Assembly (NCBI RefSeq): GCF_900169565.1
Contig: NZ_LT828648.1
Coordinates: 994,876 to 1,058,875 of the forward strand
DNA length: 64,000 bases
DNA from: Nitrospira japonica
GTDB lineage: Bacteria > Nitrospirota > Nitrospiria > Nitrospirales > Nitrospiraceae
Reading direction: 5' to 3'
The position numbers and the translations under genes are program-made. Shown here one piece after another: positions 1 to 64,000 of this stretch (positions within the stretch are counted from its first letter, which is position 1; each line of letters starts with the position of its first letter). The notes below the pieces were generated by a model. That model had not been told where the DNA came from. It did not search any database and saw only the letters and a program-made list of their open reading frames with translations.

Positions 1-458
1 ACGCGCGAGACGGCAAGAGGGGTTCCGTTGAGACGCGCCCCGGCGCCGGCTTGAGCCGTAAACAATTCGTTTCTGGTCGGATCGAAGACGACGCCGATGA
101 GGCCGGTTCCATCGCGCTCTACGCCGATCGAGACGCTGTAGAAGGGAAACCCGTGGGCGAAATTGGTCGTCCCGTCCAGCGGATCGACGATCCATTGATA
201 GCGGGACGGTATTTGGACGACCGGCCCCTGCTCTTCCGAAAGAATCCGATGGGACGGAAACCGGCTGCGGATGTGTTCGAGAATGCATCGCTCCGCCGCC
301 CGGTCGGCGTCGGTCACGAGGTCAATCGCATTCTTGTGCTCGATGCGGAAACCGGTCTTCGCATAGCTCAAAAGCAAGGCTCCCGCCTGCTTGGCCGCTT
401 CGACTGCCTCCGTCATCAACTGGTCCGGGGAAATGTCTTCTGACTCTGTGGGGAGCAT
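1..458 (-). CDS. suhB: Inositol-1-monophosphatase family protein (3' end beyond window)
   Basis: This gene encodes a magnesium-dependent inositol monophosphatase of the SuhB type, which removes phosphate from myo-inositol phosphates and in some bacteria also acts as an RNA polymerase-associated factor. The 152 visible residues carry the family signatures: D50/D52 in VTDADRAAE, the metal ligands E75-E76 in ILSEEQ, and the core motif WIVDPLDGTTNF near residues 89-100. The start is the ATG at 456-458. The coding strand runs off the left edge, so the C-terminal part with the second metal-site motif is not visible. An ATG slightly upstream is out of frame. The family call is secure; SuhB rather than a paralogue such as CysQ is inferred from the first half only. 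Confidence 0.9.
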   Translation of the reverse strand, partial: MLPTESEDISPDQLMTEAVEAAKQAGALLLSYAKTGFRIEHKNAIDLVTDADRAAERCILEHIRSRFPSHRILSEEQGPVVQIPSRYQWIVDPLDGTTNFAHGFPFYSVSIGVERDGTGLIGVVFDPTRNELFTAQAGAGARLNGTPLAVSR

Positions 459-584
459 GGATGCCCCATGATAGCACGGCAGTTCTCGAATGGTTGGTGT
501 CCGCAGGTCACGCGGCGTGAGGTGGACCGGACCGGGATCCGCCCCGTTCCGTCGTCCTGGTGGACGCGATTCGCATTCGTTCTA

Positions 585-613
585 TTGACTTGATTCATGA
601 GCAAGACTATAAA
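585..613 (+). promoter_or_regulatory. Sigma-70 type promoter
   Basis: TTGACT at 585-590 and TATAAA at 608-613 are separated by exactly 17 bases, which is close to the ideal vegetative promoter. Transcription would start near 620 and read rightward toward the small lysine-rich ORF and the hairpin at 1099-1128. No other promoter in the window that I noticed matches this class so well. Confidence 0.6.
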
Positions 614-1041
614 GCAGAGACGACGATCAAGATTCCATGAACGCATGTGCCGAAAAACGTGTTCGTGCTGAGCAGTGAAACATGATTCGGTAGGAACCGT
701 TATCAGGAATTCAACGACAGCATTGCCGCCTGAACGAGGACGTCGCAACACTGGGCCAGTCTTGCGACCCGGCCGAAGCGTCGCCGCGCTGGTGCCGACC
801 CCGTCGATCTCGCCGATCGTTTTCACTCACTCGATAGTTGAATCCGCTGGCGCTGCTCCGCCTGACTCGGATCGGAATCATCCGATTCGGTATGACGGCG
901 GGGTTCCGAACGCGGTGAAGAATGCTTCTTGGATCCGTACAAACCGGAGCGCACCCGGACCGAGTGCATCATCGTGAAGGAGCGAGGAAGACGGCCCGTC
1001 AGGCTTGGCCTGAAACGAAAGGACGAAGGGAGGTGAGAGTC
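614..1041 (+). other. Transcribed region without a convincing gene
   Basis: About 430 bases lie between a good sigma-70 promoter and the tiny ORF at 1042. Open frames here (a 136-codon one on minus, a 100-codon one on plus) lack ribosome binding sites and look like random GC-rich frames. I saw no tRNA, tmRNA, RNase P or 6S hallmarks. It may be a long leader or a small non-coding RNA. Confidence 0.35.
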
Positions 1042-1080
1042 TTGGCGACGAAGAAAGCTGCAAAGAAGAAAAAGAAGTAA
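1042..1080 (+). CDS. Tiny lysine-rich peptide (12 residues)
   Basis: A TTG start at 1042 follows a strong Shine-Dalgarno sequence (GGAGGTGA, 1029-1036) at suitable distance. It encodes a 12-residue peptide that is mostly lysine and alanine (MATKKAAKKKKK). A GTG at 1033 in the same frame is possible but overlaps the ribosome site. A perfect 13-bp hairpin follows 18 bases after the stop, as expected at the end of a transcription unit. Such a basic tail is typical of DNA- or RNA-binding peptides, but no function can be assigned. An in-frame ATG at 922 would give 52 residues but has no ribosome site. The peptide could also be the remnant of the lysine-rich end of a longer protein. Confidence 0.4.
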   Translation: MATKKAAKKKKK

Positions 1081-1098
1081 GCCCCGCCTTGATTCCAG

Positions 1099-1128
1099 CG
1101 TCGGGAACGAGGCCACTCGTTCCCGACG
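1099..1128 (+). terminator. Perfect 13-bp hairpin, likely transcript end
   Basis: CGTCGGGAACGAG (1099-1111) pairs perfectly with CTCGTTCCCGACG (1116-1128) around a four-base loop. No T-run follows, so it is either a non-canonical terminator or an RNA-stabilising stem. The tail-to-tail lpxC gene ends at 1236, so the hairpin could serve either strand. Confidence 0.55.
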
Positions 1129-1235
1129 TCGACCGACGATCACTTCAACTCATCTTCATCGGGATCGACGCACGTCCGTCGACCGCCACCGAGCTGGGCG
1201 GCGGTCGTTCAGGTGGTTTCTATTGATAAGGATGG

Positions 1236-2186
1236 TTAGGAGGCGGCTTGGAGTGCCACAGGAGCGGCTGGCCGCGACGTGGAAACGGGAGAAAGGAATT
1301 CGGGAACCGTCAAGCTGTGGTCGATATTATGATCGGCATTAAGGAGCACCCAACAATCGGGATGATCCAAAATCTGCTTCACGAGTTTCGTATGCAGGGC
1401 GTGCCCCGATCGGTCGGCGACCAAATGACCTATGAACGGAACTCCCAGAAGCGCGAAGTCGCCGATCAGATCCAAGACCTTGTGCCGGACGAATTCGTCG
1501 GCGAAACGAAGTCCGGATTCATTCAAGACTCCGTCTTTCGACAACACGACCGTGTTGTCCAGGTTACCGCCTCGTCCAAGCCCGCGCGCCCATAAGGCCT
1601 CGACTTCTTCCAAGAACCCGAACGTCCGGGCATCGGCAATTTCGGATTCGAATGCATCCGCCGAGTATTCGTAAGTGTAGGTCTGTGTCTGAATCAGAGG
1701 ATGGTTGTATTGAATGGAATAGGTGATCCTGGGCATCGATGACGGCTCGATGCGGATCCGGCGCGACCCATCCACCACTTCAAGCGGTCTCGTCATCTTC
1801 AGATATGGCTGGCGCTTGGCTTGGGAAATCAAGCCGGCCGAGCGAATCAACCGCACGAATGACGCGGAACTGCCGTCCATGACCGGCGCTTCACCCGCAT
1901 CGACCTCGACGAATACGTTATCGACATTCAATCCAGCCAGTGCCGCTAAGACATGCTCGATCGTCTTGACTTGAAATCCGTTGCCGCTGATCGCGGTGCA
2001 GAGTTCGGTCGGAACCAGGTGCCTGACGGTCGCCGCGAGAGAGTCTCCTGCATGGCCATTTCGATTGACGAAGACCACGCCGGTATCGGGAGGAGCCGGC
2101 CTCATGGTCATGGTAACGGGTTGGCCCGAGTGAAGGCCGACTCCTGTACAGGTTATCGTGTTGGCTAATGTCTGTTGCAGTCTCAC
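1236..2186 (-). CDS. lpxC: UDP-3-O-acyl-N-acetylglucosamine deacetylase
   Basis: LpxC carries out the zinc-dependent deacetylation that commits UDP-acyl-GlcNAc to lipid A synthesis in the cytoplasm. Counted from the GTG start, the protein has 316 residues, the usual size. The zinc ligands are visible: H78 in TIEHVLAAL and H235/D239 in FVRHKVLDLIGD; the catalytic histidine is probably H262 in DRSGHALH. The frame stays open back to 2231, but I choose GTG at 2184-2186. It has a GGAGGTG ribosome site just upstream, gives the normal N-terminus (MRLQQTLANT), and the sigma-54 promoter at 2215-2230 would put the transcript start near 2205. The gene stands alone, separated by 203 bp from the stress-protein operon. 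Its presence shows a Gram-negative outer membrane. Confidence 0.95.
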   Translation of the reverse strand: MRLQQTLANTITCTGVGLHSGQPVTMTMRPAPPDTGVVFVNRNGHAGDSLAATVRHLVPTELCTAISGNGFQVKTIEHVLAALAGLNVDNVFVEVDAGEAPVMDGSSASFVRLIRSAGLISQAKRQPYLKMTRPLEVVDGSRRIRIEPSSMPRITYSIQYNHPLIQTQTYTYEYSADAFESEIADARTFGFLEEVEALWARGLGRGGNLDNTVVLSKDGVLNESGLRFADEFVRHKVLDLIGDFALLGVPFIGHLVADRSGHALHTKLVKQILDHPDCWVLLNADHNIDHSLTVPEFLSPVSTSRPAAPVALQAAS

Positions 2187-2214
2187 CGGGCACCTCCGAT
2201 CTACCGATGGACAC

Positions 2215-2230
2215 AGCAACTCACATGCCA
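2215..2230 (-). promoter_or_regulatory. Sigma-54 promoter of lpxC
   Basis: On the minus strand the sequence reads TGGCATGTGAGTTGCT. It has GG at 2229-2228, ten bases, then GC at 2217-2216, and matches the TGGCACG-N4-TTGCT consensus at all but one position. The predicted start near 2205 leaves a leader of about 20 bases containing the ribosome site of the GTG start. Confidence 0.65.
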
Positions 2231-2389
2231 AGGAAATGCATTGGGGGAATTCTACATAAGGTATTGTTTTATATGGAGTTTAATGAGTTCAGTTGATTCG
2301 AGTTTGTTGTTGTAAAAACCTGACACCTGTGACTTTTGCGAAGGAGCGCCATCGGCTTTTCCCTCCAACACCAATATGACAGCCGGCGA

Positions 2390-3256
2390 TCATCTCGTTA
2401 CCAATACAGAAATGGAAGATCGTTGCGCGACCCGGGTCGAGACGCTACCCAGCACCAACCTGGCGATCGCCCCCAGGCCTTGTGCTCCCATGATGATCAA
2501 GTCAGCCCGGCGGTCCACGGCTACCTTCACGATCTCATCCGCCGGCCTACCCAGCCGACAGACGGAGTCGGCGCCGAAGCCTGCATCGAGCAGTTTGCGC
2601 CGACACTCTTCAGCGAGACGACTCCCCGCCTCTTTCAATTCCGGGTACCTGAGGAAGGGCATCACATGCACGACCGTCACGTGGATCGGTGTCCGGGTGG
2701 CATCTCCGGAGGAGGAGACGGTCGGGCGGAGTTTCGTCAGGAGCCATTTCATCGCATGCCGTGACGACGTTGATCCGTCGGCCGCCAAGACGATCCGGCG
2801 GACCGTCCTGACACCGGCCTTGACGATCAAGACCGGGCGGGACGCATGATGCAGCACGTTGGTTGAGACGCTGCCGAGCATCAGACGGTCGAGTGCATCG
2901 AGTCCTTGGCTGCCGACGACGATCATGCCGTGTGTGCCCGGGGCCTCCTTCAAGATCGTCGGCGCGACGCCTCCGCGCAGTTCCTTCGCCTTCCCGTTGA
3001 GGCGGAGGGTGCGCATCTGCCGACGCGCTTCGGCAAGGGTTTCCGCCGCCCGCCGCTCCATTCGCCTCACTTCCTGTTGGATGAATCGCTGGTTCCCGGC
3101 CACCATGGACTGTGCGACGAACGGAGCGCGCAGGGCATCGATATCCAGCACGTGCAGGGCTGTCACCCGCGGCCGATCCTTCAGCGGCAACGCCGCCGCC
3201 CAATTCAACGCCTGGCGACCGAACTTTGATCCATCCATCGCCACCACGATATTCAT
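2390..3256 (-). CDS. Tandem universal stress protein (UspA family)
   Basis: The 288 residues form two UspA folds (about 1-150 and 160-288). Each ends in the ATP-binding signature, GSQGLDALDRLMLGSVS and GAQGLGAIARLVLGSVS. UspA proteins are cytoplasmic nucleotide-binding proteins that help cells survive stress; the exact target is unknown. The ATG at 3256 begins the canonical first beta strand (MNIVVAMDGS). It is the last gene of a minus-strand unit whose order is cupredoxin, Usp, unknown protein, alcohol dehydrogenase and this gene, with gaps of only 25-62 bases. That unit probably starts at the sigma-54 promoter at 7551. Confidence 0.9.
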   Translation of the reverse strand: MNIVVAMDGSKFGRQALNWAAALPLKDRPRVTALHVLDIDALRAPFVAQSMVAGNQRFIQQEVRRMERRAAETLAEARRQMRTLRLNGKAKELRGGVAPTILKEAPGTHGMIVVGSQGLDALDRLMLGSVSTNVLHHASRPVLIVKAGVRTVRRIVLAADGSTSSRHAMKWLLTKLRPTVSSSGDATRTPIHVTVVHVMPFLRYPELKEAGSRLAEECRRKLLDAGFGADSVCRLGRPADEIVKVAVDRRADLIIMGAQGLGAIARLVLGSVSTRVAQRSSISVLVTR

Positions 3257-3281
3257 AGGATTCTCCTCGGGATCTCTCGAG

Positions 3282-4349
3282 TTACGGTTTCACCGCTACC
3301 TTCAGCACGCCCTCCCCACGTCGTCCGAAGAGGTCGTAGGCTTCAGCGATGTTCTCCAGCGAAAAGCGATGGGTGAGTAACGGAGCCAGATCAATTCGGC
3401 GGTGCCGCACCAACTCCATGAGCCTGGTCATCCGCTCTTTTCCTCCCGGACAAAGTGTGGTGACGATTCGGTAGTCGCCGATCCCCGCGGCAAAAGCATC
3501 ATAAGGTACATGGAGCTTGCCTGAATACACGCCGAGACTGGACAGCGTCCCTCCTGGCCTGAGACAGCGCAATGCGTTTTCGAACGTTTCTTGCAGTCCC
3601 AATGCCTCAATGGCGACATCGACACCTCCGCCGGACAATTGTTTGATGTCGGCGACTACGTCGGTCTGTTTGGGGTCCAACACGATGTCCGCTCCCATCC
3701 GCACGGCCATCCTCAACCGCAGTGGATCGGTATCCACCGCGATGATGAGCGCTGCCCCCATCAGTCTGGCGCCGATGGTCGCGCACAGACCGATGGGACC
3801 TTGAGCGAAAACGGCGACGGCATCTCCCAACCGCACACCCCCTGACTCGGCTCCGCTGAATCCGGTGGAGGCGATGTCGGAAAGGAGCACGACCTGCTCA
3901 TCCGTCAACTCGGCGGGAATCTTGGCGAGGTTTGCCTGTGCATGGGGAACCAATAGGTATTCGGCCTGCGCTCCATCAAGTGTATTTCCGAAGCGCCAGC
4001 CGCCGATTGCCTGATAGCCTGCGGCGGACTGACCGCATTGCGCCTGATGTCCCGAGAGGCAGGCCCGGCATTGGCCGCACGGCGTAATGGCGCCGACCAA
4101 CACCCTGTCGCCGATGTCATAGCCGGCTATTCCCGCTCCCAATTCAGCAATCACTCCAACCGGTTCATGGCCCAGAACGAGGCCCGGTTTGATTTGGTAT
4201 TCCCCTCTCACGATGTGCAGGTCCGTCCCGCAGATCGTTGTGAGCGTCACTCGGATGACTGCCTGTCCGTATCCGGCCTTGGGCATGGGCGTCTCTGCCA
4301 CGCCGAATTTCCCTTTGGAATGAAAGACGTTGGCCCGCATTGTCGCCAT
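3282..4349 (-). CDS. Zinc-dependent medium-chain alcohol dehydrogenase
   Basis: This 355-residue enzyme belongs to the MDR family of NAD(P)-dependent alcohol or polyol dehydrogenases. Catalytic zinc ligands are C40 (ICGTDLH) and H61/E62 (GHEP). The structural zinc loop is intact with four cysteines (C91, C94, C97, C105). A Rossmann fold follows with a glycine-rich turn (AQGPIGL), and an aspartate after the second strand (AVDTDP) suggests NAD(H) preference. An AAGGAGG ribosome site four bases before the ATG fixes the start. It is the fourth gene of the Usp operon, so an aldehyde or alcohol detoxification role under stress is plausible. The substrate cannot be read from sequence. Confidence 0.9.
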   Translation of the reverse strand: MATMRANVFHSKGKFGVAETPMPKAGYGQAVIRVTLTTICGTDLHIVRGEYQIKPGLVLGHEPVGVIAELGAGIAGYDIGDRVLVGAITPCGQCRACLSGHQAQCGQSAAGYQAIGGWRFGNTLDGAQAEYLLVPHAQANLAKIPAELTDEQVVLLSDIASTGFSGAESGGVRLGDAVAVFAQGPIGLCATIGARLMGAALIIAVDTDPLRLRMAVRMGADIVLDPKQTDVVADIKQLSGGGVDVAIEALGLQETFENALRCLRPGGTLSSLGVYSGKLHVPYDAFAAGIGDYRIVTTLCPGGKERMTRLMELVRHRRIDLAPLLTHRFSLENIAEAYDLFGRRGEGVLKVAVKP

Positions 4350-4379
4350 GACGCCTCCTTTTCAGCTAGTCACCGGCCG

Positions 4380-5834
4380 TTACAGTCCAACGTGATTACG
4401 TAAAATGCCGTAGTTGAAAGCGGTGATGCCGAGCAATCTCATCCCAGGATCGTGTCGCTCGAATCCGTCGATCAGGTCGGCGACCCTCCGTCGCAGTGTC
4501 GGTTGGGCCGCCGCATGTCTTGGCGTCTGTCCACCCAAGGCCGCAGACGGTTGATCAGCCCATTCCAAATATGCCATGTCCAGGAAACGGCTCAGGAGAG
4601 CCAGTTGCTCCTCGTCTGTCACGACGATCGAACAGGGAGACTCCTTCGCCAGTTGATCGGGCGGGATCCGACGTTCCGGCGTTGTAAGCGATTCACCTCG
4701 AAAGCGCATCGAATATCCGAAGGCGGAGGCCAGCCGATGCTTGACCGAATTCAACCGGTCCGGCGAATCGCATTCGACGAACAGCTGCAAGGGCGTCAGG
4801 GTCAGCCGTACCGCCAGGCCCTCGCATTCTTGCTCGTTCTCCCGTTGAACCCAGATTCTGACCGGAGCCGGAGAAGGCAAATGGTCTGAACCATGCAACC
4901 ACGGACCTCGGGCGTCTTCGTGCAATTCCGTCATGGCCGAAAGACCTTCGGCAATCGCCCTGTACGCGTGATGGTCATACAAGGCCAGGGCATACAAATA
5001 CGATGTGCCGCTGGGCGTGCGATAACGGATGCGGGCAACGGCTTCGAGAAGAGCGGTGAGCCGCAGCGAAGCTGCATTCCAGAGTAGAACGTATCCGTAC
5101 CGTTTGACGAACTCCTGCCATTCACCCAGTGTAAATGAACCGGAGACGATTTCCACGCTTCGTTCCCATTCACGTGATGCCTCCAACAGGGAACGGGCCT
5201 GCTTCATGGGCAGCAGAAGGGCCCCTCCGGCAAGATGAACGTTCCTATCCGATGTTCCCTGTTCCTCAATGACGCGCGTCAGAAGAATGTCCCCCGGGCG
5301 GAGTGTCCGACCGGACAGATCACCCTGCACCTTCATACGCCTGTCGTCTCCGAGGGAGCGTAATGATAGCGGCATCTGAGCGCTGGACTCGGGAAGGACT
5401 TCCAGCAGGTCCATGGAGGAATGTTTGAGGGGGTCAAGCCACCGGCGCTCTTCTTCCGGGATGTGTTCAGTTACGATATCTCTGAGCTGCTCAACCAGAG
5501 TCAGTTGGCCGTCCTCGGGATAGAAATCGGCATATAGCATAAGCAGGGCCAGGGCCTCCTCCTGCGCCAAGGGTTGTAGGAAAGGCGAGGTGGGTTCCAG
5601 ATAGGGTCTCAGAAACAGTTCCAGAGCCAGTCGGCGTTGCACCGCAAAGTTCGGTTGTCGGCTCAATGAGTCCAGTCGAGCCAACAGGCCTTCCAGCGAC
5701 GGATCAAGGGCGAAGGATATGCCGACAATCGCCTCATTTACCTGCGTCACGACTGGATCCATTCCCATCTGGTCCGCCTCTTTCGCGAGCGCTCGACGAA
5801 GTTCTTTGTCGACCGGAGGGTGGGTGGATAACAA
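4380..5834 (-). CDS. Unknown 484-residue cytoplasmic protein
   Basis: I do not recognise the family. The protein is helical-looking, has no signal peptide or membrane segment, and ends with a stretch (PSAALGGQTPRHAA, about residues 434-447) like a short motif in the C-terminal domains of MbcA/ParS/Xre-type and SEC-C proteins. That resemblance is from memory and weak. The listed start is a TTG at 5834 without a clear ribosome site; an ATG about 23 codons later follows a GAGG and may be the real one. It sits between a Usp gene and an alcohol dehydrogenase in the same direction with gaps of 62 and 30 bases, so it is almost certainly translated and co-expressed. Confidence 0.7.
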   Translation of the reverse strand: MLSTHPPVDKELRRALAKEADQMGMDPVVTQVNEAIVGISFALDPSLEGLLARLDSLSRQPNFAVQRRLALELFLRPYLEPTSPFLQPLAQEEALALLMLYADFYPEDGQLTLVEQLRDIVTEHIPEEERRWLDPLKHSSMDLLEVLPESSAQMPLSLRSLGDDRRMKVQGDLSGRTLRPGDILLTRVIEEQGTSDRNVHLAGGALLLPMKQARSLLEASREWERSVEIVSGSFTLGEWQEFVKRYGYVLLWNAASLRLTALLEAVARIRYRTPSGTSYLYALALYDHHAYRAIAEGLSAMTELHEDARGPWLHGSDHLPSPAPVRIWVQRENEQECEGLAVRLTLTPLQLFVECDSPDRLNSVKHRLASAFGYSMRFRGESLTTPERRIPPDQLAKESPCSIVVTDEEQLALLSRFLDMAYLEWADQPSAALGGQTPRHAAAQPTLRRRVADLIDGFERHDPGMRLLGITAFNYGILRNHVGL

Positions 5835-5896
5835 TGCAAAGGATTCGGGATCAGTTTGGCAGGCCGGTCTGGTCGATGCAGCATGACGGTCTTGGC

Positions 5897-6829
5897 TTAT
5901 CGGCTTAAACTCTGCCGAACCGAAACAGGAATCAATCGGCGATGGTCGGGATGGAACTTCGGGCTACGGATTGCCAAAATCGGACAATCGGCCTGGCGCA
6001 GGACCGCTTCGGCCACGCTTCCGTTCAAGAGGTGAGAGATCCCGCGTCGCCCGTGCGTTCCCATGACGATCAGGTCGCTCGACCATTGACGCGATTCCTC
6101 TAGGATAGCGTTACGAGGGATCCCCCCTCGAATCACGCTTGTTGTCGAGATTCCCGCGGCAACAAGCGCTGTGGCCAGTTCCTCAAGTTGCCGAAGCCTG
6201 CGTTCCCGCACCCGAGCCAGATCTGTCGCATCGCCGAGTGTAAAATCGAGTCCGTAGGACACCGGCTCCATGACGTGCAGGAGTCTGATAGCGGATCCCG
6301 ACTCGTTTGCCATCTGCGCCGCGTACTCCGCTGCGTCCAGCGAACAGTCAAAAAAATCGATCGGGACGAGAATACGCTTGAGTGCCATCTCAGTTCCGCC
6401 GGTCGATCGTACCGCCAGTACGGGACATGGTGCCCGGGAGATGACACGTTCCGCTGTGCTACCCAACAGCACGTGCGCCAAGCCGCTTCGCCCGCTGGTT
6501 CCGAGCACGATGAAGTCTACGGCTTCCGTCAGCGCCGCGGCTACGATCGCTTCACTTGGCGGTCCCGTTTCGATTCTGGTCGAGGCCGAGATGCCTCGGT
6601 TGGCGATTCGTTGCTTGGCCTCGGTCAAGAGGACCGAGGCCTCCTGCATGCGTTCGGTGAGGTACTGATGGTTAACGGGATAGGCCGGATCCATTCCAGC
6701 TGCAAATTCCAGCACGCTGATGACGGTGAGACGGGCGTGCTTGCGGGCTGCGAAGAAACAAGCGTACTCTTCCGCGCGTTGCGCGGGGGACGAAAAATCT
6801 GTTGCCAGGAGCACGTGATCCAATTTCAT
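5897..6829 (-). CDS. Tandem universal stress protein (UspA family)
   Basis: Two UspA domains occupy 310 residues, each with the ATP-binding loop (GTSGRSGLAHVLLGSTAER and GTHGRRGISHLLNGSVAE). The open frame extends 40 codons further upstream, but that stretch runs into the end of the cupredoxin gene. I take the ATG at 6827-6829, which gives the normal N-terminus MKLDHVLLATDFS. The gap to the cupredoxin stop is 59 bases. It is the second gene of the presumed sigma-54-driven operon and is only distantly similar to the Usp at the operon's end, so the two probably bind different partners. Confidence 0.88.
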   Translation of the reverse strand: MKLDHVLLATDFSSPAQRAEEYACFFAARKHARLTVISVLEFAAGMDPAYPVNHQYLTERMQEASVLLTEAKQRIANRGISASTRIETGPPSEAIVAAALTEAVDFIVLGTSGRSGLAHVLLGSTAERVISRAPCPVLAVRSTGGTEMALKRILVPIDFFDCSLDAAEYAAQMANESGSAIRLLHVMEPVSYGLDFTLGDATDLARVRERRLRQLEELATALVAAGISTTSVIRGGIPRNAILEESRQWSSDLIVMGTHGRRGISHLLNGSVAEAVLRQADCPILAIRSPKFHPDHRRLIPVSVRQSLSR

Positions 6830-6888
6830 GGCGGACGTGAGAGGACCTAAGACGGAAGAAATTGGCGGGCTTGCGCACGCCCGTTCCG

Positions 6889-7308
6889 TCAGACGGCCTC
6901 TGCGCTCAAGAGAAGCAACTCGCCTTTCATGTTCGGATGAATCGAACAACGAAACGTATAGCGTCCCGGTCGTTCCATATTAAAGCGAATGGTCGCATCC
7001 CGTTTGGGATCGAGCATCACGCCTTCAACTCCCCGTCCGTAGACAATGATGCCGTCCTTCTCGACCCTCGTGGGCAAGCCCTCGAACATGGAAGATCCGA
7101 AATCGTGCCGCTCGCTATCTTCATTGCGGACATAAATGACGGTCGGAAGACCTAGGCGAAGGGGCGCTTCCTTGCTTACGAGAAACGTAAAGTCTCGGAT
7201 CGTCACCTCAACGGTCTGTTCAGCCTGAGATCCGACTGGCACGCCTGTGGCCAGCCAGCAGAACCCCGACAATGCGGCGACTATCATCCAACTGCGTGCA
7301 GTGATCAT
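6889..7308 (-). CDS. Periplasmic cupredoxin (blue copper protein)
   Basis: This 139-residue exported protein has a signal peptide (about 1-29) and one cupredoxin domain. A type 1 copper site is visible: H68, then C121-x2-H124-x2-M127 in FRCSIHPNMKG. Such proteins shuttle electrons between periplasmic oxidoreductases. The ATG at 7306-7308 is preceded by AGGGAGG; the longer frame upstream has no merit. It heads the Usp/alcohol dehydrogenase operon, with a strong sigma-54 promoter about 230 bases upstream. A paralogue with the same copper motif lies at 34791-35282 and also has a sigma-54 promoter. Confidence 0.88.
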   Translation of the reverse strand: MITARSWMIVAALSGFCWLATGVPVGSQAEQTVEVTIRDFTFLVSKEAPLRLGLPTVIYVRNEDSERHDFGSSMFEGLPTRVEKDGIIVYGRGVEGVMLDPKRDATIRFNMERPGRYTFRCSIHPNMKGELLLLSAEAV

Positions 7309-7550
7309 GAATACCTCCCTGTTGAATGCCCGACTCCTAGACCAACCGTGGGCCGGTCGGAATGCTCGATTGACCGCAAGGCTCCGAACCACATACTACG
7401 TCTCAATTGTAGTCAGGCCTGCTTCTTTGCGCCGACTCTAGCAGCTGTTCGAGCCCGAGTCGAGACGGCGTTCTCCAGGTGACATGATCATGGCCATGAT
7501 CGGACAATCTCGCATGACCGAATAGGGAATATCCTCACTCCAACAGGAAC

Positions 7551-7567
7551 AGCAAGGGCAATGCCAC
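7551..7567 (-). promoter_or_regulatory. Sigma-54 promoter of the cupredoxin/Usp operon
   Basis: The minus strand reads TGGCATTGCCCTTGCT, with GG at 7565-7564 and GC at 7553-7552 (N10). Transcription would start near 7541. The leader of about 230 bases contains a perfect 16-bp palindrome, GATCATGGCCATGATC (7486-7501). The dyad at 7713-7731 lies about 150 bp upstream of the -24 element. Confidence 0.65.
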
Positions 7568-7712
7568 AGAATTTCCGCTCGATGGGGAGGTCTCTGAAAA
7601 AGAGATGTGTAAGATTCGCGCATTCAGCGCGGGCAGATATGGCAAATCTCGCTAAGGAGTGAGGGCACTGGAACGCGGCAACGTGGAGCCCTGCTACAAT
7701 CGGCTGGACCGT

Positions 7713-7731
7713 CTGTAGCAGAAGGCGACAG
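7713..7731. promoter_or_regulatory. Activator-binding dyad between divergent sigma-54 promoters
   Basis: CTGTAGC-AGAAG-GCGACAG is an inverted repeat with one mismatch. It is nearly identical to the perfect dyad at 34540-34558, including the five-base spacer. It sits 81 bp from the -24 element of the rightward promoter (7811) and about 150 bp from the leftward one (7551). That is the usual place for a sigma-54 enhancer site. Confidence 0.55.
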
Positions 7732-7810
7732 CATCAAAACGGCCACGTTCATGGTATTGAAAGTAGGCCCGGTTCACACCGGTTTTGAGGGAACCTGTGT
7801 CGCAATGCGA

Positions 7811-7826
7811 TGGTATCCGAATTGCT
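7811..7826 (+). promoter_or_regulatory. Sigma-54 promoter of the 33-residue membrane peptide
   Basis: TGGTATCCGAATTGCT has GG at 7812-7813, ten bases, and GC at 7824-7825. The predicted start near 7837 leaves a 26-base leader that includes the ribosome site of the ORF at 7863. A degenerate copy of the half-site (TGTCGCAATGCGA) overlaps its upstream edge. Confidence 0.55.
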
Positions 7827-7862
7827 CGTGGAATCGGGGAGGACATTCTGTGAGGGGACGTG

Positions 7863-7964
7863 ATGTCGAGATCAGGTAAGCGATGGTTGCTGTTGGGGGC
7901 AATTGCAGTGGGCATCGCAGTGGTGGTCTACCTGCTGCTCCTCTGTCCTACGGAATGTCATTGA
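7863..7964 (+). CDS. Small membrane peptide (33 residues)
   Basis: The ATG at 7863 follows GAGGGGACGTG. The 33-residue product has a basic N-terminus (MSRSGKRW), one hydrophobic segment of about 20 residues, and a short tail ending in two cysteines and a histidine (CPTECH). It reads as a single-pass membrane peptide, with the Cys/His tail possibly on the periplasmic side. A sigma-54 promoter and an upstream dyad make it look like a genuine, regulated gene. I know no named family for it. The Cys-x3-Cys-His end could bind a metal or be lipidated; neither can be decided here. Confidence 0.6.
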   Translation: MSRSGKRWLLLGAIAVGIAVVVYLLLLCPTECH

Positions 7965-8234
7965 GTTGCTCCGGCGGATGGTCTGATCTGCCTAAGCCCT
8001 ATCTACGACAAGTTAAGGCCTCTACGCATTTGATCGCCGGTAATTGCAACGCAGCAGTCGTCGTGCTGAGTCGAGTGGTTGCCAGACTGAGGGCTTGCCG
8101 AAAGAGAATGGTCATCTTATCGGGCGCGGCTGTTCGAAGGCGCGGGACGCTCAAGCAGGTCGGCGGCGAGCCGCTGGCCTGGTACCAGGGTATCGTTTTG
8201 GCCGGTCGCAAGGAGGTCATGCGGGTTGGTGCTC
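7965..8234. other. Intergenic region without recognised feature
   Basis: Downstream of the membrane peptide and of the convergent APS-kinase-like gene. Open frames on both strands lack ribosome sites and family motifs. I see no terminator-like hairpin with a T-run. Confidence 0.3.
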
Positions 8235-8867
8235 TCAGTTTTCCTCCTGGGTGAACAATCTCGTCCGAACCAGGGCGATGATCCGTCGGGCGGCTTCCGC
8301 CGGAGTGACGGTGGTGGTGTCGATTCGCAACTCAGGATCGGTTGGCGGTTCATAGGGTACCTGTAAGCCGGGCACGGTCGATGTATCCCCATGCTGGCCG
8401 CGATGGTAGGTGCCCTTGTAATCCCGCTGCATGCACACTTCCAGCGGGCACTCCACGGACACTTCTATGAGACGAGGAATGAGTGTTCGAGCCAGATTCC
8501 GATACATCCGCCTCGTGGCTGTGGCATCGAACACCACGGTGATACCGTGCGCGACGAGACGCGCGCCGAGGAAAGCCAAGGCACGGTAGAACAGATCTCG
8601 CTCCGTCTCCGAATAGGTTGGGGCGGGCGTGAGGATGTGACGTACTTCGTCTGATTCAAGCACCTCCACCGTCAAGTCCAACGCTTCGAGCTCTGGCCGC
8701 AACAGAGAGACGATCGTGCTTTTCCCCGACGCCGGAAGTCCGGTGAGCCAGATGGCGAAAGGGAGGACACGATGCGTTGTTGGTGAAGTGGGATCAGGAT
8801 TCAACCGTCGCCTCGCCGTGAGTTTCTCGTCGATGTACCCTCGAACACCGTCATCGGCAATACTCAT
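8235..8867 (-). CDS. Adenylylsulfate kinase-like P-loop kinase
   Basis: This 210-residue protein is of the APS kinase (CysC) type, which phosphorylates adenylyl sulfate to PAPS. The Walker A loop GLPASGKST spans residues 43-51, followed by LESDEVRHIL and a lid-like segment (DYKGTYHRGQ). The upstream neighbour (a phosphotransferase fold) ends at 8851 and overlaps this start by 17 bases, so translation is coupled. No sulfate-assimilation gene (cysD, cysN, cysH) is near. The pair may instead phosphorylate another small molecule, since APH-fold and P-loop kinases often occur together. The open frame continues 25 codons upstream, but the ATG at 8865-8867 gives the compact version. Confidence 0.75.
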   Translation of the reverse strand: MSIADDGVRGYIDEKLTARRRLNPDPTSPTTHRVLPFAIWLTGLPASGKSTIVSLLRPELEALDLTVEVLESDEVRHILTPAPTYSETERDLFYRALAFLGARLVAHGITVVFDATATRRMYRNLARTLIPRLIEVSVECPLEVCMQRDYKGTYHRGQHGDTSTVPGLQVPYEPPTDPELRIDTTTVTPAEAARRIIALVRTRLFTQEEN

Positions 8868-9942
8868 TGACCCGGTCGGGCTCAAATCGCGTCGCTCCGA
8901 GAACGTTAGTAATGAAATGAAAGATGCTCCGGCGGACCGCAATCGTCAGATTTGGATACCAGACCGGACTGGCCACGACGAGGCCGCGAAAGGCGAAAAA
9001 CGGCGCGGCAACGCTCATGACATCTTGATCGCCGCTAGTCTTGAGGTAGGCGTCCCAAAACCCTCGGAACAGGATTTCGAACGGTCCTTGGAGTCTCCCA
9101 TACCGAATCAATGAGCTCAGCAGGTAGTTCATCGTCATTGCGGTCACGTCGTCGGCCGGCTCACCCCATTCACCGCGAGACCGATCCAGCACCGAGAAGT
9201 CAGTTCTGGTTCGGAACAACACGTTATAAGGGTGGAAATCTCCGTGCACTTGTGAGAGCCGATGCGTCTTGCCGCGGAGTCGCCATCGCCAGCGATTGCA
9301 GGAGTCCTCGATCTCGCGGAGCAACTCTTCCGTAATGAACCCCAGACGTTTGGGATAGCTGTCGGTCAGTCCCATGATGCATTCGCCGTGGCCGATGAGC
9401 TCTCGTAGCCGGCGTCTGTAGAGATCAGGGTCTCGGCGTTTCTGTGTGTGGATTCGTGCCAAATAGCGGGCCAACGCCAACATCCGTTGCCGGTCCAGCG
9501 GGCGCAATCCGTACCCCTTCGCAAGGCGCTCGAGATCCGTCTGATAGCCGGTTCCTTCCACCCATTCGTTCAACACGAAAAATTCGCGTGCCCGTGAAAC
9601 CGAAAACAGTTCCTGGCCCGCCGTGAAGGCGCCTACATCGAGCGCCTTCACATGACGCGGCAACCGGCCGTATGACTCGTAATCCCATAGGATGGCTTGG
9701 GCGCGATCCGCCATGTGCTCATGGCCGAAGGGACCGGGGGTCAGGGTCGAGATCACGGCGGATCTGACCGTTTCCCCAGTCCGAAATCTGATCCTCACCG
9801 GGGATCCATAGCCGTACCGTTTGTCCTTCCCCTGAACGCTTTCCTGGCCGATTGGCCCATAGGACAGGAGAATGGTCTTCGGTCCAAAGCAATTTCGAAG
9901 GTAACTGACAAGGTTATGCGTCTTGAGTCGTGGCATCATCAT
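8851..9942 (-). CDS. Aminoglycoside phosphotransferase (APH)-fold kinase
   Basis: The protein (about 363 residues) has the APH/choline kinase catalytic signature HGDFHPYNVLF (about residues 233-243). The following metal-binding region reads SVLDRSRGEWGEPADD, where many relatives have D-x-D/E. It has no signal peptide. The substrate is unknown; the family covers antibiotics, sugars, homoserine and choline. Its end overlaps the APS-kinase-like gene, forming a two-gene unit. Three consecutive ATG codons (9942-9934) and an upstream TTG are possible starts. A sigma-54-like match at 9951-9965 is too close to these starts to be trusted. About 250 bases separate it from the divergent hibernation gene. 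Confidence 0.75.
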   Translation of the reverse strand: MMMPRLKTHNLVSYLRNCFGPKTILLSYGPIGQESVQGKDKRYGYGSPVRIRFRTGETVRSAVISTLTPGPFGHEHMADRAQAILWDYESYGRLPRHVKALDVGAFTAGQELFSVSRAREFFVLNEWVEGTGYQTDLERLAKGYGLRPLDRQRMLALARYLARIHTQKRRDPDLYRRRLRELIGHGECIMGLTDSYPKRLGFITEELLREIEDSCNRWRWRLRGKTHRLSQVHGDFHPYNVLFRTRTDFSVLDRSRGEWGEPADDVTAMTMNYLLSSLIRYGRLQGPFEILFRGFWDAYLKTSGDQDVMSVAAPFFAFRGLVVASPVWYPNLTIAVRRSIFHFITNVLGATRFEPDRVNEYCR

Positions 9943-10037
9943 AATCTTACGCAAGGCCTGTTCCAGAGGATTTCCGTCGCTGCCTTCCCTTCCATATCCT
10001 CGGTTGTCCCATTCGGCTTCAATGGCTGGAAATCACG

Positions 10038-10056
10038 CTGAGGAATAATGCGACAG
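10038..10056. promoter_or_regulatory. Half-conserved activator dyad upstream of the hibernation gene
   Basis: CTGAGGA-ATAAT-GCGACAG keeps a perfect right half (10050-10056) and the five-base spacing of the dyads at 7713 and 34540; the left half matches poorly. It lies about 90 bp upstream of the -24 element at 10147. Confidence 0.4.
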
Positions 10057-10145
10057 GGAATCAAAGCGAGGAGCCGGCCAAGATCGAAACGGCAGAAATA
10101 TCAACCGCTGGCCGTAATCGGTCGTCTCAAGAGTTCCCTTCGCAG

Positions 10146-10161
10146 AGGCATATCCTTTGCT
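10146..10161 (+). promoter_or_regulatory. Sigma-54 promoter of the hibernation-factor unit
   Basis: AGGCATATCCTTTGCT has GG at 10147-10148 and GC at 10159-10160. The start near 10171 leaves a leader of about 30 bases with a GAGGAG ribosome site before the ATG at 10201. Confidence 0.6.
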
Positions 10162-10200
10162 CAGCTCTTCTGCGTGGGATATATTTCTTGAGGAGACATC

Positions 10201-10746
10201 ATGAACTTGGAAGTGGAAAGCCGTCATGTCGAAATGACCCCGCGCTGGAAGCAGGAGATCGAAGAACGGATAGCCGCTCTACAACGGGGCACGACGATTT
10301 GGTCCATGGGCGTGTGACATTGACGAAGATTCCCCATCACAAGAAGTCTACGAACGTCGCCGAAGCGCTCGTGGTCATATCGCTGCCAGGACGGCATACG
10401 ATCAGCGCGCGCAAGGATAACAAGACCTTCGAGGAAGCGATCCGCAAGGCCTTCGAGGCCGTCGGCATCGAACTCCGGAAGTTCTGCGACAAGCGGGCGA
10501 GGAAGGGAGTTCGTTCTGCTCCGCTCCCTCCGCTTCGAGGAGTTGTCTGCAAACTGTTTCCCTTAGAGGACTACGGTTTCATACTTCAAGAGGGGGGGTG
10601 GCGAAGTGTATTTCCATCGAAATGCGCTGCAAGGGCTGTCGTTTCAGGACTTGGATGACGGAAGCGAAGTGCTCTTCAACGTGGAGAAAGGCCGGAAGGG
10701 TCCACAGGCAACCGCCGTGCATCCCATGCCTGCAATGCCCCGATAA
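10201..10746 (+). pseudogene. Ribosome hibernation factor with cold-shock-like tail, two frameshifts
   Basis: Read across two frame changes, this region encodes about 180 residues. The first half is an S30AE/HPF (RaiA) domain, which binds 30S subunits in stationary phase (starting MNLEVESRHVEM). The second half is a cold-shock-like nucleic-acid-binding domain (GFILQEGGGEVYFHR). The first break is at the GGGG run near 10285-10290, where one more G restores QRGHDDL. The second is at the seven-G run near 10590, where one fewer G restores the frame. The breaks compensate and both fall in G homopolymers, so a sequencing or assembly error is at least as likely as real inactivation. A ribosome site (GAGGAG) and a sigma-54 promoter precede the start. 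Confidence 0.7.
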
Positions 10747-10780
10747 GGAAACACGTTCGACATTCGGCCGGAGGTGGACG

Positions 10781-10945
10781 GTGTCGATGTATGACTATAA
10801 ATGCCTCGACTGTGGAAAGGAATCTCTGGTGGTCCTCACCTTGAAGGAACACGAGCACGAGAAGGTGGTTTGCCCATCGTGCAGGAGCACGAACATGAAA
10901 CAGTTATACACGTCGTTTATCGCCCACACGACAAAGAAGAGTTGA
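10781..10945 (+). CDS. FmdB-type zinc ribbon protein
   Basis: This 54-residue protein is a FmdB/CxxC-CxxC zinc ribbon: C8-x2-C11 in YKCLDCGK and C31-x2-C34 in VCPSCRS. Such small proteins are thought to act as regulators or metal-binding adaptors, but their roles are poorly known. I choose the GTG at 10781, six bases after GGAGG, giving MSMYDYKC, the normal family start; the ATG at 10787 is the alternative. It lies 34 bases after the hibernation-factor stop and 7 bases before the cytochrome gene, so the three form one transcription unit. Confidence 0.85.
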   Translation: MSMYDYKCLDCGKESLVVLTLKEHEHEKVVCPSCRSTNMKQLYTSFIAHTTKKS

Positions 10946-10952
10946 GGCATCC

Positions 10953-11312
10953 TTGCCCAGATGGTTGTGGGGAAGCTGTGCGGTCCTCTTGATTCTCGCC
11001 ACTCCTTTGGCCCTCGTGGCTCAGGACTATCCTCCCGACGTCACGCGAGGAAAGGAGGTATACGGGCGACATTGCCAGAGGTGTCATGGACCTAGTGGAT
11101 GGGGAGACGGGCCTGAGGCCGCCTCGCTGAGGATGAAGCCGGCCGATTTTCACCGTTTCGGCTCCTACCTCAAGTCGGACGAAGATCTACTCAGAACGGT
11201 CGAACACGGCATTGTGTTCAGTCCGATGCACGCGTGGCGCGGGCAACTCACTGATGGTGAAATGCAGGACGTGGTCGCCTATATTCGCGTGCTGTCTCAG
11301 CAGGCACGATGA
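10953..11312 (+). CDS. Periplasmic monoheme cytochrome c
   Basis: A TTG start preceded by GAGG yields 119 residues: a signal peptide (about 1-23) and a class I cytochrome c domain. The heme motif is CQRCH (41-45), and the likely axial methionine is M92 in FSPMHAW. Small soluble cytochromes of this type carry electrons between periplasmic redox enzymes. It is the last gene of the hibernation-factor/FmdB unit. No partner enzyme is adjacent. Confidence 0.88.
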   Translation: MPRWLWGSCAVLLILATPLALVAQDYPPDVTRGKEVYGRHCQRCHGPSGWGDGPEAASLRMKPADFHRFGSYLKSDEDLLRTVEHGIVFSPMHAWRGQLTDGEMQDVVAYIRVLSQQAR

Positions 11313-11424
11313 CGCTCATGCGTTCCTGGGACACAGGAGACCTGGTTTCTCGATGGCAGTTCTCGGTACCGACGACGCGATTCTTCCTACGTTGCGGCTC
11401 TGCCTTGGGCGATTCCAGTACCTC

Positions 11425-11440
11425 CGGCTTAAGTCTTGCT
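11425..11440 (+). promoter_or_regulatory. Possible sigma-54 promoter of the pentapeptide-repeat gene
   Basis: CGGCTTAAGTCTTGCT has GG at 11426-11427 and GC at 11438-11439. The -12 element is consensus and the -24 element is weaker. It would give a leader of about 100 bases before 11548. Confidence 0.4.
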
Positions 11441-11547
11441 GACGCGCCGATGGGCATCCGCCCGTACTTGTTCTTTTATTTCCTCCGCCCTCCCGATCTT
11501 GCCGCCCGGGTGGACCTACAGACTTCCTCAACCAAAGGAGCACGGTA

Positions 11548-12987
11548 ATGAGCACATTCTCGAGCGTCCTTCGCGCGACGCGTTGCCTCTTGTCGTCCAG
11601 CACGGCGGGAGCTGTCCTCATCGCTATGGGCGTCGCATTCGAGGAACCGGCCTCTGCGGGGACCTTGCCTATGCCGTCCTGCTCGAGCTCGTATAAGAAG
11701 CAGGTGGTGCCCGCCAAGCAACTCCGCGCGATTGTCCGGTCGCATGGTCAGTGGCTGGAGGAGCGCCACCATCCTGGCCACCGGAAGGCCGATTTATGCC
11801 AAGCGGACCTGCGTCAGGCCTCCCTTGCCCAGGCCAATTTGGAGCGGGCCAATCTGGAAGGCGCAATCCTTCGACAGGCTGACCTGTCACAGAGCACGCT
11901 GGTCCAGGCCAGATTGGCCGAGACTGATCTCACGAAGGCGCATCTGGAGATGGCCAATCTGTCCGGCGCCGACCTGCGACGAGCCCGAATGTCCGGCGCG
12001 GATCTCACTCAAGTGGTCGGAGATGAGGCGGCTTTTCTGGGAGCCGTCTTGATCGAAGCCCGTCTGCGGGAAGCCGCCTTGGAGCGGGCCCATTTTGAAG
12101 GAGCGAACTTGACCTCCGCCGATCTCACCGGCGCCGATCTTGTGGATAGTCACTTTTATGGAGCGCTCCTGCATCGCGCGATTCTTTCGGGCGCCGATTT
12201 GCTGGAAGCGGATCTCCGTCGCACCGATCTGAGCAAGGCCCATATGAAGGGCACGAATCTGCAGAGTGCACTCTTCGACGGAGCGATCCTGCGCGGGACG
12301 CAGTTGGTTGACGCAGACCTGGAGGGGGCATACTTTGACGACGCAGACTTGACGGAAGCGAACTTGCAGGATGCGTTACTGAGGGGAGCCGATTTCCGGT
12401 TTTCGAACTTGCATGCGGCCAACTTTTACCGTGCCGATCTTGAAGGGGCCAACTTGGAAGGGGCACGACTCACCGGCGCCAATTTTCGCGCCGCCAATCT
12501 CAAAATGGCGATCATTTACCTTGCGACGGCGGACGGTGCCGATTTTCGAAATGCCCGGATGGACCGCGCGATTCTGATCGGCACCACCGGGACGGGAGCC
12601 ACATTCGTCGCCGCCGAGCTGAGTGAGGCCTATGCTCCCAAGGTGTCCTTGCGAAATGCCCTGTTCAACGACGCGACTTTGGAATCCGCCTACCTGGTGT
12701 CTGCTGATCTACGGGGAGCCGAGTTCAACCGCGCGAAGCTCGCGCACGCCAACTTGCAGGAGGCTGATCTCCGCGGCGCGTCCTTTTCGAGAGCGGACTT
12801 GACCGGCACCCGGCTCGAGGGCGCGAATCTACGCGATGCGGACTTGCGCGGAGCCGACCTCAAGTCCGCGATCGGCCTCACTCAGGCCCAGCTTGAGTCC
12901 GCCTGCACAGACTCCAGCACCGTACTCCCGGGCGATCTGAATCGGCCGGGACCCTGCCGATTTCCTAGCAAGAAGGGGAGGTCATGA
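11548..12987 (+). CDS. Exported pentapeptide-repeat protein
   Basis: The 479-residue protein has a signal peptide (about 1-38), a short linker, then some 70 tandem A(D/N)Lxx pentapeptide repeats from about residue 80 to the end. Such repeats fold into a right-handed quadrilateral beta helix. The family includes gyrase-protecting proteins, but an exported version of this length points to a structural or binding role in the periplasm or outer membrane. The repeat run is interrupted in places, for example near residues 325-375. An AAAGGAG ribosome site precedes the ATG. It may be driven by the sigma-54-like element at 11425. Confidence 0.88.
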   Translation: MSTFSSVLRATRCLLSSSTAGAVLIAMGVAFEEPASAGTLPMPSCSSSYKKQVVPAKQLRAIVRSHGQWLEERHHPGHRKADLCQADLRQASLAQANLERANLEGAILRQADLSQSTLVQARLAETDLTKAHLEMANLSGADLRRARMSGADLTQVVGDEAAFLGAVLIEARLREAALERAHFEGANLTSADLTGADLVDSHFYGALLHRAILSGADLLEADLRRTDLSKAHMKGTNLQSALFDGAILRGTQLVDADLEGAYFDDADLTEANLQDALLRGADFRFSNLHAANFYRADLEGANLEGARLTGANFRAANLKMAIIYLATADGADFRNARMDRAILIGTTGTGATFVAAELSEAYAPKVSLRNALFNDATLESAYLVSADLRGAEFNRAKLAHANLQEADLRGASFSRADLTGTRLEGANLRDADLRGADLKSAIGLTQAQLESACTDSSTVLPGDLNRPGPCRFPSKKGRS

Positions 12988-13040
12988 AGCGCGGTCCGGT
13001 TCTGTTCGGCCGACGGACTTGGGCGGACCACATCATGTAA
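12984..13040 (+). CDS. Very short ORF overlapping the pentapeptide gene stop
   Basis: An ATG overlaps the preceding stop (ATGA) and is directly preceded by AAGGGGAGGTC, a near-ideal ribosome site. It encodes only 18 residues (MKRGPVLFGRRTWADHIM). It could be a genuine coupled peptide or the start of a gene lost by decay; the following 220 bases show no coding continuation that I can recognise. Confidence 0.25.
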   Translation: MKRGPVLFGRRTWADHIM

Positions 13041-13263
13041 CGTCAGGTCCAGCGTATGTCGCTGCTCGGCGTGAAAGGTACTGATGCTGTGGCTCCGGAC
13101 CCTTCGACGATGGGCGAGGCAATGATGTTCCCCTTGGTACCGAGCCCTACGGACTTCGGCGATCTTCCCATCACCTCCCGGACCGTCAATGATTGAAAAT
13201 CGATCGACCGCGCTCGCCATGTGTTAGTCTTATTTTCATCCGCGATTCTCGGGTTGTAACGGC

Positions 13264-13776
13264 TCACTCTTCCGGAGTGTGGATACTGATGCCATGATCG
13301 TGGGGCCAACGCAGGTGAATGACCCGCTGCTTGCCGGGCTCGACTTTTACTTTCTTGAACCGTTGCAAATCGTTGCCGTAGCTCGCGGTGACCTCGTACA
13401 GCCCCGGAGACAAGTCCACGAACAACCATGGTCCTTCCACATGCTCTCGCGGGATGACGATCGGCTTGCCTCCGCGCGCAGGGGTGATCGTGACCGCGAC
13501 GCCGGAAAGAAAGGGTTTCCCTCCCGCCGTGAAGATCAGTTTTAAGGAAAACCCCGGATAGGACGCGGACCGTTCCTCAAGTCCAATGCCTGCGCTGAAA
13601 TAGCGGATGCCGCCGGTCCGATACAGGGGGAGGCGCTCCGGTTCCGAGCGACCGTCATGTTCGAACTCAAGAAAGTCGCCGGACGGCACTATCTTGGCCA
13701 CGGGCGTTCCTTCGGCGAGAACCAGCGAAGCTCCCAGAAGAAGCCCCCACAAGACCAACAATCCGCGCGTCGCCAT
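13264..13776 (-). CDS. Exported protein with carboxypeptidase regulatory-like (Ig-like) domain
   Basis: The 170-residue product has a signal peptide (about 1-22, cleaved near ALA-like VLAEG) and two beta-rich halves. The second (GKPFLSGVAVTITPARGG to GLYEVTASYGNDLQRFKKVKVEPG) resembles the carboxypeptidase regulatory-like fold used by secreted proteins. The ATG at 13776 lies six bases after GGAGG; a TTG two codons upstream is less likely. It stands alone and its function is unknown. Confidence 0.7.
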   Translation of the reverse strand: MATRGLLVLWGLLLGASLVLAEGTPVAKIVPSGDFLEFEHDGRSEPERLPLYRTGGIRYFSAGIGLEERSASYPGFSLKLIFTAGGKPFLSGVAVTITPARGGKPIVIPREHVEGPWLFVDLSPGLYEVTASYGNDLQRFKKVKVEPGKQRVIHLRWPHDHGISIHTPEE

Positions 13777-13993
13777 AGCCAACCTCCTTGTACGTCTCTC
13801 GGTCTTCCGGGCATCAATAGAGCGCCATCATCCGCAGAAAGGACTGCTGCGAAAGGCGAGGAGAGGGCGATGGGATTATCCTCAAGCGGCCCGGTGGTAT
13901 TCAAGTCTGGGGGGAGTCACCGCTGTGGCTGCGCGCCGCGTCGGGTCTTTTCTCTCACTCGGATGTGTGCAGGGGTCTGGGTGTAGTCCACCT

Positions 13994-14746
13994 TCAGGGA
14001 CATGCATACGCACATTCTCCGCCGTGCAGAGCCAGGGCCGTCGCCGAGTTCATCCGGTTGGATTCGGCGTCATAATCCGCTTGCGGAAGAACATGGCGGA
14101 GGGGAATCGAAAGATCGACCGGTCGGCGCTCCGACTGAACAAGGGGGGCGGGCGGAAATACATTCGGAGCTGTGTGCTGGTTTGGGCGCGTTTGATTGTT
14201 CGGGCCAATAAAGCCCGACGGCCGTTCGCCTGTTTGGGGCTCGAGCTCGATCGGTGTCGTCCAAGTCCTGAAGGTATGTGTTTTTCCGCTGAGAGGAGGA
14301 ATCCCGATTTTGACGGTTGGAATGCGGGATGTTGTCTTCATCGTTCGCCGGCCTGTTGTCGCCGCGCTATTCGCCGTGATGGTGGTTCGAGAGCCCTGTC
14401 CCACAGCCGCATCGGGTGTGACGATCGCCTGATCCCGTATTCCGGCACGGGTGCTCAGGCCAGCCGACAGAGTCGGCGGTAGCCCGCATGCTGGAGCCGT
14501 TGGGAAATATTTGAGGGCATCCTGTAATGACACGATCGGCGGGAGATTCCATAGACGCAAGCTGCTCCGAGCGGGAAATGCAAGAGTTGGCCATGACCCA
14601 GTGAACTCTGCGGTCAGACAATCGGACGCCGTTGCCACGTCCTCCTGGGTTGTCGAGAATTCCAGCGTCGTCAGAACAAGGATCGCCAGGATCAATGGAT
14701 GATGGTCGTGTTCCCGTCCTATCCGCCATAAGGAAAGAGGCGTCAT
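13994..14746 (-). CDS. Orphan exported protein of unknown function
   Basis: The ATG at 14744-14746 follows GAGAGGAGGATTCT, an excellent ribosome site. The first 35 residues contain a hydrophobic segment (PLILAILVLTTLEF) that fits a signal peptide. The remaining 215 residues are rich in Pro, Thr and Ser and match no family I know. Composition is less gene-like than the neighbours, and frames on other strands overlap it. A frameshift within the gene is possible. The ribosome site and export signal are the main support. Confidence 0.45.
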   Translation of the reverse strand: MTPLSLWRIGREHDHHPLILAILVLTTLEFSTTQEDVATASDCLTAEFTGSWPTLAFPARSSLRLWNLPPIVSLQDALKYFPTAPACGLPPTLSAGLSTRAGIRDQAIVTPDAAVGQGSRTTITANSAATTGRRTMKTTSRIPTVKIGIPPLSGKTHTFRTWTTPIELEPQTGERPSGFIGPNNQTRPNQHTAPNVFPPAPLVQSERRPVDLSIPLRHVLPQADYDAESNRMNSATALALHGGECAYACP

Positions 14747-14849
14747 AGAATCCTCCTCTCTTGATGTTCCCTGGCAATAGACACGGAATCGTCATGACGG
14801 TCGTTCGGACAACGGCCACATTCGATACCGGATATGGAGCGATTGGGAC

Positions 14850-14865
14850 GTAGGAGGTCTCCTAC
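14850..14865. repeat. Short palindrome
   Basis: GTAGGAG-GT-CTCCTAC is a perfect 7-bp inverted repeat about 105 bp upstream of the orphan exported gene. It is a possible operator; no partner regulator is suggested. Confidence 0.3.
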
Positions 14866-14973
14866 CTCTCCGCTGAGCAGAGAAACGGCGCTCAAGCCAG
14901 CGTCACGCGGCTCGAGCGTCTCGGACGATGGCGAGTCTCTGGGGAAGGGGCGGACTGTCGTGCTCGCGGAAGC

Positions 14974-15270
14974 CTAGGCGCGGATTTCTGCCCGGTATGC
15001 CTCCGCTTTCGATGTCAGGCGGGCAGCCGGTTCCTTCTGGCCCTGCGGTGTGGCGAGTTGATCTTCGCAGGGCATGAGCCGCAGATGGTAGCTCAGTCCG
15101 AACCGGGAGAGTGCGATCACGTTCGTTCTGCTGAGACGGTCGACGGCGAGAAACAATTGTCCCCAGGTGAAATCCGGCCGTCCGACGATCAGATCCTCCA
15201 TTGCGAGGACCTCATAGCGCTGTAGCATGTTCAGGATCGCCTCTTCCGCTTCCATCGCCTTTGTGCTCAT
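14974..15270 (-). CDS. Small unknown cytoplasmic protein, helix-turn-helix-like
   Basis: The 98-residue protein is preceded by AAAGGAGCACGATC. Its N-terminal 70 residues (AEEAILNMLQRYEVLAMEDLI, then TWGQLFLAVDRLSRTNVIAL) have the rhythm of a winged helix, but I cannot name a family. There is no export signal. It is transcribed in the same direction as the neighbouring two-component pair, but lies downstream of it with 213 bases between. Confidence 0.6.
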   Translation of the reverse strand: MSTKAMEAEEAILNMLQRYEVLAMEDLIVGRPDFTWGQLFLAVDRLSRTNVIALSRFGLSYHLRLMPCEDQLATPQGQKEPAARLTSKAEAYRAEIRA

Positions 15271-15483
15271 GATCGTGCTCCTTTCGGGGTGTCGACTCGT
15301 TGCCGCACGGTACGATGTAAGCCATGCCTTCGCCGGAACGAATCGGAATAGATCCTCAATCCCTGTAGGAATTCTCCTCGAAGGCCTGTGGGAATGCTCT
15401 TCATGAACCGAAAGCCGATCGGTCGGGTTGGTCGAACCATGCAGGGCGGCGGACTGAGCGGGGGGAACGCCGGAATCGCGCGA

Positions 15484-16122
15484 TCAGGTCAGGAGATGGT
15501 GTTCGACTGCGTAGCGTGCCAAGTCCACGTTGTTGCTCAGATGAAGCTTCTCCAGGACACGGGAACGGTACGTACTGATCGTCTTGATGCTGAGGGCCAA
15601 CTGCTCGGAAATCTCGGTGATGGTTTGTCCTGCAGCGATCATTCTGAACACTTCGTATTCTCGATCGGACAGCGAATCATGGAGCGGCTGTTCGGTATCG
15701 CCGTGTCGGTCCACATAGGCGGCAAGCAGTTCGGCAGCCTTCGGCGTGATGTATTTCCCTCCCTTCCATAGGATTCTGACCGCCCGGACGAACTCCTGCG
15801 GCACGCTTTCCTTTGTCAGGTATCCGGCCCCTCCGGCTCGGAGCACACGCACGGCAAATTGATCTTCCGGATGCATGCTCAGCACGAGAATGGGAAGGTT
15901 CGGACACAGCCGTTTCAGCTCATGCAACGCCTCCAGGCCTCCTCTTCCGGGCATCGTGAGATCCAAGACCACGATGTCCCATCGCAGTTTCTGAACCTGT
16001 TCGAGCAGCTCGGGTACATTGGCCACTTCGCCGATCACCGCGCCGGGGAATTCATCCCTGAGGATTTGCATGAGGCCGCGACGGAGATACGGATGGTCGT
16101 CTGCAAGGAGAATGTTAATCAT
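15484..16122 (-). CDS. NarL/LuxR-type response regulator
   Basis: This 212-residue regulator has an N-terminal receiver domain (ADDH acidic pocket near residue 8, phospho-acceptor aspartate in VVLDLTMPG) and a C-terminal LuxR helix-turn-helix (LSDREYEVFRMIAAGQTITEIS). Its start overlaps the end of the histidine kinase gene by 8 bases, so the two are translationally coupled and form a cognate pair. Genes regulated are unknown. Confidence 0.92.
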   Translation of the reverse strand: MINILLADDHPYLRRGLMQILRDEFPGAVIGEVANVPELLEQVQKLRWDIVVLDLTMPGRGGLEALHELKRLCPNLPILVLSMHPEDQFAVRVLRAGGAGYLTKESVPQEFVRAVRILWKGGKYITPKAAELLAAYVDRHGDTEQPLHDSLSDREYEVFRMIAAGQTITEISEQLALSIKTISTYRSRVLEKLHLSNNVDLARYAVEHHLLT

Positions 16123-17836
16123 CGCCGCTCCGGTGCAGTGGTATCCGGACGATGACCGTGGTGCCGGCTCCCGGTTTTCCGCGGATCGTCAGCTCTCCGC
16201 CTTGCTGCTGGGCCCGAAGTCGCATCCCCAACATGCCGAATGCACGAGGCCCGGTCATGGCACCTTCCGGAATGCCTCGTCCGTCGTCCGTCACCTGCAA
16301 TGATACGTGGTCGTCGGACTCTTCCAGCCTGATGCGCACGGTGGTGGCTTGGGCGTGCCGCGCCACGTTCGTCAGGACCTCTTGGAAGATGCGGAACAAG
16401 GCGGTGGATTGTTCGTCGCTGACCAGGATGCGATGTGGTCGCACCACGATGTCGCATGCAATTCCAGTCCGTTCCTGAAATGTTCGGGCCTGCCACTCGA
16501 TCGCGGCGGCCAGGCCGAGCTGGTCCAGTACTCCTGGCCGTAGTTCTGTCGCGATCTCCCGCACGGATTGAAGCGTCGAGTCGATGAGACCGAGCGCCGA
16601 ATTCACGCGGGCGTGCAGGGACTCGAACCGGGCCTGTGTTGTCGAATCGCCCAGATGTTTTGCAATCCAGCACAGATCCATTTTGAGCACGGTCAACGCC
16701 TGGCCGAGGACATCGTGCACTTCCAGCGCGATTCGGGTCCGCTCCTCTTCCCGAACCGACTGGAGCCGAGTCGCGAGCGCTTCGAGCTGGTTTCGGGAGT
16801 CGACGAGCGCCTCTTCCGCCCGCTTTCTCTCCGTGATGTCCATCGAATAACCGATGATGCCGATCGGAGCGTTCGAGCCGTCCTTCTGCAATGTGAGCGA
16901 CAGATCGGCGAACCGTATGTCCCCATCCTTGGTCAACCGGCGAACCTCGACGCGATGAGTCCCTTTGGCCATCACGGGGGCAAGGACTTCGCGATCGAGA
17001 TATTCCCGGTCTTCCGCCGGATACACAAAAGAGATATGCCGGCCGAGGGCTTCGGCCGTGGAATGTCCCAGGAGCTTTTCGGCGCCGTGATTCCAGCTCA
17101 TCACATAGCCGTCCAGATCGATCGTGATGACGGTTTCCTCGACCTGGTTGATAATGTCGGCTTGTCTCCGAATGAGTTCCTCTGCCTTCCGTTGCATGGT
17201 GATGTCAGTCCAAAGGCCGACGATCTCCTGGAGGGCGCCGTCCTCGCGGCGAATGAGGACCGCCTCGTCTCGGAACCATCGATATTCCCCGTCGTGCGTT
17301 CGCCAACGATACTCCATGGACAGTGTGTTGTCCTGAGGCAAGGTCGTAAAATTCGCCAGGGCGCCTTCCTTGTCGAGCGGATGAAGGCGTGCGGCCCAGA
17401 GTGAGGAGTCGTTCAGGAAGTCCCGTGCGGAGAAGCCGGTCAACTCCTCGATGTTTTCGCTCACCCACAGGGCGCCGAAATCTCCCAACGGCTTCGCGGA
17501 GTACATGGCGACGGGCAAGGAACGAAGGATCAAATCCTGGTAGGCCTGCTTCACGCGTACGGCATTCTCGACCCGTCTGCGCTTGGCTAGGTCGTAAAAG
17601 ACCAACGCGCCGCCCCCGACCCCGAGCACCAACGTCAACACGGATCCACCGATCATCAGCGCCATGGTGAATGAGTCCGTCCGGTCCACCTGCTTCGACG
17701 ACTCGGCCAGGTTCATCTCTTCCTGCTTTCCCACGAGCGCGGTCGCGCTCCGATGGGAGCCGATACCCAATCCGATCAACAGAATCAGGGCGCTTCCGAG
17801 ACCTGTCGCGATTTTCTTCTCCAGTGTCACGGACAT
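16115..17836 (-). CDS. Membrane histidine kinase with two PAS domains (NarX/DesK type)
   Basis: The 573-residue kinase has two transmembrane segments (about 9-26 and 58-80) around a short periplasmic loop. Two PAS domains follow (about 100-225 and 230-350). The HisKA_3 dimerisation domain has its phospho-histidine in ALEVHDVLGQ, and an HATPase domain (DDGRGIPEG) ends the protein. The short periplasmic part suggests that the PAS domains or the membrane sense the signal. I choose the third in-frame methionine (17836), preceded at nine bases by GAGGG; the frame begins at 17860. Stop and start of the partner regulator overlap. Confidence 0.92.
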   Translation of the reverse strand: MSVTLEKKIATGLGSALILLIGLGIGSHRSATALVGKQEEMNLAESSKQVDRTDSFTMALMIGGSVLTLVLGVGGGALVFYDLAKRRRVENAVRVKQAYQDLILRSLPVAMYSAKPLGDFGALWVSENIEELTGFSARDFLNDSSLWAARLHPLDKEGALANFTTLPQDNTLSMEYRWRTHDGEYRWFRDEAVLIRREDGALQEIVGLWTDITMQRKAEELIRRQADIINQVEETVITIDLDGYVMSWNHGAEKLLGHSTAEALGRHISFVYPAEDREYLDREVLAPVMAKGTHRVEVRRLTKDGDIRFADLSLTLQKDGSNAPIGIIGYSMDITERKRAEEALVDSRNQLEALATRLQSVREEERTRIALEVHDVLGQALTVLKMDLCWIAKHLGDSTTQARFESLHARVNSALGLIDSTLQSVREIATELRPGVLDQLGLAAAIEWQARTFQERTGIACDIVVRPHRILVSDEQSTALFRIFQEVLTNVARHAQATTVRIRLEESDDHVSLQVTDDGRGIPEGAMTGPRAFGMLGMRLRAQQQGGELTIRGKPGAGTTVIVRIPLHRSGDD

Positions 17837-17998
17837 GTTCGACATCCCTCGTGAGATCAAACGCTTGTCACGTCGCCTTGCCTCCGGCTTTACCTGATTC
17901 GGGTGCGGCGGAAGAACGTCATGACGAACGCCGCCTTCGAATGTGCCGGTAGCCGAGGCCGATGAGAATGCGGCTCATCGAGCCGTAGATCGGAGAAT

Positions 17999-18334
17999 TC
18001 AGAGGGGAGGAGAGCGGGATGCGTGCGACGCGACAGCCAGGAATTGGGACCGAGGATCGTTCTTCCAGTCATGACCGGAATAGGAAGGAGCGATAACATC
18101 GACTGAACCGCCATTGATGACGGGAGAATCTTTCGTAGAGTCGTCTGAGGAAACCGCTTCGTCGACGGACAGGGCCTCTTCCCCGTGGGAATCGACGATT
18201 TGGGCACTGTGTGTAGGAGTCAGGTCACCGTAGTAGGCGACGTCGACGAGGTAGGGTATTGAAAGGAGCAGGACGGCGAACACAACGAACACCCTCTTGA
18301 AAAAGGGGCGTAGTCTTGGCCGCTGTGCTTTCAT
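17999..18334 (-). CDS. Small membrane-anchored or exported protein
   Basis: This 111-residue frame starts with a basic N-terminus and one hydrophobic segment (FVVFAVLLLSIPYLV, about 17-31), followed by a polar, serine- and aspartate-rich tail. That fits a signal anchor with a periplasmic tail. No clear ribosome site is seen and no family is recognised. It lies 160 bases upstream of the histidine kinase in the same direction. Confidence 0.45.
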   Translation of the reverse strand: MKAQRPRLRPFFKRVFVVFAVLLLSIPYLVDVAYYGDLTPTHSAQIVDSHGEEALSVDEAVSSDDSTKDSPVINGGSVDVIAPSYSGHDWKNDPRSQFLAVASHASRSPPL

Positions 18335-18568
18335 ACGAGGCTGCCGTTGCGGTGGTCCAAGATGGATGGCTTGGAACGGAGCACGTCGAAAGGCCTGTTC
18401 ACGCTAGCACCATGTCCTTTTCATGTCAACAATGTGCCGATGCCGGAGGCGCGGATGGGAAATGATTGGATCCTCGGATGAGAGACCCTCCGCTGATGCC
18501 TGCGGGTCTTTTGATCGTGTTTGTGGTAGAAGACCGGGACCGCTCATTGTGTTGTCACGAGGAGATCC

Positions 18569-19513
18569 ATGGCCGGTCGAGCGCAATTCCCCGACGAACA
18601 GTCGGACCAGGGTGAATTCAAGCGTCAGGACGATGCCTTTCGCCAATGGATCACGGCCGACGGAAGCTCCGGATATCCGGCCGCAAGCGGCCGGTATCAC
18701 CTCTACGTGTCATGGGCTTGTCCCTGGGCTCATCGCACCATAATCGTGCGTCGACTGAAGAAGCTCGAGTCCGTGATCGGCATGACCGTGGTGGATCCGA
18801 TCCGGGACGAACGCGGATGGGCTTTTCGTGAAGGGCCGGGTCACTCACTCGACAGCCTCAACGGGTTTCATTTCCTGAGCGATGCGTACCGCGCGACGGA
18901 TTCTCACTACAGGGGCCGCGTCACCGTCCCCGTGCTCTGGGATACCGTCGCGAAACGGATCGTCAGCAATTCGGACGACGATCTGATGCGGATGTTGAAT
19001 GGGGCCTTCGATGGGTTTGCGGAGAGCCGAATCGATCTCTACCCGCAGCGTCTTCAAAGGGACATCGACGACCTGAACGAATTCATTTATGAAAACGTGA
19101 ACGACGGCGTGTATCGCGCGGGATTCTCCACGTCGCAGCGGGTTTATGAACAGGCGGTGCGCCGCCTGTTTGACGCGTTGGACCAACTGGATGCCCGGCT
19201 GAAAACCAGACGCTATCTGTTTGGAGAGACGTTCGTCGAAACGGACTGGCGCCTGTTCGTCACGCTCATCCGGTTCGATGCCGTCTACCACGGCCACTTC
19301 AAATGCAACATCCGACGCATCATCGACTATCCCAACCTGTTTGCGTACCTCAAGGATTTGTATCAGACCGAAGGGATCGCCGACACGGTCAACTTCGATC
19401 ACATCAAGCGGCACTATTACGTGACCCACGACGACATCAATCCCACGAGGATCGTCCCCCTCGGTCCCATTCAAGATTTGAGCTCGCCGCACCACCGCGA
19501 GCGGCTCGTATAA
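18569..19513 (+). CDS. Glutathionyl-hydroquinone reductase (YqjG/ECM4 type)
   Basis: The 314-residue protein belongs to the Xi-class glutathione transferases that reduce glutathionyl-hydroquinones, a detoxification step for quinones. The catalytic cysteine is C51 in SWACPWAHR. The C-terminal helical domain carries the family pattern FVETDWRLFVTLIRFDAVYHGHFKCN. A GAGGAGATCC ribosome site precedes the ATG. It implies that this organism makes or meets glutathione. It stands alone, and I found no strong promoter. Confidence 0.93.
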   Translation: MAGRAQFPDEQSDQGEFKRQDDAFRQWITADGSSGYPAASGRYHLYVSWACPWAHRTIIVRRLKKLESVIGMTVVDPIRDERGWAFREGPGHSLDSLNGFHFLSDAYRATDSHYRGRVTVPVLWDTVAKRIVSNSDDDLMRMLNGAFDGFAESRIDLYPQRLQRDIDDLNEFIYENVNDGVYRAGFSTSQRVYEQAVRRLFDALDQLDARLKTRRYLFGETFVETDWRLFVTLIRFDAVYHGHFKCNIRRIIDYPNLFAYLKDLYQTEGIADTVNFDHIKRHYYVTHDDINPTRIVPLGPIQDLSSPHHRERLV

Positions 19514-19639
19514 CCGGCCCGATAAATCCATAAAAGCTGAATAAACCCCGCCCGAGCATCATTCCCGGAGATATCTGGACAATGCGCTGTATGGCGTGGT
19601 GCTGGTTCGTCCGGCCAGATTTTGTGAATGTCCTGCCAA

Positions 19640-19655
19640 TGGTACGCATCCTGCT
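19640..19655 (+). promoter_or_regulatory. Possible sigma-54 promoter of the receiver gene
   Basis: TGGTACGCATCCTGCT has GG at 19641-19642 and GC at 19653-19654. It matches six of seven bases at -24 and four of five at -12. The predicted start near 19666 is about 90 bases before the ATG at 19754. Confidence 0.45.
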
Positions 19656-19753
19656 CTCATATCGTGGTCGCTAGGGTGTTTCCTAGTTCTGAAGGTATCT
19701 TCAACGCGCTATGGCTACACAATCGGCCTCAGCATCACCAGGAGGAACATGCC

Positions 19754-20311
19754 ATGGCGGTGTCCATTCGCGACAACGAAACGGTGTCATACTCCGCGCC
19801 GAGGTCCATGCAGACGCAGCCATGCCTTCGTTGGCGAGCCTTGGTCGTGGACGGTCATACGGCGATTCGCGAGATGGTGAGGATCATTCTAGAGCCTTAC
19901 GGCGACCTCATCGAAGTGGTCGCGGAAGCCTCGGACGGCGACGGCGCCATCGACCAAGCGCTCCTTCACAAGGTCGATGTGGTGTTGATGGATGTCAACC
20001 TGCTCTCCCCCAATGGCGTGGAAACCACGCGTTATCTGAAGCAGTCGATGCCGCATGTGGTGATACTGGGCCTCTCGGCGGACTATACTCCCCACATCTA
20101 CAATTCGATGATCGCCGCCGGTGCCGTCGCCTTCGTGCGGAAACAGGATGCGGCGGATATGCTGTTTCGGACCATCGTCTATGCGATGTTCCATTACTGC
20201 CGACCGCGCGAGCAGGACCAGGGGTTCGGGAGTACCGCGCCGGGTCGCCTTGGTGACGGGAAGCCGGCGGCCGTTTCTGCTCCTCGGACGTCCCCTCTTC
20301 CACAGTTCTGA
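19754..20311 (+). CDS. Receiver-domain protein with atypical acidic pocket
   Basis: The 185-residue protein has a REC domain (about 27-145) with phospho-acceptor D80 (VVLMDVNL) and conserved K130 (AFVRKQD). The usual acidic pair is reduced to D33-G34 (VVDGHTAIRE), which may weaken magnesium binding. No DNA-binding domain follows; the C-terminus is a disordered-looking tail. The ATG at 19754 is preceded by GGAGGAA at seven bases; the longer frame upstream overlaps the promoter candidate and is rejected. The partner kinase is unknown. Confidence 0.75.
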   Translation: MAVSIRDNETVSYSAPRSMQTQPCLRWRALVVDGHTAIREMVRIILEPYGDLIEVVAEASDGDGAIDQALLHKVDVVLMDVNLLSPNGVETTRYLKQSMPHVVILGLSADYTPHIYNSMIAAGAVAFVRKQDAADMLFRTIVYAMFHYCRPREQDQGFGSTAPGRLGDGKPAAVSAPRTSPLPQF

Positions 20312-20472
20312 GCCGCTTCGTCACGCCACATTCGAGCCGTCCGCTCCCGCGGCAGTCGGCCTCGGTCCTTCGCCCGAAACGCGAACGATGACTCTCGCCG
20401 CTTTGCCGAAAAGAGCGATGCAGGAGGCAGCCTCTCTCTCACCGATGGTGCGACGGGCGCTCATAATAGACG

Positions 20473-21141
20473 ATGACCAAAATCTTTCGAGATCGTGAGG
20501 AGGCCGGATACCGGCTTGGGCAGCGGCTGCTCGCCTATCGGGACAACCCTGACGGGCTTGTCTTTGCGCTGCCTCGCGGCGGGGTGATCGTAGGGTATCA
20601 GCTGAGTCTCGCGCTTCATCTTCCTCTCGAAGTCTTTATCGCCTGCAAAGTCGGCTCACCGGAGAATCCTGAATATGCGCTGGGTGCAATCACCGAGATG
20701 GGCAACCTTCATATGAATCCCATCTATGCCGGTGACCACCGGCGGCTCACGACGTCGGTCGAGGAGTTGGCGGAGGAAAAACGAGCGGAAATTCTTCGCC
20801 GCCGGCAGTTGTATCGGCAGGGGCGCAGCCTCCTGGCGCCGACGGGGCGGCTGGCCATCCTCGTGGACGACGGCATCGCCACTGGAGCGACGTTCCTGGC
20901 GGCGGTGGAAGCGCTTCGCGAGCAAGCTCCAAGCAGACTTGTCGCTGCCCTACCGGTCGGTCCGGCGGAAACGGTTGAACAGGTCCGGGGTCTTGTGGAT
21001 GAATTGGTGGTTCTGGCCTGCCCGGAGCCCTTTTGGTCGGTCGGCACGCACTATGCAGATTTTTCACAGATCAACGACGAAGAAGTCCTGACCTGTCTCG
21101 ATCTGGCGAACGCCAGGCATGACGGGACGGTTCAAGGTTAG
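20473..21141 (+). CDS. Phosphoribosyltransferase-domain protein
   Basis: The 222-residue protein is of the stand-alone type I phosphoribosyltransferase family. The PRPP-binding loop is VDDGIATGAT (131-140), with the PRGG loop near residue 34-37. Members of this subgroup are often found beside universal stress proteins, as here, and their substrates are unknown. No clear ribosome site precedes the ATG. The start codon lies inside a short out-of-frame ORF resembling the first residues of a response regulator (ALIIDDDQNLS). The Usp gene follows 42 bases later, so they form a unit. Confidence 0.85.
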   Translation: MTKIFRDREEAGYRLGQRLLAYRDNPDGLVFALPRGGVIVGYQLSLALHLPLEVFIACKVGSPENPEYALGAITEMGNLHMNPIYAGDHRRLTTSVEELAEEKRAEILRRRQLYRQGRSLLAPTGRLAILVDDGIATGATFLAAVEALREQAPSRLVAALPVGPAETVEQVRGLVDELVVLACPEPFWSVGTHYADFSQINDEEVLTCLDLANARHDGTVQG

Positions 21142-21183
21142 AAGGCCGGAGTGCGGTGCATCGGACAGCCGGAGGATGAGCAT

Positions 21184-22041
21184 ATGAAAGTCGTCATCGG
21201 TGTCGATTGGTCGGAAGAGGCATTTGCATCGGTTCGACAGGTGTTCGAGCTGTACCGTCCGACGGAAGTCACGCTCGTACACGGCATCGACTTGGGCATC
21301 TTCGAGTATCCCGTCCTGGCCCAAACGGCCAGCGTCCCCGGGTATGAAGACTTCGCCCGCGCCGTGACGGATGCAGGGCATCAGGTCCTGGATCGTGCCG
21401 CCGATCTGCTGCCGGATGGCCTCAACACGGTCAAGAAGATCAATGAGACGGGTCAGCCGGCGGAGCTGATTCGCCGATCAGCGATCACGATGCAGGCCGA
21501 CCTGGTCGTGGTCGGCGCGCGGGGCCGCTCGAGGTTGACCGAAGTCTTCCTGGGAAGCGTGTCTCATCGCGTCGTCACACAGGCCGACCGGACGACGTTG
21601 ATCGTGAAAGGCGCCGTCAAACCCGTGCGGCGTATCTTGGTGGCGGTTGAAGGGCAAGAGGATGCGGCCCGCATCGTGCCATGGCTGCAGGCACACCCGT
21701 TCGTGCATCCGGTGGAGGTCTGTGTATTGAATGTCCAGGAGCCGGTCCGCCCGGTGGATCCTTACCATACCGGGATTTTTCAGGATTGGGCGGCAGCCGA
21801 GAAGACCGCGGCTGAAGATGTGGTGAAAACCGTGGGGGCCGCGCTCGTGGCGAGTCATGGCTCGGTCAGCACCAGGGTGGCGACCGGCGACGTGGCGGAA
21901 ACCATCGCCGCGGAAGCGCAGGACCGGGACCTGGTCGTGGTCTCGTCCCATGGTCGCCGCGGCGTCGATCGGCTGCTCATGGGCAGCGTTTCACATGCGA
22001 TTTTGCACCGCGTGACCGGATCCGTGCTGGTTGTCCGTTGA
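21184..22041 (+). CDS. Tandem universal stress protein (UspA family)
   Basis: Two UspA domains span 285 residues, each with the nucleotide-binding loop (GARGRSRLTEVFLGSVSHR and SSHGRRGVDRLLMGSVSHA). The first loop keeps the G-2x-G-9x-G pattern; the second starts with S instead of G. The ATG at 21184 follows GGAGG at eight bases; the earlier frame start is not needed. It is co-transcribed with the phosphoribosyltransferase. This is the third tandem Usp of the window. Confidence 0.88.
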   Translation: MKVVIGVDWSEEAFASVRQVFELYRPTEVTLVHGIDLGIFEYPVLAQTASVPGYEDFARAVTDAGHQVLDRAADLLPDGLNTVKKINETGQPAELIRRSAITMQADLVVVGARGRSRLTEVFLGSVSHRVVTQADRTTLIVKGAVKPVRRILVAVEGQEDAARIVPWLQAHPFVHPVEVCVLNVQEPVRPVDPYHTGIFQDWAAAEKTAAEDVVKTVGAALVASHGSVSTRVATGDVAETIAAEAQDRDLVVVSSHGRRGVDRLLMGSVSHAILHRVTGSVLVVR

Positions 22042-22114
22042 GGCGTCCGCGCTCTGTCGAGACAGACTACCAGAAAATCCGAAGCTGAATCGGAATGATT
22101 GTCCGGCGGTTCGC

Positions 22115-22492
22115 TTATGGAAGACTCTTGAGCCAGGCCAGAATGTCGGCGATCTGCTCATCCGTCAGGGCATCCTTTAACGGCGGCATCATATGCCTCC
22201 CCTCTTGGACGGTTTTCCGGAAGGCCTGGCCGTTGGCGAGGATTGCGTTGCCCGCCAGGCGAGGGCCGATGTTGCCTCCTGCGTCCTTTCCGTGACAGAC
22301 CACGCAACTGACATTGTAGAGCTCTTTCCCTCGCACGGCGTTTCCGTCAGGAGAGCTTGGAATGGTGCCTCGTTGTACGCTGCCATCTTGGGGACCGCCG
22401 GCGCTCGACTGCAAAACGTTGCCCTGGAGGATGGCCATTACCATAACGTATAGCGAGAGGACCCGTACGGCCGATGCACGATCAATTGACAC
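22115..22492 (-). CDS. Periplasmic monoheme cytochrome c
   Basis: The 125-residue protein has a signal peptide (about 1-31) and a class I cytochrome domain. Heme motif CVVCH is at 63-67 and a methionine pair MM (101-102) is the likely sixth ligand. The start is a GTG with AGGGAG upstream. It follows the next cytochrome gene by 42 bases, so both are co-transcribed, probably as electron carriers for an unidentified oxidoreductase. Confidence 0.88.
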   Translation of the reverse strand: MSIDRASAVRVLSLYVMVMAILQGNVLQSSAGGPQDGSVQRGTIPSSPDGNAVRGKELYNVSCVVCHGKDAGGNIGPRLAGNAILANGQAFRKTVQEGRHMMPPLKDALTDEQIADILAWLKSLP

Positions 22493-22534
22493 GGTCTGAT
22501 TCTCCCTACAGATTCCGCCGAATTAATCGAATCA

Positions 22535-22999
22535 CTACGGTGTTGGAGTGCCTTCCTGCCGGAGGACCGCCAGATAGGCCAGCGTGTCGGCCAGTTCCTG
22601 ATCGGTGATCCTTGTGTCCGGAAACATGCCTGTACCGGGATGCCCATTCCTGATGGCACTCGTCCGCTCTCGGTCGGTTTTCAACCGGAGTCTACTGGGG
22701 ACACGGAGGTCGGCCGGCGGCGGATTGAGCTGGGCGATAAGCGCAGCCGTGTCGGCTTCAATGCGGGGTAACCTGTCGCGTCGTCCGTCGACGCCGTGAC
22801 AATAGAAGCAGACCCCTTTTCCGTTGAACACAGCCTTGCCTGCCTGCGCCTGTCCCGCAGCCCTTTCCGTAGAACCGGGGCCGGCACCCCCCGATGCCGG
22901 TTGTGCCGAAGCGAAGCAAAGGACCGCTGCGCCCAACACAAGGAGTCGGACCACCCTCTGAACTCGGTGTAACCGGTTAGCCGTCCTTGCTTGTTTCAT
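22535..22999 (-). CDS. Periplasmic monoheme cytochrome c
   Basis: The 154-residue protein has a twin-basic N-terminus with a hydrophobic signal segment (about 17-33). The single heme motif is CFYCH (64-68), and M125 (GHPGTGMFPD) is the likely axial ligand. The pattern GHPGTGM resembles small cytochromes that accompany oxidases and the C-terminal heme domain of the tetraheme protein at 27755. It is the first gene of a two-cytochrome unit. Confidence 0.88.
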   Translation of the reverse strand: MKQARTANRLHRVQRVVRLLVLGAAVLCFASAQPASGGAGPGSTERAAGQAQAGKAVFNGKGVCFYCHGVDGRRDRLPRIEADTAALIAQLNPPPADLRVPSRLRLKTDRERTSAIRNGHPGTGMFPDTRITDQELADTLAYLAVLRQEGTPTP

Positions 23000-23259
23000 G
23001 CACGGTTCTTCTCTCTATTATGAGAACGCACTGCTCTCCGCCCGGAAGCGACATCCGCCGAGAGAGATTGCGCCGGCCCGGTGAACAGTCGGATCGTATG
23101 ACCGGACCGGAGAGAACGACTCAATTCACGCATGCGTATGTACCCAACGGACGATATCCTGCTGCTGGCAGAGAACTGCTGAGACTCCGGCAATGGGGAC
23201 ATACCAGATGCAGGACCTCGCTCATTTCAAATACCATGGTCTCTGCACGGCTCCAAATT

Positions 23260-23598
23260 TTATTGCATCATCCCATGGGGCACGCTTCGTTGCATTTCCT
23301 GAGCATGCTGCTCCGCCGTGTCCGCCTCAGCCCGAAGGTGCTGAGCCATCTCACGCCAATGGGCAATCATCGCCTGGTCCGGGTTCTGCTGCTTGGCAAG
23401 CACGTCTGCTTCCAATTCTCTCCGGTGCGCCATCTCGCGCAATTCCGCTGCCAATCTCCGGTAATCGACGACGGCTCTCGCCGCTTCCTGTTGAGATGGA
23501 CCGCCTCCACCCGTACTTGAGGTTGTCGTCTCGCAACCCCATAGGAAGCCGGTGCTGGCCAGCGCACAGGCTATCAGTATAGATTTTTGGTCCGTCAT
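23260..23598 (-). CDS. Lipoprotein with coiled-coil-like helices
   Basis: The 112-residue product carries a lipoprotein signal ending at C22 (STGFLWGC). A glycine/serine linker and a long charged helical stretch (about 40-105, rich in Ala, Glu, Arg, Gln) follow. It is likely anchored to a membrane and faces the periplasm. The ATG at 23598 is preceded by GAGGAAAC; the longer frame upstream is an overlap with the DUF2934 gene. It lies 34 bases after that gene in the same unit. Function unknown. Confidence 0.7.
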   Translation of the reverse strand: MTDQKSILIACALASTGFLWGCETTTSSTGGGGPSQQEAARAVVDYRRLAAELREMAHRRELEADVLAKQQNPDQAMIAHWREMAQHLRAEADTAEQHAQEMQRSVPHGMMQ

Positions 23599-23632
23599 AA
23601 GTGTTTCCTCTGCACGTATTATGATCCTTTCC

Positions 23633-23878
23633 TTATGCTTGATGCTTGAGGACTTCACGTTCCGCGTCGAGCCAATCGTCGAGCGCATGCCCCTGCAGAT
23701 AGCCTCGCTCAGCATGAATCTCATAGGCGCGCTTGGCGATGCGGACATGCAAGTCGTTGCCGGTGGGCGATACGGACTCGCCATGAATCGCTAACGATTT
23801 ATCGGATATCAGCGGTGAACTGGTCGTAGAGGCCGAAACCTTCCGCGCCGGTTTTCCCTTGTCAACTCGGACTCTCAT
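23633..23878 (-). CDS. DUF2934 domain protein
   Basis: The C-terminal 35 residues (IAKRAYEIHAERGYLQGH, then ALDDWLDAE) match the DUF2934 signature, a short helical domain of unknown role common in soil and nitrifying bacteria. The basic N-terminal 45 residues look disordered. I start at the ATG at 23878, preceded by AAAGGACG. A sigma-54 promoter at 23925-23940 would give a 36-base leader, which also supports this start over the longer frame. The lipoprotein gene follows. Confidence 0.78.
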   Translation of the reverse strand: MRVRVDKGKPARKVSASTTSSPLISDKSLAIHGESVSPTGNDLHVRIAKRAYEIHAERGYLQGHALDDWLDAEREVLKHQA

Positions 23879-23924
23879 GGAAACCGTCCTTTCATTAACC
23901 TGAATGCGTACAACCGATTCGTCA

Positions 23925-23940
23925 TGCACTCCCAATGCCA
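23925..23940 (-). promoter_or_regulatory. Sigma-54 promoter of the DUF2934/lipoprotein unit
   Basis: The minus strand reads TGGCATTGGGAGTGCA with GG at 23939-23938 and GC at 23927-23926. The -24 element is near consensus and -12 has one mismatch. Confidence 0.5.
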
Positions 23941-24162
23941 CAACACTGGTCCATTGCCATGGATGGAAATCTTGGCCCAGGATTGGATCATATGCTTGGA
24001 GACATTAAGCGAAAGCGTTGGCAGCCTAATATGAGCATGGGAATCTCTGGGTCGCTGCAAGAGCTCGAGCCGACGTTGGGTCGGCCAACCTTGCCCGGAT
24101 CAGTTTTCAGTATCTGTCTCGACCATAGGGTGTTGCATGTTGCCACGGTTCCTTTTCCTGAC

Positions 24163-24181
24163 ATGCGGAGTTCTGCGACAG
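24163..24181. promoter_or_regulatory. Activator half-site (CTGTCGCAGAA on minus)
   Basis: The minus strand reads CTGTCGC-AGAAC-TCCGCAT. The first eleven bases are identical to the perfect dyad at 34540, spacer included, but the second half is degenerate. It could serve the DUF2934 promoter (about 230 bp away) or the gene at 24305. Confidence 0.35.
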
Positions 24182-24304
24182 GTTTCGCAATGCCTCTGTG
24201 GTCAAGGAGAAGAGCCGGGCGAGAAAGAGGGCTGCGAACTGGCATTCGCCGGTCCTTCATTGCCGGTTGAAACCGGATCGGCCGGCACCGTAAAAAGGAT
24301 TGAT

Positions 24305-27061
24305 ATGAGACAAGTCCGGCCGCGTTATTCACCTCCATTGATGTCTGACCAGGGAGAATCTGGTTCACTGATCCTTCGCGATGGCACGACTGCGTCGATT
24401 CGTCTCTCCACCCTGTCGGATGCGGTTTCGATGCAACGGTTTGTCGAGCAGCTATCGCCGGAGGCGAGGCGGCATCGTTTTTTTTCTGAGGGAATCCCGC
24501 AAAGCAGCCTCGTCGATGCACTATGCGACTCTTCCGATTCCCACTCGCAGCTCACGCTCATTGTCACGCGGCAATGGGGAGACGTGCCGCGCATCATCGC
24601 CGCAGGCTCATACTGGTCGAAGGATGAACAGACCGTGGAGGTGGCAATGGCCGTGCTTGATGAGTTCCATGGAAAGGGGTTGGGTACATTGCTCCTGGAA
24701 CGACTCGCCTTGCTGGCCATCCGGCACGGATTCACCCGTTTATGGGCGGTTACCCATACCGACAATCTAGCCATGAGGGAGGTATTCCGGGAATCGGGGT
24801 TTACGAGCAGGGAGTTCTATGAAAGCGGCGATATGGAAGTCGAGTTGTCGTTGATTCCGACGGAGACAACCGTAACCCGTGCGGAAGTGCGGGAGCGTCT
24901 CGCCGCCACCGCGTCGCTTAGACCGTTCTTTCACCCGCGCTCAGTGGCAGTCATCGGTGCATCGCGAGATCCGCAGAGTATTGGATTCCGAATGCTTGAA
25001 GCGCTGGTCCTCAATCGCTTTCGCGGTCCCATCTACCCCGTGAATCCGAGTGCGGCCGAGATCATGGGCATTCCCGTCTCTCCCTCAATCCGTGCCGTCG
25101 CCGAGCCGGTTGATCTGGCCGTCGTGGCCGTGCCGCGGGACGTCGTATTGTCCGTCGTCGAAGATTGCGCGGCCAACGGCATCCGCGCGCTGGTTGTCAT
25201 CACGGCCGGCTTTGCGGAGATTGGAGCGGACGGCGCGGCGCTCCAGGCCAAATTGGTGGAACACGTGCGTCGGCACGGCATGCGCCTGGTCGGTCCCAAT
25301 TGCTTTGGCTTGTTGAACACGGATCCGAGCGTCCGGCTGAATGCCACGTTCGCGTCCCTGTTCCCTGCTCCGGGTTGCGTGGCGTTGTCATCACAAAGCG
25401 GAGCGATTGGTATAGCCACGCTGGCAGCGGCGCGGCGGTTCCACGTCGGAGTTTCTTCTTTTGTCAGCGTAGGCAACAGGGCCGACGTCTCCACCAACGA
25501 TCTCCTTCAATATTGGGAAGAAGACCCCGCCACGGATGTGATTCTCCTGTACATGGAGTCGTTCGGAAATCCCCGTCGTTTCGCGCGCATCGCGCGGCGT
25601 GTCGGCCGCCGTAAACCGATCGTGGCCGTCAAGGCCGGTCGAACTGCTTCCGGGCGGCGTGCAGCCCTATCCCATACCGCATCGCTCGCCGCCAGTGATG
25701 TCGCTGTCGGGGCCTTGTTTCACCAGGCTGGCGTAATCCGCGCCGAGACGCTCGACGAGATGCTGATGCTGGCCGGCGGTTTGGCGGCGCAACCATTGCC
25801 GTCCGGCCGGCGGGTGGGGATCATCACGAATGCGGGGGGGCCAGCTATCCTTTGTACCGATGCGTGTGAAGCCGGTGGCTTGATCGTTCCGGAGTTGCCC
25901 GCCCAGACGAGAAGGAAGCTCGCGGCATTTCTTCCGGAGATCGCGGCTCTGAGCAATCCGGTCGATCTTATCGCATCGGCCACGCCAGCGCAGTACGCCC
26001 AGGCGATCGAAGCGGTGCTGGCTGCGGATGAGATCGATGCTCTCATCATCCTCTACACATCGGTGACCGACGCGGATACGGCTGGAATCGCCCAAGGAAT
26101 CCAGAGCGGGATCGCGGGCGCACGCAAGACCGGAACGAGAAAACCGGTGTTTATCGGATGGATGGCGGAAGGAGATTCGGGCCGTGTATTTTCCGTTTCC
26201 ACGGAAACGATCCCGACCTATGCCTTGCCGGAAAGCCCGGCGCGAGTCCTCGGCAAGGCGACGGCGTATGCGGAGTGGCGTCAACAGCCGGACGGGATGA
26301 TTCAGGACTTTGACGACATAGATCTTTCAGCCGCGCGGCGCATCTGTTCCGCCGCATCAGCGGAACGCCTTACCGGCTGGTTGACGACGGAAGAGACCAG
26401 GAACCTGTTGAACGCACTAAGACTTCCCGTTCAGCCGGGTGGAATCGCCCGTACAGCCGACGAGGCCGTGCGGCTCGCCGCACAAACCGGTTATCCGGTC
26501 GCCGTCAAACTTGCCTCGCATCAGATCGTGCATAAAACGGAGTTCGGAGGCGTCAAACTGAATCTGGCCGATGAATGGGCGGTTCGGAGCGCCTTTCATT
26601 CGATCAACGACCGTGTCGCGCAATCGGGTCAGTCAAAGACAATGGAAGGAGTCTTGGTGCAACCCATGGTCACCGGCGGTGTGGAAGTCATGGTGGGCGT
26701 GGCGGACGATCCGGTGTTCGGCGCTTTGGTCGCGTTTGGCCTCGGCGGCATTCACGTCGAAATCCTCAAGGACGTCCAATTCCGCATTACGCCTCTTACG
26801 GATCGCGACGCGCATGAGATGGTCCGTGGCATCAAAGGGTATCGGCTGCTCACCGGCTATCGGGGACATCCGCCGGCCGACCTGGAAGCTATCGAAGATC
26901 TCCTGCTCCGCATCTCCCGTCTCGTGGAAGAAATTCCGGAGATCAGGGACCTCGATCTGAATCCGATCTTCGCGTTGCCGCCTGGACAGGGGTGCCGGAT
27001 TGTGGACGCCCGGATACGCGTGGAGCCGCTGTCTGCCTCTTCTTTTACCTCTCCAATGTAA
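24305..27061 (+). CDS. GNAT acetyltransferase fused to NDP-forming acyl-CoA synthetase
   Basis: The 918-residue fusion begins with a GNAT acetyltransferase domain (about 20-190; acetyl-CoA loop in DEFHGKGLGTLLLERL). A CoA-binding Rossmann domain (FFHPRSVAVIGASRDP), a succinyl-CoA-ligase-like domain with the phospho-histidine segment (RAALSHTASLA), and an ATP-grasp domain (YPVAVKLASHQIVHKTE) follow. This is the architecture of protein lysine acetyltransferases of the Pat/PatA group, which acetylate enzymes such as acetyl-CoA synthetase. GNAT is at the N-terminus, unlike E. coli YfiQ. The ATG at 24305 is preceded by AAAGGATTGAT; the frame extends upstream without support. Its 3' end overlaps convergent sodC by 17 bases. 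Confidence 0.9.
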   Translation: MRQVRPRYSPPLMSDQGESGSLILRDGTTASIRLSTLSDAVSMQRFVEQLSPEARRHRFFSEGIPQSSLVDALCDSSDSHSQLTLIVTRQWGDVPRIIAAGSYWSKDEQTVEVAMAVLDEFHGKGLGTLLLERLALLAIRHGFTRLWAVTHTDNLAMREVFRESGFTSREFYESGDMEVELSLIPTETTVTRAEVRERLAATASLRPFFHPRSVAVIGASRDPQSIGFRMLEALVLNRFRGPIYPVNPSAAEIMGIPVSPSIRAVAEPVDLAVVAVPRDVVLSVVEDCAANGIRALVVITAGFAEIGADGAALQAKLVEHVRRHGMRLVGPNCFGLLNTDPSVRLNATFASLFPAPGCVALSSQSGAIGIATLAAARRFHVGVSSFVSVGNRADVSTNDLLQYWEEDPATDVILLYMESFGNPRRFARIARRVGRRKPIVAVKAGRTASGRRAALSHTASLAASDVAVGALFHQAGVIRAETLDEMLMLAGGLAAQPLPSGRRVGIITNAGGPAILCTDACEAGGLIVPELPAQTRRKLAAFLPEIAALSNPVDLIASATPAQYAQAIEAVLAADEIDALIILYTSVTDADTAGIAQGIQSGIAGARKTGTRKPVFIGWMAEGDSGRVFSVSTETIPTYALPESPARVLGKATAYAEWRQQPDGMIQDFDDIDLSAARRICSAASAERLTGWLTTEETRNLLNALRLPVQPGGIARTADEAVRLAAQTGYPVAVKLASHQIVHKTEFGGVKLNLADEWAVRSAFHSINDRVAQSGQSKTMEGVLVQPMVTGGVEVMVGVADDPVFGALVAFGLGGIHVEILKDVQFRITPLTDRDAHEMVRGIKGYRLLTGYRGHPPADLEAIEDLLLRISRLVEEIPEIRDLDLNPIFALPPGQGCRIVDARIRVEPLSASSFTSPM

Positions 27062-27626
27062 TCACGCCGCAAGCAATCCGAGGCCCGCCCGGCGCGTCCT
27101 TCGTGGGCGGATCAGGCAAGAACTTGTCTTCCAATCCATGGATGACGATTGCGCTGCCGTCAGCGTCGAGCAGGGTGGTCAGACCGGGACTGAGCGTCAC
27201 CCGGCTGGTTATCGTATACAGCCGGCCCTTCCGTCCGTCGTCGATCACGATGTTCGGCAGGTCGCCCAGATGATAAGGATGATTCCCCAAGCCCGGCGCC
27301 ACTGAGGCCTCCGGATTGACCTGCGGGTCGACGGTGCCGTCGTAATGACCCTTGGCGGCGGTGAACGGATCGCAGGCTCCGGTCTCGTGGATGTGCAGGG
27401 CATGCCGTCCCGGTGTCAGCGCGCTGTCGGCCGTGCCCTCGAGCTTCAGCTTGATCCGGATGCGACCTTCATATTCTTGATAGAGATGGGCTTCGCCGGT
27501 GATGCCGTGACCGGCAATCGCGGCTTTGGCATGGAGCTTCTGTTCCAGCTTGCCCGTGTGATGATGTGCACAGCCTCCGAGCAGAAGGCCGATGGCAACG
27601 GCGGTTCCGGTGGTTTTCACGTTCAT
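27045..27626 (-). CDS. sodC: Periplasmic Cu,Zn superoxide dismutase, lipoprotein
   Basis: This 193-residue lipoprotein (lipobox LLLGGC, C19) is a SodC-type superoxide dismutase. Copper and zinc ligands are in place: H78/H80 (HALHIHETG), bridging H94 (KGHYDG), H116/H119 (NHPYHLGDLPN) with the zinc aspartate region, and a final copper histidine in AIVIHGLED. The disulfide cysteines C85 and the one in RIACGV are present. GGAGG precedes the ATG at 27626. It is the last gene of the sulfite-oxidase-like operon and would protect the periplasm from superoxide made by the heme and molybdenum enzymes. Confidence 0.93.
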   Translation of the reverse strand: MNVKTTGTAVAIGLLLGGCAHHHTGKLEQKLHAKAAIAGHGITGEAHLYQEYEGRIRIKLKLEGTADSALTPGRHALHIHETGACDPFTAAKGHYDGTVDPQVNPEASVAPGLGNHPYHLGDLPNIVIDDGRKGRLYTITSRVTLSPGLTTLLDADGSAIVIHGLEDKFLPDPPTKDAPGGPRIACGVITLER

Positions 27627-27754
27627 GGTGTCCTCCTTCCGACTTTCGAAGACGCTGGCTGGTGATTGCGACGCATCCATCGATGTGGGGTCCTTCTGCC
27701 GTTCATAGCGCATTCCTGTCTCCGGTGCCCCTCGGTGAACACCTTGTCCATCAT

Positions 27755-29161
27755 TCATTTCGCCAGGCTTCGAATGTAATGGATCAATTGCCAGACTTGA
27801 TCGTCCGGGAGTGCCGTGAACGACATCATGCCGGTTCCCGGCGAGCCGTTCTTAATGATCCAGAATAACTGGCCGTCCGGCAGGTCTTTCATCATCGCGC
27901 CGCACGTGAAGTTGCGCGGGGATGGTACGAGCGCGGCGCCCATGAAACCATTTCCGTCGCCCAGTTCGCCGTGACACATGGCGCAGGCGACCGGCTGTGC
28001 GGTCTTGAGGAACAGCGTTTTTCCGGCATTGATCATGTCGGATGAGGCGGGGATCGGATTGGTCTTGGAGAGGATGCCGTCCGGCGCCTTGACGGTCTTT
28101 CGAGGCTGTACGCAGGCGTCACCTTGGCTGCCGCTCGTCGCCGCGGCGAGGTCCGGCGCTCCTTTGAACGTCGCCTTCAAGTAGGCGATGACGTCCGCCA
28201 CGCCTTGCTGGCCGATCGTCAGATTCCAATAAGGCATGCTCGGAGATTTGCCCATGGCTGCGCCCCCATGATTGATCACGTTGTAGAGATAGTCTATGGG
28301 TAGTTTCTCGAACGGGATATTCGCATGGATCGCCGGCTTCGGTTCCAGTCCGGAGGCGGCGGGGCCGTCCCCCTTACCGGTGACACCGTGGCACTGGGCA
28401 CAATATTCCTTATAGACCTGCTTGCCGCGATCAACGCTCGCATCGGCGAATTCTCGGCTCGTCCAGGGTTCGTAATATACAAAATCTTTGACTCCTTGCA
28501 CCGCCAGGTATCCGATCACCGCCCGCAGTTGAGGATCGGTCGCATCGGCGAGAAATTCCCCGGTGTGGATGATGAAGTCCTGCGGATTCTGTCCGAACCG
28601 ATAGAGCCAATCCGCATTATATCGCTGGCCGGCATTCTGGAGCGCGGTGCTTTGAGGGCCGCCGATGAGTTTCCCGTTTTCTTCGATCGTATGGCATCCG
28701 AGGCAGGCGTGCGCCTTATAGGCCATGCCGCCGAACGTCATCTCGAACTTGCTCACCTTCGAGGCATCGAAGGCACCGACCTTCACGCGCGGATCTTTAT
28801 TGTGCTGTTCGAAGTAATCCGCCATGGCATTCGCGTCGGTCTCGCTGACGATCGGGTGTTTCATCGCTCCTTCGTTGAGGTCCCAGCGATAGCCTTTCGC
28901 GTAAAGCGGTGCTTCCTTGCCGGTCAGCCACCGGATCAGCCAGGGGCGTTGATACTTGCTGCCGGCCCAGATCAGGTCCGGCGCCCTGAGAATGAAGCGG
29001 GACTCGGCTGTGCCTTGCAGCCGGTGGCATCCCACGCAGGCTTGCTCGATCAATTCCTTGGCGCGCTGGTGATCGCTTCCGAAAAGCAACCTGGGAGTTG
29101 AGATCAGACCCACCAGGACGAATACCACACCGCTGATCAGCATCCCGCGTGTTGCGCGCAT
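27755..29161 (-). CDS. Periplasmic tetraheme cytochrome c
   Basis: The 468-residue protein has an N-terminal signal or anchor (about 8-27) and four CxxCH heme motifs: CVGCH (42), CLGCH (152), CAQCH (253) and CAMCH (392). The last domain resembles small class I cytochromes and has a GSPGTGMMSF methionine loop. The spacing of about 100-140 residues suggests four class I domains in a row. An AAAGGGGG ribosome site precedes the ATG; the frame's 48-codon upstream extension overlaps the diheme gene end and is dropped. It follows the diheme cytochrome by 32 bases and is likely an electron acceptor chain for the molybdoenzyme at 29903. Confidence 0.88.
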   Translation of the reverse strand: MRATRGMLISGVVFVLVGLISTPRLLFGSDHQRAKELIEQACVGCHRLQGTAESRFILRAPDLIWAGSKYQRPWLIRWLTGKEAPLYAKGYRWDLNEGAMKHPIVSETDANAMADYFEQHNKDPRVKVGAFDASKVSKFEMTFGGMAYKAHACLGCHTIEENGKLIGGPQSTALQNAGQRYNADWLYRFGQNPQDFIIHTGEFLADATDPQLRAVIGYLAVQGVKDFVYYEPWTSREFADASVDRGKQVYKEYCAQCHGVTGKGDGPAASGLEPKPAIHANIPFEKLPIDYLYNVINHGGAAMGKSPSMPYWNLTIGQQGVADVIAYLKATFKGAPDLAAATSGSQGDACVQPRKTVKAPDGILSKTNPIPASSDMINAGKTLFLKTAQPVACAMCHGELGDGNGFMGAALVPSPRNFTCGAMMKDLPDGQLFWIIKNGSPGTGMMSFTALPDDQVWQLIHYIRSLAK

Positions 29162-29193
29162 AGTTCGACCCCCTTTCGATGCCGCACCGTTCA

Positions 29194-29817
29194 TCACGAC
29201 GGTTCCCTTGCCGACAGCCAGGCATGGACATCCGCGATGTCCTGCTGGCTGAGTACCGAGCTCCAGGCCGGCATCGGGCCTCGACCGTGCAAGACCGTCT
29301 CCCAAAAGAGGTCCTCATGCTTGAGAATGGGATTGCCCGCCAGCTTCGGTCCCATGCCTCCACCCGCGCCGGCGCCGTGGCAGGCTTGGCAATTGAGTTC
29401 GAAGATCCCGGCGCCTCGCTGCGCCACGCCGACCAGCGGACCGTCGGTCCGAGTTTCCTGGGTCAGCGGTTCGGCAGCCCCCAGTTCGATCGGCGCGAGC
29501 CGTTCCGGAGCGCCGGGGTGGTACCGGGCTGAGAGATAACGCACGAGCAGGTCCGCCTCATCCCGTGAGATCTGCGCGCCCCAGTGGTTCATCTTTTCGA
29601 CGATGGCCACCCATCGTTCGCGCGGGAGCCGCTGCTGCGCAATGAGCTCCTCACTGTGACAGACGGTGCAGCGGGCGACGATCAGCCCTTCAGCCCGAGG
29701 GGCCAGGGCGACGGCAATCGAGTACCCGTCGTCTTCCTGCGCTCGGATGACTGCAGTAAAAGCCGCGAAGCCGGCGATCATGACGAACCATGCGGCTCGC
29801 CGTTTGTTACGCGTCAT
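29194..29817 (-). CDS. Periplasmic diheme cytochrome c
   Basis: The 207-residue protein has a signal peptide (about 1-27) and two heme sites, CTVCH (50-54) and CQACH (143-147). The second domain has the small-cytochrome pattern GPKLAGNPIL and a methionine loop GPMPAW. GAGGTGG precedes the ATG at 29817. Placed directly after the sulfite-oxidase-like gene, it is the best candidate for that enzyme's direct electron acceptor, like SorB beside SorA. Confidence 0.88.
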   Translation of the reverse strand: MTRNKRRAAWFVMIAGFAAFTAVIRAQEDDGYSIAVALAPRAEGLIVARCTVCHSEELIAQQRLPRERWVAIVEKMNHWGAQISRDEADLLVRYLSARYHPGAPERLAPIELGAAEPLTQETRTDGPLVGVAQRGAGIFELNCQACHGAGAGGGMGPKLAGNPILKHEDLFWETVLHGRGPMPAWSSVLSQQDIADVHAWLSAREPS

Positions 29818-29902
29818 ATGTATCCACCTCACGGGTATTCTGATCTTCACCGGTCTTCCTCACGAGGGGACGGACGCCACGCGCCGACGTGAAAGGAAGG
29901 TG

Positions 29903-31105
29903 TCAGCCCCCGACCGTCACGGTCACCCGATCCCAGCCGTTCCAGAGAAATCCCCCGGGATTCCACGGGGAGGCAAGCGGCTGTACCGTTCCCGTCTCGT
30001 CCGTCGCCCTGCAGAGGATCGAAACGGGACCGGGCGCGCGCGGGGTCCACACCAGCTGCCATTGTCGCCACGCGTACGGGTGCTCTTCCCCGACGAAGCG
30101 GGCCGTTTGCCAGTTTTTCCCTTCGTCAAGGGAGACCTCCACCGAGAGAATCTTGGATTCTCCGCCCCAGGCTGCGCCTTGAATCATGACTGGAGCCAAG
30201 GGCACGGTGGCGCCTTCCGGCGGCGCGGCGATCAGCGACTTCACCACCATCGCTTCGACCGGTCTGGTCCTGTCACTCTCTCCTGCCATTGCCGGCTCAA
30301 TCGGATCCAGCGGAAGACGATAGGCCGTCCGCATGTAATAACCGTCCGATTCCTCCGACAGCAGGGTGATGTCAGTCAGCCACTTCGTACAGGAATCCGC
30401 CATCCAACCCGGCGTGATGACCCGGAGTGGTGCGCCGTGCAGGAGCGGCAGCGGCCGCCCGTTCATCTCGTATGCGAGCAGCGTGTCAGGATGGAGTGCT
30501 TTTCCCAACGGAATGCTTCGCGTGAACAGCGGCACCGACGGGACGGGAGGTCGATCCGCGCCTTGGAACTGCACGTGACGTGCATTCTTGCGGATGCCGG
30601 CCTGCCGGAGTATGCCGCGCAGCCGCACCCCGGTCCATTGCGCGTTGCCGACTGCTCCCCGTTCCCACTGCACACCGGGGATGCGCGGCCGGTAAAATGC
30701 GCGGCCGTTTCCGCTGCATTGCAACACCGCGGTCACGGTCACGGCCTCCATCTGCCTGATGTCCCCAAGGGTCAGCTCTTTGGCTGCTTCGACCAAGCCA
30801 TCGATACGGAGCCTCCACTCGGCTTCAGCGATGCGCTCGGGGGGAGGACCGAAATGACTCCGCACGAAGAAACGATGGTTTGGAGTGAAAAAGGAGACGA
30901 ACTCGCGGGCCGGGGTTTCGGCATCGAACGGCCGGGTCACGCGGATCGTGAGCGGTCCGGTATCTCTGGGTATGTCACCGACTTCGCCGGCCGCGGCGGA
31001 TTTGAGCCGTGTCTCGGCCAAAAGTCTCGCTGCGGCGATGCCGGCCAGCAGCCGCTTCAACCAGGTTCGACGCGAAACGATTGAGTCCGATCCGCCAAGA
31101 CTCAT
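29903..31105 (-). CDS. Sulfite oxidase-like molybdopterin enzyme (Tat-exported)
   Basis: This 400-residue enzyme has a twin-arginine signal (SRRTWLKRLL, residues 11-20), an oxidoreductase molybdopterin domain with the molybdenum-binding cysteine C130 (VLQCSGNGR), and the C-terminal Mo-co oxidoreductase dimerisation domain. The fold is that of sulfite:cytochrome c oxidoreductase (SorA) and related enzymes, which oxidise sulfite to sulfate in the periplasm. Its start overlaps the OsmC gene stop (ATGA). Two cytochrome genes follow, as in SorAB systems. I cannot exclude another substrate, since the family includes YedY-like and nitrate-reductase-like members. Confidence 0.85.
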   Translation of the reverse strand: MSLGGSDSIVSRRTWLKRLLAGIAAARLLAETRLKSAAAGEVGDIPRDTGPLTIRVTRPFDAETPAREFVSFFTPNHRFFVRSHFGPPPERIAEAEWRLRIDGLVEAAKELTLGDIRQMEAVTVTAVLQCSGNGRAFYRPRIPGVQWERGAVGNAQWTGVRLRGILRQAGIRKNARHVQFQGADRPPVPSVPLFTRSIPLGKALHPDTLLAYEMNGRPLPLLHGAPLRVITPGWMADSCTKWLTDITLLSEESDGYYMRTAYRLPLDPIEPAMAGESDRTRPVEAMVVKSLIAAPPEGATVPLAPVMIQGAAWGGESKILSVEVSLDEGKNWQTARFVGEEHPYAWRQWQLVWTPRAPGPVSILCRATDETGTVQPLASPWNPGGFLWNGWDRVTVTVGG

Positions 31106-31518
31106 AATATTGCCTTGTCTTGACTTGCTTGGTGCAATGCGATGTCGATTTGAGGTCCGGTCACGATTGATTGATGCACCGTGCAGCGCTGCGCCGTCTT
31201 AAGGAGCCGCTCCTTCAGTTCGGGCGGCACGGGATGCGGAAGATGCACGGCCAGCCTAATGCGTCCGACGCGATGCGGTCCTTCCTCTGTCGCCCATTCG
31301 GTCTCGACGGTCAATCCTTCCCGTGGAATTTCGTGTCGCGCGCAGAAGCGCCCGACAAAATATGCGACACAAGCGGCGATCGAACCGACGAACAGTTCCA
31401 CCGGGCTCATGCCGGCGTCTTCGCCCCCGTCCAGCACCGGCTGATCCGTTACGACATGATGCCGGCCGCTGGTGATGTCGTACCGCAGGCCTCCTCGGTA
31501 GGTCGCGCGTAATTTCAT
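31102..31518 (-). CDS. OsmC family peroxidase-like protein
   Basis: The 138-residue protein has the OsmC/Ohr fold with the two redox cysteines C50 (GSIAACVAYF) and C112 (QRCTVHQS). OsmC-like proteins reduce organic or fatty acid hydroperoxides in the cytoplasm. The frame extends 51 codons upstream, but the ATG at 31518 gives the normal start MKLRATYRGG. The stop overlaps the start of the molybdoenzyme gene by four bases, so the two are translationally coupled. Confidence 0.88.
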   Translation of the reverse strand: MKLRATYRGGLRYDITSGRHHVVTDQPVLDGGEDAGMSPVELFVGSIAACVAYFVGRFCARHEIPREGLTVETEWATEEGPHRVGRIRLAVHLPHPVPPELKERLLKTAQRCTVHQSIVTGPQIDIALHQASQDKAIL

Positions 31519-31579
31519 GGTCTGGACTGCCCCCTTAGTCCGGTTTCCGGTACAAGCATGCGGCCGATGCGATGCGTCC

Positions 31580-31798
31580 CTAGTGCTTCGCCGTCGGATT
31601 AGTCGCGCAAGTATTGAAACCCAGCACTGCCCACAGAGGGCAGAATCTGACCGCTCCGGTGACCAATGCAATGGTTCCCACGACGAGCGCCGCCCCCGTC
31701 TCTACCGGAGACAACTCAGCAAAGGCTCCGATCCCCAACAATAAGACTCCCAGCAGAATCCGTATGGATCGTTCCACGGTTCCCACGTTGCATGGCAT
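31580..31798 (-). CDS. DUF2892 (YgaP-like) membrane protein
   Basis: The 72-residue protein has two transmembrane helices (about 13-30 and 34-52) and a conserved C-terminus (RFCPLWAVLGFNTC), which is the DUF2892 signature. Relatives are often linked to sulfur transfer or rhodanese domains, which fits an operon with a sulfite-oxidase-like enzyme. AGGAGGTGCACG precedes the ATG. It is the first gene of the operon driven by the sigma-54 promoter at 31870. Confidence 0.9.
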   Translation of the reverse strand: MPCNVGTVERSIRILLGVLLLGIGAFAELSPVETGAALVVGTIALVTGAVRFCPLWAVLGFNTCATNPTAKH

Positions 31799-31869
31799 CG
31801 TGCACCTCCTTTTACATTCTCAGTTGGGTCTGAGTCGCTTTCGATCAGAAGGATTCATCAGGTTGAAGC

Positions 31870-31885
31870 TGCGACGATTGTGCCA
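31870..31885 (-). promoter_or_regulatory. Sigma-54 promoter of the sulfite-oxidase-like operon
   Basis: The minus strand reads TGGCACAATCGTCGCA, with GG at 31884-31883 and GC at 31872-31871. The -24 element matches six of seven bases; -12 has one mismatch. The start near 31860 is about 60 bases before the DUF2892 gene. No dyad of the shared type was seen upstream. Confidence 0.5.
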
Positions 31886-32006
31886 GCCCGGAGGGTCAGG
31901 AGGACGAGGAGGTTCTCGGTCTGATGGGGTTAAATTCCCCAGGAGAGCGTGCAATCGCGACGCAAGATGCCACAGTGCCTGATAACAGAATTTCGCGCAG
32001 TCTCTC

Positions 32007-33212
32007 TCACTCCATGCCCAACAGTTCGTGGACCGACCGGGCGATTTCAGTCTCCTCGTCGGTGGGAATCAGGCGCACGGTCACTTGCCCGTCCTGTCTG
32101 GACAGGACCGGTTCGCCGGCCTGGTTCCGCCGCGGATCGATCGTGATCCCCAGGAATTCCATGCTCTCGCAGATTCGCGCGCGTACCGGCGCCGCATGCT
32201 CACCGATGCCGCCGCTGAAGACCAGCGTGTCCAACCCGCCCAACGTTGCAGCCAAGGCTCCGACCGCCTTCCTGGCGTGGTAACAGAACAGGGCGACCGC
32301 TTCGGCGGCTCGGGGATCGCGCGCTTCCTGCGCCAATAAGTCCCGCATGTCCGGGCTCAGTTCGGATACACCGAGGAGCCCCGATTCTGCATTGACCATG
32401 CGGTGGAACCGCTCCACGTCCATGCCTTCCGTCCGTGCCAGGTATGCGATGATTCCGGGATCCAGATCGCCTGAGCGCCGACTCATCGGCAGACCCGAGG
32501 TCGGGGTGAATCCCATCGTGGTCTCGATGCTCCTGCCTCGCCTGACCGCCGTCATGCTGGCGCCATTGCCAAGGTGAGCCAGGATGATCCGGCCGTCCGC
32601 CTCTCCGGTCTTCCCGACACGCGTCAATTCCCTCATCAAAAAGGCACAGGACAGACCGTGAAATCCGTATCGGCGCAGCCCCTGCGCGTCATAGCGCCTT
32701 GGGATCGGAAGGAGCGCAGCGACGCGGGGGAGATCATGATGGAACGCCGTGTCGAAACAGGCCGCTTGAAAGAGCCCGGGACACCGTCGGCCCACCGCTT
32801 CGATCAAGGAGATTTCCGACGGCAGGTGCTCAGGATCGTATGGACTGATCCGCCGCAACTCCGCCAGCATGTCCGGCGTCACGCGTTCGGGTCGACTATA
32901 GGTCACGCCGCCGTGGACGACACGATGGCCGACCGCGCGAATATTGCCGAGACCGACCGCCTGCTCCAGCCAGTGCATGAGCAAATCCATGCCGGCCGCA
33001 TGGTCGGGAACGGCGAGCGTCCGGCTCTCAGGCTTTTTCGTCGTACCGGAGACGACGGTCATTAGGCTGTCCGGGAACCCGATCCGGCTGAACAGGCAAC
33101 GAACCATCGAGACCGGAGGATTCTCGTCGCGAAACAAGGCGACCTTGAGACTGGAAGAGCCTCCGTTGACCGTCAAAATGAAGGGGCCGGGACCGAATGC
33201 CGTTTGTGCCAT
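32007..33212 (-). CDS. ackA: Acetate kinase
   Basis: The 401-residue enzyme interconverts acetate plus ATP and acetyl phosphate plus ADP. The phosphate-binding loop VNGGSSSLK (15-23), the acetate-kinase signature around RVVHGG, the DTAFH motif with the active-site residues, and HLGNGAS are all intact. The length is normal. No phosphotransacetylase or phosphoketolase gene adjoins it, so the acetyl phosphate source is not evident here. No clear ribosome site or strong promoter was found. Confidence 0.96.
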   Translation of the reverse strand: MAQTAFGPGPFILTVNGGSSSLKVALFRDENPPVSMVRCLFSRIGFPDSLMTVVSGTTKKPESRTLAVPDHAAGMDLLMHWLEQAVGLGNIRAVGHRVVHGGVTYSRPERVTPDMLAELRRISPYDPEHLPSEISLIEAVGRRCPGLFQAACFDTAFHHDLPRVAALLPIPRRYDAQGLRRYGFHGLSCAFLMRELTRVGKTGEADGRIILAHLGNGASMTAVRRGRSIETTMGFTPTSGLPMSRRSGDLDPGIIAYLARTEGMDVERFHRMVNAESGLLGVSELSPDMRDLLAQEARDPRAAEAVALFCYHARKAVGALAATLGGLDTLVFSGGIGEHAAPVRARICESMEFLGITIDPRRNQAGEPVLSRQDGQVTVRLIPTDEETEIARSVHELLGME

Positions 33213-33395
33213 GACATGATTAGATGAGATGTCTAGGGTCCTGTCTCAAGCCACCCTTAACATCATAGGAATCCGCGAAGGAATAGGCAATTGCTTCGGA
33301 ACGAACGCATCGTCCCTTCGACGATCTTTTTCCGGGACAGGAAGACTGCTTGCTAGTACTGAAACGGCTTGGAGCGGAGGACCCTGTCGAACCGT

Positions 33396-33884
33396 CTAGA
33401 TGCTGCGGGCTAATATGGCTGCGGCCACTAGTACCGCGAGTGCGATCAGAAGTGCAAGGCGTGGAACCACCCTCGACACGCTCAAGAGGAACAGATCCTG
33501 CGCCGTTCTAGTCGCAACCGGTTGCGATCCGATGCGGAGGACGCGGGGACCAAGAACAAGGTCGTGCAACAGGGTGAATAGAAGGAGCAGGCCGACGAGC
33601 GTGAGTTTCACGAGGAGAACGGACGGCCAGGTCGACGGATCCATGATGGACAGTCCCCTGATTTCCAGGAGCAGTGGACCGGTGCCGAGGAGGATCACGA
33701 TCGCCAGCCGGACCATGGAGCGAAAGCGCCGCGCAGCCGCGCTGAATAACAGCCTGAAGGAGGATGGATCGTGGGTCTGCCGCAATAGAGGCGCCAGGAT
33801 CAACGACAGGAACAGCATTCCGCCTATCCATAAGACAGCCGCGAGGATATGAAGGGAGATGAGGGGCAGCCAGGCGATGGACAT
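33396..33884 (-). CDS. CopD-like four-helix membrane protein
   Basis: The 162-residue protein has four predicted transmembrane helices. Its first helix pattern (LISLHILAAVLWIGGMLFL) is typical of CopD/DUF4149-type copper-resistance membrane domains, where the histidine may bind metal or heme. The ATG at 33884 lacks a good ribosome site. A copper or heme role would suit this copper-rich region, but the family is diverse. Confidence 0.7.
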   Translation of the reverse strand: MSIAWLPLISLHILAAVLWIGGMLFLSLILAPLLRQTHDPSSFRLLFSAAARRFRSMVRLAIVILLGTGPLLLEIRGLSIMDPSTWPSVLLVKLTLVGLLLLFTLLHDLVLGPRVLRIGSQPVATRTAQDLFLLSVSRVVPRLALLIALAVLVAAAILARSI

Positions 33885-34018
33885 CAAGAATTATGGCGCA
33901 ATGTGACAACAGAGATTTTCGAGTGTGATGCTGCTGAACCGGCTCCGGACCATACGTGATTTTCGATCGATCCTCAAGAATCGAGCAATCCGGTATCGTC
34001 GGACTGATTGATCGCGCC

Positions 34019-34326
34019 TCACCCTTTGTCCATGATGGCCTTCAGATCTTCTCCGGTCATGACTTCCTGCTCCAGAAGAAGCCTGGCCCCTTCGTGCAAG
34101 GCGGACCGCGTTCCGGCGAGGAGCCGCTTGACGCGCGCATATTGTTCATCGATGATCCGACGGACTTCGCAATCGATTTCCCGCGCGATTTTCTCGGAAT
34201 ACTCGCCCTTTTCAGCGGGGGCTTGGATCTGCATGAATTGCGGCCGCCGTTCTTGTTCCAGTGTCACGGTGCCGATCTTTTCGCTCATGCCGTAGGCCAA
34301 ATTGAAAAAGAGACTTTCTTATTCAT
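34019..34326 (-). pseudogene. ftsH: ftsH remnant with internal deletion
   Basis: Two pieces of the AAA+ membrane protease FtsH are joined. An ATG at 34326 with AAGGAAC upstream encodes MNKKVSFSIW, the typical FtsH N-terminus. From about 34300 a different frame encodes the last 92 residues of FtsH (YGMSEKIGTVTLEQE through EVRRIIDEQYARVKRLL to the end). The ATPase domain, the zinc-protease site and both membrane helices, roughly 500 residues, are missing. The junction near 34297 is out of frame. The gene is therefore dead, unless an assembly collapse created the junction. Confidence 0.8.
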
Positions 34327-34539
34327 CCGGCGGTTCCTTAGTACTTGCGATCCACGGACGAATGGGTCGGAGTGGGACGCTTCGGCTCCCGCCGCTAGTG
34401 ATAAGATAGGCTACTGTAGCTGATCGAATCTATAGTTCATGGTGAAGACCGTGATCCCCGCGCGAAATCCCGGCTCCCCCACATCAATTCTTCGACCCTG
34501 TTTGCACCGGGAAATTGGCCACATATCACCATTGGCTGA

Positions 34540-34558
34540 CTGTCGCAGAAGGCGACAG
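34540..34558. promoter_or_regulatory. Perfect activator dyad CTGTCGC-AGAAG-GCGACAG
   Basis: A perfect 7-bp inverted repeat with a five-base spacer, nearly identical to that at 7713-7731. It lies 127 bp upstream of the -24 element of the promoter at 34684, the expected position for a sigma-54 enhancer protein. Confidence 0.6.
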
Positions 34559-34683
34559 CAGCGGACCGATACCGATCCTAAACAGGCGGCATCTTCATAT
34601 GACACTGCCATCAAGGATTCTTTCTATGCCGGGTTACGACAGGGCGTTTGCAAATGCGGTTTGAATGGAGCGAAGCGTTATTC

Positions 34684-34699
34684 AGGCATCTCTGTTGCA
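34684..34699 (+). promoter_or_regulatory. Sigma-54 promoter of the second cupredoxin
   Basis: AGGCATCTCTGTTGCA has GG at 34685-34686 and GC at 34697-34698, with a consensus -12 element. The predicted start near 34710 leaves an 80-base leader. Confidence 0.65.
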
Positions 34700-34790
34700 C
34701 GAATGAAACTACAGACGGGAACGGAACCGGAGCGATGGCCGGACCGCTGCGAATCTGACCCGGAGGTCCAATCAACCCAAGGAGGTCGCT

Positions 34791-35282
34791 ATGAAGGTCC
34801 GGGTGGGATCACGTAAGAGTTTGATGAGGTGTTTATGCGGAGGAGCGGTTGCGCTGGCTGCGGTCGGGACGGCAGCGGTCCCCGCTGCTCAGGCTGCAGA
34901 TCCGGAAATGAAGATCGAGGTCACGATATCGGACAAAGGATACAATGTGAAGGGTCACACGATGCCGGGTTCGCTGACGGCGATTGTGGTTCGGAACGAG
35001 GGATCGATGACTCACGGGATAAGTTCCCCGCTGTTCAAGTCTGGCGTTGTGAAGAAAGAAGGGGCGGGGGTGGAAATCAGAGGGGAAAAGGGAAAAGGAT
35101 TCAGAGCCTACCATCTGGAGCCGGGACAGACCATGACGTTGTACTTCCAGAAGGAGACTCACCCGGATCCAGGGACTGGAATCAGCGAAACAATGCAGGT
35201 CCCCTTCTGGTGTGACATCCACCAGCACATGAAAGGGGAGTTCTTAGTTGTCGAGACAAGAGGTGAAGTCGGCGGCGGCTAG
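34791..35282 (+). CDS. Periplasmic cupredoxin (blue copper protein)
   Basis: The 163-residue protein has a signal peptide (about 1-36) and one cupredoxin domain. Its type 1 copper ligands are H75 and C141-x2-H144-x2-M147 (FWCDIHQHMKGE). It is a paralogue of the gene at 6889-7308 with the same overall plan. AGGAGGTCGCT precedes the ATG. It is a single-gene unit between a sigma-54 promoter with a perfect upstream dyad and a strong terminator-like hairpin, so its expression appears tightly controlled. Likely role: periplasmic electron carrier or copper binding. Confidence 0.9.
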   Translation: MKVRVGSRKSLMRCLCGGAVALAAVGTAAVPAAQAADPEMKIEVTISDKGYNVKGHTMPGSLTAIVVRNEGSMTHGISSPLFKSGVVKKEGAGVEIRGEKGKGFRAYHLEPGQTMTLYFQKETHPDPGTGISETMQVPFWCDIHQHMKGEFLVVETRGEVGGG

Positions 35283-35307
35283 GCTGTGCGGAATGTTGGT
35301 TAGGGGT

Positions 35308-35339
35308 GAGGTTGCATGGCCTCAAGGCCATGCAACCTC
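35308..35339 (+). terminator. Strong hairpin after the cupredoxin gene
   Basis: A 14-bp perfect stem (35308-35321 with 35326-35339; GAGGTTGCATGGCC and its complement) with loop TCAA lies 25 bases after the stop. It is followed by an A/T-rich stretch (TAAAATA). It may terminate transcription from both sides. Confidence 0.65.
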
Positions 35340-35429
35340 TAAAATATGCGTTCCCGAACGCGATTGACTACGAGACCGCTGCAGAACCCTTAGACAATCG
35401 ACCCCGTCAGGAGGTCCTGCTCGGCGAGT

Positions 35430-36599
35430 TCAATCGAATTGTTTTCTGAATCGCCACATCCCGAAGACGAATAGTCCCCCGCCTAACAGAGCCATGGTCC
35501 CCACGGACTTCCAAAGAACGTCTAACCCCGCGCCCTTTAAGAGAACACCGTAGGTGATGTCGATGTAGTACCGAAGCGGCGAGACGGCCATGACCGTTTG
35601 CACCCACTTGGGCATGGATTCGTATGGAGTCGTGATGCCGGACAACAACATCATCGGCCCCACGAGAAACAGCGCGATCATGCCGACCTGGGCCTGGTTT
35701 CTCGTCACCGTGGCGGCGACCAGACCGAATCCCGAGGTGGTAAACACGTGCAGGCCTGTGAGGAGGAAGAAGAGCCAGGCCGGTCCCTTTATTGGCACAT
35801 GAAACACCGGCCGCAGCACGCCGTATACCGCGATGGATGCGCAGAGGAGGATGACTCCGGTCATGGCCAGGACCTTTGACAGCATGATTTGAACAGGGGA
35901 AAGAGGCGCGACGAGCAGCTGCTCGAGGGTGCCCCGCTCTTTCTCTCGGACTAGGGCTACCGCGGGCAAGAGAACGGCGAATACCGTGATTGTACGCAAT
36001 AGATGAGAGATGGACTGGAACCATGTCTCGTCCTGGTTCGGGTTAAACCACACGCGATGGGCGCTCACGATCATGGGTACGGAGGACGGCGTCGAGCCAA
36101 GGCCGACGGACGCAAATCCGACTTCGGAGCCGAATCGACTCACGATTTGCGCTGCATAGCCGGCAGCCGACAAGCCCTGTGGTGCATTGGTCGTATCCAC
36201 GAGCAGTTGCACGGCCGTGGCTTCCCGGCCAGCCAGGGCCTCATGAAATCTGGGCGGAATGTCCAATAGCACCATGGTCGTTCCCTCATCCATGTGCCGA
36301 CGCCCCTCTCGCGGATCGGCGATTTCCCCCCTAAATCGAAAATAGGGCTGCTGGAAGCGGTGAATCAGTTCGCGCGAAGACAGGCTGTGATCGGCGTCAT
36401 GCACCATCAGGTCGGCGTTCCGCAGTTGCATAGTCAGCCCCACGCCGCTTACATAAACGGAGAAGGAAAACGAATACAGCAGAAACACGAGCAGCGGAAT
36501 GTCCCGCCCCAGTTGCCGCACTTCCTTTTGAGTCATGGCTGCAAGGCGACGCCACCATCTAACCGTGCGATGTGCGTCCGTTCGGATGTCCCCAGTCAT
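35430..36599 (-). CDS. ABC-2 type permease of a multidrug exporter
   Basis: The 389-residue protein is an ABC-2 permease of the YhhJ/YbhS/YbhR type: an N-terminal transmembrane helix (about 35-55), a large periplasmic domain (about 60-210), then five helices. It pairs with the next permease and the double ATPase upstream to export a drug, dye or other substrate. The start overlaps the stop of the preceding permease gene by four bases. The order HlyD, ATPase, permease, permease is the standard exporter operon. Confidence 0.9.
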   Translation of the reverse strand: MTGDIRTDAHRTVRWWRRLAAMTQKEVRQLGRDIPLLVFLLYSFSFSVYVSGVGLTMQLRNADLMVHDADHSLSSRELIHRFQQPYFRFRGEIADPREGRRHMDEGTTMVLLDIPPRFHEALAGREATAVQLLVDTTNAPQGLSAAGYAAQIVSRFGSEVGFASVGLGSTPSSVPMIVSAHRVWFNPNQDETWFQSISHLLRTITVFAVLLPAVALVREKERGTLEQLLVAPLSPVQIMLSKVLAMTGVILLCASIAVYGVLRPVFHVPIKGPAWLFFLLTGLHVFTTSGFGLVAATVTRNQAQVGMIALFLVGPMMLLSGITTPYESMPKWVQTVMAVSPLRYYIDITYGVLLKGAGLDVLWKSVGTMALLGGGLFVFGMWRFRKQFD

Positions 36600-37750
36600 G
36601 CCTTCGGCCTCTTCGAAAACAAGTGATAGGTAATGAGCCCGATCACAACCGCGAAGATCGCCAGTGCCCCCACGTCAGGCCACAAGACGTCCAAGCCGAC
36701 TCCTTTCAGAAAACTTCCCCGCACGATGTCCGTGTAAAACATTCCGGGGAAAATATGCGCTTGGACCCGCGCTCCTCGACTCAACGAAGCGACGGGCACG
36801 AGCAGGCCGGAAAAGAGAATGGTAGGCAGGATGGCCACGACCATTGTAATGATCAAGGCCGCCATTTGTGTTTGCACGAGCAACGAGATAAGCAGGCCGA
36901 TTCCCGTCGTGCAGAGGACGAAGAAGACCGACGCGGAGTAGAAAAACAGGAGGCTCCCCTTGAACGGAACCTGAAACAGCAGAACGGCCATTAGCCACAA
37001 CATTCCGACATTGAACAGGGAGATCGCGATGTAAGGCAGGAGCTTGCCGGCGAGGAACTCCGTGCGGCTCACGGTGGAGCTATAAATGTTGTAGATCGAG
37101 CCGGTTTCCTTTTCCCGTACGATGCCCAGCGCGGTGAGGAGCGGCGAGGCGAGCATCAGCGTGAACATGACGAGCGCCGGCACCGTCGACCAACTGCTGC
37201 GGACTTCTTCATTGTAGAGATACCGGATCTCCAAGGCGATGGGACGCACGGCTCTCCTGGCCTCCGCCCGCGCCACCCCGCGGAGCTTGCTGACGTATTC
37301 GCTCACGAGGTCTTCGCCGAACGCCTGATTGATGGCGACGATGTAGCCCTTTGCAATATCCGTCTGAAGCGGAAATGTGCCGTCAAGGAATGTCTGAACG
37401 GAAACCGTTTCTCCTCCGGAAAGCTGTTCTTGAAACCGTTCGGGCACGATGATCGCCGCTCGGATCTTCGTCTCAGTCAGCAGCCGGTCGAGATCCTGCA
37501 TGTCGGCGACATGGCCGCGATACGAGAAATAGCGAGATTGCATGAACCGATAGATATAGTCACGGCTCATCTGACTATGGTCGTGGTCGATCACTGCAAA
37601 CGGGATGTTCTCGACATCCATGACCAGGCCGTAGCCGAACACCACCAGCCACAGCACGGGCATGAGGAAGGCCAGTCCAAGGAACAACCGGTCCCTGGTC
37701 GTTTCCTTCCACTCTTTGACCGCGACGGCTCTGACGCGACGCAGATTCAT
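36596..37750 (-). CDS. ABC-2 type permease of a multidrug exporter
   Basis: The 384-residue ABC-2 permease has the same plan as its downstream partner: first helix (about 22-42), a periplasmic domain, then five helices including the conserved PLLTALGIVREKETGS loop. The two permeases would form a heterodimer. It lies 35 bases after the ATPase gene and overlaps the next permease by four bases. The substrate is not evident from sequence. Confidence 0.9.
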   Translation of the reverse strand: MNLRRVRAVAVKEWKETTRDRLFLGLAFLMPVLWLVVFGYGLVMDVENIPFAVIDHDHSQMSRDYIYRFMQSRYFSYRGHVADMQDLDRLLTETKIRAAIIVPERFQEQLSGGETVSVQTFLDGTFPLQTDIAKGYIVAINQAFGEDLVSEYVSKLRGVARAEARRAVRPIALEIRYLYNEEVRSSWSTVPALVMFTLMLASPLLTALGIVREKETGSIYNIYSSTVSRTEFLAGKLLPYIAISLFNVGMLWLMAVLLFQVPFKGSLLFFYSASVFFVLCTTGIGLLISLLVQTQMAALIITMVVAILPTILFSGLLVPVASLSRGARVQAHIFPGMFYTDIVRGSFLKGVGLDVLWPDVGALAIFAVVIGLITYHLFSKRPKA

Positions 37751-37785
37751 GGTATGAAGCGGTGGTCTTTATCCCCGTGTCAGGC

Positions 37786-39750
37786 CTATCGGGCCTCCGA
37801 TGCCGCCTGTTCCAAGGCGCGGACGCGCGACACGAACACGTCTTCCAGGCTCGGTTGCTTTGTCCGAATACCTTGCACGGCGATGCCGCAATCGGCGAGC
37901 GCGGTTCGGATCCTGGCTTCATCCTGGACCGGATCATGCGACAAGAGGTGGATTCTTGATCCGGCCCAAGTCATATTCGACAGGCCCCTCTTCGTCAGTT
38001 GGGCCAGCGCGTGTCCTGGTTGGTCCGTCGTGATCTCTAGCAGCGGACCGGTTTCCTGCACGAGCTGTCGCTTCAACTCCGCGGGAGAACCCTCCGCGAC
38101 CAGGCGTCCCGCATACATAAGCCCCAGCCGGTCGCAATGTTCCGCTTCGCTCATGTAATGAGTCGTGATGAGGATTGCCACGGCTTCCGTGCGAACCAGG
38201 TGTGAGAGAATCTTCCAGAACCGGCGCCGACCGATGGGATCGACTCCGGAAGTCGGTTCATCCAGAAACAACACTCGTGGTTGGTGGACAAGTGCGCATC
38301 CCAGCGCAAGCCGCTGGCGCACACCCATCGGCAGCCCTCCCGTGCGATCAAATTCATAGCCGCTGAGTCCCGCCATGTCGATGATCCAGGCCATACGCTG
38401 GTTCGTGTCCTTCCGATTCAAACCGTAGATTCCGGCGAAGAGCCTGATGTTCTCGACGACCGTCAGATCAAGATAGAGAGAGAAGGCCTGCGACATGTAC
38501 CCGATGCGTTCTTTGATCGCGCCGCCCGCTTGCCGCATGTCAGCGCCGGCCACCCATCCTTGACCACCCGTGGGAGGCAGGATGCCTGTGAGCATCTTGA
38601 TGACGGTGGTCTTCCCGGCTCCGTTGGCACCGAGCAGTCCGAAAATTTCTCCGGCCTTCACTGCAAAACTCACTTGATCCACCGCCCGAAAATCTCCGAA
38701 GTCCCGGACGAGCTCCCGCGCTTCGATGGCGAGGCCGTCGAATTGACCCGTTGCGAAACCCTCACGAAGCGCGGCTTGGGCGTCGGGCTGGTCATTTCGT
38801 TCCCGCAGCAACAACGACACGACGACATCCTCCAATTCAGGATCATCGATATGAACATGTTCGATAGGCAGTTCCCCCAGGGTCTTTTTGATCTCGGCGA
38901 GTGCCGCTGGGGCCTCCGTCTCCGGTGCAAAGACGTGGATGGAAGAGCCAAGTGTTTCCACTTGTGAATAGCGTGTCTTGAGCCGTTCGACCGCGTCCGA
39001 TTGGGGGTTCGACTCGAAGGTCACGACCAGTCCTTTGGCCAAGGATCGAATCTCAGAGGGGCTGCCCGCCGTCAACATTCGGCCTTTTGACATGAATGAC
39101 AGTCTGTGAAATCGGATCGCCTCATCCATGTAGGCGGTGGACACCAGTGCCGTCATTCCCTTGGCTTCCAACCATTCCGCCAGAATAGCCCAGAAATCCC
39201 GTCGCGAGACGGGGTCTACGCCCGTAGTCGGCTCGTCCAGAATAGCCAGTTCAGGTCCATGAATCAGGGTGCAGATCAAAGCAAGCTTCTGTTTCATGCC
39301 GCCCGAAAGGTGCTTCGTCGCCCGATCACGAAATCGGTCCAGCCTGGTCATCGCCAGCAACCGGGCCTTGTCTTCCCGCAGCCGTTCCTCCGAGGCCAGT
39401 CTCACTCGTGCGAAGAAGTCGATATTTTCTTCGACCGTGAGTTCCGGATACAGGTTCAACCCCAATCCCTGCGGGAGAAAGCCAAGATGAGGCTTTACGG
39501 CTTCTGCCGCCCGCTCGGAATCGACTGTGACGCCGAAGACTTCCACGCTGCCGCTTTCATAGGACAGCACGCCAGCGATAGCCTTCATCAAACTGCTTTT
39601 CCCCGCGCCGTCCGGTCCGATCAGACCGTAAATCTCACCCTTCCTAACCGTAAGTTCCACCCCGCTCACGGCCTCGTGACGCCTGTAGCGCTTGACGAAT
39701 CCTGAGACGCGAACGATCGGGGCATCGCAACGCGGGACGGTTTCTTCCAT
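37786..39750 (-). CDS. ABC transporter ATPase with two nucleotide-binding domains
   Basis: The 654-residue protein holds two complete ABC ATPase domains. The first has Walker A GPDGAGKSS and signature LSGGMKQ; the second has Walker A GANGAGKTT and a signature-like segment GGLPMGVRQRLALG, where LSGGQ is replaced. The second site is therefore degenerate in its signature motif. Such fused ATPases (YhiH/RbbA-type N-terminal part) energise two ABC-2 permeases. The gene lies between the HlyD adaptor and the permeases. Confidence 0.92.
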   Translation of the reverse strand: MEETVPRCDAPIVRVSGFVKRYRRHEAVSGVELTVRKGEIYGLIGPDGAGKSSLMKAIAGVLSYESGSVEVFGVTVDSERAAEAVKPHLGFLPQGLGLNLYPELTVEENIDFFARVRLASEERLREDKARLLAMTRLDRFRDRATKHLSGGMKQKLALICTLIHGPELAILDEPTTGVDPVSRRDFWAILAEWLEAKGMTALVSTAYMDEAIRFHRLSFMSKGRMLTAGSPSEIRSLAKGLVVTFESNPQSDAVERLKTRYSQVETLGSSIHVFAPETEAPAALAEIKKTLGELPIEHVHIDDPELEDVVVSLLLRERNDQPDAQAALREGFATGQFDGLAIEARELVRDFGDFRAVDQVSFAVKAGEIFGLLGANGAGKTTVIKMLTGILPPTGGQGWVAGADMRQAGGAIKERIGYMSQAFSLYLDLTVVENIRLFAGIYGLNRKDTNQRMAWIIDMAGLSGYEFDRTGGLPMGVRQRLALGCALVHQPRVLFLDEPTSGVDPIGRRRFWKILSHLVRTEAVAILITTHYMSEAEHCDRLGLMYAGRLVAEGSPAELKRQLVQETGPLLEITTDQPGHALAQLTKRGLSNMTWAGSRIHLLSHDPVQDEARIRTALADCGIAVQGIRTKQPSLEDVFVSRVRALEQAASEAR

Positions 39751-39796
39751 TGGCCCTCTCTACGCGTGGAAACGTCAAGGGATCGGTACGGCCTGC

Positions 39797-40900
39797 TTAC
39801 CGAGGTCGTACCCATGCGGCGTTGTCCATCCAGCGAATGATGGCGTCGGCCGGCAACCCCGGCGTCAGGCGATGTTCCGGATTGTCTTTCACATAGAGGC
39901 GGACCGCATAAATGAGCTTGACCCGTTCATCCGGTGTTTGAACTTCCTTGGGGGTAAATTCGGCCTTGGAGGCGATGTATCGGACAGTCGCCTCGAACGG
40001 CTGATCGGGAAAGGCGTCCGTATAGATTCGAGCGGGCAAATCAAGACCGATCTTTCCGATCTGTACCTCCGGGACATAGACTTGGAGGTACAACTTGTCC
40101 AGATCGACCAATTCGAGCAATGGCGCGCCGCCTGCCACTACTTCACCGACATCCACCATGCGCGTGGTCACCGTCCCATCGGCCGGCGCCACGATTGTGA
40201 GATCCTGCAAGATGCTCCGTGCTTCGGCGAGTGCGGCATCTGCTTGATCCCGTTGTCGTTCCAACGCGGCCACCTCGGCTTCTTTGGCTCGGATCCGTTG
40301 CCACCCCAACTCGGCCTGCCCCAGCTCTTTCGTCGCATGATCCAGCGAAGCCTTCGCGACCGAAATCTCGGTGACCGCGACTTTCCACCTGGCCTCGGCT
40401 TGGTCTAGTTGCTGTTGTGAGACGGCCTGCTCCCGGATGAGAGCCCGCATGCGCCCGACGTCCTGCCGTGCTTCGTACTCGACCGCGCGGGCTTTCGCGA
40501 CCGCCGCATTTGCGCTCGCCACTTTCGCCGATGCGGCTTCGATGCTCAGTGGCACCTCCAAATTCAATACGGCAAGCTGGGTGTGAGCTGCCTCGACCTG
40601 CGCCGACTCCGTATCGACCAGGCGGGCCGCCTGATCGACTTTGGCCCGCATCTGTACATCATCCAGTCGGATGAGGACGGCGCCCTTTGTCACCTTGGCC
40701 CCTTCTCGAGCGTGGAGTTCGACGATCCGTCCGGGAAATTTACTGGCCACTGTAACGTGATCGCCTTCGATGCGACCGTTCGCTTGAATCAGCCCGTCGG
40801 GCAAACTGCCTTGTCCGATGAAGCGGGCGAGCACGTAACCCGAAACACCCACAAGGGCCGCGCCGAGTACGAGGACGAGATACGTCCGAGAGATCTTCAT
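39797..40900 (-). CDS. HlyD-family membrane fusion protein
   Basis: The 367-residue adaptor has one N-terminal membrane anchor (about 6-25), a biotinyl-lipoyl half domain, a long alpha-helical hairpin rich in Ala, Glu and Lys (about 80-205), the second lipoyl half (IVAPADGTVTTRMVDVGEVV), and a beta-barrel domain. It links the inner-membrane ABC exporter to an outer-membrane channel; no TolC-like gene is in the operon. I choose the ATG at 40900, giving MKISRTYLVL, over the frame start at 41038. It is the first gene of the operon. Confidence 0.88.
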   Translation of the reverse strand: MKISRTYLVLVLGAALVGVSGYVLARFIGQGSLPDGLIQANGRIEGDHVTVASKFPGRIVELHAREGAKVTKGAVLIRLDDVQMRAKVDQAARLVDTESAQVEAAHTQLAVLNLEVPLSIEAASAKVASANAAVAKARAVEYEARQDVGRMRALIREQAVSQQQLDQAEARWKVAVTEISVAKASLDHATKELGQAELGWQRIRAKEAEVAALERQRDQADAALAEARSILQDLTIVAPADGTVTTRMVDVGEVVAGGAPLLELVDLDKLYLQVYVPEVQIGKIGLDLPARIYTDAFPDQPFEATVRYIASKAEFTPKEVQTPDERVKLIYAVRLYVKDNPEHRLTPGLPADAIIRWMDNAAWVRPR

Positions 40901-41208
40901 AGACAAGAGCATCCGACGATCATGCACTGAGATACGAAACGCGCCGGGATTCTTCCCATCCGCCGGTGTGTCGCACCACATGACAGATTGCGGTTGGAAC
41001 TGTAACACAAGACGAGGCGCTAAGGACGATATCGTCACCTCCGTCTCATGATCCAGGCAGGCAAGGGGTAGAGTTCACGCCCGTCGTCCGGTGATATGAA
41101 AAGACACGGTTCTCAAGGGAATTAGCTCGTACAGGTCGAGCCAATCAAATTTCGTTGGCATATTTGACGGATAGTAAGGCGCCAATTCCGTCGGAGGTAG
41201 GCTTTCCG
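40901..41208. other. Intergenic region upstream of the exporter operon
   Basis: About 300 bases between the exporter operon and the end of the copper-enzyme cluster. I found no sigma-54 pattern. A poor sigma-70-like pair on the minus strand (TTGATT, 17 bases, CTAATT, near 41150) is not worth annotating. No gene seen. Confidence 0.35.
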
Positions 41209-41682
41209 CTATGGACGTACACTGAATTTGAACATGTCGTGGCAGGTCGTGCAGCGGGCGGTCATGCTCGACAGGCGCTGCAGTATCTGTTGAGAATTTT
41301 CCTTCTGCGCAACCGCGTCCGCCAATGCATCCATGTCTCGATGGATCGACATGCCGATCTGTTTGAACGCCAGCGGCAGTTTCTCCATCAGCGCCGGATT
41401 GACGTCTGCAGCCAGCCCCATACCGGCCGCGCGAGCCGCTTGTTCTATTTGTTGGCGATCCGCAGGCTGATCCTGGCCTCCCAGGCCAGTCACTATTCCG
41501 TGCACGGCCTTGAGGAGGTGCCGCATCTCACCGAGCACGAGGTCCCGTTCATCCGCGCCCAGGAAGATCTCGGTACGACCGTCGGTTCCCGGCTTCGTCC
41601 AGCCCACGACAAAAAACCACATGCCCGCGGCGATCGTCGCCGTCCACAATGCCAATGAGACAGTGCCGATGCTCAATTTCAT
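41209..41682 (-). CDS. Cytochrome c' -like (class II) periplasmic cytochrome
   Basis: The 157-residue protein has a signal or anchor helix (about 5-27), then a helical domain. The single heme motif CTTCH (144-148) lies near the C-terminus, which is the layout of class II cytochromes such as cytochrome c' and c556. These have a four-helix bundle and bind heme at the end. It is the last gene of the multicopper oxidase cluster, 119 bases after the second SUMF1-fold gene, and may accept or donate electrons for the oxidase. Confidence 0.82.
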   Translation of the reverse strand: MKLSIGTVSLALWTATIAAGMWFFVVGWTKPGTDGRTEIFLGADERDLVLGEMRHLLKAVHGIVTGLGGQDQPADRQQIEQAARAAGMGLAADVNPALMEKLPLAFKQIGMSIHRDMDALADAVAQKENSQQILQRLSSMTARCTTCHDMFKFSVRP

Positions 41683-41801
41683 TTCACGCCTCGAGAAATT
41701 CGTGAAAGCTGTGGCAACGACTCAGCGGTCCGGTTCGAGCGTTGGGTTGACGGCAGTCCGCCACTCGCTGCTGTTGCACCGCGGAACATTTCCGCCTGCT
41801 G

Positions 41802-42782
41802 TTACGGAGCGATGTGCGAAACCTTCGTGGCCGACGCATCCGGCGCATCCTTTGCGCAACGGAAACCCATCCAGTTGATTTTGGTATTGGGATCGGTGCC
41901 ATTACGCATCGCCGCGCGCATTGTAGTCGTACTGTCCATCCAGCCGCCGCCGCGGAACGCCTTCTGGGTTCCGGTCTCCGGACCTTTGGGATTCCGGTCC
42001 GGCGCGGCAGCGTAGTAGTCTTTGTCGTACCAATCAGACACCCATTCCGACACGTTCCCCAGCATCTGAAAGGCGCCGTACGGGCTGACACCGTTCTCGT
42101 ACTTATCGACCGAAATGATCGGCGGATAGAGCAGCAGCCGCTCGGGACGGTCCCGTACCGGGCCTGACAGACCCGTGCGGCCGAAGTTCACGCGGCTCAA
42201 TCCGGCCGGTTGATTGCCCCAGGGGTTGATCCGGCCGTCTTCGCCTCGGGCGGCCTTTTCCCATTCCGCTTCCGTGGGGAGACGTGTACCGGCCCACCGG
42301 CAGTAGGCATCCGCGTCGTACCAGCTGACGTGCATGATGGGATGATGGGCCATCGTTTCCTGGAAATTCCCGCCGTCGTAGCGCCAATCCAGTTGCGGCG
42401 GGCGGCCGGTGACGAGCACGAACTTGAGATACTCCAGCGCCGTCACTTCGTACTTGCCGATTTCGAAAGCATCCAGATAGATGCGCCGCTGCGGAAGCTC
42501 CGACCGGTACGCGACCCGGTCGATCTTCTTGTCGCTTCCCATCACGAACTCGCCCGCCGGCACCAGGACCATCTCATCCTTGGCCTTCCAGTGCGCGACT
42601 CGTTCGGCGGCCAGCTGCTTTCCCTGTTCGGTCCATTCCACGGTGATGTCCTGCGTGTCCAGCCCCCATGTGATGTGAGAGGTCATGTGAGCCAGACCGG
42701 CTACGGCGAACGCAAGGATCGCCGCATGGATGATTCGGTGGGATATCGTCCGGCCTTTTCGAGCGACGGTCTTTTGTTCCAT
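41802..42782 (-). CDS. Exported SUMF1/FGE-fold protein without catalytic cysteines
   Basis: The 326-residue protein has an N-terminal membrane or signal segment (about 17-35) and a formylglycine-generating-enzyme (SUMF1) fold: VPAGEFVMGSD, then YEVTALEYLKF, WYDADAYCRWAG, RLPTEAEWEKAARG and the final MGFRCA. The cysteine pair needed for formylglycine formation is absent in the segment FRGGGWMDSTTTMRAAMR. It is unlikely to modify sulfatases. SUMF1-fold relatives such as NirV accompany copper nitrite reductases; by analogy this protein may help assemble or partner the copper oxidase. A paralogue lies 44 bases upstream. Confidence 0.88.
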   Translation of the reverse strand: MEQKTVARKGRTISHRIIHAAILAFAVAGLAHMTSHITWGLDTQDITVEWTEQGKQLAAERVAHWKAKDEMVLVPAGEFVMGSDKKIDRVAYRSELPQRRIYLDAFEIGKYEVTALEYLKFVLVTGRPPQLDWRYDGGNFQETMAHHPIMHVSWYDADAYCRWAGTRLPTEAEWEKAARGEDGRINPWGNQPAGLSRVNFGRTGLSGPVRDRPERLLLYPPIISVDKYENGVSPYGAFQMLGNVSEWVSDWYDKDYYAAAPDRNPKGPETGTQKAFRGGGWMDSTTTMRAAMRNGTDPNTKINWMGFRCAKDAPDASATKVSHIAP

Positions 42783-42826
42783 GGTGCGGCCTCCTTGTAA
42801 CGGATCTTGAAGATTGTTTCGACGCC

Positions 42827-43765
42827 CTATTCGTGCTGCGTTACGCGTACAGGCGGGGAAATGGCCCCTATTTCCGATTGAACGTCATGCGTGATTCCGG
42901 ATTCGGGGGTCATCCCTTTTGCACAGCGGAATCCCGTGAGGTAGCTCCGGCGGTCCGGCGCGCCGGCATTCCGGCCGGCCGAACGAGCCACTTCCGGATC
43001 CTCGTTCCAGGACCCTCCTCGAAACACCTTGTCTGTTCCCCATTGGGGACCGGTCGGATTGCGGTTCTCGTCGCTCCGGTAGTAGTCCGGGTCGAACCAA
43101 TCGGCGACCCATTCACTGACGTTCCCCGCCAGCTGATGGACTCCGTAGGGGCTGACGCCGCGATCATAGCGGTTGACGTTGGCGAGAGGAGGATACTTGA
43201 ATCCCCGCTTCGAGCCTGGGTGCGCGATGTTGCTCTTGAGCCAGCCGGCAGGCTCATTCCCCCATGGGAACACCCGCCCGTCTTCGCCCCTTGCCGCTTT
43301 CTCCCACTCCGCTTCCGTGGGCAGCCGCTTCCCCGCCCACCGGCAGTACGCATCGGCGTCATGCCAACTCACATTGATCACGGGGTGAAGGGCGGCCTTT
43401 TCCGGGAAGGGACTCTCGCGCCAGAACTGCGGCCAATCCGCTCCCCTGGCCAGGACATAGCGAAGGTAGTCCACGTTCGAGACTTCGTACTTGTCGATCT
43501 CAAACCCGTCCACGTACACGTTGTGCTGAGGTTGCTCCTGCGGTCCTGCCGCTCTGTCGAGCTTCGGATCGCTCCCCATGACGAACCAGCCGGCCGGTAC
43601 CTCGACCATGCCTTCCGGCGTGTCCATGGAAGCCAGCCGCTCCGGTCCGTCCAGAGGCGTCCAGAGCGGCGGTTCCTTGGAGGACTCGTGATCGGCCATT
43701 GCGTGGCTGCTCATGGCGAGACAGAACAACCACGCGGCTATGAGCTGAACGGGGGTAATCCCCAT
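42827..43765 (-). CDS. Exported SUMF1/FGE-fold protein without catalytic cysteines
   Basis: The 312-residue protein has a signal peptide (about 1-24) and the SUMF1 fold (VPAGWFVMGSD, YEVSNVDYLRYV, WHDADAYCRWAG, RLPTEAEWEKAARG, GFRCAKG). As in its neighbour, the catalytic cysteines are missing (FRGGSWNEDPEVARSAGR). The two proteins are clear paralogues from a tandem duplication. It follows the blue-copper-like gene by 25 bases. Role inferred only from the neighbourhood: accessory protein of the multicopper oxidase cluster. Confidence 0.88.
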   Translation of the reverse strand: MGITPVQLIAAWLFCLAMSSHAMADHESSKEPPLWTPLDGPERLASMDTPEGMVEVPAGWFVMGSDPKLDRAAGPQEQPQHNVYVDGFEIDKYEVSNVDYLRYVLARGADWPQFWRESPFPEKAALHPVINVSWHDADAYCRWAGKRLPTEAEWEKAARGEDGRVFPWGNEPAGWLKSNIAHPGSKRGFKYPPLANVNRYDRGVSPYGVHQLAGNVSEWVADWFDPDYYRSDENRNPTGPQWGTDKVFRGGSWNEDPEVARSAGRNAGAPDRRSYLTGFRCAKGMTPESGITHDVQSEIGAISPPVRVTQHE

Positions 43766-43790
43766 ACCCGTCTATCCCCTTATCCCCTCC

Positions 43791-44717
43791 TCAGTGGTCC
43801 TGCTTCTCGACTATCGGTTCAATTTCTTTCTGCGCTTCTTCGGTGACGTTATAACGGACATACGCATGATCCAGTACTTCGTTCGCGTACAGCCGCCCCG
43901 TGGGAGCCGGGACCGCGATACGGATTTCCGTCGTCGCCTTCGAGTCGATGGTCACGGTTTGCTCAACCGAGCTTCGAATGTAGGGATGCCAGACGACCAG
44001 CTTATAGGTACCGGGCGGCACATCGGTCATGGTGAACCGGCCTTGCTCGTCTGTCTTGGCGAAGTACGGATTCGTCGCGGCGAGCCCCCAGCTCTCCATG
44101 TAGGCGTGAAAGCCGCATTGCATGACGAAGATCCGGCGGCCCTTGCTGAGATTGACCAATTGCTTCATCGGCGCGCCGGCCATGTGCCGATGGTACAGCG
44201 CGGCGTCGCTCCGATCCTTATAATTGTGCGGGTGCTGCGGATTCATCGGCAGCGGCACGTTGAACAAGACGCGCGGACCCAGGTGCGAGGTTTCATACGC
44301 TTGAATGTCGTGCATGACCGGGTCCATGTTGACGACCGTCACCGTCTGATCGTCCCTCACGACGGTCGTGAACGGGTCGAAGAGGCAGTCTTTCGCCTCG
44401 ATTTGCGGCAACCCCCTGTCATCGAACGGCTTGCCTTTGTCGACTCCCTCCAAATACACCACCACCTCACGAAACTCGCCGATTGGCCCGACCTGAAACG
44501 GTTGCAGGATGCGCCAGCCCTGTCCGTCGGAAATGCGCCCGCAATAGAACGGGTCCGGCAACGTCGTGAGGTTGTATCCTTTCGGCTTGGGGACATTCCC
44601 TTCAAGCGTCACAGCCCCGGTCAGCGTGCCGCCGTCCGCGACCGTGATCTCTTCGTAGGCATGGACGGGAGTGCCCAGGATTATCGCGATCAGTGTTACC
44701 GTAAGATATTTGATCAT
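43791..44717 (-). CDS. Periplasmic protein with blue-copper-like site and regulatory-like domain
   Basis: The 308-residue exported protein (signal about 1-20) has an N-terminal beta domain and a C-terminal carboxypeptidase regulatory-like domain (TDEQGRFTMTDVPPGTYKL). The first domain contains H136 (PVMHDIQAYE) and C201-x2-H204-x2-M207 (VMQCGFHAYMESW). This is the H...C..H..M pattern of type 1 copper sites. It could carry electrons between the large oxidase and the cytochrome. It is separated from the oxidase gene by 119 bases that hold an intrinsic terminator, so its expression may be lower than that of the oxidase. Confidence 0.82.
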   Translation of the reverse strand: MIKYLTVTLIAIILGTPVHAYEEITVADGGTLTGAVTLEGNVPKPKGYNLTTLPDPFYCGRISDGQGWRILQPFQVGPIGEFREVVVYLEGVDKGKPFDDRGLPQIEAKDCLFDPFTTVVRDDQTVTVVNMDPVMHDIQAYETSHLGPRVLFNVPLPMNPQHPHNYKDRSDAALYHRHMAGAPMKQLVNLSKGRRIFVMQCGFHAYMESWGLAATNPYFAKTDEQGRFTMTDVPPGTYKLVVWHPYIRSSVEQTVTIDSKATTEIRIAVPAPTGRLYANEVLDHAYVRYNVTEEAQKEIEPIVEKQDH

Positions 44718-44765
44718 CGTCCTTCCTCCGGCCTTTTCGTAATTCCAACGGTGGCTTCAACCTTT

Positions 44766-44811
44766 AAAAAACACGATGAGGGAGCTACGTGCTACAGGCA
44801 GCTCCCCCATC
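44766..44811 (-). terminator. Intrinsic terminator after the multicopper oxidase gene
   Basis: On the minus strand a hairpin (44811-44775; outer GATG/CATC, inner GGGAGCT/AGCTCCC) is followed by GTG and a run of six T (44771-44766). It lies 26 bases after the oxidase stop. As genes of the same direction follow at once, it may be a partial terminator that lowers expression of the accessory genes. Confidence 0.7.
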
Positions 44812-44836
44812 AGGTATTACGACATGACCAACCGCC

Positions 44837-47800
44837 TTACTTCATAGCGGTTGGAACGGCCTGCGGCTGCGGCGTGATGTCAGCATGCTTGGCTCCCATG
44901 CTCGCCGCGCCCAGCGGTTGAATCCGTGAGTCGCCGACCGGCAACACCCGGAGATACCCCCATTGCCCTGATTGCGTGTAGGGCAGCCGATTGTTCGACC
45001 ACACGAAGTCTCCGGCCTGGCGATACGGTCCACCTGCTCCGCCGCGGATGAAGACATCGAGGGTCTCGGATCCGGCATACTCCACCACACTGATCATGTC
45101 GGCGCCCGGCATGTAGGGCTCGATCGGCCATTCATGGCCTTCGACTCCGAACATCCCGTTTTGTTCGCTATTGGCCCCAATCACGTGGATGCGGACCGGG
45201 TCGCCGGCATGCGCCTCGATTAGAGGCGTGGACGGATCTTCCGGTTTGTCCACGACGCAGGGTTGGAAAATCTTACCCAGTGAACAACCTTGCTCTTCTC
45301 GGAGCTTGTACGGTTCGGCGCGGTAGTTCACCGAGGTCAATCCCGCCACGTTCTGCACATAGGGCATGAACGCAGTCCCGATGATGTTGTCCTCGTCCTG
45401 GAAGTAGAGGGCGACATCACGATAGTTCCGCTTGCCCACGTTCTCCGGCAGGCTGGCGTCGACGATGACGTCGGCCCTCCAGGAATTCTTTTGCGAGAGG
45501 TCGGCCCCTGTGACAGGGTCACGGTACTGCGATCCCTTCGGACCGACGATAATGGCCCCGTACAATCCGTTACGAGGATTGACGACGATGTTGCCGCCAT
45601 CCCATACCAGCGACGTCGTTTCCTTGTTGGCAGGATGCGCGTAGTAGGTATAGGCACGGCTCTCGCCGGGACCCACCGTCTGATCGCCGCCATTGTTGCC
45701 GACGTTCAGGCCCTGGCTGTCTTTCGGATCGAAGGCTAATCCAGGGGCGAAGAAGGACGCCCGGCTGGCCTTCATCTTGTTCTTCAGATTCACCTTGATG
45801 CAGTCGCCCAGGTTGGCCCGCAGCGTCAGCGGATGCGGGGTCGTCCCGCTGGACACCGTCGTGGCTTCCTCTTCGAGCGCGAAGATCTTGCCATCAGGCA
45901 TGGTCATTTCGATCTTCCGCTCGAAATCCACCTCGATCACGTCCGGCGCCTTCTGGTTGAGTTTCATCGGGCGGTCCAACGCCACGACGTTGAAGTTCTT
46001 TACCGGAGCGTCGGCCGGACATACGGAACTGGGAGTGGCGGGAATTCCGAGTGGATTGGTCCCCTTCGGGAGCGGCTTGAGATCCGCCACTTCCTTATCG
46101 AGGACGCGCACGATGCCCCATCCGCCTTCGGCGAAGTGGGAGCTTCGGCCGTTGAAGTGAATGTAGTCTCCCGGCATGCCCTGGAATCCTCCTGCCTTGG
46201 TCACGAGGTCGTACCGCTCGGCGATCCCGACGTGAATCGAGTTCTTCCGATTGGCGTCCGCCGCGTACCGTTCCGTGAGGAAGGTATGGCCGGAGATCGT
46301 CCAGACGTGCGATTCGTTCATCAGCTGGTGCAACAGGCGGAACACCATGGTGTCCCCCGTATATGCCCGCAATAGCGGAGTATCAGGATCCCCGTGGATC
46401 GCGCTGCTGAACAGTTTCGACGTGTCCGGGTTGTTCGAGAGGCGTTGCGCGAACGGCTCCGCGCGGAAGTTGAACCCGCTGCCGGTCGTATGCGTGCCGC
46501 CGTTGATGTACTTGTTCGGGGCGTTCATGATCTTCTCGGGCATTTGGAACGACACCGTCTTGCCCGCTTCCAGGGCCACCTCGATCGGCTGTCCGGGAGG
46601 ATTGCCGGCTTCGATGATGTTGACGGTGTGCGGCACTGTGTCGTGGATGGAGACCATCAATTCACGGAAGCTGCCGCTCACGCCGGCCCCGATCGGCTCG
46701 TTGCTGTGAATGTCCGCGATCGGACCGCTGTAGACGAGCTTGCCGTTCTTCGGATCGTGATAGGTTGATCCGAACGGCTCGACCAGCGTCACGCCGAACC
46801 CGCCGTGCGGCCAGGTCGTCGCGCCGAACGCGTGGTCATGCCAGAACACGGTTCCCATGTCGACGTCCACCCACCACCGATAGCGGACGAACTCCGGCGA
46901 CACGAGATCGTTGGCCGGGTGGTTGTGCTTCAGCGGTTTAAAGAATGTCACCTGATCGCCCTTGATGTCCTTGATACGGGCAACCTCGGAGCAGCTCTTG
47001 TCGCGCGGCAGCGAGGCAGTGGCGTCGTTACCGTTCTCCAGGCAATCCATGCCGACCATGACTTCGGTGTTCACATGGAACGCCGTGGCGCCCGGAGCCA
47101 TCTGGATCTTGATGCTGGTGGCGCCTACTTTGGCCCCTCCGACGAGCTTGGCGACCATCGGCGCAGGCAGCCCGTGCTTTGTTTTCTTGCCGAACATGGT
47201 GAACGGGCGTACCGACATCTCATATTCGAACCCGGAGATGACGCCGTCCGAGTTCCCCGTGTCGAACTGGAAGAAATGAGGATGGATGTTGATCTTGGAC
47301 GACTGGAAGTTGGTGTAATCGTCGTCGTCCCATTCGCTGGTGAGCAGGAGGTCCACGCAGTCGTACACGTTGGCACGAATGACCGCGGGAAGCTTGAGGT
47401 CGTCGTTCGCTCTGATCAGACGCTCCTCTTCGTGCAGCACGTAGATTAGGCCGTCCTTGTCCACGATCGCTGGCTCTTTGCCCTGTTTCTTGGCGAGCGT
47501 GATCGGCATCCGGGCGAAGTGAATGTTGTAGGACTTTTGATTGGCATTGTCGGGACAGAGACTCCAACGGCCCTGTTCGCCCGGCTTGGCCGGCTCGGAG
47601 GTCCGTTCACCGTTGGCGTCCTGGTGGATCGGCTCCAGCCAAGGTGCGCCGCTGTGATTCGCCGAGAAGGGCACACGCTTCCCAAAGTGCGGCTTGAAGA
47701 GCGGCCAGGCCAGTTTCCCCGTCGTCGGATCGAACAGGATGGCCGGTCTGGTACTGTCATCCCACTTGGCCGCCCACTGATACTTGGGATTCTGCGCGGT

Positions 47801-49771
47801 GCTCTCGCGTTCGCCACGGGCAATGTTGCCGTCCCACTTCCAGTCCCACACGGTCGAATCGTAGGACAGAATCTGGCCCTTCTCGTCGTTTGTGTGGCCC
47901 GGTTGTCCTTGTGCAGGGACGAACATCTCGACCCAATCCTTGATGTTCACGATAACCGGATCGGATTTCCAGTTGGTCTTCTGGCTCTTGTCGACGATCT
48001 TGAAGGTCTTGCCGAACCAATCCAGGGTGGTCCCGATCAGCTTGTCGGACGAGACGCCTTGCTTGATGCGGCCCTTCCGGTCAGGTAACTCCTGTAGATC
48101 CGGCATCGAATCGGTGTGGGTTGAGCCGACCTGCAGCGTATTGTAAAAGCGGCCGTAACCCCACATGCCCGCCACATAATGATGGGCAACGTGGCAATGA
48201 TAGAGAAACTCGCCCGCCAAATGCTGGCAGCCGCCTCCGCCGCATTCCGGCTCCAGGTCCAAGGCCTCAGACGGCCCGATGACTTCCACATCCACGCGGT
48301 CCGACTTGGTTCGGACGACGGGATATTTCACCGGGCCGTCTTGGCCCATGGCCCAGAGATTGTTGGGTTCTGTTCCCGGGCTCCGCTGCCAGCGGATCGA
48401 TCCGCTGTGGGGATGATGGGAGTGGAACACCTCGGAACCGCCGTGCACTAGCCGCCATTTGACCGGATCGCCCAGATAACCGCGCGCGATCGTGGTGGGC
48501 GTGTCGCCGAAGGTGTAGGCGCTATAGGCCATCGATTCGTCTTCAAAGCCAAAATATTCATGCTGTAGGTGCATCTGATCGATTCCGAACGGCTCGCTGC
48601 GATAGTTGATGGCGCGGCCGCCCGGACGGTAGGCATCCGTCAGCGGATCGCGTTGCGGCAGGAAGTCGCCTTTCTTGTTCAATGGGCGGAAGGCTTCGTC
48701 GCCGATCTCATGGTAGAAGAGCACGAACTCGCGAAAGTCTGGACCGCTCCCGTTGTCGATGTTGACCTGCCAGCCGCTCCTGACTGACTTGTCGGGGCCG
48801 GTACCCAGCGAATCGAGATACTTGGAGCCTTTGGGTTCGACGATGAAGGCTCCGAAGAGGCCCAAGACCGTCAATTCACGGTCATGGCTGTAGGAGTGGA
48901 ATTGCCGCACGCCTTCCTGCATGTGTGGGTGGATATACCATTCAAATTCCTGGGCGTTGCCCGGCGCGACGATGGAATCAGGATTCGTCGTCGTCGCCGG
49001 CCTGCCCGTTGCGCTGACGATCATGCTGGAGGCTTGGATGAACAGACTTCCATCCTCGCTTTCCATCTGATTGCGGAGCGTCATCTTGACACAGTCGCCT
49101 TGGTTGGCGCGGAGCACCAGCGGTTGAATGACGTCGCCCTGCAGCCCCGTGGAGACGGAACCGGGATCGTATCCGTCTTGTTCGCGGGATGCCTTGTTCT
49201 TGGATTCCTCGGCGCGGGCCTTCACGAGGTCCTCAGTCAGCACATACATATAGCCGGGATAGTAGTCGAGCCAGCGGTTCAACGTGATCTCGATATTGAT
49301 CATCGATACATCGTAGGTCTTCGTCGGTACGTTGGCCGGACACTTGCCTCCCGACGACATGACCGGCTCACCCTTGCTTGAATCCGTCATGAGCAGGAAG
49401 CTGCTGCCGTCCTGCCCCATGTACTGGTGCATCATGGACATGTTATTGAACGCGCCGGAGGTCTGCTGCGCCTGCGCGTCCTTCTGGGCCTGCTCTTCAA
49501 GCCGGCGCATCAGGCGATGGTGCTGAAGCTCCATCTTTTCCGATCGTTCAGGTCGTCCTTCGATCGTGTCCTCCACGACCGTCTGGCCCTTCAACTGCTG
49601 GGTCCAGCCAGGCAACGCCACTTGGGTGGCATGGCCTTCGTGCGATCCTGCATCTCCCGCAACTGATGGCCATGGCGTCGCCATGAGGCTGGCCGCCAGC
49701 AGCACGCTGTGCAGCAGAGCCACGGTGCCGGGATGTTTCCGGCTGCGTTGAGGTTGAACTAGAAAAGACAT
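44837..49771 (-). CDS. Giant multidomain multicopper oxidase (MofA-like)
   Basis: The 1644-residue exported protein (signal about 16-40) contains at least six cupredoxin-like domains. Copper motifs seen: HSYSH (about 290), HSHHPHSG (about 450) and HCHVAHHYVAGMWG (about 525) in the first pair of domains; NIHPHFFQF (about 827) and WHDH (about 975) in the middle; ESHVWTISGH (about 1155). The HCH-x3-H-x4-M motif gives a type 1 site next to trinuclear ligands. The last two domains keep only vestiges (GVEGHEW near 1540). Size and plan recall MofA, the putative manganese oxidase of Leptothrix, and MnxG. GGGGAGG precedes the ATG. Cluster partners are a blue-copper-like protein, two SUMF1-fold proteins and a cytochrome. 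The substrate (Mn, Fe, Cu or an organic) is unproven. Confidence 0.9.
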   Translation of the reverse strand: MSFLVQPQRSRKHPGTVALLHSVLLAASLMATPWPSVAGDAGSHEGHATQVALPGWTQQLKGQTVVEDTIEGRPERSEKMELQHHRLMRRLEEQAQKDAQAQQTSGAFNNMSMMHQYMGQDGSSFLLMTDSSKGEPVMSSGGKCPANVPTKTYDVSMINIEITLNRWLDYYPGYMYVLTEDLVKARAEESKNKASREQDGYDPGSVSTGLQGDVIQPLVLRANQGDCVKMTLRNQMESEDGSLFIQASSMIVSATGRPATTTNPDSIVAPGNAQEFEWYIHPHMQEGVRQFHSYSHDRELTVLGLFGAFIVEPKGSKYLDSLGTGPDKSVRSGWQVNIDNGSGPDFREFVLFYHEIGDEAFRPLNKKGDFLPQRDPLTDAYRPGGRAINYRSEPFGIDQMHLQHEYFGFEDESMAYSAYTFGDTPTTIARGYLGDPVKWRLVHGGSEVFHSHHPHSGSIRWQRSPGTEPNNLWAMGQDGPVKYPVVRTKSDRVDVEVIGPSEALDLEPECGGGGCQHLAGEFLYHCHVAHHYVAGMWGYGRFYNTLQVGSTHTDSMPDLQELPDRKGRIKQGVSSDKLIGTTLDWFGKTFKIVDKSQKTNWKSDPVIVNIKDWVEMFVPAQGQPGHTNDEKGQILSYDSTVWDWKWDGNIARGERESTAQNPKYQWAAKWDDSTRPAILFDPTTGKLAWPLFKPHFGKRVPFSANHSGAPWLEPIHQDANGERTSEPAKPGEQGRWSLCPDNANQKSYNIHFARMPITLAKKQGKEPAIVDKDGLIYVLHEEERLIRANDDLKLPAVIRANVYDCVDLLLTSEWDDDDYTNFQSSKINIHPHFFQFDTGNSDGVISGFEYEMSVRPFTMFGKKTKHGLPAPMVAKLVGGAKVGATSIKIQMAPGATAFHVNTEVMVGMDCLENGNDATASLPRDKSCSEVARIKDIKGDQVTFFKPLKHNHPANDLVSPEFVRYRWWVDVDMGTVFWHDHAFGATTWPHGGFGVTLVEPFGSTYHDPKNGKLVYSGPIADIHSNEPIGAGVSGSFRELMVSIHDTVPHTVNIIEAGNPPGQPIEVALEAGKTVSFQMPEKIMNAPNKYINGGTHTTGSGFNFRAEPFAQRLSNNPDTSKLFSSAIHGDPDTPLLRAYTGDTMVFRLLHQLMNESHVWTISGHTFLTERYAADANRKNSIHVGIAERYDLVTKAGGFQGMPGDYIHFNGRSSHFAEGGWGIVRVLDKEVADLKPLPKGTNPLGIPATPSSVCPADAPVKNFNVVALDRPMKLNQKAPDVIEVDFERKIEMTMPDGKIFALEEEATTVSSGTTPHPLTLRANLGDCIKVNLKNKMKASRASFFAPGLAFDPKDSQGLNVGNNGGDQTVGPGESRAYTYYAHPANKETTSLVWDGGNIVVNPRNGLYGAIIVGPKGSQYRDPVTGADLSQKNSWRADVIVDASLPENVGKRNYRDVALYFQDEDNIIGTAFMPYVQNVAGLTSVNYRAEPYKLREEQGCSLGKIFQPCVVDKPEDPSTPLIEAHAGDPVRIHVIGANSEQNGMFGVEGHEWPIEPYMPGADMISVVEYAGSETLDVFIRGGAGGPYRQAGDFVWSNNRLPYTQSGQWGYLRVLPVGDSRIQPLGAASMGAKHADITPQPQAVPTAMK

Positions 49772-49996
49772 ACGGCCTCCCCTGTTGTACCCGCCTCTTC
49801 GGCGGCTGGTTGAAACACGTTTCCTGTCAATCCTTCAATCAATGACTTACTCCTGGTTCCATGTAGTCAGAGCACCGGCCTCCGAGCGACCTCCGGCCAA
49901 CAACCGGGAAAAGGATAGAGCTGGTGAAGGCTTCCTTCTTTCGAAGGAGGGTCATTCGGAGGCCGGTCCTAATCACCCGGGCCTTCACCAGCGCTC
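49772..49996 (-). ncRNA. Structured 5' leader of the oxidase mRNA (candidate cis-regulatory RNA)
   Basis: The predicted transcript start (near 49996) lies just before a leader with two perfect 12-bp inverted repeats. GCTGGTGAAGGC (49920-49931) pairs with 49981-49992, and ACCGGCCTCCGA (49874-49885) pairs with 49956-49967. The repeats interleave (B', A', B, A in the transcript), the topology of a pseudoknot or of two exclusive stems. A small hairpin CCTTC-TTTC-GAAGG (34-38 and 43-47 after 49900) lies inside. A further stem (CCGCC/GGCGG, near 49788-49803) precedes the ribosome site. This matches no riboswitch class that I recognise. Confidence 0.45.
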
Positions 49997-50005
49997 CGCT
50001 CATAG

Positions 50006-50021
50006 CGCAATAGATATGCCG
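50006..50021 (-). promoter_or_regulatory. Sigma-54 promoter of the multicopper oxidase gene
   Basis: The minus strand reads CGGCATATCTATTGCG, with GG at 50020-50019 and GC at 50008-50007 (N10). GGCA and TTGC are consensus. It is the only strong promoter candidate that I see in the 500-base region upstream of the oxidase. Confidence 0.6.
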
Positions 50022-50085
50022 ATCGTCTTCTTGGCGTTGTTCTGAAGAAAGTCGCTGTGAATCGAGAGCTTGAATAATGTGATCT

Positions 50086-50200
50086 TGTCCGGACAGCCGA
50101 TACACTTCCGGGTAGTTCTTCTAGCTTTTTGGACAAAAATCCCTAGGTCATGTGGAAATTCAAAAATATCGCCAGCTTCGGCTGTCCAATTTGTTAGACA
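50086..50200. promoter_or_regulatory. Inverted GGACAGCCG repeats upstream of the oxidase promoter
   Basis: TGTCCGGACA (50086-50095) is a perfect palindrome that overlaps GGACAGCCG (50091-50099). The reverse copy CGGCTGTCC occurs at 50179-50187, within TGTCC-N8-AGACA (50183-50200). The sites lie about 70 and 160 bp upstream of the -24 element at 50020. They are candidate binding sites for the activator encoded at 50857-52218 or another regulator. Confidence 0.4.
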
Positions 50201-50277
50201 TAGAAGTAGAGGGTTTGGGGAACAATGGGGCAATCGGCACTTCGGAGTCTGCTCTGAGCACCTGATCAGAGGGAGCG

Positions 50278-50847
50278 ATGCAGGTCGCGATCCTTATCAT
50301 GTTGGTTCTTGCCATGATCGCTTCGCCCATAGCTTCCAGGCCTACTCCGGTTTGTGCCATCGAGTTCGTCGCCGATCAAACCATCCGGGCGGAAGGGCGT
50401 GTGCATCGCAGCAGCCTCTATTACCGCGACGATATGTGGAGGATCGAGCACAACGATCCTGGTTCGGTGGATATTACGATTGTCAGAAAAGATAAGGGAC
50501 TGATCTGGCTGCTCATCGGGCGGATGAGGCAATTCGCCACTTTGCCCTTCGACGACTCGACCGATGTGATGCTGGACCGTACGTTGGTCAACGAATCTGG
50601 CCGCGAATTGATCGGCACAGAAATCCTAGACGGACATCCCACTGCTGTGTATCAGGTCAGCGTGCAGAACGGCGAACAAGTACTCGTGTACTACCAGTGG
50701 TGGGCTGACGACATTCAGCTGCCGCTTCGTCTCGCTCGTCAAGACGGTGCCTGGGTCGTTCAGTACAAGAACGTGAGGCTTCGTCCAGTGTCGTCCAGTT
50801 TCTTCGAGCTGCCGCTCAATTACCGCCCTGTGGAGACTCAGCCATGA
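50278..50847 (+). CDS. Exported DUF4412/LolA-like protein
   Basis: The 189-residue protein has a signal peptide (about 1-20, ASPIAS) and a beta-rich domain. Patterns such as MWRIEHNDPGSVDITIVRKDKGLIWLL and LIGTEILDGHPTAVYQV are typical of DUF4412 and outer-membrane lipoprotein-sorting (LolA/LolB-like) folds. It is probably periplasmic and may bind a lipid or another hydrophobic ligand. It is divergent from the oxidase gene and convergent with the activator gene, 9 bases from that gene's end. AGAGGGAGCG precedes the ATG. Confidence 0.75.
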   Translation: MQVAILIMLVLAMIASPIASRPTPVCAIEFVADQTIRAEGRVHRSSLYYRDDMWRIEHNDPGSVDITIVRKDKGLIWLLIGRMRQFATLPFDDSTDVMLDRTLVNESGRELIGTEILDGHPTAVYQVSVQNGEQVLVYYQWWADDIQLPLRLARQDGAWVVQYKNVRLRPVSSSFFELPLNYRPVETQP

Positions 50848-50856
50848 CTGAGGGTG

Positions 50857-52218
50857 TTACGTCAGTCCGTGCTCGCGCAATTTATTATAAAGGCTTGACC
50901 GGCTGATCTTCAGCAATTTGGCCGCCTTTACGCGATTCCCTGACATAGCGCTCAGTGCCTCTCCGATGCGGAGTCGTTCTGCCTGCCGCGCCGCGGACCG
51001 CAGGTCCTCTGTTTTTGGCCAGGACGGCTTGGCCGCAAGATCCGAACAGATCAGGGCTGGTCCGGCTGTCGTGACCACGGCTCGCTCGATGTAATGCTGC
51101 AGTTCGCGCACATTACCCGGCCACGCCGCTTCGCTGAGCGTCTGCAGCACTTGGGATGAAACCGTTCGCATTGGCTGATGGTGACGTTCGCAAGACGCCG
51201 CGAGAAACCGTTTGACCAGCAAGGGGATGTCCTCGCGGCGGTCGCGCAGGGATGGCAAGAACAAGGGCAGAACCGCGAGGCGATAATACAGGTCTTGGCG
51301 GAAGGCCTTGGCTCCGACGAGTTCGGCGAGGTCCTTGTTCGTGGCCGAGACGACCCGCGCGTGGATCCTGATCCGCTCGGTGCTTCCCACCGGCCGGATC
51401 TCGCTTTCTTGAAGGACGCGGAGCAGTTTGGCCTGGAACGTCGGCGTCGTGTCACCGATCTCGTCGAGAAAGATCGTTCCGTCTTCAGCCGTCTGAAACA
51501 GTCCACGTTTGTCAGAGATTGCGCCCGTGAAGGCTCCGCGGACATGTCCGAACAACTCACTCTCCAGCAGGGTCTCGGGTAAGGATCCGCAATCCACCAC
51601 GACGAAGGGCCGGCTCTTGCGTTCGCTCAACTCATGAATGGTCCGTGCGACTAATTCCTTACCGGTTCCGCTTTCTCCTTGGATGAGCACGGTGGCGGAA
51701 CTGTCCGCTACCAGCCTGATCATGTCGAACAACTCCCGCATCGCGGGGCTGTGCCCGACCAGGCCGCACAGGGTGTCGTGCCGGGTGTTGGAAACGGAGG
51801 GCTGGCGCGAGATCCGGCTCTGCGATTCGTTATGCTTGAACAACACCAGCATGGACGTCGTCTCTCCCAGGCTCGAAGCGAGGGGAAAGGCCCGACGCAT
51901 TCCGCAAGGAGTGTCGTCCTCTTCAGGGAAGCAAACCATGGAGGCATCCGGCGTCTCGATGACCTTGAGGGCGGGGCAGGTCTCGCAGGCTTGGCGTCGA
52001 TGGGCGAAGGCTTGATAGCACTTGGCGTCCGGTTGCTCGTCTGCGGACGCGGTCGACCAGGCGGCATCATTGGCATACATGACGTTGAAATGGCGGTCCA
52101 TCACCGCCACGCGATCGGTCAAACCTCCGGCCAGCGATCTGATGGCGTCCAGTCGGGCATTCAGAACGGGATCGGCGATGGAAGGATTGTCGACAGAGTC
52201 TTGCTGAGATCCGGCCAT
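50857..52218 (-). CDS. Sigma-54-dependent activator with cysteine-rich PAS domain
   Basis: The 453-residue protein is a bacterial enhancer-binding protein. It has a PAS-like sensor (about 25-130), an AAA+ domain with Walker A GESGTGKE (181-188) and sigma-54 contact loop GAFTGA (228-233), and a Fis-type helix-turn-helix (NRVKAAKLLKISRSSLYNKL). The PAS has five cysteines (C67, C78, C81, C96, C105) in the pattern CYQAF-x7-CETCP, suggesting metal, heme or redox sensing. It has no receiver domain. It lies beside the oxidase control region and follows a receiver gene by 44 bases. I infer that it controls some of the sigma-54 promoters here. Confidence 0.93.
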   Translation of the reverse strand: MAGSQQDSVDNPSIADPVLNARLDAIRSLAGGLTDRVAVMDRHFNVMYANDAAWSTASADEQPDAKCYQAFAHRRQACETCPALKVIETPDASMVCFPEEDDTPCGMRRAFPLASSLGETTSMLVLFKHNESQSRISRQPSVSNTRHDTLCGLVGHSPAMRELFDMIRLVADSSATVLIQGESGTGKELVARTIHELSERKSRPFVVVDCGSLPETLLESELFGHVRGAFTGAISDKRGLFQTAEDGTIFLDEIGDTTPTFQAKLLRVLQESEIRPVGSTERIRIHARVVSATNKDLAELVGAKAFRQDLYYRLAVLPLFLPSLRDRREDIPLLVKRFLAASCERHHQPMRTVSSQVLQTLSEAAWPGNVRELQHYIERAVVTTAGPALICSDLAAKPSWPKTEDLRSAARQAERLRIGEALSAMSGNRVKAAKLLKISRSSLYNKLREHGLT

Positions 52219-52262
52219 CTCATTCCTTCCTTTTCCTTACTTCCATTTAGTTCCGATCTTGT

Positions 52263-52673
52263 TCAGCCCTGGCTTCTAGGGAGACTCTGAGCATCGAGCA
52301 GTAACTGCTCGATGCAGGCCTTCAGCTCTCCGACCCTGACCGGCTTGTCGAAGTACACGGTCGCTCCTGCCTGAAGCACGGCGGCCTTGACGGCCGGATC
52401 GCCGAAGGCGGTCATCACGACGATGGGGCAGGCGGGTGCCACCGTGCGCAGGCGACTGATGTATTCTGCCCCTCCGGCCGGCATCCGGAGGTCGGTCAGG
52501 ATGAGGTCGGGTACGGATTGCAGGACCGCTTGAAACGCCTCGTCTCCGTCCCGCGCCTCACGAAGTTGATAGCCGGCGCTCCAGAATTCATCGCACAACA
52601 GGCTGCGCATCTCCCGGTCGTCTTCGACGATCAACACGACCTCCGCATGGCGGTGAAGCACGGACTCCTCCAT
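52263..52673 (-). CDS. Stand-alone receiver domain (response regulator)
   Basis: The 136-residue protein is a single CheY-like receiver with acidic pocket VEDD (16-19), phospho-acceptor D61 (LILTDLRMP) and K110 (VYFDKP). No output domain follows, so it acts by protein contact. The frame is open for 165 more codons upstream, but that part overlaps the histidine kinase gene. The sigma-54 promoter at 52712-52727 places the transcript start near 52702 and supports the ATG at 52671-52673. The activator gene follows, so receiver and activator are co-expressed and may work together. Confidence 0.85.
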   Translation of the reverse strand: MEESVLHRHAEVVLIVEDDREMRSLLCDEFWSAGYQLREARDGDEAFQAVLQSVPDLILTDLRMPAGGAEYISRLRTVAPACPIVVMTAFGDPAVKAAVLQAGATVYFDKPVRVGELKACIEQLLLDAQSLPRSQG

Positions 52674-52711
52674 TGTCAGGCCGTTCAGGATGCAGTCTGT
52701 AGGCCTTAACG

Positions 52712-52727
52712 AGCAAGGCACGTGCCT
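52712..52727 (-). promoter_or_regulatory. Sigma-54 promoter of the receiver/activator pair
   Basis: The minus strand reads AGGCACGTGCCTTGCT, with GG at 52726-52725 and GC at 52714-52713. It differs from the consensus TGGCACG-N4-TTGCT at one base only. The predicted leader is about 29 bases. It implies that an activator gene is itself under sigma-54 control. Confidence 0.7.
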
Positions 52728-52821
52728 GCTACGAGAGAGCTGAAGAAGTTCGGAATTTCTCGGCGCGGTGTCGCCGAATACAAGAAGACTGACGAGAAAG
52801 ACGACAGACAGCCATCCGATG

Positions 52822-52840
52822 CTGTCGCGAGATGCCCCAC
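52822..52840. promoter_or_regulatory. Activator half-site upstream of the receiver/activator pair
   Basis: On the minus strand it reads GTGGGGC-ATCTC-GCGACAG. The promoter-proximal half is identical to that of the dyads at 7713, 10038 and 34540. It lies about 96 bp upstream of the -24 element. Confidence 0.4.
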
Positions 52841-52866
52841 TGGCGGACCCGTTCCGGTGCTCCGAA

Positions 52867-54444
52867 CTATGCCGGAGACAAGGCGTTGCCGCCGTCCGAG
52901 GCTTTCGGCAGGAGGATTGTAAACGTGGTGCCCTTACCGGGCTCGCTCTGTACCGTGATGGATCCCTGATGCTCATCGACGATGCCCTTGACGACCGTGA
53001 GACCGAGCCCGGTGCCTTTTCCGAACTCCTTCGTCGTAAAGAAGGGTTCGAATATCCGTCCGACAATCTCTGTCGGGATGCCTTGGCCCGTATCAGAGAC
53101 GGACAAGGCCACATGGCCAGTGCGAGGCTCAAGCCCGATCCGCAAGGTGCCCTGTTCCGGCATGGCATGAAGTGCGTTCATGATGAGATTGATCAGCACC
53201 TGGCTGATCTGGTCGGCATCGGCCCACACGGCGGGGCAGAGCGGGGCAAGATTCAACTCGAGGCTGGTGTGGGTTTTCGCCAGTCGTTCATGAAACATCT
53301 CGACCGTGTTTTCCACGACAGGCTTCAGATCGAGGGGGCCGCGCATGGGTGGTTTCCGTCTGGTAAAGGCCAGAAGTTGGTTCATGACTCTCGTGATCCG
53401 TTCGACCTGAACGATGATCGTCTGGAGGCCTTTCCTGACCGGCTCTTCCCGGACGCGATCCAGTAAATATTCCGCGCGTCCGAGAATGACGTTCATCGGT
53501 GTGCCGATCTCGTGCGCCATGCCGGAGGCAACGGTGCCGAGTTCGGCAATGCGCTCGGTCCGGCGGAGCTGCTCTTCCATGCGTCGCCGCTCGGTGAGAT
53601 CGCGGAGAATGACCGTGTAGAATCGCTTGCCCTCGACCGCGACTTGCGAGATCGAGGCTTCGACCGGAAACTCCTCCCCGCCGGCCTTGAGGCCCGTGAC
53701 CGTTCCGAGCGCGCCCATCTTACGGGCTGTCACGCCGGATCCTCCGAAGATCTCCACATGGCGCCGGTGTGCCTCCCTGAAGCGGGCGGGAATGAAGCGA
53801 TCGAGCGGTTGCCCGAGGGCGTCCGCCCTCGAACACCCGAACATCCGCTCGGCCGCGTGATTGAACATGACGATGCACTGGCCGTCGTCCAGCGTCAGGA
53901 TGGCGTCCATCGCGGCTTGAATGATCCCCTCCAGCCGGAGTTGCGTGATCAGGTAGCGTTCCTCCGCTTGCCGCCGGCCGGCGAGCGCGCCCATCACGGC
54001 CGTCTCCGCATAGGCCCGTGCTTCTTGCGCGGCCGTCAGAAGCCCTTGGGTGTCTGCCCGTTCGGCCTTCATCGCCTCCAGAACCTTGTGATGTCCGATC
54101 TCCGCCGTCTCAAGAGAAGATGTCGCGCGCTTGTGCCGGTCCAAGAGCCAGGCGATCAACCAGAGCACGCCCGTGCCCAGGGTCCGGTTCACCAATGCAT
54201 AGGGAGGTGCGTCGGCAGGATTGAATGCCAGATCCGCCCAGAGCAACGCAGTGGCGGCTGTGCAGACCACGACCGGGGCGCGTTCGCGGTCCGAGAAAAA
54301 CGTCAGGAGGAGCGGGATGACGTAGAGTACGGAGACGGCGATGCCCGAAGGAGCCAAGCCATCGGCAAGAAAAATGCCCAGGGTCAGGACAAGGGGCATG
54401 GTCAGGGGGATGGGACGGGACAACGCACTGCCGACGTCGTTCAT
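52867..54444 (-). CDS. Membrane histidine kinase with PAS domain (NtrB type)
   Basis: The 525-residue kinase has an N-terminal membrane domain of about three or four helices (15-115), a short coiled coil, a PAS domain (about 170-295), the HisKA box MAHEIGTPMNVILGRAEYLL with the phospho-histidine, and an HATPase domain ending DTGQGIPTEIVGRIFEPFFTTKE. It lies 32 bases after the NtrC-type regulator gene and is its probable partner. The stand-alone receiver downstream could also take phosphate from it. The sequence resembles kinases of ZraS/AtoS type. Confidence 0.92.
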   Translation of the reverse strand: MNDVGSALSRPIPLTMPLVLTLGIFLADGLAPSGIAVSVLYVIPLLLTFFSDRERAPVVVCTAATALLWADLAFNPADAPPYALVNRTLGTGVLWLIAWLLDRHKRATSSLETAEIGHHKVLEAMKAERADTQGLLTAAQEARAYAETAVMGALAGRRQAEERYLITQLRLEGIIQAAMDAILTLDDGQCIVMFNHAAERMFGCSRADALGQPLDRFIPARFREAHRRHVEIFGGSGVTARKMGALGTVTGLKAGGEEFPVEASISQVAVEGKRFYTVILRDLTERRRMEEQLRRTERIAELGTVASGMAHEIGTPMNVILGRAEYLLDRVREEPVRKGLQTIIVQVERITRVMNQLLAFTRRKPPMRGPLDLKPVVENTVEMFHERLAKTHTSLELNLAPLCPAVWADADQISQVLINLIMNALHAMPEQGTLRIGLEPRTGHVALSVSDTGQGIPTEIVGRIFEPFFTTKEFGKGTGLGLTVVKGIVDEHQGSITVQSEPGKGTTFTILLPKASDGGNALSPA

Positions 54445-54476
54445 ACGGTCCGATTCGGCCTGGACTGGCCTGGAGT

Positions 54477-55856
54477 TTAATCCTCCGCCTGGGCCGTCCC
54501 TTCGATCTCGTCGAGTTTGCGATAGAGGGTTTTTCGATCAATCCCCAATAGGTGGGCGGCCCGATACTTGTTGCCTCCCGTTTTTTCGAGGATCTTCCGA
54601 ATATATTCCTTTTCGACTTCATGCAGCGGCAAGGTTTTTTCGGCTGCTTCGTCGAGGATGCGGCGATCACCCCGTGAGCCTTGGACCGGAGCCGGCAGGT
54701 CCTCCGGCAGGATCTTCTCGCCGCGGCTCAACGTCACCGCCCGCTCGATCACGTTCTCCAGTTCTCGCACGTTGCCGGGCCAGTCGTAATCGATCAACAT
54801 GGCCAAGGCCGATTCACCCACCGCCTTGACGCCATTGCCGCGCGCGTGACCGCACTTGCGCAGAAAGGCCTCGATCAGCAGCGGAATATCTTCCCGGCGC
54901 TCTCGAAGCGAAGGCAGTTTCAATTCGATGACGTTCAGCCGATAGTACAGGTCATCGCGGAACCGCCTGGCTTTGACTTCTTCCGCCAGGTTCAGATTGG
55001 TCGCCACGATCACGCGTACGTCGACGGCGACCGATTTCGTGGCGCCGACTCGCCGGATGTCCTTTTCCTGGATGGCGCGCAATAGCTTGGCTTGCAGTAT
55101 CAGCGGGAGCTCGCTGATTTCGTCCAGGAACAACGTGCCCTTCTGCGCCTCCTCGAACAGCCCGCGCTTGTCCGCCTTCGCGTCGGTGAATGCGCCCCGG
55201 ACGTGGCCGAAGAGTTCGCTCTCCAGCAACTGCTCGGGGATCGCGGCGCAGTTGACCGGCACGAACGGCGATGCCTTCCGGTCGCTGTTGTAGTGAATGG
55301 CTTTCGCGACCAGTTCCTTGCCGGTGCCGCTCTCACCGGTGATGAGAATATTGCTCGGACTATCCGCGACCCGTTGGATCAGGTCGAAGAGGGTCTGCAT
55401 CGGTTTGCTCTTCCCCAGGATTTGGTGAAAGCTGTATTCCTTGTGCACTTCCTTCCGGAGCCGGCTGACCTCCCGTCGGAGGGAGGCCTCGCGGATCACC
55501 CGTTCGATCACCCGCAGCAGCTCCTCCTTCTTTACCGGTTTCGTCAGATAGTCGCTCGCCCCGTGTTTCATCGCCTCGACCGCGGTTTCCACCGATCCGA
55601 ATGCCGTCATCAGGACGACCCCGATGTCCGGATAGAGACGCTTGATCGCCGAGAGGAGCTCAAGGCCCTCGACGCCTTTCATGCGGAGATCCGTCAGAAC
55701 CGCGGCATAGTCGGCCTCCTTCAAGCGGACCAGGGCTTCCGCTCCGTTGGCCGCCGTCGTGACTTGATGGCCCCGATCCTTCAACAAGTCGGAGACCGTT
55801 TCGCGCAGGGCCTCGTCGTCGTCCACGACAAGCACCGCTCCCCATTCTTCCGTCAT
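54477..55856 (-). CDS. NtrC-family response regulator with GAFTDA loop
   Basis: The 459-residue regulator has a receiver domain (D56 in VLTDLRMK), an AAA+ domain (Walker A GESGTGKE, 174-181), and a Fis helix-turn-helix (NKYRAAHLLGIDRKTLYRKL). The sigma-54 contact loop reads GAFTDA (221-226) instead of GAFTGA, a known natural variant. It is likely functional, though loop changes can alter sigma-54 contact. The ATG at 55854-55856 follows AAAAGGGATA; an upstream frame start is dropped. It forms a unit with the kinase gene. Its targets are unknown. Confidence 0.92.
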   Translation of the reverse strand: MTEEWGAVLVVDDDEALRETVSDLLKDRGHQVTTAANGAEALVRLKEADYAAVLTDLRMKGVEGLELLSAIKRLYPDIGVVLMTAFGSVETAVEAMKHGASDYLTKPVKKEELLRVIERVIREASLRREVSRLRKEVHKEYSFHQILGKSKPMQTLFDLIQRVADSPSNILITGESGTGKELVAKAIHYNSDRKASPFVPVNCAAIPEQLLESELFGHVRGAFTDAKADKRGLFEEAQKGTLFLDEISELPLILQAKLLRAIQEKDIRRVGATKSVAVDVRVIVATNLNLAEEVKARRFRDDLYYRLNVIELKLPSLRERREDIPLLIEAFLRKCGHARGNGVKAVGESALAMLIDYDWPGNVRELENVIERAVTLSRGEKILPEDLPAPVQGSRGDRRILDEAAEKTLPLHEVEKEYIRKILEKTGGNKYRAAHLLGIDRKTLYRKLDEIEGTAQAED

Positions 55857-56083
55857 GACTATCCCTTTTCGATCGAATTCGATGGGCATGCCGCGCGGGC
55901 ATCCCTCAAGGCGGAAAGGGTAAGTGCTGTTGCCGTCTTTTGCAATAGCCCTCCGCTCCCTGCTTCGAGTGGGGATGCGAGGCGTTTGATTCGAGCAGTC
56001 CCCGGACCGATGCGGGCTCGGCGGGGTGGTTGCCGATGAGTGGTCGAGAGAGCACAGCCGCCGTGAAGTTGCGCGGCGGGCTG

Positions 56084-56914
56084 TTACGAGCCGCGTGACA
56101 GCTCGTGAATCGATCCTGCCCTGCCGGGCGAATGGGAATCTTGAAAGGTTGGGGTGAGGTCCAGGTGATGGGTCAGCAGTTTGAGGACGTCCTGCACCTC
56201 CGTCTGATGATCCAGGTAGAAGCGGGCACGAGAACCGTTTTCCGCCCCGACGCGCACTCCCATCACCAGGCCTTCGTTCAGCGAGAACACCGTTTCGTCC
56301 GTTTCGTCGTCTCCGATGTAGAAGAGACCGTCCCGACGGAGATGGGTCATGAGCGCCGAGGCCGCGGATCCTTTGCCGGACTGGCCGGGGGGCAGAACGT
56401 TGATCGAGTGCTTACCCATGATCAGGGAAGGCGCAGGGGTCAGCCGGTTGAGGATCTGCAGTGCGCGGCGGCAGGCGGCCGCGGGGTCCGGTGCGCATCG
56501 AAAGTGGATGGTGAGCGTGTAACGCTTGTCTTCGATCTCTCCGCCCGCCGCCGCCATCGAGTCGGATTGTTCGTTCGCGAGCTCGCGCCGCCAGTGTTCG
56601 CAGACCTCCTCGGCCAGGCGAAGCGTTGTGGGACTCGACAGGGGACTCTCGATGCCGTGATTGCCGATCAAATGCGGCACTGAGCCGTTCACACGCCGGG
56701 CCAGATCGGCGACCGACCGTCCGGAGATGATCGCACAGGTCGTTCGCTTGGCCAGTTCCGTCAGCCACCCGCCCGTCTCGCGCGGCAGGGTGACACCGTC
56801 CCGGTCGGCCGAGATAGGGGCGAGCGTGCCGTCGAAATCGAACGCATAGAGCAGCGGCCGGCCGGCCAGGGCGCCAAGCGCGCGTCGTCCTTCCTCCGAC
56901 AGTAGATGGATCAT
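56084..56914 (-). CDS. otsB: Trehalose-6-phosphate phosphatase
   Basis: The 276-residue enzyme is a HAD phosphatase with motif I DFDGTL (D25, D27), motif II in CAIISGRS, and the metal motif GDDETDE. It releases trehalose from trehalose-6-phosphate made by OtsA. The frame extends 69 codons upstream inside otsA, but the ATG at 56914 overlaps the otsA stop (ATGA), which shows coupling and fits the normal length. Trehalose protects against osmotic and drying stress. Confidence 0.95.
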   Translation of the reverse strand: MIHLLSEEGRRALGALAGRPLLYAFDFDGTLAPISADRDGVTLPRETGGWLTELAKRTTCAIISGRSVADLARRVNGSVPHLIGNHGIESPLSSPTTLRLAEEVCEHWRRELANEQSDSMAAAGGEIEDKRYTLTIHFRCAPDPAAACRRALQILNRLTPAPSLIMGKHSINVLPPGQSGKGSAASALMTHLRRDGLFYIGDDETDETVFSLNEGLVMGVRVGAENGSRARFYLDHQTEVQDVLKLLTHHLDLTPTFQDSHSPGRAGSIHELSRGS

Positions 56915-59163
56915 GCCTGGCCTCTCGTGCTGATCCGGGTATCGCGCGTGCCTGTCTGCCGATCGACACGGGCGCGCTGCCGCATGCGCGCGGCGTCCAT
57001 CAACATCCGGCCCGCCCAACGATAGACGTTGAACTCCTGCACGATGCCGCGCATGCTGCGCATCCGTGCGCGCTGTTCGACCGGCGGCATCTTCAACGCA
57101 ACGTGCAACGCCGCGGCGCATTGATCGATGTTGTAGGGATTCACCACCAGCGCGTCCGGCAGCTCCGTCGCGGCGCCGGTAAATTGACTCAGGATCAGTA
57201 CGCCTTCCTCGTCGTCCCTGGCCGCCACGAATTCCTTGGCGACGAGATTCATGCCGTCATGCAGGCTGCTGACGATGCAGAAGTCGGCGCCGCGGTAATA
57301 GGTCGTGACTTCCTGCGGGTCATGGTGCTCGATCCGCAGGTGGATGGGACGATAATCTTCATGGCCGAACCGATGATTGATGCGATCGGCCATCGCGACG
57401 ACCTGCTCCGTCAGTTGACGGTACTCGTCGATCTTGGACCGGCTGGGTGCCGCGATCTGCACGAACGAGAAGGAACCGATCCATTCGGGTTCCAGCTCCA
57501 ACAGCCGCTCGATGGCGAGAAAGCGCTCCAGAATGCCTTTGGTGTAATCCAGACGCTCGACCCCGACGCCCACGCGATGGGTGTGGGGCAGGCCGTTGAT
57601 GGCCCTGATGTGAGTTCGGCAGCTGGGCACGGACGGCTGCTCCGGCTGTCCCCGGGTCGGCCAGGCGATTGAGATGGGATACTGCTTGACGGTCGTCAGC
57701 TTGCCGCCATGGGAAATCGTGGAGCTGTCCCAATCGATTCTGGCCTCCAGGGAGCGGTCGACCGTATTGATGAAGTTGCTGCAATGGAAACGGGTATGGA
57801 ACCCTAGAATGCTGCTGCCGAGCAGGCCTTCCAGAATCTCCCGGTGCCAGGGACAGATCGCATAGCGCTCGGGGTTCGGCCAGGGAATATGCCAGAAGGT
57901 GATGATGGTCGCATGAGGCAGGTGATCCCGCACGATTTTCGGCACCAACGCGAGATGATAGTCCTGCACGAGCACGACCGGATTGTCGGTCTTGGCTTCC
58001 TCCAGTACCGCCATGGCAAAGCGCTCGTTGATTTCCTTGTACCGTTCCCAATCCGAGGTGCGGAACACGGGGCGCACGTGGGCGAGGTGGCACAGAGGCC
58101 ACAGGCCTTCGTTGGCGAACCCGTAGTAATACCCGTCTTCTTCTTCGGGCGACAGCCAGATGCGGCGGATTTCGTAGGCCGGATGATCCGGAGGCACCCG
58201 GACGTGGGCGCGGGCGTCGACGACCTCGCGGTCCGCGGTTCCGCTTCCGTGCGCGATCCACACGCCCGAGCAGGCGCGCATTACGGGCTCCAGAGCGGTC
58301 ACGACACCGCTGGCCGGCACCTGAACTTCCACGTGCGGTCCGTTCCACACATGAATGTAGGGCTGGCGGTTCGAGACGATGAGCACCTCGTCGCCGGCCA
58401 GATGATCGTGGAGAATCGCCTTGAGCGTGGCCGGCGTCCAGCTCATCTGGCTTTCGTCGCGCATGCGCTTGTCGGCTTCGAGGTCGTGGATCAGCGCGCG
58501 GAGATCCTGGGCCACCGGCTGCAGTTCCGAATGGTGATTCTGGTTCTTGATGAGAGCGACCAATCCTTCCCCCTGCAACATCGATTGCACGCCCGACACC
58601 CAGCCGCGCCAGCTGAGGTGCGCGACGAGCACCGTCACGAGCGAGATCACGGCGCCGATGATTGCAAAGAGATAGAAGAGGTACCATTTGGTGTCGGTGC
58701 TGCGCCGCTGCACCCAGCTCATATCGTGCACGAGCATCAAGCGGCCCATCTGCCGTCCGCTGGCTTCGATGCCCACGGCCGACACGTGAACTGCGCCGTG
58801 GGGAAGCCGCAGCATGGCGGTTTGTTCCGCCTTGATGGTCCCGGGACCGTCGCAGGGAATCGAATCGGGATACGTCAGGGTCTTATAGGCCAGACGGTTG
58901 TCGCGATCGCAGAAGCCTACGGCGAAGAGCCGCTCGTCCTGGATGATCCGATTGAGATAGTTCAACAACTTTGTTTTTGAGTCAGTGGAAGCCAATAGAT
59001 CGGCCAGCGGAGCCTCGACCATGCGGCCGATGAGCTGGGAACGGATCTCCAAGTCCCGCACAAACCATTTCAAGGTGAGACTGTCCACCAAGGGAATGAC
59101 CGCGTAAGCCAGAGCGGCCAACACGAGAGCGAGGGGAAAAAGAAACCTTAAAGATAGGCGCAT
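56911..59163 (-). CDS. otsA: Membrane-anchored trehalose-6-phosphate synthase with sensor-like N-terminus
   Basis: The 750-residue protein ends in a complete glycosyltransferase 20 (OtsA) domain (about 255-735), with GVERLDYTKGI and the donor-site segment HDGMNLVAKEFVAA. It is fused to an N-terminal module of about 240 residues: a membrane helix (5-27), a periplasmic domain (about 28-160) of the size of sensor domains of chemoreceptors, a second helix (160-183), and a HAMP-like linker. OtsA enzymes normally have about 470 residues and are soluble. The fusion suggests that the enzyme is regulated by an external signal. The gene starts divergent from GH15, 49 bases apart. Confidence 0.9.
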   Translation of the reverse strand: MRLSLRFLFPLALVLAALAYAVIPLVDSLTLKWFVRDLEIRSQLIGRMVEAPLADLLASTDSKTKLLNYLNRIIQDERLFAVGFCDRDNRLAYKTLTYPDSIPCDGPGTIKAEQTAMLRLPHGAVHVSAVGIEASGRQMGRLMLVHDMSWVQRRSTDTKWYLFYLFAIIGAVISLVTVLVAHLSWRGWVSGVQSMLQGEGLVALIKNQNHHSELQPVAQDLRALIHDLEADKRMRDESQMSWTPATLKAILHDHLAGDEVLIVSNRQPYIHVWNGPHVEVQVPASGVVTALEPVMRACSGVWIAHGSGTADREVVDARAHVRVPPDHPAYEIRRIWLSPEEEDGYYYGFANEGLWPLCHLAHVRPVFRTSDWERYKEINERFAMAVLEEAKTDNPVVLVQDYHLALVPKIVRDHLPHATIITFWHIPWPNPERYAICPWHREILEGLLGSSILGFHTRFHCSNFINTVDRSLEARIDWDSSTISHGGKLTTVKQYPISIAWPTRGQPEQPSVPSCRTHIRAINGLPHTHRVGVGVERLDYTKGILERFLAIERLLELEPEWIGSFSFVQIAAPSRSKIDEYRQLTEQVVAMADRINHRFGHEDYRPIHLRIEHHDPQEVTTYYRGADFCIVSSLHDGMNLVAKEFVAARDDEEGVLILSQFTGAATELPDALVVNPYNIDQCAAALHVALKMPPVEQRARMRSMRGIVQEFNVYRWAGRMLMDAARMRQRARVDRQTGTRDTRISTRGQA

Positions 59164-59212
59164 ACGTTCACCTCTCGTTTACTTCGGTCGAGAAATCGCC
59201 TATGGTGGGGGG

Positions 59213-60997
59213 ATGTACCCCTACGGTCTTATTGGCAATTGTCAGACCTCCGCGTTGATCAGCTCGGCCGGCGCCGTGGAATGGATGTGCGCGCCGCGCC
59301 CCGACAGCCCGCCCATATTCGGACGGCTGCTCGATCCCGACGGAGGCCATTTCTCGATCACAAGTCCGATCGGGTCCAAGGAACCCACGACGACTCAGCA
59401 GTATCTGCCGAATACCAACATTTTGATCACGACGGTCACCAGCCCCAACGGCGATGCGTTTCAAATCACCGATTTTTGTCCGCGTTTCGAGCAGTACGGC
59501 CGCGTCTATCGTCCGGCTGCGCTGTTCCGATTGGTCGAACCGCTGCACGGCACGCCGGCCATCCGGGTCAGCTGTCAACCGGTGTCCGGGTGGGACAAGG
59601 TCCCCGTTCCTCCCGTGAGAGGAAACACGCATCTGCGCTATGACATCCGCGGGGAATCCCTGCGGCTGTTGACCAACATGCCGTTGACGTACCTCTGCGA
59701 GGAAATTCCGGTCGCGCTGACGCGCAAGTTCTATTTCGGCCTGACCTGGGGACTCGGCATCGAGGACGATCTCATCAAAGTCACCCATGACTTCCTCGAC
59801 CAGACGGCCCGCTACTGGAGAACCTGGGTCAAGCATTGCTCCGTTCCGTTGCTGCATCAGCAGGAGGTCATCCGCTCCGCCTTGGCCCTGAAGCTTCATT
59901 GTTTCGAGGACACGGGCGCCATTCTCGCCGCCATGACCACCAGTCTGCCGGAAGAAATCGGCGCGCCCCGCAACTGGGACTATCGATACTGCTGGCTCCG
60001 CGACGCCTATTTCGCCCTGACTGCATTCAACAATCTTGGGCACTTCGAGGAGATGGAAGCCTTTCTGAACTTTCTCCTCAACATCGCCCATACGCATGAA
60101 CATTCGCGCGACCGGTTGCGGCCCGTCTATACGCTCAGCCAGGGCCTTCCGCTTCCTGAAACCGAACACGCCAACTGGGCCGGCTACCGGAACAGTGTTC
60201 CGGTCCGCAGTCAGAATCAGGCCGCCGATCAGGTTCAAAACGACGCCTACGGCGAGATGATCCTGACCTTCACGCCGATTTTTTTCGACGAGCGGTTTTT
60301 TGACCTGCGCACCAAGGATCTGGACGGGCTCCTGGGCCACCTGGCGCAATTGTGCGTCCGCAGCATCGGCGAGCGGGACGCGGGTTTGTGGGAAATCCGC
60401 GACGGATGGCAGGAGCATTCCTTTACCAATCTGCTCTGCTGGGCCGGGCTGGAACGTCTCGAACGCATTCAACAAGCGGGACACCTCCGTTCGATTGCCC
60501 TGGACTTGACCGCCGGCCGACTTCGAGCGGCCCAGGCCTTGCTCCGTGGTGTGCAGGAGGGATCGCTTCGGAACGGTCCAAGTGATTCTAGCCACGACGC
60601 GGCTCTCTCGCAACTTGCCATCTTGGGCTATCCTGATCGCCATCTATGCGAATCCACCGTGCTGCACATCGTCGATGATTTGGCGTTGAAGCGCGATGGT
60701 ACGGACACGGGGTTTTTCTATCGATATGTCCGCAAGGACGACTTCGGAACACCGGAGTCCGCATTCGTGATCTGCTCCTTTTGGATCGCGCAAGCCCTGG
60801 CTCGCTTGAGCCGGCTCGCCGAGGCGCGCCATATTCTGGATCGCGTGCAGGCCGCCGCCAATCACGTCGGACTATTCTCGGAACACTTCATGCCCGGATC
60901 GAACATTCAGTCGGGAAACTTTCCTCAATCCTATTCTCATGTAGGCATGATCAATGCCACTTTTGCCGTCAGCCCCCCCTGGAGCGACGTTCTCTGA
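59213..60997 (+). CDS. Glycoside hydrolase family 15 (glucoamylase/trehalase-like)
   Basis: The 594-residue enzyme belongs to the GH15 family of glucoamylases, dextran hydrolases and bacterial trehalases. The N-terminal domain starts MYPYGLIGNCQTSALI. The (alpha/alpha)6 domain carries NWDYRYCWLRDAYFALTAF and the acid/base segment GLWEIRDGWQEHSFTN. No signal peptide is present, so it acts in the cytoplasm. The gene is divergent from otsA-otsB, so trehalose turnover is a reasonable role, although glucosyl polymer hydrolysis is possible. A GC-rich antisense frame of 491 codons over it is spurious. Confidence 0.92.
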   Translation: MYPYGLIGNCQTSALISSAGAVEWMCAPRPDSPPIFGRLLDPDGGHFSITSPIGSKEPTTTQQYLPNTNILITTVTSPNGDAFQITDFCPRFEQYGRVYRPAALFRLVEPLHGTPAIRVSCQPVSGWDKVPVPPVRGNTHLRYDIRGESLRLLTNMPLTYLCEEIPVALTRKFYFGLTWGLGIEDDLIKVTHDFLDQTARYWRTWVKHCSVPLLHQQEVIRSALALKLHCFEDTGAILAAMTTSLPEEIGAPRNWDYRYCWLRDAYFALTAFNNLGHFEEMEAFLNFLLNIAHTHEHSRDRLRPVYTLSQGLPLPETEHANWAGYRNSVPVRSQNQAADQVQNDAYGEMILTFTPIFFDERFFDLRTKDLDGLLGHLAQLCVRSIGERDAGLWEIRDGWQEHSFTNLLCWAGLERLERIQQAGHLRSIALDLTAGRLRAAQALLRGVQEGSLRNGPSDSSHDAALSQLAILGYPDRHLCESTVLHIVDDLALKRDGTDTGFFYRYVRKDDFGTPESAFVICSFWIAQALARLSRLAEARHILDRVQAAANHVGLFSEHFMPGSNIQSGNFPQSYSHVGMINATFAVSPPWSDVL

Positions 60998-61026
60998 GCG
61001 GTGCCGAGCGGCCATGAACGGGGCGG

Positions 61027-61449
61027 TCATCCACCGGTTTTTTCGACGTGGATGGTCGCGGTCGGACTGATCTCGCTTTTGGGGTTGTCCGCGTCGAACC
61101 AGACGTTGAATTGCAGGGTGCCGGACCGTATCGGACAGAGGCTGGCCGTCTCCCCAGGGGCAATCGTGATGACATCGCCGATATCCCCGAAGAACGAGCT
61201 CACACCTTTCTTGCATCCCAGTTCTTCGAGCAGACGCACGGAAAGAAATCCGATTCGCACCGGGGTGGCGCGAAGATTTTCCCAGCGAATCTCCTCCCCG
61301 GATCGTGCATAGACGGTCGTCGGCTTCACGACGTCCGAAATGCGGATCGTGCGGACGACCCCGCGGCTGTCCGAAAGCGGCGAATGGCCGCAAGCCTGGA
61401 ACGTCCAGACGACGGCCAAGAGAACAAGACCGATACCTGCCCGTGCCAT
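61027..61449 (-). CDS. Lipoprotein with cupredoxin-like beta fold
   Basis: The 140-residue protein has a lipoprotein signal (VVWTFQAC, C20) and a beta-sandwich domain. Patterns such as VYARSGEEIRWENL and LCPIRSGTLQFNVWF resemble cupredoxin-like folds. The copper-site pattern C-x2-H is absent, so copper binding is doubtful. GGAGTAACGGA precedes the ATG at 61449. It is convergent with the GH15 gene. Function unknown. Confidence 0.65.
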   Translation of the reverse strand: MARAGIGLVLLAVVWTFQACGHSPLSDSRGVVRTIRISDVVKPTTVYARSGEEIRWENLRATPVRIGFLSVRLLEELGCKKGVSSFFGDIGDVITIAPGETASLCPIRSGTLQFNVWFDADNPKSEISPTATIHVEKTGG

Positions 61450-61540
61450 TCCGTTACTCCTTCGGTTGAACTGCGAACAATGGTCCGGCCAAAGTGAGCC
61501 GTCCCCTCGGGCGGGCTCGGCTTTCACATATTCGATCGGG

Positions 61541-61795
61541 TCAGCGAAACGGTGGAAACAGCGTTAACGCGAGGACCGGCGGGTGCAAAGACGACGACGG
61601 TTCCGCCGCCGCGTCGGCGGCGGGCGGAGGCTGAACAGCAGCCGGTGGAATCGACAGGCTTTTGAAGATCGACGTCGTAAAAAGATTGAATGACGCCGCC
61701 GGACGCATGAATGCTCCGGGCACGGCGAGAACGGCCGCCGGGACCTCATGCTCCGCGCGGGGAGCGTCGCCTATCTGGTTCGTTGCATGAATCAT
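61541..61795 (-). CDS. Small proline/alanine-rich protein coupled to the Pal-like gene
   Basis: This 84-residue frame begins at an ATG that overlaps the stop of the Pal-like gene (ATGA). Its middle is rich in Pro and Ala (PPAAVQPPPAADAAAEP). It has no export signal that I can defend and no known family. The stop-start overlap is the main support; the product may be non-functional. Confidence 0.35.
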   Translation of the reverse strand: MIHATNQIGDAPRAEHEVPAAVLAVPGAFMRPAASFNLFTTSIFKSLSIPPAAVQPPPAADAAAEPSSSLHPPVLALTLFPPFR

Positions 61796-62445
61796 CGTGT
61801 CGTGAAATGCGCCCGGCGGTTTTTCTGCCAGCAACGTTCCTCGTGTTGATGACACGAGGGACGAACCTCCCCGTAGCTCACGATCTTCAGCTTTCCGGCC
61901 GGCACGCCGAGATCTTCGAGGTAATGTTTGGCCGATTTGGCGCGTTTCTCTCCCAAGACGAGATTATAGGCCTGAGTGCCCCGTTCATCGCAATGCCCTT
62001 CGATCACCACGGACTTGTCCGACAGGTTATTGATCAGCTGGGCATTCGTATCGAGGACGGAATGGGCATCGGCCCTGATTGTGTAGCGATCCAAGTCGAA
62101 AAAGATGTCGGTCAGGACAGGGTCGGCATCCCCTACCGCAGCGGCACCTGTCGATGATTCAGGCCGCGGGGAGCTCTGATGTGGTGCTGAGTCAGCCGGC
62201 TGTTCCAAGCGGGATGCGGCGACCGAAGAACCGCCGGCCGCACTAGGTGGAGCAGGCTGGTGATCGGGGAACGTCACGATCTTGTCCGGCACAATGTTTT
62301 CGACCGGGGCGGCCTTGGCGGAGGCCGGCGATTGCTGCTCGCCGGCTGAGGAAACGGCACGCTTGGCACAGCCGGCAGTCGTGCCGAGCATACCGAGGCA
62401 GAGGCATAGACAAACAAGTTTCACTGTCTGGAATCGATCGATCAT
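61792..62445 (-). CDS. Pal/OmpA-family peptidoglycan-associated lipoprotein
   Basis: The 217-residue protein has a lipoprotein signal (GTTAGC, C26), a Pro/Ser-rich linker (about 35-105), and an OmpA-like domain with the peptidoglycan-binding pattern VVIEGHCDERGTQAYNL. Pal proteins tether the outer membrane to the peptidoglycan as part of the Tol-Pal system; no tolB is adjacent. The domain end (PSCHQHEERCWQKNRRAHF) has extra cysteine and histidine compared with most Pal proteins. Confidence 0.9.
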   Translation of the reverse strand: MIDRFQTVKLVCLCLCLGMLGTTAGCAKRAVSSAGEQQSPASAKAAPVENIVPDKIVTFPDHQPAPPSAAGGSSVAASRLEQPADSAPHQSSPRPESSTGAAAVGDADPVLTDIFFDLDRYTIRADAHSVLDTNAQLINNLSDKSVVIEGHCDERGTQAYNLVLGEKRAKSAKHYLEDLGVPAGKLKIVSYGEVRPSCHQHEERCWQKNRRAHFTTR

Positions 62446-62600
62446 CGTGCACCCATGCTGTGAGTAAATGAGGAGATTGCCCTTGCTCCAGGCTCACTTA
62501 AATAGCATGAGACGGCACGCCTTGGCAAAACCCCTCTGCTCCTCCAGCCGTCAAGGGATACACGACCTTCAGATATCTTCACGAATTGGATGGCTCCGGG

Positions 62601-62646
62601 GGACAGATTGTCCGTGGTGGAGGCCAAAAGGGACAGTTTGTCCCTT
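62601..62646. repeat. Two tandem GGGACA-N3-TGTCCC dyads
   Basis: GGACA-GAT-TGTCC (62601-62613) and AAGGGACA-GTT-TGTCCCTT (62628-62646) are perfect inverted repeats about 30 bp apart, centre to centre. They may be operators, or a short repeat of the kind linked to REP-associated transposases, whose sites contain similar GGGACAG sequences. Confidence 0.4.
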
Positions 62647-62670
62647 CAAGTGGGATCCGACCGTTGCCTG

Positions 62671-62686
62671 CGCAGTTCTATTGCCA
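62671..62686 (-). promoter_or_regulatory. Possible sigma-54 promoter of the Pal-like gene
   Basis: The minus strand reads TGGCAATAGAACTGCG, with GG at 62685-62684 and GC at 62673-62672. The -12 element is weak. The leader to 62445 would be about 215 bases and include both dyads. Confidence 0.35.
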
Positions 62687-62853
62687 CCCAAAAAGATCCC
62701 TGGATTTACACCCGCATCTCCCTTGGGACGCCCTAGTGCCATTTGCCGATGCTTGGCAAGGGCTTTCACTGGTCCCTTGAGACGAGTCCTGAAGTCTGGG
62801 TACACTTCTTTCATACCTTCAACTCGACTCCACACTGTCGAAGCGAGGTGATC

Positions 62854-63519
62854 ATGGCGGAACCCTATCGCATTCTCTTGGCGGACGATCATGTGTTGGT
62901 CGCAGAGGGCATTCAGAAACTGCTCGAGCCGGAGTTTCAATTGGTCGGCATCGTCGCAGACGGTCGCGCGCTCATTGCAGAGGCGGCGAAGCTGCAGCCG
63001 GACATTGTCGTCGTCGATATTTCCCTGCCCTTGCTGAACGGTCTTGACGCGTCGGCACAGCTCAAGAAGCACCAGCCGGACCTCAAGATTATCGTGCTGA
63101 CCATGCATTCGGAGCAAAACTTCGTGACCCAGGCGTTTCGAGTGGGCGCGTCCGGCTACGTACTCAAACAGTCCGTCGGATCGGAATTGGTCCAGGCGAT
63201 CCGCGAGGTCATCAAAGGCCGGACATTCGTGTCGCCGATGGTTGCGCAGAGTCTGGTCGATCAGGCGGTCAACAAGTCCTCGAGCGAGACCTCCGTCGAT
63301 GCAGAGCGCGCCTTCGCGCCGACTCTGAGCTCACGTCAGCGCGAGGTATTGCAGCTCGTGGCTGAGGGTAAGGCGACCAAGGAGATCGCGTCTATCTTGA
63401 ACGTCTCCGTTAAAACGGTCGAGTTCCACAAAACCAGGATCATGAAAGAGTTGCGCTTGAGGACGGCAGCCGAGTTGACGAAGTACGCCATTGCCGCGGG
63501 ATTGACGTCGATCCACTAA
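62854..63519 (+). CDS. NarL/LuxR-type response regulator
   Basis: The 221-residue regulator has a receiver domain (ADDH near residues 9-12, phospho-acceptor in IVVVDISLPLL) and a LuxR helix-turn-helix (LSSRQREVLQLVAEGKATKEIA). The ATG at 62854 follows GAGGTGATC; the frame's 37-codon upstream extension is not needed. No kinase is adjacent. It resembles the regulator cut by the right edge, which points the other way. Confidence 0.92.
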   Translation: MAEPYRILLADDHVLVAEGIQKLLEPEFQLVGIVADGRALIAEAAKLQPDIVVVDISLPLLNGLDASAQLKKHQPDLKIIVLTMHSEQNFVTQAFRVGASGYVLKQSVGSELVQAIREVIKGRTFVSPMVAQSLVDQAVNKSSSETSVDAERAFAPTLSSRQREVLQLVAEGKATKEIASILNVSVKTVEFHKTRIMKELRLRTAAELTKYAIAAGLTSIH

Positions 63520-63603
63520 CAATACAAAATTACAAATCCGAATCTCGAAAGACGAAATTCGAAGCAGGAAATTCGGGACGGAACCCAGGAACTTGTTTTG
63601 AAC

Positions 63604-64000
63604 TTAGAGCGACGTAATGCCCTGGGCGAGGGCAAACTTGATGAGATCGGAAGTGGTATGCACCCCGAGTTTTCTGGTGATGTTCGCCTTGTGAAACTCC
63701 ACGGTCTTCATTGAAATCTTCAACTCCTGGGCAATCAGCTTCGTAGACCGACCATCCGCCAGCAGCACCAAGATTTCCCGCTGGCGGGCCGTCAGATCGC
63801 TTGAAAATCCCTCGGGTCTGAACCATTCATGCTCCATCGCCTCCCGCACCTCCGGGTCGATCTTCGACGACAGAAACCGCTTGTTGGCCAGGACGCTGTC
63901 GATGGCCGCGCGCAGCTCGTCCGAGGCAGATTGTTTAAGGACGTAGCCCGTGGCTCCGGCCCGGAACGCTTCACTGATCGAGACGGCTTCGGTCAGCATG
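63604..64000 (-). CDS. LuxR-type response regulator (5' part beyond window)
   Basis: The visible 131 residues contain the end of a receiver domain (RAGATGYVLKQS, with the conserved lysine) and a full LuxR helix-turn-helix (LTARQREILVLLADGRSTKLIA). The gene's start lies to the right of the window, so the methionine near 63999 is internal. It is convergent with the regulator at 62854, 84 bases apart. Both have the same SVKTVEFHK-type recognition helix, so they are probably paralogues. Confidence 0.88.
   Translation of the reverse strand, partial: MLTEAVSISEAFRAGATGYVLKQSASDELRAAIDSVLANKRFLSSKIDPEVREAMEHEWFRPEGFSSDLTARQREILVLLADGRSTKLIAQELKISMKTVEFHKANITRKLGVHTTSDLIKFALAQGITSL

Follow-up and report, generated by a model that had tools for sequence, protein, structure and literature searches.

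A structured leader RNA and a sigma-54-type promoter ahead of MnxG-like multicopper oxidase genes in Nitrospirales

Introduction

Nitrospira are major nitrite oxidisers in soils, freshwater and treatment plants, and a highly conserved copper oxidase that they carry has been without a settled role since 2013 or earlier. The sections of Lücker 2013 (PMC3578206) that deal with this multicopper oxidase (MCO) report it in Nitrospira and Nitrospina, place its gene, in both Ca. N. defluvii and Nitrospina gracilis, within the nxr cluster, liken the protein to the Mn oxidase of Bacillus SG-1, describe it as conserved across both nitrite-oxidiser lineages, and suggest a Mn(III)-based defence against ROS. 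The MCO is not mentioned in the text of the N. marina proteomics or N. moscoviensis transcriptome studies. What, then, might such an enzyme do, and what might control its production? We address these questions at one MCO locus of N. japonica, within a 64,000-nucleotide stretch of the genome (the window). A sequence-only reading of the window had placed a giant oxidase with its own electron-transfer and assembly genes in a nitrifier-like bacterium, and the host is indeed a Nitrospira, a nitrite oxidiser.

Results

The giant oxidase and its copper sites

The five open reading frames singled out by that reading are real genes, all on the minus strand. The largest, MCO-A (44837..49771, minus strand), encodes an exported MnxG-like multicopper oxidase of 1644 aa, identified by homology and ligand motifs; it matches Pfam Cu-oxidase_3 and Cu-oxidase and the MnxG structure PDB 9bxa. 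Its copper-site motifs start at residues 450 (HSHHPH), 525 (HCHVAHHYVAGM), 829 (IHPHF) and 977 (WHDH), and supply the T1 ligands H450, C526, H531 and M536 together with trinuclear-site histidines 453, 455, 525, 527, 830, 832, 978 and 980. These sites are complete, and they are kept across the family: the T1 (two His, Cys, Met) and trinuclear (eight His) ligands are invariant in 135/135 homologues, which puts them far beyond chance. Judged from its sequence, MCO-A is a complete multicopper oxidase.

The cupredoxin domains, of which at least six had been proposed, hold up as six in three two-domain modules, which fit both the sequence repeats seen against MnxG and two AlphaFold2 half-models (pLDDT 68 and 79). 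Since the N-half model is poor at the T1 region, with pLDDT under 50 across much of domain 2, the copper sites are judged here by motifs and conservation rather than by model geometry.

The closest solved relative, in sequence (E 5e-86) as in fold, is Bacillus MnxG, with PDB 9bxa (the H340A complex from Bacillus sp. PL-12) the top match in both comparisons. MnxG likewise comprises three two-domain modules, of which domain 2 carries the HxxHxH and HCH motifs and domain 3 the HxH motifs, and H531 of MCO-A aligns with an Ala of the H340A mutant chain. The two nevertheless differ in length (1217 residues in MnxG against 1644 in MCO-A, which has an N-terminal extension and inserts), in gene neighbourhood and in regulation, and share about 20% identity when aligned by fold. 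Against the NCBIfam MnxG equivalog model MCO-A scores 112 bits, where the cut-off is 3100, and by this score it is a relative and not an equivalog. The next-best fold matches, ceruloplasmin and coagulation factors V/VIII, share the six-cupredoxin plan at about 10–12% identity; MCO-A has one T1 site only. The trinuclear site of ceruloplasmin lies between D1 and D6, whereas that of MCO-A is placed between D2 and D3.

The locus encodes a periplasmic MnxG-type oxidase, as homology and the invariant ligands show. At its single T1 copper, MCO-A would most likely accept one electron at a time from a reduced metal, for example Mn(II), Fe(II) or Cu(I), and O2 would be reduced at a trinuclear site lying between domains 2 and 3. 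We infer this substrate range from MnxG only, with the low identity given above.

A conserved four-gene core

Downstream of MCO-A lies a gene for an exported blue-copper-like protein of 308 aa with a C-terminal carboxypeptidase-regulatory-like domain (43791..44717, minus strand). Its predicted ligands H136, C201, H204 and M207 are kept in 142–143 of 143 homologues, and its CxxHxxM spacing is shorter than that of plastocyanin. Then follow two SUMF1/FGE-fold proteins (protein 1, 42827..43765; protein 2, 41802..42782; both minus strand), a fold assignment confirmed by matches of both to Pfam FGE-sulfatase at E about 1e-57. Both are without the FGE copper Cys pair, and a role as formylglycine-type copper enzymes was rejected because the pair after the RGGS motif occurs in 0/41 and 0/38 of their homologues. 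The last gene (41209..41682, minus strand), an accessory neighbour, encodes a class II cytochrome c-like protein with a C-terminal CTTCH, whose Pfam Cytochrom_C_2 score of 25.9 falls just under the cut-off of 26.5.

The blue-copper gene is immediately 3' of MCO-A in 35/42 loci, and SUMF1-fold proteins 1 and 2 are present in 36/39 and 32/35, respectively; the class II cytochrome gene is found in 2/32 and is not conserved. Of the five-gene cluster first proposed, the core of MCO, blue-copper and two SUMF1-fold genes therefore stands and the cytochrome does not. The spacer between the MCO and blue-copper (CUP) genes (44718..44836, minus strand) holds a GC-rich hairpin followed by TTTTTT, and such a terminator-like hairpin follows the MCO in 30/60 loci against 0/40 shuffles. 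A five-gene operon was rejected on both counts, the unconserved cytochrome and a hairpin that parts the MCO from the rest; the hairpin probably holds the downstream genes at lower output. The conserved neighbourhood makes the blue-copper protein a plausible electron partner of MCO-A, and the SUMF1-fold pair may plausibly serve in assembly or binding.

The MofA-like label that the sequence-only reading gave the oxidase is not supported, MnxG being the relative to which it could be compared. MofA/OmpB-type MCOs of Leptothrix and Geobacter are likewise very large, exported and accompanied by cytochrome-type neighbours (PMC5566968); in a comparison by description, not by sequence, their partners (mofB, mofC and SCO-type proteins) are not the conserved partners of MCO-A.

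Every neighbour in the MCO-A cluster appears to be exported, with a copper-site protein among them, as would suit a periplasmic cuprous oxidase acting, like CueO, in copper homeostasis with copper-binding partners. Many MCOs oxidise Cu(I). We nonetheless consider this role unlikely, as the domain plan is that of MnxG and ceruloplasmin, unlike the three-domain CueO, and a copper exporter was not identified in the conserved cluster.

Distribution of the oxidase family

The oxidase family is present in 163/164 sampled genomes of class Nitrospiria and in 52/77 Nitrospinota. N. japonica itself holds three MCO paralogues, one of which, MCO-C, adjoins an nxrAB operon, where a sigma-54 activator and a cupredoxin are also encoded. 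The MCO of Lücker 2013, as far as the relevant sections of PMC3578206 describe it, belongs to the same family and is of this MCO-C type, with its gene in the nxr cluster; the MCO-A cluster is located separately. Three further genomes (G060, G218 and G293) have an MCO a short way downstream of nxrB. These arrangements, and the occurrence of the family in both nitrite-oxidising phyla, are what one would see if the MCO were an accessory of nitrite oxidation that handles electrons, nitrite or NO around nitrite oxidoreductase. We regard this as quite unlikely for two reasons: the window copy is near no nxr copy, and the MCO is carried by each of the 20 Nitrospiria genomes sampled from outside Nitrospirales, with NxrB detected in none of them at the threshold used. 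The latter result also led us to reject the idea that the MCO marks nitrite oxidation.

Relatedness to MnxG and near-universality in the class could also point to lithotrophy, in which the MCO would oxidise Mn(II) or Fe(II) and feed the electrons into respiration by way of the blue-copper protein and the cytochrome. Each genome of the Mn-oxidising Ca. Manganitrophaceae encodes two novel MCOs (PMC9040806), which we infer to be of the same family. A complete trinuclear site, however, implies direct reduction of O2 and thus leaves no clear route for energy conservation, as also argued in PMC9040806; the cytochrome is not conserved; and the family is found throughout nitrite oxidisers growing on nitrite. 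Lithotrophic metal oxidation is for these reasons very unlikely in our assessment, and we favour a protective role for MCO-A in metal or redox homeostasis over one as the cell's energy source.

A covarying leader RNA behind a sigma-54-type promoter

Upstream of MCO-A we identified a 73-nt leader RNA (49920..49992, minus strand) that folds, on the evidence of covariation, as a three-way junction (window z −6.36). Helix P1 is formed by GCUGGUGAAGG and CCUUCACCAGC, P2 carries a conserved loop, and P3 is often capped by a GNRA tetraloop (27/47 P3 loops). Double changes occur in 12/22 pairs of alignment A1, with 97.7% of cells pairing, and in 15/22 pairs of a second set (A4), with 97.0%, counts that are not independent because many leaders come from close relatives; 0/500 shuffles matched the pairing support of A1 or A4, and compensatory changes fall in all three helices. 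The element occurs in 113/396 Nitrospirota genomes, every one a member of Nitrospirales, and all 52 of the copies checked sit ahead of an MCO gene. No Rfam 15 covariance model matched it, either at the window locus, searched up to E 5, or in five other loci, searched up to E 1, and our literature search found no described Nitrospira leader RNA. We regard it with high confidence as a well-supported, apparently undescribed class of structured RNA.

A sigma-54-type −24/−12 promoter (CGGCATATCTATTGCG, GG-N10-GC; 50006..50021, minus strand) precedes the leader, which begins about 12 nt past it, and the motif holds this fixed position in 68/71 leaders; some later-duplicated MCO copies have no clear site. 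The mRNA would accordingly begin at the base of the three-way junction. A sigma-54-dependent activator with a Fis-type HTH (50857..52218, minus strand) likely regulates the MCO promoter, and further upstream are a response-regulator domain ORF (about 52263–52751) and a PAS histidine kinase (52867..54444, minus strand). An NtrC-type activator gene is found upstream of MCO-A in 19/36 loci, not always adjacent, and such activators probably serve the promoter.

Loop, ribosome-binding site and decoy

The P2 loop (GGACCGGCCTCCGAA; 49955..49969, minus strand) is near-invariant (GGACYGGCCUCC) and is complementary to two sites: the MCO-A ribosome-binding site (RBS; GGAGGCC, 49774..49780, minus strand), with a predicted duplex of −18.7 kcal/mol, and an upstream decoy, or anti-loop (CTCGGAGGCCGGTGC; 49872..49886, minus strand), with −30.4 kcal/mol. 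Across loci, the median loop–RBS energy is −19.0 kcal/mol compared with −13.8 for background genes (p 7e-14), and a decoy complement of at least 10 nt is found in 53/105 leaders compared with 6/2100 shuffles, although the decoy is degenerate in some leaders (e.g. L009, L017 and L019). Covariation cannot be seen between the loop and its partners because the loop hardly varies in sequence. Elsewhere in its own genome the loop core shows no excess (23 copies, against 31 for a reversed-pattern control).

This double complementarity suggests a translational switch, in which pairing of the loop with the RBS would repress MCO translation and pairing with the stronger decoy would free the RBS. Known RBS-sequestering leader RNAs also combine a structured 5' element, an RBS-complementary loop and an alternative partner; the MCO leader, with no counterpart among Rfam 15 families, has been found only before Nitrospirales MCO genes. 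Instead of a cis switch, the RNA could be a ligand-binding riboswitch, or a small RNA acting in trans with MCO-B as a further target of repression. A three-way junction with a GNRA loop would be in keeping with this, as would the RBS of leaderless MCO-B, which often complements the loop fully over 12 nt, and a 15-mer (GGAGGCCRGTCCATG) that marks the MCO-B start in 7/8 genomes searched. Yet the junction nucleotides vary and the pairing loop alone is near-invariant, unlike an aptamer core; the MCO-B RBS of G000 places an A opposite a loop C; and in two genomes (G125 and G133) a leaderless MCO retains an RBS complementary over 12 nt, although no leader RNA was found there. The extended RBS may therefore have another cause, and a trans-only model for it is weakened; we judge the riboswitch and trans-RNA alternatives together to be doubtful. 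The cis switch between RBS and decoy, perhaps coordinating paralogues in trans, is our tentative reading of the leader class, held at a little short of even confidence.

Discussion

The sequence-only reading knew of no described system with this gene set. The MCO itself is reported in PMC3578206; the gene set and the RNA are absent from the sections of that paper concerned with the MCO. The oxidase family is already known, and what is new is the leader RNA and its promoter. Taken as a whole, a periplasmic MnxG-type MCO with a protective role under two-layer control, by promoter and RNA switch, is a picture to which we give evenly balanced credence.

The leader RNA and the sigma-54 promoter provide handles on the timing of MCO production, and the inducing signal would point towards its substrate. 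The spread of the enzyme across the class suggests that it predates nitrite oxidation in this lineage or is independent of it, which bears on the path that Nitrospiria took to high-potential lithotrophy.

A MnxG-like oxidase in a conserved cluster

The genome that holds the window (G000) is complete at 4.08 Mb, with Nitrospira as its closest named kin, and the five minus-strand ORFs proposed in the sequence-only reading are borne out: the 1644-aa multicopper oxidase (MCO-A, 44837..49771), a blue-copper-like protein of 308 aa (CUP), a pair of SUMF1-fold proteins (FGE1 and FGE2) and a small cytochrome. Pfam and PDB searches relate the oxidase to MnxG (PDB 9bxa, E 4.8e-86), with stronger matches when two parts of it are used in profile searches (E 2.9e-92 and 4.2e-119), and Foldseek ranks 9bxa first for its predicted AlphaFold2 half-models, with ceruloplasmin next for the C-terminal half. 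Because MCO-A scores 112 bits against the NCBIfam MnxG equivalog model, below its cut-off of 3100, it is a relative of MnxG rather than an equivalog. With its motifs divided between T1 and trinuclear sites in the way standard for multicopper oxidases, the T1 ligands (H450, C526, H531, M536) and all eight trinuclear histidines (453, 455, 525, 527, 830, 832, 978, 980) are invariant in an alignment of 135 MCO sequences. Domain 2 holds the HxxHxH and HCH motifs and domain 3 both HxH motifs, and MCO-A therefore has a single complete T1/trinuclear unit between these domains; on inspection of the sequence, domains 4 and 6 lack a T1 cysteine.

Among Nitrospira loci with enough sequence, CUP (35/42), FGE1 (36/39) and FGE2 (32/35) are frequent 3' of MCO-A, whereas the cytochrome (2/32), HlyD (3/31) and ABC (1/31) genes are rare, which reduces the core cluster to four genes. 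The ligand set of CUP is conserved; the copper-binding cysteines of FGE are missing from both SUMF1 proteins. The MCO–CUP spacer in the window contains a GC-rich hairpin and T-run, an arrangement found 3' of the MCO at 30 of 60 loci versus 0 of 40 shuffles, and the oxidase and the remaining cluster genes are therefore probably not equimolar. In the window, the cytochrome is followed at 35430-41038 by an HlyD-type adaptor, an RbbA-like, double-ATPase ABC protein and a pair of permease-like ORFs, a set that seldom adjoins MCO-A in other genomes.

Distribution and paralogues

The MCO was found in 163 of 396 Nitrospirota genomes sampled and in 52 of 77 from Nitrospinota; among those listed, ordered from near to far kin, the sole class Nitrospiria genome without it is one MAG. 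All 20 Nitrospiria genomes outside Nitrospirales carry it, and none of the 20 has NxrB at the threshold applied, an absence that is weaker evidence than presence because draft genomes often miss NxrB. The MCO tree resolves MCO-A, MCO-B and MCO-C alongside one divergent type and a clade of Nitrospinota and other Nitrospiria. One of the three copies in G000, MCO-C, adjoins an nxrAB (nitrite oxidoreductase) operon and is accompanied by a sigma-54 activator and a cupredoxin. At G000:C1:759646-764436 and 751015-755796 (L085, L083), an nxrAB copy is followed on a single strand by a CHASE3 protein, the sigma-54 activator, the small cupredoxin and MCO-C; at L084 (6276-8232), two tandem CUP-like carboxypeptidase-regulatory-domain proteins lie 3' of MCO-B. 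The MCOs of contigs labelled Opitutales, Nitrosomonas and Poseidoniales (L058, L064, L080) are Nitrospirales- or Nitrospinota-like, and these contigs are probably mis-binned. Lücker 2013 (PMC3578206) reports this family, likens it to a Bacillus Mn oxidase, places a member within the nxr cluster and raises ROS defence via Mn(III) as a possible role.

A structured leader RNA

A conserved block common across Nitrospira lies 5' of the MCO. It starts with a sigma-54-type GG-N10-GC site that, for 68 of the 71 leaders, lies 49-53 nt 5' of a fixed core, and about 12 nt past this site begins a 73-nt element (49920..49992, minus strand) with a predicted three-way junction fold (P1, P2, P3; z -6.36 in the window). 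In a first set of 47 sequences, double changes affect 12 of the 22 pairs and 97.7% of cells are paired. A second set, made up of 30 model hits that were fitted to the model and overlap the first set by a few rows, has double changes in 15 of 22 pairs, and all four P2 pairs vary. A GNRA tetraloop caps P3 in 27 of the 47 sequences, which points to an RNA rather than a DNA element. A search of Rfam 15 gave no match.

The RNA model finds the leader in 113 of 396 Nitrospirota genomes, every one Nitrospirales, and re-searching 39 genomes without it, Nitrospinota among them, under laxer filters gave two weak hits only. An MCO lies within 1.2 kb 3' of the RNA-like core in 52 of 52 cases in fetched loci, and the genes so preceded include divergent and duplicated copies. 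Tandem MCO copies within one genome each have their own leader copy (L227, L229, L230, L241). Upstream of Ca. N. defluvii MCO-C, a weak model match (L158, 6386-6472; 27.8 bits, E 0.02) retains the loop GGACCGGCCTCC.

A possible switch at the ribosome-binding site

Across diverged leader copies, the only near-fixed part is GGACYGGCCUCC in the P2 loop, which resembles an anti-Shine-Dalgarno; most MCO genes with the leader have GGAGGCC as their ribosome-binding site (RBS). Leader MCOs have a predicted loop–RBS energy of -19.0 kcal/mol; MCOs from other lineages reach -11.5 and background genes -13.8 (p 7e-14 against the leader MCOs). Perfect loop complements of at least 10 nt lie between element and RBS in 53 of 105 leaders versus 6 of 2100 shuffles, all such leader, loop and RBS counts being limited by kinship of the sequences. 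In the window, the predicted duplex with this complement (the decoy, 49872..49886, minus strand; -30.4) outcompetes that with the RBS (-18.7). This complementarity suggests a switch in which loop–RBS pairing would repress the RBS and loop–decoy pairing would free it. Covariation cannot probe the loop's partners, because the loop hardly varies. Directly after the decoy, a seven-codon frame from ATG to TGA (MEPGVSH; 49839-49862, minus strand) is probably due to chance, since it is absent from N. defluvii.

MCO-B has no leader, yet its RBS is often complementary to the loop over 12 nt, which hints that the leader RNA may also act in trans. Trans pairing as the sole cause of such sites is disfavoured, as two genomes (G125 and G133) retain the 12-nt complementary RBS though no RNA was detected in them.

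MCO-A is thus a known member of the MnxG kind with a predicted function. We infer its substrate, as we do the mechanism of the leader RNA; the RNA itself is the new part of the locus, and its structure is well supported.

Follow-up and report, generated by a model that had tools for sequence, protein, structure and literature searches.

Nitrospira are major nitrite oxidizers and complete ammonia oxidizers. Within the 64,000-nucleotide stretch of the Nitrospira japonica genome (one contig, 4.08 Mb) that was analyzed here (the window), the minus strand encodes an MnxG-like giant multicopper oxidase of 1644 amino acids (44837-49771; Pfam domains Cu-oxidase_3 and Cu-oxidase), hereafter oxidase 1. 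The protein matches the solved structure of MnxG (PDB 9bxa) with an E-value of 4.8e-86, scores 112.3 bits with the NCBIfam MnxG model, far below the cut-off of 3100, and is only a distant relative of this manganese oxidase. Farther upstream on the same strand lie a gene for a sigma-54 activator that contains a Fis HTH domain and lacks a receiver domain (50857-52218), and genes for a histidine kinase (52867-54444) and an NtrC-type response regulator (54477-55889), all recognized by their Pfam domains. It is possible that this activator and the two-component pair (52867-55889) drive the promoter of oxidase 1, the latter as the signal input.

Most genomes encode a second oxidase (oxidase 2) that is ~68% identical to oxidase 1; the N. 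japonica copy is located at C1:144329-149131. In G052, G064, G066, G114 and G127, unlike N. japonica, the two genes are a few kilobases apart on the same strand. The oxidase 1 copy of another genome (G045:C12:138416-143290) contains six in-frame TGA codons and is therefore either a broken gene or the result of a bad assembly.

The leader element and its promoter

A sequence-only reading of this DNA had pointed to two perfect 12-bp inverted repeats ahead of the oxidase gene, and both are present exactly where it placed them (49920-49931 with 49981-49992, and 49874-49885 with 49956-49967). Along the minus strand, the coding strand of the oxidase, the arms alternate as that reading had it, in the order A (49992-49981), B (49967-49956), A' (49931-49920) and B' (49885-49874), followed by the ribosome-binding site (RBS; 49780-49773) and the ATG (49771); the arms extend to 15 nt (93%) and 21 nt (86%). 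Both interleaved repeats are real and above the chance expectation: among 20,000 dinucleotide-preserving shuffles of positions 49772-49996, at least one perfect 12-bp pair was found in 41, and two pairs in 6. A third copy of the B complement, GGAGGCCG at 49780-49773, which the earlier reading missed, is the RBS of oxidase 1 itself.

The A repeat belongs to a conserved leader RNA element of ~82 nt (49915-49996, minus strand; covariance model R1 match, 1.4e-16; fold z-score, -6.15), and the R1 match is unique within the N. japonica genome. Stem P1 is formed by repeat A (5' strand, 49981-49992) and repeat A' (3' strand, 49920-49931), with 49981-49992 paired to 49931-49920. The P2 hairpin (49949-49978) consists of a GGGU/ACCC stem, an internal loop, a GGA/UCC mini-stem and the hexaloop CCGGCC, and the P3 hairpin (49933-49948) reads TCCTTC-GAAA-GAAGGA. 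In an alignment of homologs (87 elements reduced to 78 distinct sequences), 99.9% of the cells are paired in P1, with two-sided changes in 7 of its 11 modelled pairs; the corresponding values are 94.6% for the lower stem of P2 and 91.9% for P3, where each of the 3 modelled pairs shows two-sided changes. The P2 mini-stem is invariant, and covariation is therefore uninformative in this part of the hairpin. For the whole element, 97.6% of the cells are paired and two-sided changes occur in 11 of the 22 pairs; the alignment contains 103 cells with two-sided changes versus 25 in shuffles, none of the 500 shuffles equaled it on any of five measures, and sliding the pair partners abolishes the signal. 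These compensatory changes support the fold as a structured cis-leader RNA, and the notion of a regulatory RNA has thus withstood the search for covariation in homologous leaders. The N. japonica element folds at -44.9 kcal/mol, with none of 200 shuffles being as stable. When the entire leader is folded without constraints, the loop is not paired with the RBS, and the stability is unremarkable, only mildly above that expected from composition (z-score, -1.6), because the signal resides in the element.

From the alternating repeats, either a pseudoknot or two alternative structures had been deduced. This suggestion is half correct: B and B' are an apical loop and a downstream copy of its complement, and A/A' is the constant, covarying stem P1 rather than one of two alternatives. 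Accordingly, the two pairings were rejected as equal alternative folds, given that A/A' covaries throughout and B/B' is limited to a subset, and so was an interleaved pseudoknot as the defining fold: P1 is conserved, but only 50 of the 87 listed leaders contain a complement copy of at least 10 nt, so that B/B' cannot define the fold.

Among the matches listed, 87 of the 90 oxidase 1 leaders have a single element no more than 500 nt from the start codon, and in the remaining three (G087, G097 and G099), an element is located farther upstream on the same contig; its placement is thus constant across the leaders of this gene family. This leader set excludes G070:C45 and G159:C94, with too little upstream sequence, as well as partial matches and the duplicate loci L010, L011, L013 and L014. 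In the counts over 87 leaders given here for RBS complements, promoters, T-rich tails and decoys, the element slices of L019, L099 and L102 are uncorrected, and the start of L019 was corrected for the promoter count only. The R1 search detected the element in 152 of 175 genomes of the family and in 113 of 395 genomes of a phylum-wide sample, all of the latter belonging to two families within a single order. Named genomes in which the motif was matched are Nitrospira, including the element carriers N. defluvii and N. moscoviensis. When 28 genomes without the element were searched under laxer settings, the scores were weak throughout (21.8 bits at best).

The element is preceded by a sigma-54-type promoter, cGGCATatctaTTGCg (GG-N10-GC; 50006-50021, minus strand). 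The GG-N10-GC pattern is found in 85 of the 87 listed homologous leaders; in 82 of the 87, the -12 GC has its C 13-14 nt upstream of P1, and a similar promoter score was reached in 4 of 156 background windows. The usual geometry of sigma-54 promoters fixes the transcription start relative to the -24 and -12 elements, and with this spacing, the predicted start is at ~49995. Because this position falls 1-3 bases before P1, the element is predicted to be the very 5' end of a sigma-54-driven oxidase 1 transcript. As noticed previously, the repeat block lies between this predicted start and the oxidase RBS. Upstream of the promoter, the region 50091-50198 contains a perfect 10-bp inverted repeat (GGACAGCCGA/TCGGCTGTCC, 77 nt apart) and a 16-nt pair at 75%, both possible activator sites.

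No Rfam family reached its gathering score anywhere in the window, known riboswitches being rejected on this ground, and none was found up to an E-value of 5 in 49700-50280, in line with the earlier impression that no riboswitch consensus fits. Taken together with covariation and the fixed sigma-54 promoter, the absence of an Rfam match makes a new regulatory RNA, as first proposed from the repeats, a well-supported assignment. The sequence on the 3' side of P1 is T-rich (0.45 versus 0.22 in the 87 listed leaders). This tail is a clear terminator-like U-tract in one genus (g14) and is weak in N. japonica, so that a short RNA, if released there, may be released by cleavage.

The invariant loop and its complements

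The apical loop of P2, GGACCGGCCTCCGA (49956-49969), which contains repeat B, is the proposed pairing site: it is identical in 78 of 78 distinct elements while the stems vary. In N. japonica, the loop bases CGGCCTCC are complementary to the oxidase 1 RBS, and at least 7 nt of loop complementarity at this RBS are found in 77 of the 87 listed leaders; in three of the ten exceptions (L095, L100 and L101), the RBS site lies beyond the assigned start codon, which was placed too early. For comparison, ~8% of the GGAGG RBS-like places in N. japonica continue as GGAGGCC ((148-61)/(1703-612)). Repeat B' (TCGGAGGCCGGT, 49874-49885) is a further loop complement, or 'decoy', within the leader; in the listed leaders, in-leader complement copies of at least 10 nt occur in antisense in 50 of 87, in sense in 0 of 87 and in shuffles in ~0.3 of 87. 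Tracking of the gene's own RBS by the loop through compensatory change was rejected for the main class, in which the loop is invariant though the RBS varies in L028, L029, L037, L066, L085 and L087.

The main finding, which the sequence-only reading could not see, is a complement outside the window, in front of the other oxidase gene. The oxidase 2 RBS is AAGGAGGCCGGTCC, directly abutting the ATG, and its GGAGGCCGGTCC portion is the exact complement of the loop bases GGACCGGCCTCC. The leader element itself was found in 0 of 40 oxidase 2 leaders among the matches listed. In these 40 leaders, the RBS columns are 93-100% conserved, whereas in the flank, a single column is at 68% and the others are at most at 57%. 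In an extended set of 47 oxidase 2 leaders (the 40 and 7 more, drawn from the matches listed, with the RBS playing no part in the choice), the exact 12-nt loop complement is present in 38, and all are within two substitutions of it. The variants are GGAGGCCAGTCC in four leaders (including N. japonica, where it leaves one A-C mismatch with the loop), GGAGGTCGGTCC in three (a G-U pair), GGAGGCCGGTGC in one and GGAGGCCGTCCC in one. The loop thus shows extended complementarity to the RBS of a distant mRNA that is conserved across species, as expected of a trans-acting base-pairing small RNA. In the main class, the loop and the oxidase 2 target are both nearly invariant, and the target variants are not accompanied by changes in the loop, so that no compensatory change speaks for the pairing in this class. 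In one genome (G017:C10:1166-1481), the exact oxidase 2 RBS motif occurs twice before the gene, 300 bp apart, the upstream copy opening an 11-codon frame.

The predicted energies of the loop duplexes are -30.5 kcal/mol with the consensus oxidase 2 RBS, -24.3 kcal/mol with that of N. japonica and -18.7 kcal/mol with the own RBS, compared to a mean of -15.0 kcal/mol for N. japonica background GGAGG..ATG sites. In this background, which comprises the first 100 of 1703 listed places, some of them not genes, 0, 1 and 11 of 100 sites, respectively, pair as strongly. Matched in strength by 11 of these sites, the own-RBS pairing in N. japonica is not exceptional and therefore constitutes weak evidence when taken alone.

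Among 90 genomes of the family with a completeness of 95% or more, the target motif AGGAGGCCGGTCC-N0-8-ATG was found in 50, at 54 places, i.e., about one per genome, versus 2 matches of a reversed-pattern control. In the phylum sample, the motif occurs in 69 of 395 genomes, 67 of which are within the two element-bearing families, with single matches in two others (G273 and G364). Of the 46 places that were read, 40 open an oxidase paralog (28 of 31 from the first family, 12 of 13 from the second), and those in two genomes of other families precede no oxidase start (2 of 2). Three genomes of the sister family (G275, G281 and G311) have the oxidase 2 RBS and no element detectable with R1. Two candidate targets were discarded as chance matches: the exact-motif site C1:406266 in N. 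japonica, which lies inside an ORF on the opposite strand, and the second match in genus g14 (G023 and G034, the one in G034 having been read), located where a receiver-domain ORF ends.

Some genomes carry extra copies of the element, and 23 of the 24 such places read precede further oxidase paralogs, the 24th having been read in the wrong frame. In three extra copies, the loop is GGACTGGCCTCCTGAA (ending in CCTCCTGAA) and the RBS is TTCAGGAGG, the two matching over 9 bp in a shifted register; the sister-family loop, CCGGCCTCC, is opposed by GGAGGCCGG in 7 of the 9 main-type leaders read. This apparent co-variation of the RBS with the surroundings of the loop is the nearest approach to a compensatory test. 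A second class of elements (P1 CTGTCTGGTG.., with TGA after the loop; L251, L253, L260, L261 and L265-L270), without an evident sigma-54 promoter, is also found before further oxidase paralogs. Furthermore, other hairpins seem to employ this loop as well: on the minus strand of L361 (G037:C112), beside an ORF for an NtrC-type regulator and ahead of a short open frame, there are two tandem hairpins with the loop AAGGACCGGCCTCCTGA and unrelated stems, and G043 and G044 each contain two such loops 104 bp apart.

A predicted oxidase switch and its alternatives

The observed fold, promoter position, complementarities and their distribution are compatible with a model that we favor with moderate confidence: the leader would give rise to an anti-RBS RNA that acts in trans and also has a cis arm directed at its own gene, forming an oxidase switch under sigma-54. 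The leader of one oxidase probably controls the translation of both, because its unchanging loop exactly matches the RBS of the second gene in reverse complement. Transcribed from the sigma-54-type promoter, the element at the 5' end of the oxidase 1 mRNA would fold as the P1 stem bearing P2 and P3, with P2 displaying the invariant loop GGACCGGCCUCCGA as an anti-RBS. The form acting in trans could be either a freed RNA, produced when the transcript is terminated or cleaved within the U-rich sequence that follows P1, or a part of the mRNA. Its loop would form 12 bp with GGAGGCCGGUCC at the oxidase 2 RBS next to the AUG and block translation; judging from the established action of small RNAs, a duplex extending from the Shine-Dalgarno sequence to position -1 should prevent initiation, and we infer repression as the outcome of pairing in the cell. 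In cis, the same loop could pair with the RBS of its own mRNA over 7-9 bp, and the decoys (10-13 nt, where present), being the stronger partners, would hold it off that RBS in the full-length mRNA. The expected result is a switch between the two paralogous oxidases once sigma-54 fires. A loop that has to fit several RBSs at once would be frozen, consistent with its observed invariance.

The complementarities within the oxidase 1 leaders could also belong to a riboregulator that acts in cis only, its loop pairing either with the decoy B' (translation on) or with the RBS (translation off), and the oxidase 2 RBS being an unchanged relic from an ancestral gene preceded by the element. The frequent loop-RBS complement, the decoys in over half of the listed leaders and the extra copies, which lie in cis ahead of further oxidase genes whose RBSs match, all agree with this explanation. 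Nevertheless, we consider it unlikely, because it leaves unexplained why an oxidase 2 gene without the element keeps the 12 nt before its AUG constant and why the loop retains GGAC, which is unpaired with most own-gene RBSs, and because 37 of the 87 listed leaders have no decoy of at least 10 nt. Far less probable is a DNA or RNA site for a protein, with a dimeric regulator that would recognize GGA-N6-TCC in the leader, in the decoys and at the oxidase 2 RBS. The loop bases are indeed partly palindromic, but the copies are strictly oriented, the loop in sense and the others in antisense; the six central bases are constant, where such a site would leave them free; the covariation of P1 and P3 is that of an RNA; and the shifted-register copies preserve complementarity while losing GGA-N6-TCC. 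We give the least credence to a ligand- or metal-sensing riboswitch, the latter suggested by the sequence-only reading and without support in this analysis: high conservation, the position in the leader of a metalloenzyme gene and the conserved P2 internal loop, which with the apical loop would form the aptamer, speak for it, but it matches no Rfam family, its invariant bases are accounted for letter by letter by complements elsewhere and it is found only before one protein family.

Under the favored model of leader action in trans and in cis, the RNA yields a letter-exact prediction of post-transcriptional control in the 152 element-bearing genomes of the sampled family and names both the target and the type of promoter. 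It also suggests why cells retain two giant MnxG-like oxidases. More tentatively, and somewhat short of even confidence, a single ultraconserved leader might combine a cis switch, a trans-acting small RNA and, by means of its decoys, a sponge that decides between these two, coupling the whole MnxG-like paralog family across the Nitrospira order such that sigma-54 induction of one oxidase silences the other.

Relation to known RNA regulators

Small RNAs of alphaproteobacteria carry the anti-Shine-Dalgarno sequence CCUCC in hairpin loops. Compared to these, the Nitrospira complementarity spans 12 nt, reaches the AUG and is specific to one paralog family. A literature search, with most subscription journals outside its coverage, returned no paper on a base-pairing RNA or small RNA linked to a multicopper oxidase in Nitrospira; the available part of a paper on riboswitches in Nitrospirales deals with guanidine riboswitches only.

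The systems closest in their action are three that share parts of the proposed arrangement. According to the accessible portion of the cutFOG report (PMC9973294), an anti-Shine-Dalgarno RNA structure controls translation of a multicopper oxidase in Rhodobacter capsulatus as well; there, a local stem-loop is opened by the stalled upstream peptide CutF, whereas in the Nitrospira leader, no conserved upstream ORF was recognized, and the anti-Shine-Dalgarno loop lies far upstream and matches a second gene. The Qrr small RNAs of Vibrio, as presented in the available text (PMC3262071), have in common with the Nitrospira element a sigma-54-type promoter, an NtrC-type activator (LuxO) and RNA pairing with RBSs. 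The qrr genes are free-standing, whereas the Nitrospira element is an mRNA leader; a sequence relationship was checked by the Rfam scan only, with no match.

RhlS of Pseudomonas aeruginosa is presented in the accessible part of its description (PMC6786874) as a small RNA from the 5' UTR of rhlI that affects the translation of its own gene and another mRNA, the same combination of a 5'-UTR-derived RNA with own-gene and second-mRNA targets that is proposed here. Unlike RhlS, as far as that description extends, the Nitrospira element has a sigma-54-type promoter and a loop that is invariant across two families, and its release as a short RNA is a prediction. RhlS raises the translation of rhlI, and its other target, which it represses, is an unrelated receptor mRNA. 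The Nitrospira target is instead a paralog of the gene behind the leader, and the element offers a clean natural example in which an mRNA leader seems to work on a paralog of its own gene.
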